Assembly: GCA_003999685.1 (NCBI GenBank)
Contig: CP021224.1
Location: 2,480,001-2,544,000 of the forward strand
Length of the DNA: 64,000 bases
DNA from: Taiwanofungus camphoratus
Taxonomy: Eukaryota > Basidiomycota > Agaricomycetes > Polyporales > Taiwanofungaceae
Reading direction: 5' to 3'
Below the pieces are notes generated by a model. The model had not been told where the DNA came from, did no database searches, and saw nothing but the letters and a program-made list of their open reading frames with translations. Position numbers and translations under genes: made by a program. This document shows positions 1 through 64,000 of the stretch, piece by piece (position 1 is the first letter of the stretch; each line of letters opens with the position of its first letter).

Positions 1-1418
1 TCAAGTATCAACCTGTCACTAAGATAAATGATCAGATCGTGCACGACAAAAGCACTTGCCTTCGAACAAGGTTTATCTAGTCAATGCTAGGGAGTACGCG
101 GTCAGCAACGTGTCCGTTGTCCAGTATTGTAATGGGAGGTAGTGGGGAAGAAAAGCTTGCAGAAGCACCGGCAGCCAGTGGCAGATAAATGTAGGACAGG
201 GTGATGGGCACCCAGGCATATCAAAATGCTGGAGATGCTCAAGTGTCAGAAATTTGGCGTACTTCGCTGCATGATTGCGATCGCTCGGTGAAGACGTCCA
301 GAAAACGTACCTGGAGCAAGTTTGACTCTAAGCGCGAGCATGATACGCGGTCTATGTGGTCTTGCATTGTTCCTGTATGCATTATTGGTTCTGCGCGTGA
401 GTGCTGCAATGTAGAATATTCATTGCACAGAATGTCGTAGGGCAGGTGCACGATGGATTGAAGGCTTCTGCATCTCAAGCGCGAAGACAAGCTACCCAAT
501 ACCGCACCTCAGGCAGGACCCTTCTTTGTTCTGTCTTGCTCTCGATGTTTGCAATCGCCACCCTCAAAGGATAAAGCATTGACTGCGCACCAACCGCGCA
601 TCGATCACAGCCGCTAGAGCACACACCTGCCGGACCAGTCTTGAGATGCTCCAGGGATGTTACACTGACGACTTCCAAAAAGCAGACCATCTCTATTTGG
701 ATCTGGTAGGGAACATCCCCCGGGATATAGTCTTTCAGGTCCTTATTGCTGCACACAAATAGGGCCTCAAGAAGACTAGATGTCACGATAAGGCTCCTGC
801 CTGAGGTGCAATACCGAGTGAGACATAATGACAGGCAAAGAGATAGAATAAAGATGCGAACAGGAATCAGATGGAGAATCAAGAATGTGTCACCGATGTC
901 CTGTCTAGTGCTCAGGCGCTCACAGTCAGGTTCTGGAATAACTTCTACTTCCCCGCAACAGGAGGGGCGGAGACGTACCGGGCTGCATCGTGGCGACTGG
1001 GATCGAGTCTTGCATGTTCGAGTCAGTGCCCTTTCTCTTTCTGATTGGCTATCCTCTGAGACATATAGACTCACTCTGGCGAGGATACCGTACACATATG
1101 TAGACCGTAGATAGGAGTTTCTATGTCAGTGTCATACATCATCGGGAGCATAGCATCGGATGCATTGTGTGTGGCCTCAAGCAGCCAAGGAGGTCACAGC
1201 GATTCGGCGCCTGGGTGACTAGCAATAGTTTTATCTGTCTCTGAACTTCAGGAACGGTGCACGCAGACCGAATCTAGTACGTGCATCAAGATATACGAGG
1301 CGATACACCTTCATATCAACGATCGTCCTCCAAGCTGGACCAATAATATGCCAACGAGTGCTGTCCGAGGGCACCAGCTCTGAAGCATGCCAAGGAAGAC
1401 TGAGAGATGAGGGCAGAT
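1..1418. other. Outer part of left arm, no recognised gene
   Basis: Open frames of 79-206 codons occur on both strands and are mirrored at 19517-20936. They overlap each other, carry no domain I recognise and give no clear intron pattern. I see no supported gene here. Confidence 0.5.
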
Positions 1419-2170
1419 CTATCTCGTTTTGACGGCATGCTGAGCATCACTCCCAGCTTTCACAAGCTTCGATACACGGGTTGCCATATCCACGGCCATG
1501 ACTAAAGGGATGAGGAAGAATGGAATGTAACTGGATAGCAGCAAAAGTCGCTGTTCAGAGGTGATTGAAACGAGCTCGGCGGTCACAGTCTGGGACGACG
1601 TGAGAGGTGTCGTAAGGATGACTGCGAGACAGGGAAGTGTAGTCGTGCTTGTCGATGCCGCATAGATCAGAAGCAGTACGTAGATGCTACGCGAGTCTGC
1701 AAGTATAATACGTGAGAAACTATATTAGAACATATATATAAAGCTTCACCTTTCCATAGCCCTCGCATGCCAAAAATGAAGACTGGGATCTGGAAGAACC
1801 TGAATAGAAGAGGCAGTCATGTCGCGGGTAAAGTCAGCAGTCAGAATGTCAAAAGCGACTAACGCTTCAAGCATAAGGAACGTCTTGAACCAAACATAGC
1901 TGTCAAGCTGTCCAAAGTAGCCCATAGCACCACCGATGAGGGGGTCGCTCGACATGGCGATATAGAGCTCGGGTATCTTTGAGATCATGGCAGGTACCAT
2001 GGATGTAGGATATATAGCCTGGAGATCGACCAGAAGCGTCGCAGGGAGGTGTATCTACAAATGGGAGAGGGCAATGAGCGTGGGGGGTAGGATGAAGCAC
2101 GGAGGCTCACCATAAAGAACGTGAAATAGACAAGGTCAAGTGGACGCGATGTTAGTTTGACCCTGGCCAT
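1419..2170 (-). CDS. TMEM97/sigma-2 receptor-like EXPERA-domain membrane protein (left copy)
   Basis: This four-exon gene is a mirror copy of the one at 18765-19516 and looks intact, with the same start, splice sites and stop. It predicts 192 residues. The first exon ends after RPLDLVYFTFFM and the second opens with IHLPATLLVDLQ, the typical start of the EXPERA (emopamil-binding/TM6SF2/TMEM97) family, which are four-helix membrane proteins of the endoplasmic reticulum linked to sterol handling. Hydrophobic segments are visible at the N-terminus, around FFQIPVFIFGMRGLW, and twice in the last exon. It diverges from a TRM82 fragment across a 294-bp shared promoter. Family assignment is confident; the ligand is unknown. 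Confidence 0.85.
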
Positions 2171-2464
2171 GGCAAAGTTCTAGTTTACGGTCACAGGATG
2201 TTTCGAAAGGTTGCAGCTGTTGTCAGGTGATGTAGGCAGTCTGCAGTGGGTGACTTTGACACGGTGAGCACCGAGACGGAGATCTTCGCTACTGGTGATC
2301 ACCGTTGAGATGTGCTCGTCAGGCTGACCTTTTATAATGCACTTTGCACGGTCGTACGATTATGCGGACCATGAGGCTCAAGAATTCGAACGTCAAGAGG
2401 GAAGACGCCAAAGTCGCGTCAAGGTTCGCGTCGCGCTGAGCGCCAAAGGTTTCCCAGTACGCTC
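2171..2464. promoter_or_regulatory. Bidirectional promoter, left copy
   Basis: These 294 bases separate the divergent start codons of the TMEM97-like gene (2170, minus) and the TRM82 fragment (2465, plus). The mirror stretch 18471-18764 lies between the intact gene pair. No factor-binding motif is claimed. Confidence 0.55.
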
Positions 2465-3025
2465 ATGTCTTTTTTTCCTCACTATCGTCTTTTTCTGGGA
2501 ACTTCTCGGGCAATTGTTATCTCTGGACCCCATATACAAGTGATTGATTCCCAGTGTGTGCGATGCGTCTTTTGGCGTCTCAGCTAGCTAATTAAACGAG
2601 GCAGAAGTGGCGATCTCATTCATTCCACAGTGAAGTTAGAGGCGGAAGATGACGCTTTGCTGAAAACCGGCCTAATACGCTGCGCAGCGGCTGACGATGC
2701 CCTTAAACATGTCATTACGGTGGGGGACGATAAGAAGTTGAAGGTCTGGCAAGTCGATGGGCTGAAGCTCCTGAGTGAGAGGCAAGCCAGGATCTCATAA
2801 ATTGAATGTGTAAAATTCCCTGACCAAGACACGATATCTACACTTGCTCATTATCAATCAGAGAGCTGCCAAAGAAGCCAACGGAGATGCGCTTTACGCG
2901 CGACGGGCAAACTATCCTCGTTTCCGATAAATTCGGAGATGTATTCAGGTCAGACTCGCATCCTCCGCTATTCGAATGTACCCTCACAGTCACGCTACGC
3001 AAATTGTACTTCCTATGCTAGCTAT
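2465..3025 (+). pseudogene. Truncated TRM82/WDR4 copy (5' fragment)
   Basis: The fragment starts with the same ATG and reading as the intact minus-strand gene at 16246-18470 (N-terminus MSFFPHYRLFLGTSRAIVIS). It carries exons 1 to 3, including the GC-AG second intron, and stops matching just inside exon 4, where the DNA becomes unrelated. The WD-repeat body is absent, so no working tRNA methyltransferase subunit is expected. It is a by-product of the inverted duplication. A short transcript may still be made because the shared promoter is copied too. Confidence 0.85.
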
Positions 3026-3039
3026 CCACGATAGATGTG

Positions 3040-3260
3040 GTCATGTTGCAAGGTGATTGCAGACATAGTGCACGATATCGATAAGTCTCAAACGATGGAA
3101 AGCTTGAAAGCTTAAAGCTTAAAGGCACTTATTGTCTGACCGCATTGTCTTTCGCACATAAATCACATTCAAGAACGCACGTCAATATTGTCCAACCATC
3201 GTAGCCTCGAAGCCGCTCTACGCCGTCTTCCCGTAGCCTACAGCATCTTGGCCATCCCAT
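3040..3260 (+). repeat. FunK1-linked repeat, copy 1
   Basis: This stretch resembles 8630-8740 (plus) and the reverse complement of about 28950-29140. Shared landmarks are an ATATCGATAAG block, an AATCACATTCAAG block and a conserved frame reading SLEAALRRLPVAY. At the other two sites the repeat sits upstream of and divergent from a FunK1 kinase gene. Here it lies next to the inner edge of the inverted-duplication arm, with no kinase attached. Confidence 0.7.
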
Positions 3261-3324
3261 CTCTCCACGCTGTATCTCGCCCTCCATCTTTACCAATTGT
3301 CTCATCAGTTTTCATTCGCCTCTC

Positions 3325-3769
3325 CATGTCGTCTACATCCGCGCCAGTCTTAATCACGCATTCCTGGACATATACGCTGCACATTCCTGCTCCTCACTGG
3401 CACCGGAGAACACGTTCTGCCCGACCGAATATCTTGTGCTACGTCGAAACGAGCACGGCACCGTCCGGAGAGTGCAGGTCCTTGGACCCAGATTGGAAGG
3501 CTGGCGCGAAAGAAAGAAACATGTACATACGGGGGGGCATGGCGGGTCAGATGATTCAACGACGGAATCTGTCACTACAGGCTCGGTGAACGCGCTACCA
3601 CGTGACCGTGGTCAGCCTAGCATTCACTACTTATGGTCAAACTCCGGGCGATTGTGCGAGCGCTTGACACTCTTAAGACATTTCCTCCATCTGATGGCGG
3701 CGACGAAGGGACAGAAGTAACACAGACGGTGGAGGGGCTCATCCTGCCTCCCACCGACTGCATCTAATG
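3325..3769 (+). CDS. Possible small hypothetical gene, model uncertain
   Basis: An ATG at 3325 opens a frame (MSSTSAPVLITHSWTYTLHI) and the 3' part reads KLRAIVRALDTLKTFPPSDG before a stop at 3767-3769. The two parts are in different frames, so an intron or breakage must lie between them. I do not recognise a family. A CACGTG site like those in the FunK1 promoters lies at 3599-3604 within this stretch. Composition looks coding-like, but the call is weak; it could be the remains of a gene once linked to a FunK1 segment. Confidence 0.25.
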
Positions 3770-4800
3770 TCACTCGAGAATGCTGGTATGAACGACTAGC
3801 GAGAATTCGGGCGATGCAAGAATGTGTAGGGGACTTTGTCTGGAATATACCAATCTACTTACCTCCCTGCGCTCGGATTTGACTGCCCTTGCATTCTTCG
3901 AAGCGCATGGTATGTAATGCATACTTGTCCGGCCGGCGCATGGCATTCCTCCCCAATTGCCAGACCTCATGCGACGTTGTTATAGCCAATGAATGATTGG
4001 CGAGATTCTTCGTCGACCACCCTTTAACGACTGTCGTTTCCTGGCGGCCATGTCTTTCCCACTCGTAGGACCGTCGCAATCAAGAAGAGTTTCCACAGCA
4101 CTGTTTGCCTTCAAGCGTGTGATTTTTGTTTCTCTATCAACTGATTCAAGCATTGTACTTTCCGTTCTGCGGGAGGGCTGTCAATTCCTGAGCCGGGTGA
4201 GTTATCTATGTACAGGCTTTCTACTTACATCAAATATCTGTTTACATACATTATAACTATAAGACAGGCGCCCGCGTGCTCGATTCGAAAGCTCCTGTTT
4301 CGACGATGAAGATACCTTGTTTGGACCATGCTTGAAGCTGCTACGCTGTAGCTGAGGCACTTGACGTGTCAATGGAAACTGTTCCTCCCCTCGAATGGTC
4401 TCTGTTTGGTGATCTAGCCCCTTCTGATACTTCTTATATTTGATTATGGAAAATCACTCCCGAGAAATAATTCGAGTGTATGACTTTACGAACGAAGCAA
4501 GTGATAATACATCCTCAAAAATGTGATATAAACTACGTGAAAGATGCGAGAGAACTGAGACAAGACATATCAATACATTCCGGTATAAAGTCGACTATCG
4601 ATCGGGTATACAACCTGGGTACGACATGCTATCTTCCACTGGAAATAAATTCACCCGATCCTCAGTAATGGCCACGAAAGCATTGTACCAGGAGGTAGTG
4701 GAAGAGCAATGGGAACAGGTGGTGGCTGTCGAGGCTGCTGGAGGACAATTGGAGACATGAGAATAGATAAGCTGATATGCAGAAGATGTCACGAAGAGTA
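3770..4800. other. Intergenic, nothing recognised
   Basis: Only short scattered open frames occur. The last 200 bases show weak similarity to the stretch just after the FunK1-C stop, which fits an extended FunK1 duplication. Confidence 0.5.
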
Positions 4801-7504
4801 TCAAGGCCCCGAAGTTGAAAGACCAAGAGACTGCATGAAGACCTCATATGTCAATAGCTCGTCCATGCGCTCGTGCACTTTTGACATCTCGACGCTGACG
4901 GATTCTGCCTTCTCCAAATCACCGCTGGCTCTTGCTGTTTGCCAAAGAAAATCCAAGGAGATGAGACTCAGTCTTACTGTGGTGACTGCGACCAACACGA
5001 TGCGAAGCCGCTGAACCCACGACACCGCGAGCGCCTTATAATCAGGATGTGCAGACCGAAATGCGGCTGTGAAGTGACTTTTATCGATCATGAATGACAT
5101 CTTGTTGGAACCGATCTGAGACAACTTGGGGCACTCCCAGTCCGGGAAATGCCCAAACGTATGCCGCACTGGATCAAATACAGCACACACCCATGCCAGC
5201 ACGAAGAAGAATGACTCTAAATCATGACGATACCGGTGAAGCGGTACCCTTCCCACGGATAGCAGATCAAGAGCCATGAATGGACCTGTGCCAGTGCGAT
5301 ACCGAGGTCGCTTATGTGGCTCCTCCTTCGCTGCCTTAGCGGGTAACGGGTCAGCCTGTTTGTCACCTTTGTACAGATCTGGCGCCTCGGTGGTCGACTC
5401 CGTATCCTGTTGCTTTGATGTCTTGTCGTCGTCGGCAACCGGGGCATACTCGAAGATGATGTCATCATTCAGTTCCGTCCCTTCGATAGCCTCCCTGACA
5501 TCTTCCATGTACTCCTCTTTTGAAGGTTCCTTCATCGCGAGATCCCAGTCACACAGAACACCCATGACTAGACCGTCCTCCCTGTAGAACATGATATTGT
5601 TCACACTGATATCGCGATGCAAGATACTAGATGTTTTCCACACCCAGTGGTGAGCTAATGAGATTATGAGTCGGGAGTTATTCGGCATTTGATAGTACAA
5701 GTGTACGTACCATTCACGACATCGACAAATACTTTCTTGAACTCGTCAACGCTGTTCACTTGTTCAAGGACCTCATATTTCTTCATCACCATTAGGCGGA
5801 ATATCCGCTCCTCGTAATCCAGAAGACCATTCATGTAGAATCTGGGCAAGTCCATCTGTTCCATATTCCGAGTGATCGAGCACTTCAGATCGACGACATG
5901 ATCAAGCCAGCGTGGTGCATGCGTCTTCAGTCCCTGCCGGATGATTCTTATGAAGCCGTCTTCTGCATCCCGCTCCTTCGAAGGCCATGCCATCTTCGCT
6001 ACGAGCTCATCTTCGCCAAATAGAGTTTTCGCCCTTCCAGTCGCCTTGATCGGCACGATAGTGGTCCCCCGTCCGACTGCACCGAAATCGGTGATCACTC
6101 TTCGACTTTCATCGACCTTGAACACCACCTTCTCCAATGGTGTTTCATTCACGTCTATAGCAAGCTGATCGTCCAGCTCCAGCTGCACACCAGAGTAATT
6201 CTCGTATGTGCCCGTCGGGAATTTGAGGAAAGGACAGATCCCCATACGCGCATGGTCCGCCGACTCCATGGCTGCGAGGAAAAGCACCAGAAGGTCTGGG
6301 TTTAGTATGAAGTCGAATGGTTCAGATTGAACGATCCCCATTCGATCTCCATACCACAGCGTGATTAATGTGCTCTTGATCATGCATCCGGTCGCAAACG
6401 ATCTGACGCCATGCGACAGCAACTCGTTCATGTATTTCCCTGCCTGCACTTCATGGTCCGTCAACATCGGCTGGTCATTAGGGTCGAGCTCCCTATTGAT
6501 ATGCTCTGGTGGTGCAATGCTCATGCTGGCATCATCGTCGCCATTGATATTTGAGCGAGAGCGCTTTGATGGCCGTTCGTCGTCTTCGAAAATAGTGGCC
6601 GGTACCTTGCGCTTTGCGGTCGTTAGATGGTCCAAAAGTCCCTTGCGTCGACTAGACGTAGCCTTCACAAGTGTGGAAGACTCCCCAACATTCTCCGGCT
6701 GTAGAGAGCGGCACAGTCAGCCAATATAAAGGACTGCGATTAATCAACTTTTGTACCTTTTCAAAGGGCAATTCAAATTCGGCCTGATCTTGTTTACCAA
6801 CCCCTTTTTTGACTTCAATAAACCCAAGGTACCACTCCCATCGCCGAAGCTCCTCGCTGCGGGTCGTACCCAATGCAAGATCCGGCTTCAACGCCACCGT
6901 GTAGTCTCCTTTCACAGTGCGCTCCCGTAGACGGAAAACGTCCAATGTTCCAAGGCGTTCACCGAAAGTCGCAACACGTCTTTGCCGTTCACGACGCTCA
7001 CCAGACGATATCTCGCCGATGATGTGCCTCAAAAGGTTCACCAAAGGAATGTAGCTCTCTCTCTCGAAACGAGATTGCATGTATTCCTCCACATGTTTCT
7101 TCGGAATTGATTCTTCTTGCAAATATGGGACGTCTTTCGAAGTGAAATCCCATACTGCCCGAATGAACTCGCGCACAGGCATTCCGCGGTGAACTTTGTC
7201 TCTGAAGTGCGCCCGTACATACCGCTTGACGCCCTCATCCACGATAATGCCATCCTCTCCGGAGGCGTACATATGTGCCTTTGACTTGAAAGGCGTTCCT
7301 TGAGCTGTGGGATAGACACGATCAGAATATTTGCAATATGAACATCGTGACCATCCTACTTGTCGCATAGGGCTGCCGAGGCGGTGTTTTTGGTGCCCGT
7401 AACTTATCCATGTATGGAGGTTCAGATCTATTTCCTTGCTTTGGATGCTGATCCTTGGTGTTGTCCGTTTCCGGTTGGAAGTTAGGCTCAGCTCCGTCAG
7501 TCAT
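4801..7504 (-). CDS. FunK1-type protein kinase (FunK1-A)
   Basis: FunK1 (fungal-type protein kinase, PF17667) is a fungal kinase family greatly expanded in mushrooms; substrates are largely unknown. The gene has four exons. The start chosen is ATG at 7504, which opens the frame (MTDGAEPNFQ) that splices into YASGEDGIIVDEG. The N-terminal half carries KPDLALG, and the central part LWYGDRMGIVQSEPFD with GRGTTIVPIKATG, a likely nucleotide-binding region. The catalytic loop reads HRDIS at 5605-5619 and the metal-binding site is DWDLA (5536-5550) in place of DFG, usual for the family. GTGPFMALDLL and YRHDLESFFFVLAW follow. Introns lie after TPPRQPYAT, FEK and VDVVN. It looks intact. Its central tract is nearly identical to FunK1-C. 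Confidence 0.9.
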
Positions 7505-7730
7505 TGTGATGTCAGTTTGGTGGGATGCGCAGGGATAGTAGCGAAAGCGGATCCAGAAAGGATAGAATGAGTATGATGAAGACATGATTTCCATTTTGCG
7601 TCTTATAAGCAACTAAGGGTGGCCAAAGCTTGTGTGGCCAGGTGAAGATCGTGGCTTGCTCGATGGATGCGGTGACTCGCACTTCGTGGCTGGACGCAGA
7701 ACAATGAGAACGCGACCACGTGACCGTGTT
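7505..7730 (-). promoter_or_regulatory. FunK1-A promoter with CACGTG and TATA-like box
   Basis: Read on the minus strand this holds a CACGTG site (7717-7722), then a TTGGCCACCC block and CTTATAAG (about 7603-7610) shortly before the start. The same order occurs before FunK1-B and FunK1-C, while the DNA in between differs in length. This suggests a conserved core promoter; the binding factor is unknown (CACGTG suits bHLH proteins). Confidence 0.6.
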
Positions 7731-7799
7731 TGGAACTAAGTCTAAGACGGCAATTTGCGGCGTACTTGTGAGCCTTCATAATATACAGGACCATTCAAA

Positions 7800-8760
7800 T
7801 CCGTGTCTAATTCTCAGTGTGGTCTGGCGAGAACTACAATCTTGACCTTTCTGGAGAGGGTGTATAATAAATAAGTGCGACGCACAGGCGAATCGGTTGC
7901 CTGGCGCAGTATCTGTGTCACCGGTGTTTTCTCTATGCGACGAGGCGCCTTGATTTTCTGAGGAGCATCACCAACAATTGATAAGGATTATGCTCACCAC
8001 TCCTGACCACAACCTCTTTGCCTGACACCCTATTCCGATAGTATTCCTGTTGTCCCGGTACGGTGTCCAGACAGTAACGAACGAGCAGTTGTCCCTATAG
8101 GTGTTCTGACCCAACCATTCTGTCTAAGCCAGGGCCTTCGGAGTTTAATGGGATAAGTTTCCCAAGTTTTGCTTGATTCCGCCGGTGCTTGTTACATGTA
8201 GGTGGACCTCGTCGAAAGGTGGAACTTAGTCAATGTTATCTTCCTAGGTCGATAAGCGCTATAGTGTTTTTTTTTTTCACTGGAAAGGCGGCTAATCCGA
8301 CGTGGAAAAGCTGGGAAACTGAGACCCATCCTGGGGGGACCGGTCTCTAATGCATCCCAGTGGACGAAGTCATGCGAGTCTGCATATTGTGCGATTGTAT
8401 TGATATCAGGCCGGCATAAATGCAAGAAGGAGAGTGGATAGGAACGATGAGCGACTTTTGAATCGAAACTAGGTCTGTCTGCCAGGCGGGTGTTGTACAC
8501 CATCCGCGTATGCCCCTACCCGAGGTGCGATGATATACCTGTGGCGAAACCCCGAACAGATAACAATACCAGAACTGAGACAACGGAAGACTATCTGCTA
8601 GGCTACCGCTTATACGAAGGCAGTGTCTTTGCGGTGAATCACATTCAAGAACGCACACCAACACCGCTTAACTGTCGCAGCCTTGAAGCCGTTCTACGCC
8701 GTCTTCCCGTAGCCTACATCGATACCTACTCCAGAGCCCATGTGCCTGCCGCACCAGTGA
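7800..8760 (-). repeat. Upstream segment of FunK1-A, inverted copy of 28950-30170
   Basis: Translated and nucleotide landmarks match the DNA upstream of FunK1-C in inverted order, for example VYHRTSGRG with a TDLVSIQKSLIVP frame against YHRASGRG with PGFKPEVAS. A third, CpG-poor copy lies at 36540-36920. The outer end is the FunK1-linked repeat at 8630-8740. No complete gene is evident, although the recurring frames may be remains of exons. Confidence 0.65.
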
Positions 8761-8950
8761 ACAAGAAAGCACCGTGTACCGGTACGAGTTACCTCCTCTA
8801 GCAGAAGTGCGCCTGCATCAAGGAAGACGGAAACAATTGAATTCGCTTCGAGCAGGCCTAGACATAATACACATGCCACCCAGATTCGGCCATCTCGCCC
8901 TCATGCCTTCCCCACACTTCCTCCACGTCCAGCGCGATCGACACATTTTC

Positions 8951-10715
8951 TTACTGAACCGGGCGGATGGCCTCCTGACGCGGCCATTTATCGAAGTGGC
9001 CTGCCGACTTATATAGCGCAGTGTATGCCGACCCATCACCCTGCAAGCCACGCGGATCCGTCAGTCCATAGGCATTCATCAGCATGACAGGACCAAGGGG
9101 GGGACTCACGATGATGCCGCTCGGGAAACCCGCATCGAACGGCAGCACGCCCTCGAGGAAGGCGATCTGCTCCGCGCTCAGCGCGATGTCCAGCGCGGCG
9201 ATGTTCGACAGCAGGTGCTCGACTTTGCGCCCGCCAATGATGGGGAACACGTACGGCGTCTTCTGCATCACGTACGCGATGGCCACTGCATCAAGATGGA
9301 AGTGTCAGCAGGCTGAAGACAGGCAGCGAGCAGGGGGCGCACCGGCGGTGATGTCCTTGGTGCCCACTTCCTGCGCGACTTTCTCGAGTGCTTGGCAGAC
9401 CTTGCGCTGCTCAGGCGTGCGCTCCCACGCATCGCTGGCCGTCATCCGGCCTGCGCATGTCCGGTGTCAGTCATACTCAGCAGGACCTCGCCCGACGGGC
9501 AGCGGGATCAGATAGGTGGACTGCGGATGAGGCGTACCTTTCTCGCCAGTCTGGCGCCGACGCTCCTCTTCCTCGTCCGAGCGTATCTTACTTGTAGCAA
9601 GCACGTAGAACGGGGCAAGCGCCATCCCTATCCACAAATCACAGGCCGTCAGCCGAAACTAACCCTGGTAGGCGAGCGACAACGCGTAACAAGCCGCACC
9701 TTCTGCACGCGCCATGGGAATGATGTCGCGCTCCATGTCGCGCTGGAGGATGCTCCACGCGCCTTGATAAATCACGAAGGGCGTTTTGCCCGTGAGCCGC
9801 GCATACATGTTTGCCTTCGAGACGAGCCACGCCGGGGTGTCCGAGATTCCCTAGATCGGGGTGGTTCAGTCTCGCAGGCTTGCGCCGAGAGGCGACGAGA
9901 CGTACAAGATACAAGACTTTGCCCTGGGCGACGAGATGATGGAGTCCGTTCATCACCTCCTCAACGCCACTGTGCCAGTCCCACTGTGGAAGCCGTGATC
10001 AGACGTAGTCGGACGGACTGGCGAGAAAGCACCGCACCCAGTGGACATAAAGGATGTCGATGTAGTCGGTTCGCAGCTTCTTAAGCGACGCCTTGACAGA
10101 GTTGTGGAGCGATTTCAAATTATTGCCTACAAAGGCGCTCTTCTGCGCGATTGGCGCAGCACGCTTGTAGTTGGTTGTATACTGCGCAAATACATCGGAT
10201 GAGCACCGTGTTACCGCGCCATATTGCTCCATCTCTTTGACTGGATAGAGTTCATTCTAATGATAGGTCTGAGAGAAGGTCTGGGGTGCCGTAGCCTTCC
10301 AAGCCTTCGGCATCTGCACTCGACACAAGGTCCCACATTGTCCCCGACGTACTGCGTAGCCCTACGCGTGACCAAATTTTTCAATGATTGAGCTACCGAC
10401 CTTCGTAGCGACGACCATTTGCTCGCGGACATCCCGTGCCTCCATCCATTCTCCAAGGAACTCCTCTGAGGACTCGTCTTGGTAGTCATTCGCTGTATCA
10501 ATGAAATTCCCGCCAGCGCCATAGAAGGCATCGAGCAGCTTGAAGCTGCCTTCCTTGTCCATGGCGCCCATGCCAAACTTGGCCCACTTGTCGCCGATGC
10601 TCATGGCCCCGAGGCATATGGGCGAGACGTGGATGCCTGCAAGGGGGGCAAGCTGGCGATGGCGTCCGAGCTTAGTTTTTGGTTCGGTAGGGGTTATCCA
10701 GAATTTGGACGCCAT
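8951..10715 (-). CDS. Aldo-keto reductase, aryl-alcohol dehydrogenase/norsolorinic acid reductase type
   Basis: This is an NADPH-dependent carbonyl reductase of the AKR9-like fungal group, which includes aryl-alcohol dehydrogenases. The first exon (ATG at 10713-10715) reads [14 protein letters not shown] and holds Asp and Tyr of the catalytic tetrad in DTANDYQDE and Lys in VVATK. A later exon has [13 protein letters not shown] with the catalytic His, then [35 protein letters not shown] and [14 protein letters not shown]. The last exon has [16 protein letters not shown], the cofactor-binding end. Several introns are needed; the first, at 10182-10400, is 219 bp, long for this genome, but joins ATK to YTTNYKR in phase. 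The gene looks intact at roughly 385 residues. Its substrate cannot be told from sequence. Confidence 0.88.
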
Positions 10716-12393
10716 GTTGAGAGGGGGGAAGAGGCGAGGAATGGGGAGTCAAGGTACAGATACGGCCTGTTATACAGCAAACGTCGGTGGTGGGATGGTG
10801 GATATAACAAGCATCATGTCAGGCGAGTCATACCAGATGCCCTCTGGGTCGTAATGCTTTATCATCAGCCTGTGAGGAATGCTGAAAAGCTTGGGTCAAC
10901 ACGCGGCGCCGCAGGGGGCCCGAAGCCGATTTAAGGGTGCTTGGTACTCACAGGAGGCACGTCGTTGTCGGTGGAGTGAAAGATCAGTGGCTTGTGACGT
11001 GAGCCATCTGGTAATTTGTGTTGACTCAGCACAAGACTAACGATATCAGGTCCCGGGCCTATCGAGTCAATCGTCAAGGACGCGTAGACACGGCTAACAA
11101 GAAAGGACATTTTACTTCCGAACATAGCATACCAGTCATTGATTCTCTTATACGATGACGACATGACATCTCCAGTTACGAAGGAGGGAATGAAGAGACC
11201 CACTCGACAGACCGAATGACAGGACTTCGACGGGGTATGCTGTGGCGTTGTATACATAGAATGCACACATGACCTACCGCCACGAGAGGTTTTCCGAGTT
11301 CCCTTGGTCGCCGAGTACTCTCGACGAGTCTATCGTTACAATCTGATAAAAAATCCTCGAAGCTGAGATATCGACGACTTCACAGCTATTGCAGAGATTC
11401 GTGAGCATCAATCGTATTATATTTGATATTCGAATCATTTTGACGCGCAAGAAATCAAGCGTGAGCAAGTCCGCTCGTGGCAGACCCACAAGAACAAAGA
11501 TATTAGCAATTTCCCATCAAAGTCATGTTCAAAGGGGATTACCTGCCAATATCCAGAAACGACGAAGAGCTCCGAAATGCAAGGCTTCTCTGATTTGTAA
11601 GTGCACTCACCTCACAATGGACATGTACCCACATCCAATCCCGTTCGTCAAACTGCTATCTGCTATGTCCGTGACCCTCAGATCGTTCGACAAATGTGGC
11701 TGTGTGAGTTTCGCGTATATTGAGACCCTCGTTTTTCCGTTCCAGACGCTGACTACTTGGACTAAGGTCGCACCTTTTACTTGCCACCACTATCGTTGCA
11801 CAGTTGTAACGTCGGCTCCGTATTTCTCAGCAATTCATAGCGTTCGCAGTCATTATGCCATTAATCAGTCTTATGAAGTATCCTTGCACCTGGAAAACAA
11901 CCGTGCTCCGTCCAGCCCGACACCAGGAACACACAAGAGGACATCAAGCCAGGATTGCATAAAATTCTGATGCATTCCATGACGCTTGGGTGCACAGATT
12001 TATTCCCAATACCGGAGAAGACTGTTATCAAAAGCCATGTCGCTTCCGAGGAAAGAGAGCGATGCAACCTTGGCTGTGGTGCGAGTGACATGACCCAGTA
12101 GCTTGAATATGACCATGACCGCTGTGGGCCTGCACCTAAGAATTAATTCGTAAGCTCGCCCGTCGTTGACATGTCTTACTCGCATGGAAAACCAATACCA
12201 GGAAGCCATAAAAGAACTCAGAGACATTCAATCACAAGGCAGGTGACCAATCACTGACGCGTGACAACAGAGCCCCTAAGGAGTGAACGGGCAGTTATAT
12301 TATAAGATTTCAACAGTAAAAATACTAACAGCCATGGACCTAAACTTTGAGCGTCCATTCGCTACAGCGAGAAGGAACTCACCTTAATGCAAT
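10716..12393. other. Intergenic, no confident gene
   Basis: Open frames of 70-193 codons occur on both strands but are AT-rich, overlap, and show no family motif. Some minus-strand stretches between 10931 and 12227 look faintly coding and could be remains of a multi-exon membrane protein gene, but I could not build a consistent model. Confidence 0.4.
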
Positions 12394-12975
12394 TTAATCA
12401 CAGCTGCCGCCACTCGGACCGTCCCTCCACCGCTCGTCCGTCTTCTCAATCGAGCAGTCGAACTGGGGCTTCCCCAACCTCTCGTTTACGTCGTTGTGCC
12501 TCGCGCACAACCATCTGCTCAGGGCGACCCGTCCGCTCACGTCTGGTGGGTGGTCTCTCAGGTTCTCGCCGAAATGCGACGCGCAGTGCGAGCACGGGTA
12601 CAGAACCGGGAGCGAGCGCAAGAGGCCGAGCATGTTCGCGCGTTGATTGGGCGTCGGGCGCTCAGGGTAGTAGGCCGCGGTCGTGTGCAGGAACGTCCAG
12701 GTCGCGCGGCCGAGCTGCTCGACGTCGGGCGGGCAATGCGCAGGGAGGACGTCCGGGTCGGACTGCTGCGTGCCGTTGACGCCGGATGCCAGGGCGGCCA
12801 TCATCGCAGCGGTGGCCTGCTGGCTGCCCTGCTTCTGGCCTTGGGCATCGGCTTTCTGCTTCAGAGGCCGCCAGTTCCGGAATGCGGTGCAAGGTTTGCA
12901 GGGTTTGCCGTCAGGACCGAGTACCACTCCTGGAGGCACCTTTGTTGAGGGAGTGTTCTCTGTTGAACCTGGCAT
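12394..12975 (-). CDS. ERV1: FAD-linked sulfhydryl oxidase ERV1
   Basis: ERV1/ALR re-oxidises Mia40 in the mitochondrial intermembrane space and passes electrons to cytochrome c. This single-exon frame codes for 193 residues, near the usual 180-200. The N-terminal tail holds the shuttle pair GKPCKPC. The FAD domain starts at LGRATWTFLHTTAAYYPERP and contains the active-site pair YPCSHC; CARHNDVNERLGKPQFDC supplies the FAD-contacting HNxVN and LGK residues and the structural disulfide. All expected cysteines are present. The start is the ATG at 12973-12975, shortly before GKPCKPC. A low-complexity linker rich in Gln and Ala joins the two parts. It is divergent from the GH47 gene and tandem with the aldo-keto reductase. 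Confidence 0.95.
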   Translation of the reverse strand: MPGSTENTPSTKVPPGVVLGPDGKPCKPCTAFRNWRPLKQKADAQGQKQGSQQATAAMMAALASGVNGTQQSDPDVLPAHCPPDVEQLGRATWTFLHTTAAYYPERPTPNQRANMLGLLRSLPVLYPCSHCASHFGENLRDHPPDVSGRVALSRWLCARHNDVNERLGKPQFDCSIEKTDERWRDGPSGGSCD

Positions 12976-13533
12976 AGTTCGTGCTACAAATGTGGGGAGG
13001 GTGGGACGAGGAAGAAAATGCCAACACCGCGTCAGTTACTGAGCAGCGCGGCAGTGAGCGCTAGCTGACGAGCATGTACTTGCTTAGCGCCCGCACCGAC
13101 ACCACGCGTGATTCACATCGGACTTTGCCGAACACGCATTCTCGGGGACAATGCACATTCACCACTTACAGGTTGCAGCACATAAATATGTCCTATGGCA
13201 ACTGAAAAACACTCCCAGTTGGTACTTGTGAGTATCGACCAATAAAATTTCTAGCATTCGTTAAGGCCGCCAAAAAAGTCCGGCTTTTGACCAATCAAGA
13301 GTGGGTGCCGACTAAGGAAGTGTGCTGACCATACCAGCAACCATAAGTACATCACTGTCTTTGCTCAACGATACGATTGTTTGAGGAGCTTTATAGACTC
13401 CCCATTGTGTTGTGAATGGAGGCCTTTTCTATTCTCCAGGGCATCCGACATATAAATATGAACACTGAAAGGAGTCCCACTGAATAGATGGGAAATATCA
13501 CAATAGTCAATCCTAAACTCCACGAACTTTCAA
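12976..13533. other. Intergenic region upstream of ERV1
   Basis: No gene recognised. This probably holds the ERV1 promoter; no distinctive motif stands out. Confidence 0.4.
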
Positions 13534-13861
13534 TCTCTCATTTTGGGACCGGGAAGAACAAATCGCTAGACTGCAACTCGCATTCAAAGTTTCAAACCCA
13601 AGGGCCGAGTCGCTTGCGAACAAGCTCGGTTGCCTAATTGGGCTGTTGATCGAAATATACAGGACAACAGCCGAGGTTCCTGTACTAAAGTTGTCCTGGC
13701 AATGTGCGAAACTTGTTCAGCTCCCAAAACGTCTGTCTCTACTGCTTGCCTTGCGACGACTGAAGGTATGCTTACTTGGATTGGGATCTAATCGCTTCGT
13801 TTACTACCTATCAAAAGCTCAGCCTCAACACTCTGGCGCGGCGTCGGAACTGCTTTCATGA
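13534..13861 (+). CDS. Unrecognised coding-like frame
   Basis: One frame stays open for over 100 codons and reads like a structured protein (FWDREEQIARLQLAF, NKLGCLIGLLIEIYRTTAEV, then CAKLVQLPKRLSLLLALRRL) before a stop at 13859-13861. No in-frame ATG is seen, so it would be an inner or last exon, or a relic of a larger gene. A possible GT splice donor follows LRRLK near 13765. It lies 36 bp before the GH47 start on the same strand. I do not recognise the family; it could also be chance. Confidence 0.35.
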
Positions 13862-13897
13862 ATAGACAGCCCAGCGTGACCTGTCGACCGATGCGCA

Positions 13898-16023
<2,126 letters not shown>

Positions 16024-16245
16024 GAGGACACTAATATATCTGATAAGTTTTGAGTTCCTGGAGGCAAGTCGTCGTTAATCCGTCGGTGCTGAGGTAATAG
16101 GCCCATTTCATGGCGTGACACTGCTACGCGAAATCGTGATTGGCACTGGCCACAGAGCTTGATGATCCCAGTAAGGAAGCGGATTGCGCCTGGCAGTGAT
16201 GCTCCTGCTCGGCATTCTCGTATCACGCAGACACACAAATTGGGG

Positions 16246-18470
16246 TTATGACTCGTCCATTGCATTGTGATCCGCTCTACTATGAGCAGTGTCTGTCTCG
16301 GACTTCGCCCTTTTGCCATTCCTCTGTTCCTCTCCAGGCTTGTCTCCCTCGGCCCGAGGATGGTCTGTGGCCTGTGCTTGCTCCTGCAACTTGTCTGCGA
16401 GCGCGCGTTTTTTCTTCAACCTTGCAAGTTCACGCTGTGTTAGCTCCTTTTCCCTCCTCTTCGCTTGTGACACGTCACCCGTCTCAGCCGAAACCTCTGA
16501 CAGGAGATCCCGTCTGAGAGGATCATGTTCGGGATCCACGTTTTTTGGCATAGACGAAAGTGGTGAATAGAGATCGAGCGCTTTCAAATCTTCCGGCGTG
16601 GCTGAGGTGGAAAATGTCAGTACACTGAAATGTGAGAGTCAATGTGATGAGGAGACCCATACCTGGAACCACAGAGGTGGATTGCAAAGCCAAGAGAAGA
16701 GCAGGAGCATTAGTTAAAGCTACTTCCTTAGCCTGAGAAGGGTACATGAAGTTTGCGTCGTCAGCAGAGTTGCTGCTTCGATGCCCTGCCTTTGTACACT
16801 TACAATTCCAGAATCCCATGATAACATTTTGACTGATTGAGTTTCATCTGCGATATCTGTATCGCTCACGCCACCCCAAGTTGCATCCAATAGTACCCAA
16901 GTGATACCATCTGAAGAGATAATAAAGTCTATGATAGGCCTGCCGAAGTCTAGCAGCTGCACAGCAGGCGGAGGGCCCGCGTCCTTTTCTGGAAAATCAC
17001 AGTAAAACAGTGCAGTAGCGCTGTACATCACGAAATGAGCCACCATCTGACAAACTAAGAGCCCAAGATTTGACTTACCCAACGGCGCTGAATATAAGAA
17101 ACCGGCCTCGCGCACCTAAATCTAGGGACCGGATCTTGTGCAGCACGAAGACTAGCCGATCAGAATGTGACGAGCTGCCAGGATGCGCATCCCCTTCTCT
17201 CAGACTAGCACTACTCTCTCGGGCTTGCAGTGTGGCTGCTCCCTCGTCGACCCCCTCAGATAACGCAGTGACACCTGGGTTAGGGTCCTCCTGTTTATCT
17301 ATCTCCGGCGTCCCTTCAACCTCTCCGCCCTTCCGATCTTTCCCCTTCCCCTTACGCCCTCTCATCCTCTGCCTTGTGTTCTCTGCCGGCACACTACCAC
17401 CTTCCCCTTCCTCGCGATCCCACTTAGTTTTGGGAGCCCTCACTTTGATATACGACTTGACAGACTCGTATACAGGTATTTCACTGAGAAGTGCCCCACT
17501 CATCCAGTCCCAGACCTTGAGCATTGGATCGCCCCCTCCTGACACAAGAATGGACGGGGCGAAGTCGGGAATATGAATGGCAGAGATAAACCTGTCAGGG
17601 GGAGACATGTGGACGCATTCAGAGCGCGCAAAGACAATCCCGGTCTGATAAAAAGTAGACGCACTTTTCGTGGCCGAGACAGTATCTCTCAATAACGTAT
17701 CCCTGAGGATACCAACTAACTCTGACATGCTCGTCTCTGTCCGCCGTGATAATGTATTTCTCATCCGGGGAGAGGAGGAAACATGTGAGTAGCGATACAT
17801 GGCCTAGGACAAGGGTTCCGTTCGATGGATTTTCATGCGAAGTCAGGGTGCCGCGCTGTGATGCGCCGATGAGAGGAGTAGATGCGGGAGTTGGCTCGGG
17901 ATGCAGGGGATAGCTGGTATAGGAAGAAGAATTTGCGCAGCGTGGCGATGAGGGTACAATCGAAGAGCGGAGGATGAGAGTCTGACCTGAATACATCTCC
18001 GAATTTATCGGAAACGAGGATAGTTTGCCCGTCGCGCGTAAAGCGCATCTCCGTTGGCTTCTTTGGCAGCTCTCTGATTGATAATGAGCAAGTGTAGATA
18101 TCGTGTCTTGGTCAGGGAATTTTACACATTCAATTTATGAGATCCTGGCTTGCCTCTCACTCAGGAGCTTCAGCCCATCGACTTGCCAGACCTTCAACTT
18201 CTTATCGTCCCCCACCGTAATGACATGTTTAAGGGCATCGTCAGCCGCTGCGCAGCGTATTAGGCCGGTTTTTAGCAAAGCGTCATCTTCCGCCTCTAAC
18301 TCCACTGTGGAATAAATGACATCGCCACTTCTGCCTCGTTTAATTAGCTAGCTGAGACGCCAAAAGACGCATCGCACACACTGGGAATCAATCACTTGTA
18401 TATGGGGTCCAGAGATAACAATTGCCCGAGAAGTTCCCAGAAAAAGACGATAGTGAGGAAAAAAAGACAT
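16246..18470 (-). CDS. TRM82: tRNA (guanine-N7-)-methyltransferase non-catalytic subunit TRM82 (WDR4)
   Basis: Trm82 is the WD-repeat partner that stabilises Trm8 for m7G46 modification of tRNA. Start ATG is at 18468-18470 (MSFFPHYRLFLGTSRAIVIS). Introns 1 to 3 lie at 18305-18379, 18074-18153 and 17914-17986; the second appears to use a GC donor (AG/GCAAGC), because this keeps the conserved SERELPKKPTEMRFTRDG. WD-repeat blocks follow: ITVGDDKKLKVW, TILVSDKFGDVF, the hallmark DEKYIITADRDEHVRVSWYP, then ILVSGGGDPMLKVWDW. A basic, low-complexity insert rich in KGKGKDRKGGE comes next, and the C-terminus has LYSPLSSMPKNVD followed by a Lys/Arg/Glu-rich helix. The stop is at 16246. A 5' fragment is mirrored at 2465-3025. 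It is divergent from the TMEM97-like gene. Confidence 0.92.
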
Positions 18471-18764
18471 GAGCGTACTGGGAAACCTTTGGCGCTCAGC
18501 GCGACGCGAACCTTGACGCGACTTTGGCGTCTTCCCTCTTGACGTTCGAATTCTTGAGCCTCATGGTCCGCATAATCGTACGACCGTGCAAAGTGCATTA
18601 TAAAAGGTCAGCCTGACGAGCACATCTCAACGGTGATCACCAGTAGCGAAGATCTCCGTCTCGGTGCTCACCGTGTCAAAGTCACCCACTGCAGACTGCC
18701 TACATCACCTGACAACAGCTGCAACCTTTCGAAACATCCTGTGACCGTAAACTAGAACTTTGCC
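18471..18764. promoter_or_regulatory. Bidirectional promoter of TRM82 and TMEM97-like gene
   Basis: These 294 bases separate two divergent start codons and are copied at 2171-2464. Confidence 0.6.
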
Positions 18765-19516
18765 ATGGCCAGGGTCAAACTAACATCGCGTCCACTTGAC
18801 CTTGTCTATTTCACGTTCTTTATGGTGAGCCTCCGTGCTTCATCCTACCCCCCACGCTCATTGCCCTCTCCCATTTGTAGATACACCTCCCTGCGACGCT
18901 TCTGGTCGATCTCCAGGCTATATATCCTACATCCATGGTACCTGCCATGATCTCAAAGATACCCGAGCTCTATATCGCCATGTCGAGCGACCCCCTCATC
19001 GGTGGTGCTATGGGCTACTTTGGACAGCTTGACAGCTATGTTTGGTTCAAGACGTTCCTTATGCTTGAAGCGTTAGTCGCTTTTGACATTCTGACTGCTG
19101 ACTTTACCCGCGACATGACTGCCTCTTCTATTCAGGTTCTTCCAGATCCCAGTCTTCATTTTTGGCATGCGAGGGCTATGGAAAGGTGAAGCTTTATATA
19201 TATGTTCTAATATAGTTTCTCACGTATTATACTTGCAGACTCGCGTAGCATCTACGTACTGCTTCTGATCTATGCGGCATCGACAAGCACGACTACACTT
19301 CCCTGTCTCGCAGTCATCCTTACGACACCTCTCACGTCGTCCCAGACTGTGACCGCCGAGCTCGTTTCAATCACCTCTGAACAGCGACTTTTGCTGCTAT
19401 CCAGTTACATTCCATTCTTCCTCATCCCTTTAGTCATGGCCGTGGATATGGCAACCCGTGTATCGAAGCTTGTGAAAGCTGGGAGTGATGCTCAGCATGC
19501 CGTCAAAACGAGATAG
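18765..19516 (+). CDS. TMEM97/sigma-2 receptor-like EXPERA-domain membrane protein (right copy)
   Basis: Four exons (18765-18824, 18881-19071, 19136-19185, 19239-19516) give 192 residues with phase-correct GT-AG introns. The N-terminus RPLDLVYFTFFM-IHLPATLLVDLQ is diagnostic of the family, whose members span the ER membrane four times and are tied to sterol transport or sensing. Further blocks are GQLDSYVWFKTFLMLEAF, FQIPVFIFGMRGLWKDSRS and SSYIPFFLIPLVMAVDMA. The C-terminus ends AVKTR, basic as in many ER-resident proteins. The coding region seems identical to the copy at 1419-2170. It diverges from TRM82. Confidence 0.9.
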
Positions 19517-20995
19517 ATCTGCCCTCATCTCTCAGTCTTCCTTAGCATGCTTCAGAGCTGGTGCCCTCGGACAGCACTCGTTGGCATATTATTGGTCCAG
19601 CTTGGAGGACGATCGTTGGTATGAAGGTGTATCGCCTCGTATATCTTGATGCACGTACTAGATTCGGTCTGCGTGCACCGTTCCTGAAGTTCAGAGACAG
19701 ATAAAACTATTGCTAGTCACCCAGGCGCCGAACCGCTGTGACCTCCTTGGCTGCTTGAGGCCACACACAATGCATCCGATGCTATGCTCCCGATGATGTA
19801 TGACACTGACATAGAAACTCCTATCTACGGTCTACATATGTGTACGGTATCCTCGCCAGAGTGAGTCTATATGTCTCAGAGGATAGCCAATCAGAAAGAG
19901 AAGGGGCACTGACTCGAACATGCAAGACTCAATCCCAGTCGCCACGATGCAGCCCGGTACGTCTCCGCCCCCCTCCTGTTGCGGGGAAGTGGAAGTTATT
20001 CCAGAACCTGACTGTGAGCGCCTGAGCACTAGACAGGACATCGGTGACACATTCTTGATTCTCCATCTGATTCCTGTTCGCATCTTTATTCTATCTCTTT
20101 GCCTGTCATTATGTCTCACTCGGTATTGCACCTCAGGCAGGAGCCTTATCGTGACATCTAGTCTTCTTGAGGCCCTATTTGTGTGCAGCAATGAGGACCT
20201 GAAAGACTATATCCCGGGGGATGTTCCCTACCAGATCCAAATAGAGATGGCCTGCTTTTTGGAAGTTGTCAGTGTAACATCCCTGGAGCATCCCAAGACT
20301 GGTTCGGCAGGTGTGTGCTCTAGCGGCTGTGATCGATGCGCGGTTGGTGCGCAGTCAATGCTTTATCCTTTGAGGGTGGCGATTGCAAACATCGAGAGCA
20401 AGACAGAACAAAGAACGGTCCTGCCTGAGGTGCAGTATTGGGTAGCTTGTCTTCGCGCCTGAGATGCAGAAGCCTTCAATCCATCGTGCACCTGCCCTAC
20501 GACATTCTGTGCAATGAATATTCTACATTGCAGTACTCACGCGCAGAACCAATAATGCATACAGGAACAATGCAAGACCACATAGACCGCGTATCATGCT
20601 CGCGCTTAGAGTCAAACTTGCTCCAGGTACGTTTTCTGGACGTCTTCACCGAGCGATCGCAATCATGCAGCGAAGTACGCCAAATTTCTGACACTTGAGC
20701 ATCTCCAGCATTTTGATATGCCTGTGTGCCCATCACCCTGTCCTACATTTATCTGCCACTGGCTGCCAGTGCTTCTGCAAGCTTTTCTTCCCCACTACCT
20801 CCCATTACAATACTGGACAACGGACACGTTGCTGACCGTGTACTCCCTAGCATTGACTAGATAAACCCTGTTCGAAGGCAAGTGCTTTTGTCGTGCACGA
20901 TCTGATCATCTATCTTAGTGACAGGTTGATACTTGATTCACGGCCCGGTCCACGATCCTTGATCTACTTAACTACGAAGCAATATACATTCTGCA
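19517..20995. other. Outer part of right arm and junction, no recognised gene
   Basis: It mirrors 1-1418 up to about 20936, then continues into the DUF6535 gene promoter. Open frames up to 180 codons lack known motifs. Confidence 0.5.
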
Positions 20996-23828
20996 ATGCT
21001 TGGACCTGCTGCTCCATCTACGAGCCCTTCTTTGCTTCCTCGGGCAGACGATACAGAAGTCACTGAAAATGCAAGGAGTGGGATGGCAGACGGTGACACG
21101 CCCTCAGATGACCTGTCTTCCTGTTCTCCAGGTACTTCATATTTGTCTCGAGAAATGAGTACGGGTAATTACATGAGCTCAAGAAGTAACAGCCATACCC
21201 TCAGAGCTACCTCAGAGAGACGCCAGCAAGCTGGGAACTTCAAACTCAAGCCAGGTGGAAAGGCTTCAACGCCGGGGATCGCGAAAACAGACATTGCCGG
21301 AGAGGAATCCCCCAGTCAGTATGTTTACGCTCCTAGATTGGCACACAGACCTGATGAAAGTAGGGTGGACAAAAAGTGCATGAAGAAAATGATTCGAGTC
21401 CAAACTCGCAACTCCCTCAAGGCGAGGAACAAGAGCAGCGGCGACCGAGCAAGGTGAGCCTCAGATTCATCAAAGCCACAGGTTTGGCAGTTGAAGCGTA
21501 ACAAAACAGAACACGGGACGACATCCTAGAGCAAGTGCAGAGACGAGGCCAGGAGGTGAAACCCAACAAGACAAGACCAAGGCTTCTGCAGCCTGGGCAA
21601 AATGCGCAAAAAGGTTGTGGAAGGAAGATGAAGATATGATCATGAAATTGAAGCAGGAGATTGATCGCCAGCTGACATTCGTGAGCATTCGCCTTTTGTA
21701 GTTGTCGTTCAGTTAGGTTCCATGACTGTAGGGTCATGCGATGGTCAGGACAAGGTTTACATATGATCGGGTCTTTCTGCCACTAAGCCTTTCGTTCCGT
21801 TTACTGATTCCACACTGGTAGGCTGGCATCTTTTCGGCAGTGCTAACTGCATTCAACATCGAACTATACACATCGCTGCAGCCGCCTGTGGTTGATCCCT
21901 CCCTTGCGATCCTATTACACATATCGGCACAACTAAGCAGCTTCTCGGTCAACAACGGCGGGCTCATTAATTCAACACTGCCTGCGTTATCGATGACAAT
22001 TGCGCAACCACAGGTATCATCTTCGGCCATTCGCATCAATGCATGGTGGTTTTCCAGTCTTATCATGAGTCTCTCTGCAACGTCCATAGGTATATCAGTC
22101 CAGCAATGGCTATCATCTTATCTCAGCCACGGGCCTACCGATTATCGTACGAGTGCTCGCATCCGGCAACATCGTTCGTCCGGTCTGGCAAAGTGGAGAG
22201 TCATGGAAATAGCAAACCTTCTCCTGGTTCTCCTACAGGTTGCTCTCATTTTATTCCTTATTGGTCTACTGGAGCTCCTTTGGCCACTGGATAAAGTGGT
22301 TGCGAGCATTGCGACAGTCCTTGCGGGGGCTCTGGTGCTGTTTACAATATGTACCTCCATACTTCCTGCACTAGCCGAATCATGTCCGTATAAATCCACC
22401 CAAGCATGGTGGGTTATGGTGCCGTTATCATCACTCAAAGTAGCAATTTCTTTCATTGCCGAGAAGACTTGCTTGAAAAATGCTATTACCACCACTATCT
22501 CGCTGGCATGGACCATATACAACCATCTGAAAAGTGTACCGTTTCCAGATGTCCCTCACCCTCAACCTCGCTGGATGACTTACAGAAGCTGGACGGAGTA
22601 TGAGGAAGCCCTTGTCCGCTATAATACAGAGCTTGATCGATCCATTATGCTAGAGATAGCCCGGATGACCGTGGCAGAATACACATCACTCGAGGAGATT
22701 GTCCGCCCTTGCCTCAATAGTATGCAGCTTTCGCCCGCACTCTCTTGTGTCAAGACTCTTTTGGAAGAACGACAGTCCAGTGTATGGACCGGCGAGAAGT
22801 CGGATGCTGTGCTTCTGGACATTGCACTTGATGTGCTGGCCAGGACTCAATTAGAAGAATTTAAATCCGTCGAGAAGAGCATCAAGTCTCATCAAGACTC
22901 CATATTGCTCGCATTGTGGCCGTTGACTACGGATATTGCCGTGATACCGAACTTACAAGGCAGCTATAAAACATCCCATATTGTAGACGTTCTGTCTGCC
23001 CTTCTAAATAGCGATCAGGAATACGACTTTTCGAGTGACTCGCGATGGAAAGCGTCGCGTTTACTATGGTTATGTCGCGATCTTTTCCGGGACCTTACTG
23101 AAAAGCGTAAGTAGTTCAAATACTCAAAATGCTGTTTACTCACCATAGATGCTGGGACAGATGCTCGGGCGGTCATCACATACGCTACAGCATTCAAGGA
23201 GAACGAGTATCCTGAGGAATTTCTGGAGCGCGTTGCTTTGGCCCTCCATTTTTCTGCAGCTTTGTGTCCTCCAGACTACCAGCATACTCGAAGTGAACTG
23301 TTGGCAATGCTTGGTCATCTGCAGAAGGGTCTTGATACTCTTGACAATGATTCACCTTCTTCCTTCTTGTGGGACCCGTCTGTTATGTCAGTCCTCTCAT
23401 CGAGTCTGCTCCATATAGCCAAGGAGCGGCAGGATCCGAGGATTGTGAATGCTGCCCTCGTGCGTGGCCTAGAAAAGTGGTCTACAGCTGGGAAGTCTCT
23501 TGTGGGTGGTAATTGGTTTCCCGAGGAATTTTCTACCATCCATCAATGCCTACAGGAATTGCATGCCCTGCTCGACAGTTCTTCGCAGGCAGATCCGTGA
23601 GTCCCTTTCACTACCGTGGTTTCCATACTATGCATTTGCACTCAATCTTCTGCAATCAGCGCACCGGCCACCTCAGACGGTAGTGTAGATGGTACAGTAG
23701 ATGGCATCGGGAAAAATGCAGGTAACTACGTAGCTGGGTGTGCTACCTCCCCGATCTATAGTGCTATATGGTGTTACAGATCGGGTTGTAGCTGCCATAG
23801 CACTGGGAGCTACCTTAATTTTTCCTGA
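20996..23828 (+). CDS. DUF6535-domain membrane protein
   Basis: DUF6535 is a basidiomycete-centred domain of unknown function with N-terminal membrane helices. Exon 1 (ATG at 20996) is a Ser/Thr-rich, probably disordered leader. The next exon has the family lead-in KCAKRLWKEDEDMIMKLKQE, followed across an intron by AGIFSAVLTAFNIELYTSLQ, the domain core. Membrane segments follow at WWFSSLIMSLSATSIGISV, LLLVLLQVALILFLIGLLEL and VLAGALVLFTICTSIL. The long soluble C-terminal part (LDIALDVLARTQLEEF, SVLSSSLLHIAKERQDP) has a helical repeat look. An intron after KEDEDM...RQLTF and two near the 3' end (after LTEKR and ADP) are needed. The stop is at 23826-23828. It looks intact; function unknown. Confidence 0.85.
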
Positions 23829-24490
23829 TGCCGGGTAGACCGAAGTATGATTTACCCTTGAAGATCAAGTTTGACGGATGGTCTAACACTAACGTTGGGC
23901 TTTGGAAGTAATGTCTCATTTTAAAGAGCTTCTGTCTTGATTCACCATGGAATGCATATCTACAGTTTCGCTGGCTATAATTTATGAGTAATACTTCGGG
24001 CATGTGTCGTGGTTGTAGACAATGCTGTGCCAACTTGTGCTGTTCGCTTTCTTTTCCATGCTTCTGGCAGTCCTTTTATACTTTCAAGTTAATTATGCCT
24101 TTAATCCGATCTAGCAGTCTGTCTTTGAACGTTTTATAATTATTTATCTCATAATATGATTCCCGGGCCTGGCAGATGGGTCATATCATCATTTTGGACC
24201 ATGTGTGTATACCTACCCTCATGCGGCCAACATGAAGGTGAGACAAATCAACGGGTGAATGATGTAGGATGCGCAATGTGGGCGACTTGTTATAAGGTCC
24301 ACCACGCATTGGGTATACAGCCTTGGGTACAGCATGTCGTCTATGGCTAGCACTGATCATGCAGATGTTCAACGGCTGAGATGACAAGCGGTGCTTAGTA
24401 CCATTGACGAGGCTTATCAGCACAGATGTGAATGACGAGCTTGAGAAGACAAAGACAAAGTGAACATGAAAGAACATCGCTGATTAAACA
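23829..24490. other. Intergenic between convergent DUF6535 and FunK1-B genes
   Basis: AT-rich; only short frames. Nothing recognised. Confidence 0.5.
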
Positions 24491-27309
24491 TCATTGGGGT
24501 CCTGATGCCGGAAGTCGAAGGGACCGCATGAAGATTTCGTACGTCATCGTCTCGTTCTTCCGTGCTTTCATCTGTGCTATCTGGGCACGGAGAGAGGTTG
24601 CCACTTCTAAATTCCCTTCCTTTAAGGCAATATTGAGTTTTTCTGCCCGAGACTTGATGGTATGTGATAGGATGGCAATGTCGTAGAACTCCGTCTTCAG
24701 AGACCGGACCCATGTGTGAACAAGCTCTGCGTAGTCGGGATGTGTAGAAGCAAACACATCTCGCCTCTCCTGCTCCTGACTGATAAATGCCCATTTGTTT
24801 AGGCCGATCACATACAAGTTGGGGGATTCCCAGTCAGGGAGATGTCTGAACTGGTGCTTCTCTGGTTCGAATACAGCACAGAACCACACTAGAACAAAGA
24901 AAAATGATTCAAGGTCATGACGATAGCGATGCAGAGGTGGATTCCCCTTCTCCAGTAGATCCAGCGCCATGAAAGGACCTGTGCCAGTACGGTACCGAGG
25001 TCGTTTACGAGATTGCTCATGTGTTGCACGGACTTCATCGTCGCTGGGGGTTGGCCCATCTTCATCCTCCTCTTCGACAATGTCCGGTGCATTGTGAGCT
25101 GCTAGTGGCATAGGGGCTGGTCCATCTTCCTCTTCCTCTTCCTCTTCAACAATGTCCGGTGCATTGGGGACTATTGCTCTGTCTTGCAATCTAGATTGGC
25201 ATTCAGCTTCGCCGCTATCTGCAACCTCAGCATACCCGAAGATATTATTCTCATCGGGCTTGTTATAGATCTTCGATCGTCTATCATCTTCTGCGTGACC
25301 CCTTTCTTGAAATTTGGCCATCGCAAGATCCCAGTCGCACAGGACGCCCATAACGTCACCATCCTTCCGGTAGAACATAATATTGCCTGCACTGATGTCG
25401 CGATGCAGGATTTCCGCCGTCTCCCATACCCAGTGATGTGCTATTTCAAATAATAATCGGCGACGATGCAATATAATACGGCGAAAGAAAACATACCGCT
25501 CACAACATCGACAAAGACCTTCTTAAATTCATCAACACTGTTCACTTGTTCGAGGGCTTCGTATCTCTTCATCACCATTATACGAAACACCCGCTCCTCG
25601 TAGTCCAGAAGGTTTGTCATGTATATTCTTGGCAAATCCATTTGCTTTATGTTTCGTGTGACCGAGCATTTAAGGTCAACTACATGATCGAGCCACCGCG
25701 GTGCATGGGCCTTGAGCTTCCGCCTGATTGTCTTGACAAAGTTATCTTCCGCTTCTCGCTCCTTCGAAGGCCATGCCGTCTTCGCCACCAGATCGTCTTC
25801 GCCAAACATAACCTTCGCTGCACCAGTCGCCTTGATCGGTACCACCGCCGTTCCTCTGCCAACCGCTCCAAATTCTGTGATGACTCTTCGGCTATTATCG
25901 ATCTCGAAGACCAGCTTTTCTAACGGTTTGTCGTTCACATCCGTGGCAAGCTTGTCATCCAGCTCAAGCTTCACGCCGTCGTAGCTGTCATAAGAGCTCG
26001 ATGGAAATTCAAGAAATGGACAGATGCCCATACGTGCATGATCAGCCGAGTCCATGGCCGCAAGGTACAGGAGGAGCAGCCGTGACTCCTTCCTCAGATC
26101 GAACGGCTCCGACTGGACGATTCCCATTCGATCGCCATACCACAGGATTACTTTCGCACCTCGGATCGTGCATCCGGTAGCGTACGACCGTACGCCGTGA
26201 GACAACAGTTCGTTCATGTATTTAGCTGCTTGCATTTCATTATCCGTCAATGCCGGCTGGTTTTCAGGGTGGAGCTCTGCGTTGATGTGTGGTGCTGGTG
26301 CAAGACTCATATTGGCATCCTCGTCGCTATTCGCATGAGTCCGAGATCTCTTTGGTCGAGGTTCGACGTCATCGGAGGCACTTGCGGGTCCCTTGCGTTT
26401 CGTACCAGATGAGGTTCGACGACTCGCACATGCAACGCTTGTGCTAGGCGTAGCTGTTCCAGGCATGCAGGCGGAAGAAGTTGACTGTGAAGAGCCATCA
26501 GAGGCAAAGAATAAGAAGGATTGTCATCTATCTGAACTCGCACCTTTTCGAACGCTACCTTAGACATGTCAAAATCGGATTCTCGAACAGGTCCTTCATC
26601 TCCACTTTTGACCTCGATGAACCCGAGATACCATTCCCAGTGTTGACATCGTCTGCTCTTGGAAGTCCCGAATGCTAGATCTGGCTTTAATGCCCGAGTA
26701 AAGGTGCCTTTTGCGATGCGTTCTAGACGCGAGAAGTTAATCTTTCCGAGACTTACGTCAGAGACTGTTGTACGACTTTGCCGCTGACGACATGTGCCAG
26801 AAGTGATCTGGTCGAGGATTTGTTCCAGCATCTTTGACAGCGGGAAATAGCTATCTTTTTCGCGTAAGCACCTCCGATCCCAGTTCAGATACTCCATCGG
26901 GAATGTGTAGTTTGACATATCAGGAATGTCGTCAGGTGTAAAGTCCCAAACCGCGCGAATGAACTCGGAGACAGACAACCCGCGGTGAACTTTGTCTTTG
27001 AAGTGCGCACGGATGTATCGTTTTACGCTGTCATCCATGATATCTTTCTCCCCTGTAACGCTATGAATTGCTTCCTGTCTGAGAGGCGTCTCATGCAACC
27101 CCGTATCTGGAAAATTGATATATAATGAGGTTACACATAAGGCAAATATTGTCTTCTGTCTTACCTGTCGACAAGGCATTTCGAGGGGGTGTTCTGGGTA
27201 CCTCTATACTCAACGTAGGCGTGGGCGCAGATTTACATAATCTATCTGGCACTATAGCCATGGTGTTCTTTGTCCCAGATTCGTAGTTGGGGTCGGGAGT
27301 GTCAATCAT
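24491..27309 (-). CDS. FunK1-type protein kinase (FunK1-B)
   Basis: This is the most divergent of the three FunK1 genes here. The start is placed at the ATG at 27309 (MIDTPDPNYES); another ATG two codons upstream at 27315 is equally possible. Blocks in order are KRYIRAHFKDKVHRGLSV, KPDLAFGTSK, a basic KRSR cluster, LWYGDRMGIVQSEPFDL, GRGTAVVPIKATGAA, VVDLKCSVTRNIKQMDLPRI, the catalytic loop HRDIS (25392-25406), DWDLA (25322-25336), GTGPFMALDLL and YRHDLESFFFVLVWF. The kinase insert holds a doubled acidic unit (NAPDIVEEE...DGP, coded near 25050-25170) absent from the other two. Intron positions match FunK1-A. It looks intact. Substrate unknown; FunK1 genes are often taken to act in multicellular development. 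Confidence 0.88.
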
Positions 27310-27480
27310 TATCATATCGCTTTGGTTGGATGAAGACAGGTAGTGACGAAAGCGGATCCAGAAAGGATAAACTGAGTATGTTGAAGACACAATTTCCATT
27401 TTTCGTCTTATAAGCAACTAAGGGTGGCCAAAGCTTGTGTGGCCAGCCTGCTCGATCGACGGAACGCGACCACGTGACCG
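27310..27480 (-). promoter_or_regulatory. FunK1-B promoter with CACGTG and TATA-like box
   Basis: CACGTG at 27471-27476 is followed, on the minus strand, by TTGGCCACCC and CTTATAAG (about 27407-27415), the same layout as for the other two FunK1 genes. The site lies about 160 bp from the start codon. Confidence 0.6.
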
Positions 27481-28560
27481 CGATGCTCGCTGAGCGCCAT
27501 CACCTCTGTCTTTTCCAGAACTCTCTTCTGTTTCTGCAGCTCATGTGAAAAATGGAGCTGAAGGATATAGTAAAGCTTGACGTTTTTGGGATGTGGGACA
27601 AATCACAACGGTAGCTATTCGCGTGGTCATGGCATTTTTTGTAGCGATAAATACAAGTTCTGTAGGTATACTCGGTATTCTTGACAACATAGCCAGCTGA
27701 ATGGAACGTACATACATCTGAGTGGTAAATGGGCTGAAGGCTGGTCTAAGCTGAGCTCGCATCGACAAAACCTCAAATTTCCTTATTTAAGTCAACTAAG
27801 GTCTTCAGGGAATTGTAAGAGCACGGATTGCCTTATATAAGTCAATAAGAGTTGTAATTTGTTGCAAGAAAAAGTCGAATTTTGCTGATGCATTGCAGAA
27901 TGTGCACAGCGGTACTCTCCGAGGTAGAATATGGAAAAATGCCACAAACGGGCCAACGACTGAGGACGAAAAGGTACAATGTTGCTCCTTTCGCGTTGAA
28001 TGTCACTCTCCCCGAAAAACGAGGTCATGAACCTTGAAAAGGATTTTGGTCAAGTCTCCAAGTCTTACAGCAATGTGCCTGAACCGCGAGCATCGAACAC
28101 AAGTTACCAATGCCACACAACGCAGAGACGACCATGTCAAACCAAGGCGCCTAGCGTCCAGTGCAATATTAGCCTTGGCTTTAAACGGGGGACTCTGGCA
28201 AAGATGCGGGCATATGCCAGAAAGGTGCACAGATACTGATTCTTAGATGAACGCAGTTATAGTCACATTCTTTCTTGGTCTGCGGTCGCATCCTGGAGTG
28301 GAGGATGTGAAAGGCTTCAAGTGGTATTTGGTGGCATATCTAAGTGGTGACGATCTCTTTGCGGGGCATGGAATGTATATACATTCGGACCGTGCCTCGA
28401 AGGCTGCCAGCGGAGGATTGATGGTCGTGTGCGACATGATTTCGCCAGCCGAAGTGAAATTTCGATCAGGTTGACATCATTTCTGGTTGTGCTGTACACG
28501 GTGAGGAGGTCAAGCAATAGGATCGCGGGGGCAAGAGCAGTATCAGGAAAACCGAGCACC
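27481..28560. repeat. CpG-rich reference copy of the duplicated spacer segment (left part)
   Basis: From about 27836 this is closely related to 33853-34500 in direct orientation. It still has its CpG sites and so serves as the reference for the decayed copy. Short frames (for example 28247-28474, plus) have no known domain. Confidence 0.7.
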
Positions 28561-28599
28561 AAGCCTGACCAGTGACTGGTGGCTAGTGATGGAGCTGGT

Positions 28600-28910
28600 C
28601 AGAGTGCAGCTCATGAATCTTGAGATGTATGTCGCCGACGGAGACGGTTGCTTCATAGTGACACAAGTTGCAGCGGAAGCGGTGCGGTAGGACAGGACAC
28701 GCTGTGAATGGTTTTAGATAGACAAGGGTAGGCTACGCACCAACTAGCACTTGCACGTACGTTCATCTTGTGCTCGCCGCGATCACACATACCTTTGTCC
28801 TCGGGGCTGTCAACGCATCTCGGACTGGTTTCGTTATTGTTGGCGTCTGGAACATGTTCTGGTGACGGGGAAGTGGACGACGTCACGCGTCGGGTTGGAC
28901 ACTTCAAACT
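28600..28910 (-). pseudogene. C2H2 zinc-finger-like gene fragment
   Basis: On the minus strand a putative intron (GTATGTGTG to CACAG) is followed by a frame reading HRFRCNLCHYEATVSVGD then IHLKIHELH, which has the Cys-Cys-His-His spacing of a C2H2 finger. The exon before it reads NNNETSPRCVDSPEDKG. I cannot define start or end, and the frame closes soon after the finger. It is divergent from FunK1-C and adjoins the FunK1-linked repeat. A CpG-depleted copy is at about 34690-34950. It may be a live small gene or a relic. Confidence 0.35.
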
Positions 28911-28949
28911 TGTACGCGCGCGCCACGGTCCATGGACTCTGGAGCAAGT

Positions 28950-29140
28950 CTTGTCGAGCGTCGATGTAGGGTACGGGAAGACGGCGTATAGCAGCTTCGA
29001 GGCTGCGACAGTTGACCAGTATTGGTGCGGGTCCTTGAATGTGATTTACGTGCAAAAGACACTGCGGTCAGACAGTAAGTGCCTTTGAGCTGCACGCTTT
29101 TAAGCGTTTATGTGACTTATCGATATCGTGCACAATGTCC
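28950..29140 (-). repeat. FunK1-linked repeat, copy 3
   Basis: It matches copy 1 (3040-3260) and copy 2 (8630-8740). The frame reads VNCRSLEAAIRRLPVPYIDA. It forms the outer edge of the FunK1-C segment, as copy 2 does for FunK1-A. Confidence 0.7.
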
Positions 29141-30170
29141 ACAATAGCCTTCCATAACCGCAGCTATCGTCCACATTTTGTAACATACGATAGCTGTCGC
29201 TCCCTAGTCAGCTTGAACCGATCTTCTGGACAGGTATGACTGCCGGATGGCACGTGGGCTATCCGAGTCGTTGCCCAGAGACAATTGGTGCGCGTCGTGC
29301 CCTCGTTCAAGCGCCACAGTAGCCTACTAGACAGTCTCCCGTTATCTCAGTTCCGATAATGGTATCTGTGCGAGTTTGCAGCACAGATGTATCATCGTGC
29401 CTCGGGAAGAGGCACACAAATAGCGCCGAATTTGCCTCGCGAGGTGTACAACGCCCACCTCATGGACAGACCCGGTTTCAAACCAGAAGTCGCTTCCTGT
29501 TCCTATCCACACTCCCTAGTATCTATCGTCCACCTTCCTGCAGATTTTCTTCGCGCGAGCCTGATATATTCGCACAATATCCAGACTCGTACAACTGCAT
29601 TCACTGGGGATGCATTGGAAGCGGGTCCTCCTGAGGATGCAGATGGAAGGATCCCGGCCCTTGTCGGATTAGCTATTTTTCCCTTGAAAAAAGACTGCAG
29701 TGCACGGCTGACCCAGTAGGATAACATTCCTCGGATTCCACCTTTCGTTAAGCACCGACGGAACCAAGCAAGGCTTGAAAAACTTACTCCCATTAAGCTC
29801 CAAAGACCGTGACTCAGACAGGATGGTTGGGTCAGAACGCCTACAGGGACCGCCGCTCGTTCGTTACTGTCTGGATACCGTACCGGGACAACAGGAAAAC
29901 TATCGGGAATCGGGATAGAGTGTAGGGAAAAGATGTTGTGGTCAGGAGTGGTGGGCCTACTCCACTAGAAATTGTTGATGATGCTCCTCAGAAAACAAAC
30001 GCACCTGGTCGCACAGAGAAAACACCTGGCACAGATACTGCGCCAAGCAACCGATTCGCCTGTGCGTCGCACCTACTTATGATACACCCAGGCGCTCTCT
30101 TTAGAAAGGTCAAGATTCGCCAGACCACACTGAGAATTAGACACGGATTTGAATGATCCTGTATATCATG
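29141..30170 (+). repeat. Upstream segment of FunK1-C, inverted counterpart of 7800-8620
   Basis: It shares ordered blocks with the DNA upstream of FunK1-A in inverted orientation, and its 29380-29640 part with 36540-36800 in direct orientation. No complete gene is seen. Confidence 0.6.
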
Positions 30171-30199
30171 GGAGCTCTGAATAAGTACGCCGCAAATTG

Positions 30200-30425
30200 C
30201 TGTCTCAGACTTAGCGCCGATCACGATCACGTGGTCGCGTTCCCATTGTTCTGCGTCCAGCCAGAGTGCGAGTCACCGCATTCATCGAGCAAGCCACGAC
30301 CTTCACCTGGCCACATAAGCTTTGGCCACCCTTATAAGACAAAAAATAGATACTATGTCTTTATCATACTCATTTTATTCCCGCTTTCGCTACTATCCCT
30401 GTGCATCTCACCAAATTGATACAGT
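30200..30425 (+). promoter_or_regulatory. FunK1-C promoter with CACGTG and TATA-like box
   Basis: CACGTG at 30228-30233, then TTTGGCCACCCTTATAAGAC around 30320-30345, before the start at 30426. Same order and similar spacing as in FunK1-A and FunK1-B. Confidence 0.6.
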
Positions 30426-33136
30426 ATGGGGCCTAACTACCAGCTAGGAATGGATGACACTAAAGCTCAGCATCAAGAGCTAGGAATCCAATCTGAACCT
30501 CTGTACATAGACGAGTCTAGGGCGCCAAAAACACCGATCTGGAAGCGCTTTGCGACAAGTAAGATGGTCATGGTGTCGACGTTGCAGATATTCTGATTGT
30601 GTCGATCCCACAGCTCAAGGATCGCCTACAAAGTCACAAGCCGCCTTTTACGCTTCCGAAGAGGACAACGTTATTGTCGATGAGGGTGTCACGCGGTATG
30701 CCCGGGCGCACTTCAGAAACAAGATTCATCGCAAAATGCCTGTGCGCGAGTTCATTCGAGCGGTGTGGGATTTTACTTCCAAGGACGTCCCATATCTTCA
30801 AGGAGAAGTAATTCCGACGCACCGTGTGAGGCAATACATGCAATCTCGTTGCAAGAGACAGAGCTACATTCCTCTGGCGAACATCTTCAGACACATCCTC
30901 AACAAAATATCGTCTGGTGAGCGTCATGAACGGCAAAGACGTGTTGCGACTTCCGGCGAACGCCTTGGAACATTGGACTTTGTCCGTGTATGGGAGCGTA
31001 CGGTGAAAGGAGACTACACGTTGGGGTCGAAGCCGGACCTTGCATTCGGCACTGCCAACAGCGAGGGACTTCTTCGGTGGGAGTGGTCCCTTGGGTTTAT
31101 TGAAATTGCACAAGAATACGGTAGAAAAATTCCGGTCGAACTTCAAATACCCCATTCTATAAAGGCACGAATATTGATTGGTCTCGGTCCTTTGTATTGG
31201 CTGACTGTACTGCTCTACTACAGTTAGGTGTCTACCAATCTTCCACGTCCAAAAACGCTACCACCAGGAAATCAACGGTACGGGGTAATTGTCAGCCTTC
31301 CTCTAGCACAAAGCGTAAGGCGCCGGCCACTAATTTTGAAGCTGTCGAACCACCGTCAAAGCGCTTTCGGTCCAATCCAAATGGCGACGACGATGCCAAC
31401 ATGAGTCTTGCACCAGCAGCGCACATCGATCGGGAGCTCGACCCTGATAATCAGCCGGAATTGACGGATCATGAAGTGCAGGCAGGGAAGTACATGAACG
31501 AGCTGCTGTCACATGGGATTAGGTCGTTTGCGACTGGATGCGTGATCAAGAGCACGTTCATCACGCTGTGGTATGGAGATCGAATGGGGATCGTTCAATC
31601 TGAATCATTCGACTTCATACTAAATCCAGACCTTCTGGTGCTTTTTCTCGCAGCCATGGAGTCGGCGGACCATGCGCGTATGGGGATCTGTCCTTTCCTC
31701 AAATTCCCGACGGGCACATACGAGAATTACTCTGGTGTGCAGCTGGAGCTGGACGATCAGCTTGCTATAGACGTGAATGAAACACCATTGGAGAAGGTGG
31801 TGTTCAAGGTCGATGAAAGTCGAAGAGTGATCACCGATTTCGGTGCAGTCGGACGGGGGACCACTATCGTGCCGATCAAGGCGACTGGAAGGGCGAAAAC
31901 TCTATTTGGTGAAGATGAGCTCGTAGCGAAGATGGCATGGCCTTCGAAGGAGCGGGATGCAGAAGACGGCTTCATAAGAATCATCCGGCAGGGACTGAAG
32001 ACGCATGCGCCACGCTGGCTTGATCATGTCGTCGATCTGAAGTGCTCGATCACTCGGAATATGGAACAGATGGACTTGCCCAGATTCTACATGAATGGTC
32101 TTCTGGATTACGAGGAGCGGATATTCCGCCTGATGGTGATGAAGAAGTACGAGGTCCTTGAGCAAGTGAATAGCGTTGACGAGTTCAAGAAAGTATTTGT
32201 CGATGTCGTGAATGGTACGTACACTTGTACTATCAAATGCCGAATAACTCCCGACTCATAATCTCATTAGCTCACCACTGGGTGTGGAAAACATCTAGTA
32301 TTTTGCATCGCGATGTCAGTGTGAACAATATCATGTTTTACAGGAAGGATGGTCAAGTCATGGGTGTTCTGTGTGACTGGGATCTCGCGATGAAGGAACC
32401 TTCCAAAGAGGAGTACATGAAAGATATGAGAGAAGATATTGCAGGCAAGGTGCTAAATGACGACATCATCTTCGAGTTCGCTCCTGTTGTTGACGACGAC
32501 AAGACGGACGAAACATCACAGCAACAGGACCCAAAGTCAACCACCAATGCACGAGATTCGCATGAAGGAGACAAACAGGCTGACCCGTTACCTGCTAAGG
32601 CAGCGAAGGAAGAGCCACATAAGCGACCTCGGTATCGCACTGGCACAGGTCCATTCATGGCACTTGATCTGCTATCCGTGGGAAGGGTACCGCTTCACCG
32701 GTATCGTTTCGATTTAGAGTCGTTCTTCTTCGTGCTAGCATGGGTGTGTGCTGTATTTGATCCGGTGCAGCATACTTTTGGGCACTTTCCGGAATGGGAG
32801 TGCCCCAAGTTGTCTCAAATCGGTTCCAACAAGACATCATTCATACTTGATGACAATCACTACACAGCTGCATTTCGGTCCGCACATCCCGATTATGAGG
32901 CGCTCGCGGTGTCGTGGGTTGGGCGGCTTCGCACCAAGATGGTCGCAGTTACTATAGCAAGAGCGAACCTCACCCACTTGCGTTGTTCTTTGCGAGACGC
33001 AAGGGCTGACGGTGATTTGGAGGAGGCAGACTCCATCAGTGCCAAGTTGCCAGAAGCGCACAAGTGCATAGACGAGCTAATGACATATGAGGTCTTCATG
33101 AAGTCTCTTCGTCTTTCGAGTTTGGAGCCACAATGA
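30426..33136 (+). CDS. FunK1-type protein kinase (FunK1-C)
   Basis: It is a close paralogue of FunK1-A in opposite orientation. The start is ATG at 30426 (MGPNYQLGMDD); the stop is at 33134-33136. Blocks: YARAHFRNKIHRKMPVREF, KPDLAFGTAN, LWYGDRMGIVQSESFDF, GRGTTIVPIKATGRA, catalytic loop HRDVS (32306-32320, Val where the paralogues have Ile), DWDLA (32375-32389), GTGPFMALDLL, YRFDLESFFFVLAWVC. The second intron seems to begin with GC (AAAG/GCACGA) where FunK1-A has GT. From about 31540 to 32290, including the third intron, it is almost identical to FunK1-A, while both flanks are clearly more diverged. It looks intact. It is the last host gene before the transposon island. Confidence 0.88.
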
Positions 33137-34013
33137 TTTTCGTCCATGTGACATCTTCTGCATGTCGTCTTGTCTCCGTCTCTCCAATCTTGTTCCCACC
33201 ACCTTTTCGACTTTATACTGGTATTTCATGTATTTCTCATGTAAATTACATCACATTGTGGACGTATCATTACTTGCTTCGTTCGTGAAGTCGCATTCAA
33301 ATTATTTCTTGCTAAGGGTAATACCCCTTTCTGACCGGACTGGCACCAAACATCCTACGCGGGTGGTGAATATTTCGGACTTTATTCAGACTCGGACAAA
33401 TAGGTGTTTTCCTAAAGTCCGTCGACCCAACACTGGCAGATTTGTCAAATGTTCGAGTTCTGTCTCTAAAATTATGGTCACACTGTTTGTCCAATGTTCG
33501 GGCTAGCTACCATCGTCAAACATGCTTTGTGTTCTGACTCCATAAATTCTAATCCAGAAAATTGAACCTTTTTGTAAACATCATGCACCATCCTCAAAAA
33601 GCAACCCAAGGACGTGAACCACAAGCAGAACCTCACAGAGGGAAATACATGATACATCTCCGTAAGAGCCACGAGAAATATGGTGTGCATAGCCGCTTCT
33701 AGTGAGTTGAACAGATATACCGTGTCGGTCTCCTGAAAATAACATTCATTACTCGTCAGAGCTAAACAATCTGCAAAAGGCAATGGACGCCAGACACGAC
33801 CCATCTGTCAATGCTCTCCAAGGTAAGACAGAGAGAAGACTCGCCGCAACACTAAATAAGAGTCGTAAGTTATTGCAAGGAAAAATCGGGTTTTCCTGAT
33901 GCGCTGCAGAATGTGTACAGCGCAACTCCCTGAGGTAGAATATGGAAAAATGCCAAAACGGGCCAACGACTGGTAACAAAAAGGTACAATGTTGCTCCTC
34001 TCGCGTTGAATGT
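33137..34013. other. Intergenic, edge of the transposon island
   Basis: No gene is seen. From about 33853 it is a copy of 27836-28010 that still retains CpG sites; CpG loss begins abruptly near 34020. Confidence 0.55.
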
Positions 34014-36930
34014 CACACTCCCCAAAAAAAGAGGTCATGAACCTTGAAAAGGATTTCATTTCAGTCAAGTCTCCAAGTCTTACAGCAATGTGCATGAACT
34101 GTAAGCATTGAACACAAGTTACCAATGTCACACAACGTAGAGACAACTATGTTGAACCAAGGTGCCTGGCATCCAGCACAACATTAGCCTTAGCTTTTAA
34201 ATGGGGACTCTGGCAAAGATGCAGGCATAGATGAGAAAGGTGTGCAGATACTGATTTGTAGATGAATGCAGTTATAGTTGTATTCTTTCTTGGTCTGCAA
34301 GAACATCCTGGAGTGGAGGATGTGAGAGGCTTTCAGGTGGTATTTGATGGCATACATTTGAACCATGCCTTGAAGGCTGCCAGTGGAGGGCTGATGGTTG
34401 CATGTGACATGATTTCACCAGCCAAAGTGAGATTTCCATCAGGTTGACATCATTTCTGGTTGTGCTGTACACAGTGGGGAGTGCATTGTTGACAGCCAAC
34501 ATCCAGAGTGGTAATTGTCAAAGAAAAGGGCATGCCTTTGTGTTGGTAGAGAGGATTTGACCATTGTGGCTAGTAGGAAATTCACCTTGCCTGAGAAAGA
34601 TGTAATGTCAGAGAAACATGACAGCACATCAGGCTGGGAAGACGAGGTCAAGCAACAAGATTATGAGGAGGAAGCAGTACAGGAAAGCCAAGCACCAAGC
34701 CTGACCAGCAATAGAACTGGCCAGAGTGCAGCTCTTGAGATCTGGAGGTGTATGTCACTGATGGCAACAGCTGTTTTGTAGTAGATGGAAGCAGTGTGGT
34801 AGTGGATGTGTGGACCAAATGTGAACTCAAACAGGACATGCTGTGAATGGTCTTGGATTGAGAGCAGGCCACATGCCAAATAGGACTTGCACATATGTTG
34901 CCTCTGTGCTTGCCATGATTATACATACCTTTGTCCTAGGGGCTGTCAATGCATCTCAGCAGTGATGTGCTTGACTGGGTCTGACCTTGGGTCTGACCTC
35001 ATTGACAGAGTCTGACCCCAAAAGGTCTGACCCTGATCAATGGTCAATGCGTGATCACTGTCCTACATCACTCCAGTGATACTGGTCAGCCAGCTATCTA
35101 TAAGGCAGAGGATTGTAGCAAAATGGATACATTATAAATGTAGATACATACATGATAATTACAAAATAAAGATGACTGTAGAGTCATTAGACATTAGTGA
35201 AAACATTCAAGAGCCACTAACAATTTCACTTGTCTCTCAATGACTTTATGTCATCTGAATCAACCATTTAACATAATCACGTTGATGTGCACTATAACAC
35301 TCCAACCCCAACTGGGTACGATCTAGAGAAGCTGGAAGGCTATAGAACTAGTTAGTGTGGAGGGGAGAGTCAGCAGCAAAGGGTTCCCAATCTCAAATGG
35401 GTCGAGAGACGTCTACAAAGGTCTTTGATGACCTTCTACGTGTGTCATGACTGCTCGACGTAGCTTCGATGCGCTACTATGCTGTACTATACTAAGGAGA
35501 GGCTTAAACGTGAGAACTTAGCTGATACGCAGCCCTTTGAAATACTGTAGAAGGCGGACTTGGGTTAGAGAGAGATGCTAGCGCAACCCTTCAATGTGGC
35601 TCGAAGGTGGACGTAAGACTGAACGCAACTCTTCGACGAGTGTCGAAGACAGACGAGACGCAACCCTTCAAGATACTGTAGAAGGCGGATAGTAGACGCA
35701 ACTCTTCGAACGTAATCAAAGACGGAAGGACGCAGTAGAACGCAGTAGGTGACTGAATCAAAGGTGCTCTTCTTGAGCTCTGCAGGATGGGGGAAAACTT
35801 CTCTGTTGTTCCGAGACACCATACATCGTGTTTATACTACTATACTATAATGTAAGGCGCATCGGGAGTGGCATAGTACGAGTGGCATCCTAACTACTTG
35901 CGTACTATGAACTACGGAGTGGCATGAAATATACTAAGGCAAGACCTGGGGCCATAGCGTTATCGAGTACATCGAGTGGCGCATTGTAGCAGATCAAGCA
36001 ATATCGGAGTGGCGAGACCGGTCACGTGCAAGGACATTGAGTGGCAACTGCATGTGGCGTATTGTGCGTAGAGGGAACGGTACACTGGAACATTGGACCA
36101 GAACTGGCGGAGTGGCGGTGGCGTGATTCAAAGCCATCGGAGAGTCCCGTGGTGGCTTTTCGGGCTGTATTGGATGCGTCGAGTGGCGTCAAAGGTATGA
36201 CTACGGTCCTAGAGTCGAGTGAGGGCGCTCCACGGGGCCTAGAAGGGCCTGGCACCTATCAACATAATGCAATCAAAGGTCACACATTGACCATTGACCT
36301 TTGATTGACCCTGGGGTCAGATTCAGCCAGACCCATTGACAGGGTCAAAGGGTCAAGGGGTCAGGTACTGACCCTATCACCACTGCATCTCAGACTTCAG
36401 TTTCATTCTTGTTAGCATCTGTGCGACTTGGAGCATACTCCTGTGATAAGAGAGTGAGTGATGTCACATGTTGAGTTGGACACTTCAAACTTGTACACAT
36501 GCATGCCATCATCTTATATTGTTGTTACCTGTTCAAGATTGCACTACAGGTGTATCATTGTGCCTCAGACAGGGGCATATAAATAGGAGTGGATCCATCT
36601 CATGGACAGACCCAGTTTCAATTCAAAAGCAGCTCTTTGTTCCCATCCACTCTACACTGTCGACTTATCTGCAGATTTTTTTCATGCAGGCCTGATATTG
36701 ACACATTCATATGATATTCAGACTTGCATGACTTTATCCTATGAGAATGCATTGAAGGCTGGTTCTCCTTAGGATACAGGTGAGAGGGTTCAACTTACCC
36801 AGCCCTTTCATGCTGGATTTGTCACCTTTTCTATAGAAGAAGGTGGTAGCATGTGGCTGATCCCAGAAGATAACACTGGTCAGGTTCCACCTTTTGATTA
36901 GCTGCACTTACATGTACATCAGGAAAAACT
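34014..36930. repeat. CpG-depleted copy of 28010-29640, split by a transposon
   Basis: Excluding the insert at 34960-36385, this matches 28010-28920 and then 29380-29640 in the same orientation, lacking the DNA in between. Differences are mostly CG in the reference against TG or CA here, for example TTCGCCAGCCGAAG against TTCACCAGCCAAAG. About 130 extra bases occur near 34485-34650. No intact gene remains. Confidence 0.85.
34960..36385. mobile_element. Non-autonomous hAT-like DNA transposon
   Basis: The 1426-bp insert starts CAGTGATGTG and ends ATCACCACTG, so both ends read inward as CAGTG(A/G)TG. It is flanked by the 8-bp duplication CATCTCAG (34952-34959 and 36386-36393). The comparison segment at 28010-29640 has no insert here. 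End type and 8-bp duplication suit the hAT superfamily. Subterminal regions are rich in TGACC/GGTCA motifs at both ends. The interior has no transposase frame but holds two repeat zones: 32-45 bp units with CGCAACYCTTCRA (about 35520-35720) and at least seven GAGTGGC motifs (about 35870-36190). It would need a transposase from elsewhere. Confidence 0.9.
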
Positions 36931-37628
36931 GCTCTTTATAATTAGTACTAAATAAGCAGTTACTGTATTATCACTTCTTTTTTTTCACTAATTTCTTCTT
37001 ACACCACACTAATGCTACTAATTTTACTAATAGACCACTAATTATCACTATTTTAGTCCTAAATAATCAAGGTTGACATTACATCACACTAATACTACTA
37101 ATTTTACTAATAGACCACATATAAATCACAATCTGTAAGTGTAAACAATATTTGACCTTATATTTATACTTGTGTCTGATCTGCATAGATCAGGATGTCT
37201 GCTTTTTGACCACTAAGTCAATTTATAGTGACAGTGACTTGAATATCAGATATTGAAAGCTGGGCCAATTGTTCACAGGCTTTTGAGTTACAGAAGCTGT
37301 GGCCAAACTTACCATCCTAGCATATGCAGCTTGGATATGTCCAAGAATTCCCACAGTTGAAAATGATGAGGCACAATTTTCTTTCTAAGTCCATATGTTG
37401 ATAGACTGGCATAGTCTGGGAAGCTTAAAGCCTTTAGTGGTTTGTACTCATATTGGTATTGGTTTCTAACAAGTATTAGATTTGATTGGCACTATAGTGT
37501 AATAGTCTAAAGCATTTGAAGTTAGTATGAGGATGTGGGTTCAAATTCTGCTGGTGCTGTATTTCTTGTCTGTGCTCATTATTGTGTTTATGATAGTGTA
37601 GTTAGTTTGATCATGTTGGTGATAGGTC
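36931..37628. other. CpG-poor AT-rich DNA with a tRNA-like relic
   Basis: A unit of about 40 bp (CACTAATGCTACTAATTTT and similar) occurs twice, near 37011 and 37082. The tRNA-like stretch is listed separately. No gene is seen. Confidence 0.5.
37488..37559 (+). pseudogene. tRNA-like sequence, tRNA relic or SINE head
   Basis: The 72 bases begin GGCACTA and end TGGTGCT, which pair as a 7-bp acceptor stem with wobble pairs. GTGGGTTCAAATTCTGC forms a T-arm and contains a B-box-like GGTTCAAATTC. An A-box-like stretch lies at TATAGTGTAATAG. The anticodon arm is unclear. The local C-to-T decay fits a relic rather than a working tRNA. Confidence 0.45.
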
Positions 37629-40318
37629 CGGTATGACTCTATGCCCTGAAATCACATATTTTCAGTCTCCTGTCCCTTTCTCAGAATGTACTGCTGAGTT
37701 TTGGAGGTCTGAATGTCATAACAAGAACTGAGAACTCTATTCCATCACTAGGGAGTGCCCTCACTCAGTGGGCAGATGTGCTATATATGTCTACTCATGC
37801 CTTGGCCATCCAGCCTTCCTATCCGAAAAGAATAATGGGATTTCCAATGATGAAAGGCCTGCATGACACTCCAGAAGCCCCGTTGTAGAAAAGCAGTCCC
37901 TCACACTCTAGAGTGCACACCAGCAGTATCTCCTAGCACTCTCCTGACATCCTACAAGTCTGGGCCTCTGGTTGAAAGCAATCAAGTAAAGACACTTTGG
38001 TTTTCGGTCTTTGGTCCTCAGTTCTGGTTCTCAGTCCCTCTGTTACCAATGGTGATAGGTCCAGTGATACAACCTAGGGAGTTCTGAATGGTGGGATGAA
38101 TCTAGGGAGTAGGTCCAACACGTCCAAATGAGTAGAGAGAGCTAAAGCAGTGTGGTACGTGTGAAGGATACCAGAGGAAAAGGTAAGTGAGGGGACATGA
38201 CAGAGAAACTACCTAGACCACTGTCAGGGGCCTAAAGTCTAGTGTGTGCAGAGGAGTAAGGGGCCAATGAATTCTGCATGACAGGATCTTGTGCTGAGGT
38301 GTGGACAGTCCCAGGAAGGTAGGAGCATGGTCTTCTAATCTGATGGCAGTGGGCTGGTAGGATGCCAGCCAGGTGCAAAGGAGTTGAAGAAAACTGGAGG
38401 TGAACCGATGGTAAACCGAGGACCGAAGGATAAACCAAAAACTGATATAATCGGGATAGGGGATACTGCTGAGGGCTGTTGGCATAGGAATGGGATGTAG
38501 AGCTGGTGTAGGCGATAACTGATAGACTGGACTGTATGCAACATGTGCCTATAGGGTATAACAAGGGCGGAGGCATGCCAGATGATGAGGAGGAGGGGGG
38601 CTGGTTACTCAGACCAAAGTTACTCCAACTTCAGGAATGTAGGATGTAGAGGATGTAGGACTGCTGTGATATACAATGTAATAGGACTGCTGGCTGACGA
38701 AATGTGTAGATACGATGGGGGGGAACCTTGTCAGACTGTAGGGAAGCCTTAGAGCAGGAGAAACCCAAATCTGAGCTCTGGGGGACAAGTCTGTAGATTT
38801 CTTGAGACAAGATGGGAGCATGTATCTTCTCTGCCATCTGGTAGATACAGGAGACTACATAAGGGGTCCATGGTGTCAAAGTATCTTATGCAAAATAAAA
38901 CCGAAGAAACCGAAAACAAATCAAAAATCGTGAAATCTAGGATCCAATCAGCGTACCATATGGGGAACTAAACTGAAGTAGGACATGAAACAGGAACTCT
39001 GAATGTGGTGGAAAGGTTACTGGAGAATGACACAGGGTGAGGGATGCTTATCTAGAGATCATCATATGGAAGATGGGCTATCTAACCAGGCCTTGAGGGG
39101 AACAGGGACCTAAGAGTGCTGAACTGTCAAGCCGATGTATAGGGGGTCTAGGCAATATCAAGAGATCAGATGGACATCATGAACAAGAGGCCAGGACTCC
39201 GAACTGAGGGACTGAGAACCAGAACTGAGGATCGAAGAGTGAAAACCGAAGGACCAAGGATCGAGGACCGAAAACTGAAGATTGAAGGACTTTTGCTCAG
39301 TTTCTCTTGGCCAATAAGAAGGACCTGGGGACGTAAGAGGGATGCTAGGACGAGCTGAAGGAGTGCATTACAGAGTATGAGGGACTGCTCTGCGAGATAG
39401 CAGCTTTCAAGATGCGCTGTAGAACTTCCGATATCTGAAGTCTGAATAATGATGTTTTGGCACAATGACTGGAATTCTCAGATGGTGATATGATGCATGG
39501 ACAGTGGGTCTTTGTCCTGATGATCTGTAGAGTAGCCTAGAAGCGTATATAAAACCAAAAATGGGTGCTTTCAGGGTGCAGAGGAGTACCAGACCTATCA
39601 CCGGTATGACTCCATGCCTCAAATTTGCATATTTTTGATCTCCTGCCTCTTTCTCAGAATGTACTATCGAGTTTTGGAGGTCTGAATGTCATAACAAGAA
39701 CTGAGAACTCTATTCCATCACTAGAGAGTGCCCTCACTCAGTGGGCAGATGCGCTATATATGTCTACTCATGCCTTGGCCATCCAGCCTTTCGATCAGGA
39801 AAGAACAATGGCATTTCTGATGATAGAAGATCTGCCTGATGCTCCAGAAGCCCTGTTGTAAAGAAGTGGTCTCTCACGCTCTAGAATGCATGCCAGCAGC
39901 ATCCCCTAGCATCCTCCTAACCTCTTATGAGTCTAGGCCTTTGGTTGAGAGCAATCGAGTAAAGGCACTTCAGTTTTCAGTCTTTGGTCCTCGATTCTGG
40001 TTCTGGGTCTCTCGGTCCAGAGTCCTGGCCTCTTGTGCATGACATCCATATGATCCCTTGGTATTGTCTGGGCCCCCTATGCATCGGCTTGACAGTTCAG
40101 CACTCCTAGGTCCCTGTCCCTCTCAAAATCTGGTTAGATAGCCCATTTTCCATGTGATAATCTCTAGATAAGCATCCCCCACCCTGTGCCATTCTCCAGT
40201 AACCTTTCTACTGCATTCAGAGTTCCTGTTTCATGTCCTACTTCAGTTTAGTTCTCCATATGGTACACTGATCAGATTCTAGATTTTACAATTTTCAGTT
40301 TGTTTTCAGTTTCTTTGG
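37629..40318. repeat. Repeat cluster: direct copies flanking an inverted copy
   Basis: Positions 37629-38048 and 39607-40020 are direct copies of the same sequence. Between them, 38070-39604 is an inverted, diverged copy: its 38880-39290 part is the reverse complement of 39970-40320, and its left end is the reverse complement of the long-LTR end. The motif GGTGATAGGTC marks the joints at 37620, 38049 and (inverted) 39594. The sequence directly precedes the long LTR at 40319, so it may be the 3' internal part of that family. No coding domain is recognised. Confidence 0.65.
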
Positions 40319-41924
40319 TGATGAGTCCTGTAGTCTCCTGGGCTCCGAATCACAATTTTAGGAGCTTTCTAATCCCCCAACCGACCACTCTAAGACTCTT
40401 CTACAGCCTACGACAGGAGGGATAGGTCTCTATAATATTCCTAACGCCCCCTTTCCTTCCTAAACCCTCCTAACACTCTACGAAGTCTTGCGAAGTCACA
40501 CGAGGTGCTACGAGGTTTCGAATGCTAGACACGAAGTCCCTAACTCCTGCTAAGTCCACTATTGGACACTGCCGGCCCTCCCATACTGTTCCATTGGATC
40601 TAGGTCCTATCTACTACGTCACTTATCCCGGGCTTAGCTAAGAAGTCTTAGCTAAGTCTCTCCTAGCTCTTGTGATTGCAGCTACCTCCGATAGGCTCCA
40701 AAACGGTCTGAAGTTCCGGAAGTTGGACTTAGGAAGCCTTGCGCACCCCATGGGTCTTGATCCTATGCCATAAGGTCATCCTAGGGTGTATCCATATGGC
40801 CCTCCACCCAGTTAGGACACCTCCTACCCCGATTAGGCCAAATCCCGCTGCTAAGAACTTTGTGCGCTCTTAGCCCACTAAGATAGGTGATCACAGCGCA
40901 TGGCTGCTCTCGGATAGTCATACCGCCCTTGTGAATGAAGTTGGTCACCTTTCTACCGTACGTAGTTCCCCTGTTTCAGTTCCTATTTAGTTCCTATCCT
41001 CCTCGTGTTCACTTCGGAGCCCATGCACTTTAGTACGCATTTCGGACTCGTAAAAATTACTTCGCGCAAGAATAGTTCACCTCACACTCCCCTATTTAGT
41101 CAGAGGTAGTTTACTATATAAGAGAGAGACCCCTCAGTGCACACTTCTCTCTGTGGAATACAAGTTCCCCTGTAGCTCCGATCTCAGGAAAGCACTGCGA
41201 GTACAACCTTAGAAACGGTCCTAAGGTCCCTAAGTCTCCACCCCAGCTCCGTTTCAGTACCTTTGAACTACGTCTACGCTCGTGATATATCTACGAACCA
41301 CATCTACGCTTCCCGAACTACGCACTACGATCCACAAAGTCGCCGTGACTTCGCACCTTTCAGCACCTCATATAGCATCTACCCGGTGGGCCTCCGCCTT
41401 AGTTATACCCTTAGGCTCACGTTGCGTCATCCCTACATCCTACGAATAGCCCTACGACTCTCCCATAGCCTTAGTTTCAGGCTATAGTACATCTCCCTAT
41501 GCCCTCGAACTCTCCGACCTCTCCTACAGGTCTCCTACGCTAGCCAAACCTCGCCCACCTCGCTCTAACAAACCTCTAAGCCTTACGCCCTTTAGCTAAC
41601 TCTAGCTAAAAGGACTTCGCAGCACCTACGAAGTCAGCTCGTGCGATTTAGCTAAAACTTTGAAGGACTTCGCAGAATCTCAAAGAACTTCGCGTACTTT
41701 GGAGGGCCTCGCAAGGCCTTAGGGATAGTATAGCACTTAGGAACAAGATCCTGTTGTGCAGGGCCCTTGACCCCTTACTCCCCCACTTACAAAACAAAGA
41801 CATACAGGTTCCCCGGTATCATACAGGTTGTAGCTCCTACCCTCACATCCTCACAGTTATCACACTACCCCACAGCCACATTGCGGAGCACTCCCTAGGT
41901 ACCAGGGTCCCCTAGGTCGTATCA
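40319..41924 (+). repeat. Long LTR-like repeat, family LTR-3, copy A
   Basis: It starts TGATGAGTCC and ends GGTCGTATCA, with TGAT/ATCA ends. A TATA-like CTATATAAGAG lies near 41114. Length is 1606 bp. Copies B (41925-43240, 5' truncated) and C (58908-61302) share the same order; copy C holds about 200 bp missing here. Confidence 0.75.
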
Positions 41925-43240
41925 ACGCACCCCCTGGGTCTTGATCCATTGCCATAAGGTCCTTCTACGGTGCATCCATATGATCTCCTACCTATCTAGA
42001 ACATCTCCTACCTCAATTAGGACAAGTCCCGCCACTAGAAACTTCGTACATTTTTAGCCCACTAGGCCAGTTGATCACGGTGCATGGCCACTCTTGGATA
42101 GTCATCCTGCCCTCATGGATGATCTTGATCACCTTTCTACCGTATGTAGTTCCCCCTGTTTCAGTTCCTATTTAGTTTCTATTCTCTTCATGTTCACTTT
42201 GGAGCCCATGCGCTTTAGTACACATTTTGGACTTGTAAGGATCACTTCACGCAAGAATAGTTCACCTCACTCTCTCCTGTTTAGTCAGAGGTAGTTTACC
42301 ATGTACAGAGAGACCCCTCAGTGCATGCTTCTCTCTTTGAAATACAAGTTCCCCTGTAGCTCCGATCTCAGAAAGTGCTGTGAGTGCAGCCTTAGGAATG
42401 GTCCTAAGCCCCTAAAGTCTCTACCCTAGCTCAGTTTCAGCATCTCTAAACTATGTCTACGCCTGTGATATATCTACAAACTACGCCTACACCTCTCAAA
42501 CTATGCACTACAATCCACAAAGTCAACATAACTTTGCACCCTTCAGTACAACCTATAGCACTTATCTGGTGGGCCTCTGCCTTAGTTATACCCAAAGGCT
42601 CACATTGTGTCATCTCTAGGTCCCATGATATCACTGCAATCCTCCTATAGCCTCCAATTCAGATTATAGCATATCCCCTATGCCCTCAAACTCCCCAACC
42701 TACACCCTGAAGCCAACAGATACTTCAGAACATCCAGCAACCTCGTTCACCCATCTCTACTCCCAGTATAGACTCCACAAACCATCCGACCTCTTCTATA
42801 GGTCCCCATACTAGTCAAATCTCTCATACCTCACTCTACAAACCTCAAAGCATTAAGCTCCTTAGCTCACTTTAGTTAAAGACTTCAGAGCAGTCTTGTA
42901 TCATTGGCAAACTATTTGAACCCATATTCCATTGACCTATTGCTCCCTAACCCTACACAGCCTACGAAGCCAGGTAGTGTGCTTTAGCAAAACTTCAAAG
43001 GACTTCGCACACTTGGGAGGACCTTACAAGGTCTTAGAGATTGTATAGCACATAGGAGCAAGATCCTGTCGCACAAGACCCTTGACCCCTTACTCCCTCG
43101 CTCACAAAAACAAGACATACGGGTCTCCTGGTACCATACAGGTGGTGGCTCCCATTCTCACATCCCTACAGTACACCACACTGCTTCTTAGCCACATTAC
43201 GGAGCACTCCCTAGGTCCCAGGGTCCCCTAGGTTGTATCA
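41925..43240 (+). repeat. LTR-3 copy B, 5' truncated, in tandem with copy A
   Basis: It begins at the position corresponding to about 40741 of copy A and ends GGTTGTATCA. Tandem arrangement suggests unequal recombination. It is poorer in CpG than copy A. Confidence 0.7.
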
Positions 43241-43434
43241 ACGGGTTTCTGCGAAGGTCAGAAGGTATGGCTCAACTCACAAAATTTAAAGCTGCCATAC
43301 CCAACAAGAAAGTTGACTCCCAAGCGCAAGGGCCCCTTTGAAATCATGAACGTTCTAGGACTGGTGTCTTACAAGCTGAAACTCCCAATGACATGACAAG
43401 TGCACCTGTTATTGATGGGTAGAACTAGGGACTT

Positions 43435-43980
43435 AATGATACAAACTGGTATCAACGACCGGAAAGCCTCGAACGTGAGGACCTGGCTACTAGAGATAGT
43501 AGTGAGGCTTTATGGACACTGTGTATGTCCTTCCTGGGCAAAGTCGATAGAGTCGAGCGAGTACTCAAGTACGAAGCGAGAGGTCGCAAGATACGAGTAT
43601 GAGATTGCTAGTGGTAACTAGCTACTTGGTAACCAGATCGAACTTAAGGTCCGACCTACAAAGTACAGGGCCTTATATACGTATTCTACCCTGCGCACGG
43701 ACCATGGCACGTGGTCTAAGAATCAGCATGAGTAAGCGTAAGTAAGGCGATATGAGTCATCGGGCCGTATTAGCAATCAGTAAGCATAAGACGGAATGTG
43801 TAAGCGGGGCCTGATATGAGTCAATGTCCATGAGTAACCAGGGCCCGTACCGTAAGCAGCGATGAGTCACGATGCTGCGCGAAGAAGCTGGGCCTACCCG
43901 AGGCCCATCCTAGAAGCGAAAGGTCATGGGACCGATCTGAGGTCCAACCGATAAGGTAAGCGATAAAAGAAATTGTATCA
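43435..43980 (-). mobile_element. Solo LTR of the Gypsy-1 family
   Basis: This 546-bp LTR (plus-strand ends TGATACAAAC and AATTGTATCA) is flanked by the 5-bp duplication CTTAA (43430-43434, 43981-43985). It lies inside the 5' LTR of Gypsy-2 and so is younger than it. It is close to the LTRs at 44696 and 51219. The internal part was presumably lost by LTR-LTR recombination. Confidence 0.92.
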
Positions 43981-45499
43981 CTTAATTGTTTTTTCTTTTC
44001 CTTTGTTTGTCACACCATGGACGCACGGCATCTCTTCCACGCATTACTTACCCAGATTGACGGATGGGCCGACCGTCCCTGCTTACGCCATGATAGTTAT
44101 ATACTTTCAGGCCACTGACTCCTCTTGCCTTATGCTGTCTCTGGGGGACTGCTTAGTATACCTGGGGGTCAGCAGTGGCAGTATAAAGGAGGGACCCTCT
44201 GCTGGAGGTTTTCTTAGTTGTATTCTCTTTGTTCATCCATTCTGGAGTGTACTACGCATTAGTACTAATACACGCTTTCTTTACACATCTTCTCACACCC
44301 CAAGAAGCCTGTAAAGACTATCGCGACTACATAGGGCTTGTAGTTGAAGACTACTGAGGATTGTGACTCAACGTCACTGCCATTCCTCCTTGACCCTTCA
44401 CTGCACACTGCTCTAAGCTTCTGCAGCATTACCAGGGTGAACCCCCCGGTAACACTAGAATACGACTCCACAAACCCGAACCCATCCAGGTTCAAGAAGT
44501 CACAAGAAGACAGTGCCTAAAGACCCGTATTGGTCTTGAAGAAGGTGAGGTCAGCGTACTCATAGGACTAGTACTGACCACCACGGATTATCAACAACCT
44601 TTTGATATCAACTATGAACAAGAGGAAGAGCTGGATCACACAGCATTTGACCCTACTCTCCTGACTTTAGAAGAGGTCTTGGATCGAGCTGAGCGTGATA
44701 CAAGCTGGTATCAACGACCTGGAAAGCCTCGAACGTGAGGACCTGACTACTAGGAATGGTAGCGAGGCTTTATGGACACTGCGTATGTCCTTCCTGGGCG
44801 AAGTCGATAGAGTCGAGCGAGTACTCAGGTACGAAGCGAGAGGTCGCAAGATACGAGTATAAGATTGCTAGTGGTAACTAGCTACTTGGTAACCAGATCG
44901 AACTTAAGGTCCGACCTACAAAGTACAGGGCCTTATATACGTATTCTACTCTGCGCACGGACCATGGCACGTGGTCTAAGGATCAGCATGAGTAAGCGTA
45001 AGTAAGGCGATATGAGTCATCGGGCCGTATTAGCAATCAGTAAGCGTAAGACGGAATGTGTAAGCGGGGCCCGATATGAGTCAGAGTCCATGAGTAACCG
45101 GGGCCCGTCCGGGGCCCGTACCGTAAGCAGCGATGAGTCAAGACGCTGCGCGAAGAAGTTGGGCCTACTCGAGGCCCGTCCCAGAAGCGAAAAGGTCACT
45201 GGACCTGTCCGAGGTCTGACCGATAAGATATGCGATGAAAGAAATTGTATCATTACCCCCCTACTTATGATTGAACGCCTGGTCAATCAACGAAACTCCA
45301 ATGGGGACGCGTCGAGTCTCTCCGAGTCGAACTTTTGTGTTGGCGACCGTCGACGAACTTGACGAACTTCCGAGGATGAACTTGAAAAACTTGCCTGGAA
45401 GCGACGAGCGGGTGTTTCACCGCGACCGATAAGGGATGACCCTTGAACCCATAGGGGATGACCCCTCCAACCGTGAGCATCCTTCCAGCTCGAACTTTA

Positions 45500-45580
45500 C
45501 AGTTTTACGACATGTCGGTCGTAAGGTGTAGTTTAACGACGTGCACGGTCGTTCCCTCGCAGTTTAACGACATGCAGGAA
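45500..45580 (-). repeat. Short direct repeats in the 3' untranslated part of Gypsy-1
   Basis: Three copies of a GTCGT(T/A)AAACT motif with variable spacers lie between the post-pol frame and the 3' LTR, partly overlapping the end of that frame. A related decayed pair is at about 61395-61435 in the old copy. Confidence 0.6.
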
Positions 45581-45829
45581 CCACTCTGGATGATATGGTG
45601 GTACCGGGTCGTAAGCGAATGCGTAATGGACGGCGGTGCATTCGCGCATAAGGTGCCCAGGCGACGGGCGACTACAGCGGAGACATTTGTAGTCGGGGCA
45701 CGTCCTGTGCGAGTGACGAGTGCTACCGCAGAGGTAGCATGGACCGTAGCGAGTGAACGAGGATGAAAGACCGTTTGACTGAGACATACGAGCGACGAGT
45801 GGGGTGAAAAATGCGACTCCCCCTCTCAT
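45533..45829 (-). CDS. Post-pol small ORF of Gypsy-1 with two zinc knuckles
   Basis: The 98-codon frame starts at an ATG that overlaps the pol stop as ATGA (pol stop 45826-45828, ATG 45827-45829). It contains two CCHC-type knuckles: C31, C34, H39, C44 (CYLCGSTRHSHRTC) and C49, C52, H59, C64 (spacing CX2CX6HX4C). The C-terminus (HPEWFLHVVKLRGNDRARR) is basic. Zinc knuckles normally sit in Gag and bind nucleic acid; here Gag already has one. The overlap suggests coupled termination and reinitiation after pol. The old copy at 61303 keeps a matching piece (ECTTVHYVF). Function is unknown; RNA or DNA binding is inferred. Confidence 0.75.
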   Translation of the reverse strand: MRGGVAFFTPLVARMSQSNGLSSSFTRYGPCYLCGSTRHSHRTCPDYKCLRCSRPSPGHLMRECTAVHYAFAYDPVPPYHPEWFLHVVKLRGNDRARR

Positions 45830-48800
45830 CGTAAGTTCTTGCGCTGCTTATATGCGTCCAGCAGCTCGTCCGCAGTACCGGCTAAGTTCTCTTCCGGTTC
45901 CCATGAGTCATCGGCGGATGAGTAACCTTTCCACCTGACTCGATATTCCCGGCGATTCCTTCGGCGATTCTCACGATGTCCAACCAGAGCTTCGACTTCG
46001 TAGTTATCTTCGCCGCTGATAAGCTCCGGTGGTGGTTCCGTGTAGTTGGGACCATGGGTGTCCGTCTCGGTATATGGTGAAAGAAGTGCAGCGTGGAAAA
46101 CGGGGTGCACTCGCCATGTCGCCGGGAGTTTCAGCTTGTAAGACACCGGTCCGAGAACGTCCGTGATTTCGAAGGGTCCCTCGCGCTTGGGAGCCAACTT
46201 CCTCGTCGGGTATGGCAGCTTTAGATTCCGTGAGTCTAGCCATACCTTTTGTCCTTTGCGGAAACCCGTTCCTCTGGGTTTCACGCGTCTCGCCAACACC
46301 GCCTGTGCTAGCTCCATTGCTGAGTGTGCGTCTTCCCGAATCTTCTGCAAGTTCCGCAGTCGATAAGCAGCGCCCGGGGTGTCCGATCCGGGGTGTACGA
46401 CGGGAATTCCTCGAGGTTCATAGCCCATCATGACCTTGAAGGGTGACGCCTTGATTGTAGAGTGCTCACGCGAGTTGTGAGCGAATTGTGCTGAGCCCAG
46501 CAGCGATGACCAGTTGTCCGGGTTGTTGCTCGTGAAGCATCGTAGGTAGATCTCCAGTTCCTGGTTGACTCGTTCCGTTTCTCCGTCCGTTTGGGGGTGG
46601 AACGCTGTGCTCATGGCCGATTTGACTCCGGTCATACGGCAGAGTTCCTGGAATACCTTTGATGCGAACTGTGGTCCTCGATCGCTAATGATCTTGTCCG
46701 GAAGACCAAACCACTTGTAAACCTCACGATATAATGCCTCGGCTGTTCCTGATGCGTCAATCGTTTTGTTGCATGGAATGAAAATTACCCCCTTCGTAAG
46801 GTCGTGGTCCACAACGACCAAAATTGAATCGTAGCCCTCCGAAGTCGGCAAATCCGTGATGAAATCGCAGCAGAATGTGCTGAACGGAGTGGCGTGCTGC
46901 GCGGATTTGATCGGGAGTAGGGCTGGATGGGTGGGGTGCGTGTTAACCTTCATTTGCTGGCAAGTGCCGCAACCTTTGACGTATCGCGTGACGAAGTCAG
47001 CCATTCCAGGCCACCAGTAGTCTCGTCGAATAGACGAGAGGGTCTTTTGAATTCCAGGGTGGCCGGCGGAGAGGAGGTCGTGATAATTCGAGACCGTGTG
47101 TCGTCGTAGATCCTCATCTAGGGGAATATACACCCGATTATCGTAGAGGAGGTCTCCGTCTCGAATTGTCCAGTGGTCATTTGAGCCGTTTCGTGCATTG
47201 CGCATCCCTTCCGTATACACCGAGTCATTTACGCATGCTTCCGCGATGGAAGCCCTTAGACTCGTGTCGATTGCTGCTGCCCATACCTTGTCTGGTAGAA
47301 CGGTTACATCCTGGTTGTCTGATGAACCGTCGTCGTGGTCAGGGCGTCGGGAGAGTGCGTCGCTTTGCACCATTTGCGTGCCCGGGACATGAATTAACTT
47401 GTAATCGAATTCGGATAAGCGAAGAGCCCATCGTGCTTGTCTTCGATTCAAATTCCGCGCCGTTTTCCAGTACGTCAGGTTCTTGTGGTCGCTATAGATC
47501 GTGACTGGATACGGGCTTCCGATGAGAAGGTGACTCCATTCGTTGAGGCCTCTCATGACGCCCATGAGTTCCCGGTCATAGACGTCGTAGTTTCGTTCCG
47601 CTGGTGTCATACTCTGGGAAATATAACCACACGGATGCCAATCGCCGTTGTCGTCCTTTTGCCTGAGGACGGCGCCCGTGGCGAACTTTGATGCATCCGT
47701 TTCCAACGCGAACGGCTTCTCCGGGTCCGGCATCTGCAAAACCGGTTGTTCCAGGAAGGCTTTCTTTAGTGCTTCGAAAGCTTCCTGTTGTTCCTCGTCC
47801 CAGTGCCATTTGACGTCCTTTCGCGTGAGCGAGACCAGTGGCTGGGCCAGATGCGAGAACCGATGTATGAACCGACGGTAGAAATTCCCAAATCCGACGA
47901 ATGACCTAACCTCTCTGAGGTTCGTAGGTATCGGCCAGTCCCTGATGCCGGCTACCTTGACTGGGTCCATGGCGAGTTGTCCGGGTCTGATGATCATGCC
48001 TAGGAATTCGACTTCTTGCACGTCGAATTTGCACTTCTCCGGTTTGAGATATAGGTCGTTATCTCGAAGTCGCTCGATAACTCGCCGTGTTCGCTTCTTA
48101 TGCTCCTCGGGGTCCGTTGAGTAGATAAGGATGTCATCCATGTAGATTGCCAACCATCCTTCCTTGAGCATGTCCGCAAAGACCGTGTTCATCATCCGTT
48201 GGAACGTCGCCGGGGAGTTGCACATCCCGAAGAACATTACCAGGGGTTCGTAGAACGAGGGAGGTCCTTCCCCTGCTGCTGGAACACCGAAAGCCGCTTT
48301 CCATTCGTCGCCTTCCTTGATGCGAAGGTTGTTGTATCCCTGACGAAGGTCCATCTTTGTGAAGATCGTGGCGTTGTTGAGGCGTTCCAGAAGCTCTGTT
48401 ACGAGGGGAAGAGGGTATCTGTCTTTAATCGTTCCCTCGTTGAGTTCTCTATAGTCCTGGCAAGGTCGGTATCCGCCGTCCTTCTTATCCACGAAGAAGA
48501 ACGGACTTGCGAGTGGCGATTTGGACGGTCGGATGTATCCCTTCTTTATATTCTCTTCGAGGAACTTGTCCAGTTCCGCTCGTTGATCCCGGTTAAGAGA
48601 ATACGTCGACTGCTTGAAGTCCTTGAAATCCGGCTTGAGGTTTATGTCGTGGTCGAACTCCGAGTGCCGTGGAAGTCTCGCTGCCTTGGCTTTGTCAAAC
48701 ACAGGGAGGAGGTCGTGGAGGTACTCAGGAACGAGTTCCGTGACCGATTTCTCTTCTTCCTTGGCGTGTTCCTTGATAGCGAGTTCCGTAGACGTGGTGA

Positions 48801-49793
48801 GTCGGCCGATGTCGTGCTTGACCTGCCAGATAAGACCGTTTTCGAGACGACGATAGGGTCCGTCGAGAGGGTATTTTTCCTCTTTAAGAGGTGCGTCTCG
48901 ATACGCTGGATACGAGTCTCGTCCATATGTCGTGATCCGATCGTCTCCCTCGATGAACGCTATGACCAGTTCATCGTCGTCGATCGTTTCCATTGCCTGA
49001 TCCAAAGTGATACCGTTGACTAATTCTTCTACCAGGGGTGCGACGGGGATGTCGCGGCGTGCCGTCTGCCTAGACATGTCTGTCGTTGGCAAGACAGGAG
49101 ACATGGTGTCAATCACCTCGAAGTCTCCTTCATCTTCTACCTCCTCAATGGTGGGCTGCCATTGTTCCTTGAGGCGTTTTTCTCGTTCGGCAAGGAATGC
49201 CGCTACTTGTGGACAAGGGGGCGCTGACCAGTCTACCTCATAGTCTAGTACGGGATCCAGGGCTTCTTCCTGTTCTCGTTCAGCTAGTTTCTTCAGCTCC
49301 AGTCGCGCTACTCGTTGCGCGATGATCCCCTTCTTCCACTCTCGAGACTCTTGCAGGGTCATGCGGTGCTTTAGTTCCACACGGCCTCCCTTCCAGTCGA
49401 TGCTGGGGTTCTCGAGTTTGAGCCAAGTATGTCCGAAGATGACGTCTTCATTCCCTATACTGGCCACATATGCTTTGACAAACCGGGGCTCGTTCCCGAT
49501 TTTGTACGATAGCAAGGCTCGTCTGTTAATGAGCGCTTGCTTGTTGGCAGTGCCATCCACGTTGAACACCGGTATTGGGCGCGGTAGCGCCTCAGTCCGT
49601 AACTTGTGTTCTTTAACAAATCGCGGATGCACGAATATTCCCGATGCGCCACTATCGATGAAGGCGCGGGCTTCGACGGCTTTTCGTCCCACAGTAATCG
49701 GAATGTGCAAAGCTCTGTCATTCCGGACTACAAGTACAACACGGGACAGTGAAATGGATACGGGCAGTGGTTGCGTCGGCTCACCCTGCCCCT
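45826..49793 (-). CDS. pol: Gypsy-1 pol polyprotein
   Basis: The frame is open from the gag stop region to 45826, over 1290 codons. Domains in order: aspartic protease (FIDSGASGIFVHP), reverse transcriptase (YRPCQDYRELN, YMDDILIYS), RNase H (ALETDASKFATGAV), integrase zinc-binding HHCC region (AGHPGIQKTLSSIRRDYWW, CGTCQQMK), integrase core (DFITDLPTSEGYDS, ISDRGPQFASKVF, HPQTDGETERVNQELE) and a C-terminal chromodomain (YRVRWKGYSSADDSWEPEEN). The chromodomain places it with chromoviruses, whose integrases target marked chromatin. pol lies in the -1 frame relative to gag at a run of T at the gag stop, consistent with the frameshifting known in such elements. Confidence 0.93.
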
Positions 49794-51116
49794 TTAAAAA
49801 TCCTCCGTTCCTAACTCCTCGAACATCGCCCTTTTCTCATCTGATGAGAGCGTTTTGATGTATGAGCGGAAGTCCATGGGGGATCGCGCCTCGGGTTCCT
49901 TCGAGGTATTCCTTTGGCCAGCTTTGGCCATCTTCTTCGGACACTTGCGCACCGCGTGCCCTCCCTTGTGGCAGTAGAAACATAGACGATTGTCCATGTG
50001 GTACTTCCTTTCCTTCTCGCTGAGGTTGCATCCGTCCTCCCACTTCTTGGTGAACGGTGTGGGACGCGGGGTAACGAGTGCATCCACCTCCATGGGTTCG
50101 CCGTAGTCGACGTCGGTAGTGGCGGAGAGGGTCTGGTCGATCCCTCTGTAGACGGCGTCGAGGTGAAGAACATCGGCGTACCATTTTTCCATGGAGTTGG
50201 GTCGTTCCGTATTGGTGCGACCTGCGAGTGTCGTGTAGATCTGGCGGTCCAGACCTTTGATGAAGATTGCCCTCAACGTGGGGTAATCGTTCTCGGTGCG
50301 TTGGCCTTGGAGGCTCGTGAAAGCGTCCTTTAACTTGGCCTTCTCTGCCAGGAGTCGGAACCTTTCCACGTACATCTTCGTACTGACCCTGGTCTTCTTG
50401 TTTAGTTGTTTGGCCGGCAACTCCATTAGCACCTGATGAGCCCTCTGGACTCCTTCGTGCTCGGGGAACGCGAGTCGCAAGCTCGCCTTGAATACGTCCC
50501 AGCTAGCGTAGGGAGCATGCCCTCCCGCGGCCCGTTCGTAAAACGTATCGCGCCAGATACGTGCGTCCTGCCCTCCTTTCATGAGAGCGACCGTGTAAGC
50601 GATCTTTGCATTATCGCTTAACCCTTGATTGTTGGTGGCAGTGAGGTAGTGCTCCACCCGCTGGAGGAAACGCTCCAGATCTTCTCCTTGCCCAGTGAAC
50701 GGCTCTGGTGCAGGAATGTCGAGCTTAAGGGGTCGACTCCCCTGTTGCTGTTGCGCCGAAAGGTGCGCTATGAGCGCCTCGAGCTCCGCCCTGGTCATTG
50801 TTGCGATAGTAGCCATTGTGGTAGGGGTGGTAGGTGTTACGGGTGTGGTAGGGAGTGATGGGAACGTGGGAGTGGTCGGAGTGGCTATCTGCGGCGTCGA
50901 AGGTATCGATGCGGGGAAGAAACCAGCTGGGTCTCTTCCGTCTGGCGGAGGGTTACGTCTGAAGTAGGAGGCTAATTTCTCCTGTGCTCGTCGATTCGAA
51001 ATTGTCCCTGCCCACGCAAGTGGGGAGTTCGGGTAGATCGGATCGAGGTTCTGGTCAACGAAAGTCCAACGAAGACGATCGTACAGAAGCGGCGCGTCGT
51101 TTACTTGAGTCGGCAA
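49794..51116 (-). CDS. gag: Gypsy-1 gag protein
   Basis: The 440-codon frame encodes a capsid-type Gag. The middle part (WDVFKASLRLAFPEHEG, followed by a long helical region) resembles the Ty3 Gag capsid region, and a CCHC zinc knuckle (CFYCHKGGHAVRKC) is near the C-terminus. A Pro/Thr-rich stretch of TPTTP-type repeats lies near residues 60-110. It is followed by pol. Confidence 0.85.
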   Translation of the reverse strand: MPTQVNDAPLLYDRLRWTFVDQNLDPIYPNSPLAWAGTISNRRAQEKLASYFRRNPPPDGRDPAGFFPASIPSTPQIATPTTPTFPSLPTTPVTPTTPTTMATIATMTRAELEALIAHLSAQQQQGSRPLKLDIPAPEPFTGQGEDLERFLQRVEHYLTATNNQGLSDNAKIAYTVALMKGGQDARIWRDTFYERAAGGHAPYASWDVFKASLRLAFPEHEGVQRAHQVLMELPAKQLNKKTRVSTKMYVERFRLLAEKAKLKDAFTSLQGQRTENDYPTLRAIFIKGLDRQIYTTLAGRTNTERPNSMEKWYADVLHLDAVYRGIDQTLSATTDVDYGEPMEVDALVTPRPTPFTKKWEDGCNLSEKERKYHMDNRLCFYCHKGGHAVRKCPKKMAKAGQRNTSKEPEARSPMDFRSYIKTLSSDEKRAMFEELGTEDF

Positions 51117-51773
51117 TCCCCAAGCGGTGGGGTCGACTGTCTCGATGGTAGACGTGGTGTCTAACGGTTAGCCCTACTAGATAAGACTAGGGGCGACTTA
51201 GCGATAAGTTCGATCTTTTGATACAAGCTGGTATCAACGACCGGAAAGCCTCGAACGTGAGGACCTGACTACTAGGAATGGTAGCGAGGCTTTATGGACA
51301 CTGCGTATGTCCTTCCTGGGCGAAGTCGATAGAGTCGAGCGAGTACTCAGGTACGAAGCGAGAGGTCGCAAGATACGAGTATAAGATTGCTAGTGGTAAC
51401 TAGCTACTTGGTAACCAGATCGAACTTAAGGTCCGACCTACAAAGTACAGGGCCTTATATACGTATTCTACTCTGCGCACGGACCATGGCACGTGGTCTA
51501 AGGATCAGCATGAGTAAGCGTAAGTAAGGCGATATGAGTCATCGGGCCGTATTAGCAATCAGTAAGCGTAAGACGGAATGTGTAAGCGGGGCCCGATATG
51601 AGTCAGAGTCCATGAGTAACCGGGGCCCGTCCGGGGCCCGTACCGTAAGCAGCGATGAGTCAAGACGCTGCGCGAAGAAGTTGGGCCTACTCGAGGCCCG
51701 TCCCAGAAGCGAAAGGTCACTGGACCTGTCCGAGGTCTGACCGATAAGACATGCGATGAAAGAAATTGTATCA

Positions 51774-53560
51774 ACAAGTAGGGAAGGGAGCCGACCTCTG
51801 CCTCCCACTCCCTCTGAAGATTTCAATGAAGTCCTCGACCACCGCATCCTCACCACTCAGAAGGTGCTCTCAAATCTGCATTTCTCATTTCAGTTGGCTG
51901 TTCCCATAATTGTGAACCTATATCAAAGACTACTGAGCGCCCGAGATTTCTATTGCCAGTGGCAAGCTGGATCCATCCTCCAAAACGAGGTGGAGGTCGA
52001 CCCTGACGTGCACCAGGAAGGCTCATTGTTATCAAGCAGAGAACAATCAGGACGTACACCAACATTACATGAAGACTTCTAACTGGAGGGTCTGCTCAAC
52101 GCAACCGTGCCCTCACCGCTACGACTCTGTACTCTACAGGGGAAGTGATTTCGAACCTTGTACCTCAACCAATCGTGCCCTCATCCAGGCCCACTGGACA
52201 ACCTTTGATGAAATCGAGCCACCTTCTGATGAAGGCTCCAGCTCAGAGCTGACCGATCCTGACATTACATGGACAGAACAACAAATGGAGACTGAAGGAA
52301 CAGGAAAAACATTCCCTTCCACTTCGGAAATGCCCTGTGGCTTGGGCTCTTTCCAATCAGGAATAGGAGAATCAGGGCCACCACCCGATGATGGGCTGGG
52401 GGAGGAAGGCCCCCTCGAGAGAGGGCCACCTTATGATGGAAGCAGAGGACCCCCAGAAGGACCACCTGGCGGAGGAGGACCACCTGGTGGAGGAGGACCA
52501 TCTGGGGGAGGAGGACCACCTGGTAGAGGAGGACCACCCAGCGGAGGACTGCCTGATGGAGGAGGACCATCCGGTAGAGGAGGACCATCTGGGGGAGGAG
52601 GACCACCTGGGGGAGGCGGACCCCCTGGGGGAGGACCCCCTGGAGGGGGGCAGCCTCCTGGAGGAACGCCCCTCCCACAAGGAACTGCACGGATACCCAA
52701 CTGAAAGGAGCCGGAAATTACTAAGTTCTCTGAAAAACGAGAAGATGCCCGACACTTCTTCATCCAATTTGCCCAAAGATTCAACACAGAATGATGGGCC
52801 TCTGCTTCCGAACGTGAAAAGGTCGGCAATTTCCTTGGCCACCTCGAAGACCATGCTGGTGCATGGGCTGATACCCTTACCGAAAGGGCACTCGAACCCC
52901 ACCCCCTCATCAGAGGAGCGAGCTGAGGGTACGGCACTTTCAGGAATGTCGCTCTCGAGTTCATCAAAAGGTTCAGGGTAATAGAAGAGGAGGTCTCTGC
53001 AGCCATTGGACTACGGAACTTGGTCTACACCTACGACAAACCCATTGCTGACTTCAATGAGGAGTTCAACTGGCTGGCCCGCAGGGCAGAAATCACCGAG
53101 GAGAGTGCCCTCATGGCCTGGTACCGGAAAAAACTACCCAGCACCATGTGAGTCCGAATCATGGAACAAGATATAGCCCCCACAACCCTAGAAGGATGGA
53201 AGGAAGCTGCTGCCCAACAGGACTGGGCCTATCAGAACAACAAGGCCATCAATGCCACTCAAAGAACTTCGAGGACCCCCCCACGAGTCGCAGCAAGGGA
53301 ATTTGACAGTGGAAAGCCAGACCATCAGCGCTTGCAAGACCGAAGGATGGGCTCCTGCTACAAATGCCACAATAAGGGGCACCTGGCCAAAGACTGCCCT
53401 GAATGAACCTCAGGCCAGGGAACAGGACCCCCAAACCGAAGGGCCAATGTGAAAGATAAAAATGAGGCAGATGATGAAGCCTCTGAACAGGAGGAGCAGG
53501 GGCAAGAAACAAAAGGAGTCAGATTCCCCCACTTCTCTCGGCACCATGACTTTGTGGATT
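51774..53560 (+). mobile_element. Gypsy-2 gag region with Gly/Pro-rich tract
   Basis: This is the gag part of the broken Gypsy-2. A Pro-rich opening (SRPLPPTPSED) is followed by a capsid-like region and a zinc knuckle (CYKCHNKGHLAKDC, about 53356-53397). The Gly/Pro-rich tract is listed separately. Fossil. Confidence 0.75.
52365..52670 (+). repeat. Minisatellite coding Gly/Pro-rich repeats in Gypsy-2 gag
   Basis: A 15-bp unit close to GGAGGAGGACCACCT repeats with variation about fifteen times or more, giving GGGPP-type repeats in one frame. It is part of the fossil gag. Confidence 0.8.
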
Positions 53561-53649
53561 TTCTGTAAGGTGACCTGACATGATGCACGGGTTGCCTAAA
53601 CTCTCTGTATGAAATGTAATTACCAGAACGTGCAAGCGCAATACACTTT

Positions 53650-56600
53650 ATTTACCAGGTTACATCATAGTAGGAGAGAAAGCCGTCACCGCATGCCCCT
53701 TGTTGGATAGTGGGGCTGACACCAACCTAATTCACCCCGACTTCATAAGAAAGTGGGGACTCCCCACTCGACCGCTTCCCAGGACAGTAACCTCATCCAC
53801 CATTGACGGCTCTACAAACAAAGGGGGACCAATTACCCACAGAGTCGAAGGAAGTATACGATTAGAGGGAAATGACATCCCAACCAACTTTTACGTCTCA
53901 AACATTGGAACGCTCGATGTAGTACTCGGCAACCCCTGGCTCGCACAAGTCAACCCACGCATTGACTGGATAAAAGGAACACTTGAAATTGACCAAGCTC
54001 GACTCACAGAATGGCAAGAATACTATGCCTGGATCATGAGCCAACCCACAACAGACAGAATTCCCCTGTGTCGAGCTTTCATTCATGAAGACGATGATGA
54101 GCTTTTGGACATACTGTGTGCTTACACACAAGGAGAAGGGGTTCTGGGGATCTTCCAACAGAAAGAGCAGCCGCTCACATGTGAAGACAGGCTACTACAG
54201 ACCCTAAAGCCCCCACAAGTGGGGCTCAATCGACTGACACACTTCTCTGACTCTCCACATATGGTATGAAACGCCCCGGAGCTCACAGAATTGATGATCC
54301 CCAAGGACCCACCCCCGTCCGTAGAAGACCTCGTCCCAGAGTACCTGTGGGACTATAAACAGTTATTCGAAAAGGAGGCCTCTAACCAGTTCCCAGAATC
54401 CAAGCCCTGGGACCATGCCATTGAGTTAAGGCCAGACTTTGTCCCCAGAAAATGTGCCATAATTCCTTTGTCACCAAACGAGCAGGCAGCGATGGACAAA
54501 TTCCTGGAAGAGAACCTGGCCAAGGGCTATCTCCAGAAATCGAACTCACCTATGGTGTCCCCAGCCTTTTTCATCAAAAAAAAGGATGGTACCTTGCGCC
54601 CATGCCAGAACTACCGATACCTGAACAAAGGCACAATCAAAGATGCCTACCCCCTACCCCTCATAGGAGAGCTAATCGACAGGCTCCAAAAAGCCACTGT
54701 GTTCACTAAATTGGACCTCCAAAATGGGTACAACAACATCCGGATCAGGGAGGGCGACCAATGGAAAGGAGCATTCATGGTAAAACATGGAAATCAGGAC
54801 AAGATCGTTGAACCCACTGTCATGTTCTTTGGGATGTGCAATTCGCCGGCCACGTTTCAGCGAATGATGAATGATGCATTCCAGGACATGCTGGCCGAGG
54901 GGTGGATCGTGATCGGACGACATCCTCATTTTCTCTGACAACATGAAAGCCCACCAGGAACGAACCAGACGTGTCCTACAACGGCTGCAGGAATGGGACC
55001 TATTTGTAAAGCCAGAGAAATGCACATTTGATGTTGTTGAAGTCGACTTCTTAGGGATGACCATCTCACCTGGACAGGTGCACATGGACAAGGACAAACT
55101 GGCAGAAATCGCAGATTGGCCCATTCCTACCAAGGTCAAGGACGTAGAATGATTCATGGGCCTTGCCAACTACTACCAACGCTTCATCCACAACTTCTCC
55201 CACATCGCCCACCCCTTGAATGTTATCAAAAAGAAGTGTGTGGAGCGGGACTGGACTGAAGCCTGCCAGGAAGCCTTTGAGGAGCTCAAACGGTGTTTCC
55301 AGAGCATGCCAATCCTCTGCATGCCCAACCCGTCCAAACCATTCACCATTGAGGCCGATGCCTCTCTGGTAGCCACTGGTGTGGTGCTTCAACAACTTGA
55401 TGAGGAAGGGCGGCTACACCCTATAGCTTTCCTCTCGAAGAGCCTGAAAGAAGCGGAGCGGAATTATCAAGTATATGACAGAGAGTTGCTGGCCATTGTC
55501 TGAGCACTTGAGGAATGGCACCACCACCTTGAGGGAAGTGGACACCCGGTCACGGTGATCACCAACCACAAGAACCTCACCTATTTCTGAGAAGCACAAT
55601 GACTCAACCGATGCCAGGCCCAATGGCAGTTATTCCTGTTGCAATTTGACCTGCAACTATTAAACAAAAAAGGCAGTCGACTCATAGTCGCCGATGCACT
55701 CTCTCGGCGACCTGACCACCCAGGAGGGGAGCATGACAATGAAGGTGTCGTCCTGCTATCAACAGACCTCTTTGCCAATGCCACCAACACTGCAATCATC
55801 GAAAAGATACATGAATGTTGTAGTTGTGACAAGATGGTCATCGAGATGATTGACACTTTAAAATGGGGGAAGGTACCACCATTCAAGGGCACAGGCTTTG
55901 CACACACAAAACTGGCAGACTGGGACATTCAGGAGGGACTAATTTTATACAAAAATTGAGTTTATGTACCCCCCGACGATGACCTGTGCTGAGAAGTCAT
56001 TCAACTCTGCCATGACACACCAGTCATGGCACATCCAGGGGCACAAGGTATGATGGCCATCACCCGAAGGGACTGGTTTTGGCATGGAATGTCTTCATTC
56101 ATCGAGAAATACGTTGAGGGATGCACCAAATGCCAGAAGAGCAAGATCAACACACACCCCATGAAACCCCCCCTGATGGCCATCCCCACAGAACCGAATT
56201 CAAAGCCATTCTCTCACATATCGGTAGACTTCATCACTGATCTATCAGAGTCACAGGGCTTCAATGCGCTCATGGTAGTGGTCGACAGAGAACTCACCAA
56301 GGGCATTGTGCTCATACCCTGCACCAAAAACATAGATGCGGTAGAGACGGCAGAGACTCTACACCTCAATGTATACAGGTGATACGGCCTACCTGACCGA
56401 ATGATATCCGACCGAGGGCCACAGTTCGCAGCGGCCACATTTCGAGAATGGTGTAAGCTGACAGGAATCAAGGCAGCAATGTCCACCGCCTATCACCCCC
56501 AATCAGATGGGAGTACAGAACGGGTCAACCAGGAACTGGAGGCGGCCTGGAGGATCCTATGTGCAAATGACCCCCACACCTGGGTCAAACACATCCCCGA

Positions 56601-57250
56601 GTTTGAATTTGCACACAACCAGATGCCGCATGCTGGAAGAAAGGAATCACCATTCAAGCTCACTATGGGGTATGACCCGAAGGCTATCAGCTCTCCACGA
56701 CCCTCTGACAAATACCCCGCACTCCAAGACCGCCTGACCCAGATCTCCAAATCCCGCAAAGAGGCCCTTGCAGCGCAAGAGCTAGCCCAGAAGCTAATGG
56801 AGAAACGAACCCCTTTTCTCTGAAAACCTTTCCAGGAAGGTGACAAGGTTTGGCTAGAAGCCATGAACCTCTGGCTAAGAACAATAAGTTGGAAATTTGA
56901 CCCAAAGCGGCTTGAACTCTTCAAAATCATGGAAGCCAAGGGGCCACTGACGTACAAGCTACAGCTCCAGAAAACCTGGAAGATCCATCCAGTGTTCCAT
57001 GCATCACTGCTCACCCCATATAGAGAAACGGCAGAACATGGACCCAACTTTCTGAAACCCCCACCTGATCTGGTTGAAGGGGAAGAAGAGTATGAAGTTG
57101 AGGCCCTTCGTGGGCATCATGCCTGACGTGGGAAGTGGGAGTTCCTCATCAAATGGAAGGGATGGCCAGTCTCTGCCAGCACCTGGCAGAAGGAAGACGA
57201 TCTGCGGCATTCCCCTGACCTGCTGAGGCTTTATAAGAAGGCAAACCACC
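53650..57250 (+). mobile_element. Gypsy-2 protease, RT, RNase H, integrase and chromodomain region
   Basis: Landmarks in order: protease (LLDSGADTNLIHPDF), reverse transcriptase ([36 protein letters not shown]), RNase H (TIEADASLVATGVVL), integrase (HPGAQGMMAITRRDWFWHGM, SDRGPQFAAATFREW, HPQSDGSTERVNQELE) and a chromodomain-type end (EYEVEALRGH, then KWEFLIKWKGWP). Broken by roughly a dozen changes. Confidence 0.85.
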
Positions 57251-57269
57251 TAGGCATCAACCCAGTTGG

Positions 57270-58140
57270 CAACTGTTCAACTACCCTGCAAAGAGCAACT
57301 TTGCAGCATTTCAAGGCCGCCTCCCATCATGTCCCATCGAACCAACGCCGCCCAAGCCCGCCTTGCCACCTCCATCCTCATCGCAGGGAACACCTGCACC
57401 CTGAATCCCTTCCTTTGGGGACCGCAGAACCTCCCCAACTTTGCTGAGGGGATCGTTGTCCTCCTACCTCGACAAGCAACATCTGGCCTCGCCACTGACT
57501 TTCTGACCCCTGTCGACCGCCTTGGATGGGTGCTGGCCAATGAACGACTACACCCAATGGTGGACACCACCCTCATCATCTGGCCTGATCTCGTGGCCCA
57601 GGTTGCCATCTTCTGACACCAAGCTGAGGTTGTCTTACACCTCGATCAGGTAATAAGGAGGTACAGAGGGGAGAGGGAGAAGAGGGAGCATGATGAAGCT
57701 AAGTGGTGGGCCAGCCCCATCTGAGAAATTGGTATATCATACTGGCAGGCCTGTAATGCGACGTGCTCCCACCTAAATTTCCTCCTTCGCACTGACATCG
57801 TCTCTGCCCTCAAGCATCTCCTATCACCCTCCTCCGTCATCACGTGCCCGGCCCCCTCCACTCAGGACAAGTGGACAGTTTGTCTTCACCCCAAGTGCTG
57901 CCCCCTGAACCAATGGGCTGGGGCCTGTGAATTCTGCATGGGCCTCGATCATGTTGCTGCCGACTGCATCCACTGGCCATGATTGGGGGAGCCAGCTGTT
58001 GAGCCTTTCGTTCCGCCTCGCTGTCTGAATTGTTACGCTGATGACCATGACACTGACCAATGCCCCAAGGCAGGGTCCGAAATCAGTGGGTGGAAGCAGC
58101 CTGATGAGGAAGCTACCAGGTCGTGAAGGTAGGTGTCAGG
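57270..58140 (+). mobile_element. Gypsy-2 post-pol region with two zinc knuckles
   Basis: Between the chromodomain and the 3' LTR lie about 870 bp with coding character. Near its end are two CX2CX4HX4C knuckles (CEFCMGLDHVAADC and CLNCYADDHDTDQC, about 57930-58065). This parallels the post-pol double-knuckle frame of Gypsy-1. The region is broken and treated as a fossil. Confidence 0.65.
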
Positions 58141-59889
58141 GCAACACCTGAGAGAAGATGGGGGTAGTGTTATCGACGGGTAGAACTAGAGACTTAATCA
58201 TTTTTTCTTTTCCTTTGTTTGTCACATCATGGATGCGCGGCATCCCTTCCATGCATTACTTACCCAGATTAATGGACGGGCCAACCGTCCCCGCTTACAC
58301 CATGGTAGTTATGTACTTTCAGGCCACTGACTCCTCTTGCCTTATGCTGTCTCTGGGGGACTGCTTAGTATACCTGGGGGTCAGCAGTGGCAGTATAAAG
58401 GAGGGACCCTCCACTGGAGGTTTTCTTAGTCGTATTCTCTTTGTTCATCCATTCCGAAGTGTACTACGCATTAGTACCAATATATGCCTTTCTTTACACA
58501 TCTTCTCGCACCCACAAGAAGCCCGTAAAGACTATTGCAATTACATAGGGCTTGTAGTTGAAGACTACTGAGGATTGTGACTCATCATCACTGCCGTTCC
58601 TCCTCGACCCTTCGCTGCACACCGCTTTAAGCTTCTGCAGCATTACCAGGGTGAACCCCTCGGTAACAGCACCCTGTTTTCCATGCCGCACTTCTTTTGC
58701 CATACACTGAGACAGACACGCATGGTCCTAACTACACAGAACCACCACTAGAGCTTATTTGCAGTGAAGATAACTATGAAGTCGAAGCTCTGATTGGACA
58801 TCATGAGAATCGCTGAAGAAACCACCACAAATACAGAGTCAGGTGAAAGGGTTTTTCATCAGCCAATGACTCATGAGAACCAGAAGAAAATCTAGCCAGC
58901 ACCGCGGTGATGAGTCCTGTAGCCTCCTGGGCCCCAAATTGCAATTTTAGAAGCTTTCCACCCCTAACAGACCATCCTATGACTCTTCTACAGCCTATGA
59001 TGGGTGGGATAGGTTCCTATAATGTTCCTAACACCTCCTGTCCTTCCTAAACCCTTCTAACACCCTACGAAGTCCTGTGAAGTCACACGAGGTGCTACGA
59101 GGTTTTGAACACTAGCCACAAAGTCCCTAACTCCTGCTAAGTCCACTATCGGACACTGCCGGCCCTCCCATACTGTTCTATTGGATCTAGGTCCCAGCTA
59201 CTACGTCACTCATCACAGGTTTAGCTAAGAAGTCTTAGCTAAGTCTCTCCTAGCTCTTGTGATTGCAGCCACCTCCGATAGGCTCCAAAACAGTCCGAAG
59301 TTCCAAAGGCTGGACTTAGGAAGCCTTGCGCACCCTATGGGTCTCGATCCTATGCCATAAGGTCCTCCTATGGTGCATCCATATGATCCTCCACCCATCT
59401 AGGACACCTCCTACCCCAATTAGGCCAAGTCCCACTGCTAGAAACTTTGTACGCTCTTAGCCCACTAAGATAGTTGATCACGGTGCATGGCTGCTCTCGG
59501 ATAGTCATCCTGCCCTCATGAATGAACTTGGTCACCTTTCTACCATATGTTGTTCCCCTGTTTCAGTTCCTATTTAGTTCCTATCCTCCTCATGTTCACT
59601 TCAGAGCCCATGTGCTGTAGTACACATTTTGGACTCGTAAAGATCACTTCACACAAGAATAGTTCACCTCACACTCCCCTATTTAGTCAGAGGTAGTTTA
59701 CTATGTACAGGAGAGACCCCTCAGTGCACACTTCTCCCTTTGGAATACAAGTTCTCCTGTAGTTCTGATCTCAGAGAAGTGCCACGAGTACAACCTTAGA
59801 AACGGTCCTAAGCCCCTAAGTCTCCACCCCAGCTCTGTTTCAGTATCTTTGAACTACGTCTACGCTTGTGATATATCTACGAACCATGT

Positions 59890-59985
59890 CTACGCTTCTC
59901 GCACTACGCACTACGATCCACAAAGTCTCGCACTACGCACTACGATTCACAAAGTCTCGCACTACGCACTACGATCCACAAAGTC
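59890..59985 (+). repeat. Short tandem repeat in LTR-3 copy C
   Basis: A roughly 33-bp unit containing CGCACTACGCACTACGA is present three times here but once in copies A and B, so it expanded locally. Confidence 0.75.
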
Positions 59986-60319
59986 ACCATGACTTCGCAC
60001 TCTTCAGCACATCTCATAGCACCTATCTGGTGGGCCTTCACCTTAGTTATACCCTTAGGCTCACGTTGCATCATCCCTACATCCTATGAATAGCCCTACG
60101 ACTCTCTGATAGCCTTCATTTTAGGCTATAGTACATCCCCCTACACCTGCGAACCACCCGACCTATGCCTCGAAGTCATCAGACACTTTGGAACTTCCAG
60201 CAATCTCGTCCTCCCATCCTTATTCCAAGTATTAGCCCTCCGAACCATCTGACCTCTTCTACAGGTCTCCTATGCTAGCCAAATCTTGCCCACCTCACTC
60301 TAACAAGCCTCGAAGCCTT

Positions 60320-60890
60320 TGTTATAAGGTGGTAATGGTGTGAACATACATTTTCACTTCTCTTCACTATACCGGACTAGCAGGTCGTGTACACTTACAA
60401 TTATCACCATCATTCCTGACAGGCTGGCCGTCACCTGCTTAGTTATGGACTGTTCCTCAGAAGGGACCACTCGGGCCTCTGACTTATGGACACTTAGGTG
60501 CTGGTACCCGTGGGAGTGAGGGCTGGCTTGCCCTAAACCCACCATAGTACTTAAGGGGTTGGCTCACTGCGGAGCACCCCAATCTTGTCCTCCTTAGTTA
60601 CACTGTGTACTTTGGTGCCGTTGTTACCATTTGTACTTTACAACTGGGCTTAGGCCTCTATACCTTTGTCTATTCAACGGGTTGCCTTAGACCATCTATA
60701 TCCTTGTGACTACACTAGGACTTAGGCTGTGACTTAGCCCGCAACTCTCTCGAGACCGTTGGGCTAGCGGTTGAAGACTTAGACGTGTACTCGTCGTCAG
60801 CCAGGCTGACTCCTCATTTACACTTCACGCCTGACTACTCAACGACCCCCCGTCATGGTAGTCACCTACAGGCGTAGACCCCCCGTAACA
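60320..60890. mobile_element. Solo LTR of a separate family (LTR-4)
   Basis: The 571-bp element has ends TGTTATAAGG and CCCCGTAACA and the 5-bp target duplication GCCTT (60315-60319, 60891-60895). LTR-3 copy A has the uninterrupted site. Inverted TGTTA/TAACA ends and size fit an LTR left by recombination. The sequence shares only the ends with the Gypsy-2 LTR. Confidence 0.9.
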
Positions 60891-62200
60891 GCCTTACGCC
60901 CTTTAGCTAACTCTAGTTAAAAACTTCGTGGCAGTCTCGTATCATTGGCCAATTGATTGAAGCTATATTCTGTTGGCTTATTGCTCCCTAACTCCATACA
61001 GCCTACAAAGTCAGCTCATGCGCTTTAGCTAAAAACTTCGAAGGACTTCGCAGAACTTCGAAGGACTTCGCGCACTTCAGAGGGCCTCACAAGGCCTTAG
61101 GGATTGTCTAGCACTTAGAAACAAGATCCTGTCGTGCAGGACCCTTGGCCCCTTACTCTCTCATTTACAAAAACAAGACATACAGGTTTCCCAGTATCAT
61201 ACAGGTTGTAGCTCCTCCCCTCACATCCTCACAGTTCACACACTACCTCCTAGCCACGTTGCGGAGCACTCCCTAGGTACCAGGGTCCCCTAGGTCATAT
61301 CACCAGGCACCTCACATATGAATGCACCACTGTCCACTATGTATTCACCAATAACCTGGAACTGTTGTATTATTCAGAGTGGTTCCTGCATGTCATTAAA
61401 CTGCGAGGGATGACCAGCATGTCATAAAACTGCAAGGTGCACGATGAAACACTCATCAAGGTTCAAGGTGAAACACCCTCACAGTTTGAGGGGCCATCCC
61501 CTACTGGTTGCAGCGACACACCTGCATGTTCACTTCCAGAGATTTTCAAGTTCATCCTCAGAAGTTTTTCAAGTTCGATTTTATTCAAAAGTTCGATTCA
61601 AGTTCAATGCATTACCCATGGAGTTTAGTTGATTGACCAGGTGTTCAATCATAAGTAGAGGGGTAATGATACAATTTCTTTTCTCTCGTATCTTATCAGT
61701 CGGACCTCAGATCGGTCTCATGACCTTTCACTTCTAAAATGGGCCTCAGGCAGGTCCAGCCTCTTCATGCAGCCCTTTTGACTCATGGCTGCTTATGGTA
61801 TGGGCCCTGCTTACTCATGGACACTGACTCATATTGGGCCCCGCTCACACATTCTGTCTTATGCATACGTATTGCTAATATGGCCTGATGACTCATATTG
61901 CCTTACTTACGCTTACTCATGCTGCTTCTTAGATCACATGCCATGGTCCATGTGCAGGGTAGAATATGTATATAAGGCCCTGTACTTTGTAGGTCGGACC
62001 TTAAGTTTGATCTGGTTACCAGGATTCTAGCAATCCAATACTTGTATCTTGTGACCTCTTGCTTTATACCTGAGTACTTGCTCAACTCTTATCGACTTTG
62101 CTCTAGAGGACAACAGATTGTCCTTAAGTCCTCGCTACTATCTCTCGTAGTCAGGCCCTCATGTTCGAGGCTTTGTAGTCGTTGATACCAGCTTGTATCA

Positions 62201-62974
62201 GAATTAGATTATAAACTGAGATTCTCATCACAAGTTTCAAGCTCAAGCTCGGGCCTCTCAGCTGTTTTCTCGGGTCTCATGCATTTCCCGTGCTATTTTT
62301 GATACCCATGCCTCTCATGCCATCGACACACAGCGACCTTTTTGGCTGCTCATTGTCTACACCATCAAGCTCATTGTCTTATCCATTGAGCTCAACATGT
62401 AGGAAGGTAATATCTATTTATGTAGCAACTAGTATGTGATACTATTGATTTAGTTCATCATCAGCAATAAATACTGTTATTCTCTCTGATGATAAGTTGT
62501 TTCTGTCAGGGAACATGTCACTGGAATATTTGCGCTCATCACTACGAATGGTGAGGAGCACACTGGTGCCATTGCTGAGGGCAGAACAGTGAGCTGGCAG
62601 CACCACAGGGTCTAGAGCTGTTTTATGTCAATAATAAATGTCCAAGATCCGAAGTCTAATTTGATGGTATATCACCTGAATGTGACTACATCATGCATAT
62701 TTTCACCAACTCCCATGGGCGAGCACATAAAACTGAAAGACCACTTCTCACACCTTCTTAGACCTCTCAGAGAATTTAAGGTAAATAAATAGGTGAATTT
62801 ACAATGAAAAACCACACTCGGAAGATCCTGAAGCCCTTGGTGAGCAAGTTAGGCCAAATGAGAAGTCAGGCAGGTGACACCGGAATTGGCGTGAGAATTG
62901 GTGTTAGCGGCCCCTAGCCGAGGTTCTGGGTTTTACGCGTTGATTTTGGGACGAGAATCTCAGTTCATGACCTG
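62201..62974. other. Right edge of the transposon island, no gene seen
   Basis: AT-rich, CpG-poor DNA that becomes GC-rich after about 62,950. It probably includes 5' sequence or promoter of the velvet gene. Confidence 0.45.
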
Positions 62975-64000
62975 ATTCTCCTCGGCGACCGTAGCCGGCA
63001 TCTTCGCCGGCCGCACCATTCGCGCGGAGATCCTGCAACTCCAAAAGGCAGATCTCGGTCGAAAGTAAGCCTACGCCGCCTCCGCACGCTCACCGCCGCT
63101 CCCGTCATTGACCGGCCGCCCCGGAAGAAACGCCCGCAAGGACCGCTGCCCCCTGACCCACCCCCGATCGTCCAGCTCAAGCTGTTCCAAGTGCACCACT
63201 CCGCCCAGACCGAGACAGAAATCGACCTATGAGTGCGCACGCCGCCGAGCCATCCCAAGACCCCGCTCACGCCTTGTCCGCAGCGAGCTCCAGAGCTACG
63301 GCATCCTCTGCCACGCCGACCTCTTTCCCGTCCCGCTGCCCGACACCGACGTCGACGGCGACGACGCCCGCGACCGCCGGTCCTCCATGCTCCCGGAGAC
63401 CGACCCACAAGGCACCCAAGCGGGGTCCAACATCATAGTCGCGTCCGCGCACTTCCCCGCGTCGTCCGCACCCTCCAGCTCGAGATCCAGCTCGGGCTCA
63501 GACTTGCGCCCTCGCGGGATACCACACCAAAATCACCGCCAGACTCCCTGAGCCGAGATAGTCGCGCACCTCTCCTCGCCGCCGGGCGCGCTGCTTCCGC
63601 CACCACAACCGCCCTTCGACGCACAGCGGGTAGGTCCCGTCGTTGCGCCACCCGCGTTCGCGCCAGACGCGTCGCACGCGGGGAGCGCGGCCGTGCCGTA
63701 CCTGCACACAGGGTCGGGGCCGCCGCGCCACCGGCCCTCCGCGCACGCGCCCCAGCCCGGAGGGAGCGAACCCCACTACCGACTTGAACGCCACGGCCCG
63801 GGCGCGCATGCGGAGGGCGCCGTCGCGTTCCTGGACGGCCACGCGGTCCGCGAAGACGCCAAGTGCACGGAGCAGCTCGCGGGCACGACCGTCGTCGAGG
63901 CGATGTGCGCCGAGTACGCCGGCCGCGGCGCGCTGCTGTTCATCTTCCCGGTGCGTGTCTGCGTGTCGGCGCGCGCGTTCTGGAATTGACTGTGCGTTCT
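62975..64000 (+). CDS. Velvet-domain protein, partial, model uncertain
   Basis: Velvet factors are fungal DNA-binding regulators of development and secondary metabolism. Family blocks: AGRTIRAEILQLQKADLGRK (62996-63064) then a GT donor; RKDRCPL; DPPPIVQLKLFQV; YGILCHADLFPVPLPDTDVD; and EDAKCTEQLAGTTVVEAM with AGRGALLFIFP ending at a GTGCGT donor near 63951. RKDRCPL, the YGILCHADLFPVP block and the last block share a frame, but DPPPIVQLKLFQV (about 63153-63190) lies in another, so two compensating shifts appear between about 63145 and 63235. This could be sequence error or real damage. A stop at 63549-63551 must lie in an intron or be a break. The start is not clear and the gene runs off the window. 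Confidence 0.7.

Follow-up and report, generated by a model that had tools for sequence, protein, structure and literature searches.

A zinc-knuckle reading frame kept by selection behind pol in chromodomain Ty3/Gypsy elements of Taiwanofungus camphoratus

Introduction

Gag and Pol are thought to be sufficient for the transposition of LTR elements. The Gypsy/Ty3 element Cer1 of Caenorhabditis elegans is described as carrying, like the elements presented here, a non-envelope gene (CERV) between pol and the 3' LTR, together with a Gag that also bears knuckles (PMC10309623). Gypsy-like elements of bdelloid rotifers are likewise described with diverse non-envelope third ORFs, typically expressed from spliced messages (PMC5408684), and the additional ORFs of plant LTR elements are reported to lie most often between pol and the 3' LTR, accessory roles having been proposed for them (PMC7264820). 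In fungi, the legend of Figure 3 of a Gypsy survey, devoted mainly to chromodomain elements, labels an 'add. ORF' of unknown function (PMC2864245).

Here, a third frame (ORF3) is described behind pol of an element located in a window of 64,000 nucleotides of T. camphoratus (the whole stretch of DNA analysed, contig CP021224.1, positions 2,480,001 to 2,544,000), together with its relatives in the same genome.

The element and its third frame

The host element lies on the minus strand of the window, between a 5' LTR (TGATACAA...TTGTATCA, 51219..51773) and a 3' LTR (44696..45252) that are identical at 554 of 557 positions, in line with the young age that the original prediction had given it. A G-rich run (AGTAGGGGGG) located three bases before the 3' LTR on the same strand is presumably the polypurine tract. 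The bases flanking the two LTRs (44684-44695 and 51774-51785) show no visible target-site duplication. The gag open frame (49794..51167, minus strand, 457 amino acids from stop to stop) has one CCHC knuckle (CFYCHKGGHAVRKC) near its end, and pol (45826..49836, minus strand, 1336 amino acids) encodes a protease, a reverse transcriptase, an RNase H, an integrase, an SH3 domain and a chromodomain. This LTR-flanked element with the pol order protease, reverse transcriptase, RNase H, integrase and chromodomain is a chromodomain Ty3/Gypsy element (chromovirus), the protease models scoring near but below the Pfam cut-offs on the window pol. The two frames have 43 nt in common (49794-49836), with pol in the -1 frame relative to gag, and no textbook slippery heptamer is evident there by eye.

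Behind pol, a 98-codon open frame is found at 45533-45829 on the minus strand; as had been predicted, with no strand given, it carries two CCHC knuckles and its ATG overlaps the pol stop as ATGA. This frame comprises (i) a spacer behind the pol stop (45788..45825), an A-rich tract of varying length that has no codon-position bias and falls outside the conserved gene, and (ii) ORF3 proper (45533..45787, minus strand), with 84 codons plus the stop, beginning MSQSN. The first knuckle (CYLCGSTRHSHRTC, 45698..45739, minus strand) has the spacing CX2CX4HX4C and the second (CLRCSRPSPGHLMREC, 45638..45685, minus strand) the spacing CX2CX6HX4C, in a predicted protein of 84 amino acids with a pI of 9.4. 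A search of PDB sequences with this protein gave weak matches only (an unrelated chain at E 0.019, then a retroviral nucleocapsid at E 0.057), a single-sequence AlphaFold model of it was uninformative (mean pLDDT 37.6), and Rfam at gathering thresholds gave no match within the window.

Two further ORF3 traces announced in the original prediction were recovered in the window, both on the plus strand. The one near 61303, in an old Gypsy-1 copy, is a remnant of the family A ORF3, to which the element above belongs (61221..61412, 48% identity to residues 36-93, one TAG); the other, the post-pol region of Gypsy-2, is a decayed family C ORF3 (57329..58123) with three in-frame TGA (codons 96, 132 and 218), in which both knuckles (CEFCMGLDHVAADC and CLNCYADDHDTDQC) are still readable. 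Elsewhere, the window contains a large inverted repeat (1-3027 and 17908-20936, with arms of 2064 nt at 99% and 967 nt at 98%, about 15-19 kb apart), Pkinase_fungal domains in several repeated stretches (4801-6716 and 25441-26523, minus strand; 31125-32261, plus strand) and a DUF6535 protein (21822-23114, plus strand).

Four families in the genome

The family search covered the assembly to which the window belongs, with 15 contigs and 33.2 Mb, and returned 131 matches which, by our own count, comprise 78 family A copies, one remnant in the window and, for the rest, mostly family B copies. The matched codons are free of in-frame stops in 64 of the 78 family A copies. The family B ORF3 is a protein of about 469 amino acids, with the knuckle pair of family A embedded in a frame of about 480 codons. 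The family C (= Gypsy-2) ORF3 has 268 codons, with the knuckles CEFCMGLDHVAADC and CLDCFADDHDTDQC; before them, at residues 185-190 (numbering of copy L032), lies an extra Cys/His group, C-L-H-x-E-C, which does not vary among the four copies aligned in A2. Family D was recognised because the family C protein matches 46 places at 24-30% identity (own count), mostly in the part before the knuckles; its ORF3 has about 251 codons and only one knuckle (CIRCRQMGHWSHDC, CX2CX4HX4C). The Pfam model zf-CCHC matches family B at 31.8 bits against a cut-off of 20.8, is below cut-off for families A and D and does not match family C, and no other Pfam model is above cut-off for the proteins of families A and C. 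Searches of PDB sequences gave no match for family B and only weak lin-28, splicing-factor and Gag matches for family C. A large protein collection and viral contigs yielded no relatives of the ORF3 proteins outside this genome, an absence that says little since the fungal coverage of these collections is uncertain.

In order of relatedness, the pol proteins of families A and B are 88% identical over 663 amino acids, those of C and D 67% over 645 amino acids, and those of A or B are 46-51% identical to those of C or D. For ORF3, the knuckle pair is homologous between A and B (hhalign 97.7%, 49 columns), and between C and D, 151 columns can be aligned outside the knuckles (hhalign 95.7%); between A/B and C/D, hhalign did not show homology, aligning knuckle columns only, at 24% or less. 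Since the A and B pols are 88% identical and their ORF3 proteins have 84 and about 469 amino acids, respectively, ORF3 has been rebuilt within the A/B group.

The SH3 domain that closes these pols was found at 276 candidate places, of which 150 were scored. An ORF3 of type A, B or C follows within 2.6 kb downstream on the same strand at 147 of these 150 pol ends (A at 53, B at 48 and C at 46), the D elements lying outside this count. The three scored pol ends without a listed ORF3 of these types are G000:C11:1178613 (minus), G000:C4:2943204 (plus) and G000:C5:1299019 (minus). As judged by sequence comparison, post-pol knuckle genes, related or analogous, are present in at least four sequence families.

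Purifying selection on ORF3

Variation was first measured in 52 family A copies, namely the 51 best by protein score plus one. As such a choice favours conserved copies, the other 26 were read as well. Among the 52 copies, nucleotide diversity rises from 0.065 in ORF3 and 0.086 at the pol end to 0.104 in the 3' UTR and 0.148 in the spacer. At codon positions 1, 2 and 3, it amounts to 0.047, 0.041 and 0.107 in ORF3 and to 0.058, 0.053 and 0.145 in pol, and it is flat in the UTR, while indels are rare in ORF3 (0.005 per site per copy) compared with the UTR (0.06) and the spacer (0.10). The differences in ORF3 comprise 211 non-synonymous and 297 synonymous changes, a ratio of 0.71 against the 2.52 expected from the UTR mutation spectrum including CpG effects; under this spectrum, synonymous change reaches 0.98 of its expectation and six stops are seen where 34 were expected. 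Pooled pN/pS is 0.26 in the first 52 copies, 0.39 in the 26 lowest-scoring ones and 0.34 in all 78, and each zinc ligand is intact in all scored family A copies, except for one Cys to Tyr change in a single copy. The outcomes that the original prediction had named as contrary to it, a frame not conserved in other copies or changing in a neutral-like manner, were not found, and the codon-position bias of ORF3 resembles that of pol.

The rates of families B, C and D come from 9, 7 and 9 chosen, mostly intact copies, respectively, with L066 (family C, truncated by a stop) and L035 and L036 (decayed B relatives) excluded. In family B, dN/dS is 0.09-0.18 (36 pairs of the 9 copies, dS mostly 0.4-0.7) and the knuckle region is the most constrained (pN/pS 0.04). 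In family C, dN/dS is 0.16-0.22 between subfamilies, with dS near or above 1, and close pairs, with few changes each, spread from 0.04 to 0.50; here the middle, probably helical, part (0.23) is more constrained than the knuckle part (0.39). Family D has a pooled pN/pS of 0.21 at low divergence. ORF3 is under purifying selection in every family tested and, being a sense frame behind pol that selection has kept in several copies, it qualifies as an accessory ORF.

Start of ORF3

ATGA is present at the pol end in 65 of the 78 family A copies, but is in frame with the knuckles in only 34 of them and out of frame in 31, because the A-rich tract behind the pol stop varies in length. The first 52 copies contribute 48 of these ATGA (25 in frame), the other four having another motif, and the 26 lowest-scoring copies contribute 17 (nine in frame), with seven lacking the motif (most end in CTGA), one deleted at this place and one, L105, whose junction is unscorable. 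Family B pol ends often read CTGAG or CTAAG. In the 21 copies with a spacing of 42 nt, the three codon positions of the A-rich tract are equally variable (0.299, 0.299 and 0.305). Even between the nearly identical copies L014 and L017, which are 0.2% apart elsewhere, the length of this tract (equivalent to 45788-45825) changes by one base. Copies L009, L010 and L015, which are 0.2-0.6% apart and have the out-of-frame spacing 41 in common, are recent independent insertions with different 3' flanks, which implies that an out-of-frame copy has moved; these three copies may have been helped in trans.

Of the 77 copies with a match extending over the second ATG (MSQSN, window 45787), in turn, 76 retain it, so that ORF3 probably starts there and has 84 codons. 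The original prediction had placed the start at ATGA and the production of the protein in reinitiation at this stop-start pair. Neither is supported: 31 out-of-frame copies among 65 and the retention of the second ATG speak against the start, and the same frames (an in-frame restart ATG in no more than 34 of the 65), the loss of the motif in 8 of the 26 lowest-scoring copies and the tract without codon-position bias speak against the reinitiation. What stands is the retention of a knuckle frame behind pol, claimed for two families and here extended, as a frame kept by selection, to at least four; its reinitiation at ATGA is unsupported.

Expression of ORF3

The frame that continues pol stays open across the ORF3 ATG in 15 of 16 copies of the other two families (6 of 7 in C and 9 of 9 in D) and terminates past this ATG, after 114-423 nt in C and 519 nt in D; it was traced back into pol in L032 (C) and L059 (D) only, the other loci reaching at most about 130 nt upstream. 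The pol frame is open inside ORF3 over 519 nt at L059 1597-2117 and over 360 nt at L032 2502-2863. In the remaining C copy, L065, this frame is closed 25 codons ahead of ORF3, and pol may thus end before ORF3 there. The length of the overlap is not kept among C copies and the overlap of pol and ORF3 may therefore be due to chance. As the pol frame passes the start of ORF3 in C and D, reinitiation is not the mechanism shared by the families; ribosomes leaving pol would already be beyond this start, and a separate mRNA is the simplest common answer.

The explanation that we favour with moderate confidence is that ORF3 is a true third gene, starting at 45787 and encoding a nucleocapsid-like accessory protein that would bind RNA or cDNA, made from an mRNA of its own and not by reinitiation at ATGA. 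On the frames described above, such an mRNA is the likelier source, and it would arise from an internal promoter or by splicing. Splice donor and acceptor motifs are present but too short to be informative, and neither a conserved splice donor nor an internal promoter could be established. Splicing would remove an intron of about 5 kb, a size that would be unusual for a fungus. A spliced genomic copy was sought among the first 52 family A copies and not obtained, pol end, stop region and ORF3 being continuous in 51 of them; the sole exception, L048, has a short deletion at the pol-ORF3 junction.

Reinitiation after the pol stop, at ATGA or at the MSQSN ATG some 40 nt further on, would instead deliver a little ORF3 protein from full-length RNA, and several distances are compatible with it: the second ATG of family A is usually 40-45 nt past ATGA, the ATG of ORF3 in B copies L031-L034 is 7-48 nt after the pol stop, and ATGA is in frame in 34 of 65 copies, the commonest spacing being 42 nt. 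TGGGA, 75 nt before the pol stop, could also be counted in its favour, being the central motif of TURBS, a signal for reinitiation in caliciviruses (PMC5972666), although the same bases code for Trp-Glu in the chromodomain. The 31 out-of-frame copies, three of them recent independent insertions, the unbiased A-rich tract and the C and D frames running beyond the start of ORF3 all argue against it, as does the great rarity presumed for reinitiation behind long ORFs (PMC5972666). The start context also argues against it, family A usually having a weak C at -3, whereas B, D and most of family C have A; this context is good in family C and, to a lesser degree, in B and D. We consider this explanation doubtful as a whole; at the second ATG in families A and B it is possible, and as a mechanism shared with C and D it is rejected. 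That readthrough or frameshifting yields ORF3 as the C-terminal part of pol is suggested by the overlapping frames of C and D and by L037, in which the frame of pol is by chance joined to that of ORF3, but is highly improbable: in family A, ORF3 occurs in all three frames relative to pol (spacing classes of 26, 14 and 12 among 52 copies) and keeps its second ATG almost throughout, and family C has A at -3, with the good context CACCATG in 6 of 7 copies. A pol-ORF3 fusion is rejected in view of the frames.

Possible function of ORF3

Judging from its knuckles, ORF3 is most likely an RNA-binding accessory factor of the element. The protein would bind the RNA (or cDNA) of the element beside Gag, in a nucleocapsid-like manner, and would help the genomic RNA to be packaged, exported or reverse transcribed. 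Gag likewise bears a knuckle, as seen for A and C in the window and for B in L034, which makes ORF3 an addition and not a replacement.

CCHC knuckles are also known to bind DNA and proteins, and PPxY motifs to recruit Nedd4/Rsp5 ligases. A real and selected ORF3 could therefore have a main partner other than element RNA, such as DNA, a host regulator or, for the family B protein, a ubiquitin ligase, since a PP[AV]Y motif is found near the C terminus of the family B protein in 9 of 9 copies (L031-L034 and L075-L079), in a proline-rich, acidic tail. No PPxY was seen in the family A window protein, and the four families have nothing in common but the knuckles; such a partner appears unlikely. ORF3 might also be a decaying envelope-like or captured gene with no present function, considering that family A keeps only the knuckle part of the family B protein and that stops occur in 14 of 78 family A copies. 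This is hardly credible in view of the purifying selection in every family tested and of the nearly invariant ligands; moreover, in a crude calculation on one member per family, the largest 19-residue hydrophobicity mean is 1.4, and a strongly hydrophobic stretch, as in an envelope-like third ORF, is lacking, nor is there an envelope match among the Pfam results for ORF3.

Under the favoured interpretation as an RNA-handling gene, the presence of a selected frame at 147 of the 150 scored pol ends points to a further factor for RNA handling that these elements require, or from which they benefit, in addition to Gag and Pol. Factors of this kind would then have arisen not only in animals and plants. 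Many copies are young, which makes the role and the expression of ORF3 accessible to direct tests. The case also calls for caution, in that a stop-start overlap in a single copy should not be taken as a mechanism.

Comparison with known systems

In the open-access literature searched, no account of fungal elements with knuckles encoded behind pol was found. The fungal 'add. ORF' could be identical with ORF3 or different from it, the text available on it naming no knuckles, family, start or selection (PMC2864245). The rotifer ORF3s differ in being GDSL esterases, DEDDy exonucleases, transmembrane or coiled-coil proteins, and the text available on them makes no mention of zinc (PMC5408684); nor does that on the plant additional ORFs, some of which are antisense (PMC7264820). 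The CERV gene of Cer1 differs in its length of 517 amino acids and in its spliced mRNA, which is described as sharing exons with gag (PMC10309623); ORF3, for its part, has true CCHC knuckles, and the likeness of the two is one of description. At the protein level, the family A ORF3 resembles NCp7 of HIV-1, a small basic protein with two closely spaced CCHC knuckles, to which the weak nucleocapsid match mentioned above belongs. Like retroviral-type nucleocapsids, ORF3 has CCHC knuckles with conserved ligands, but a retroviral nucleocapsid is the C-terminal part of Gag, from which it is cut, whereas ORF3 is separate and located after pol, with the spacing CX2CX6HX4C in its second knuckle.

More broadly, and only tentatively, the chromodomain Gypsy elements of such fungi could as a rule encode a dedicated post-pol zinc-knuckle protein for RNA handling, with an mRNA of its own, repeatedly remodelled around the knuckles (as from 469 amino acids to a knuckle-only 84, in elements with 88% identical pols), which would be comparable to CERV or to a combination of retroviral Rev and nucleocapsid.
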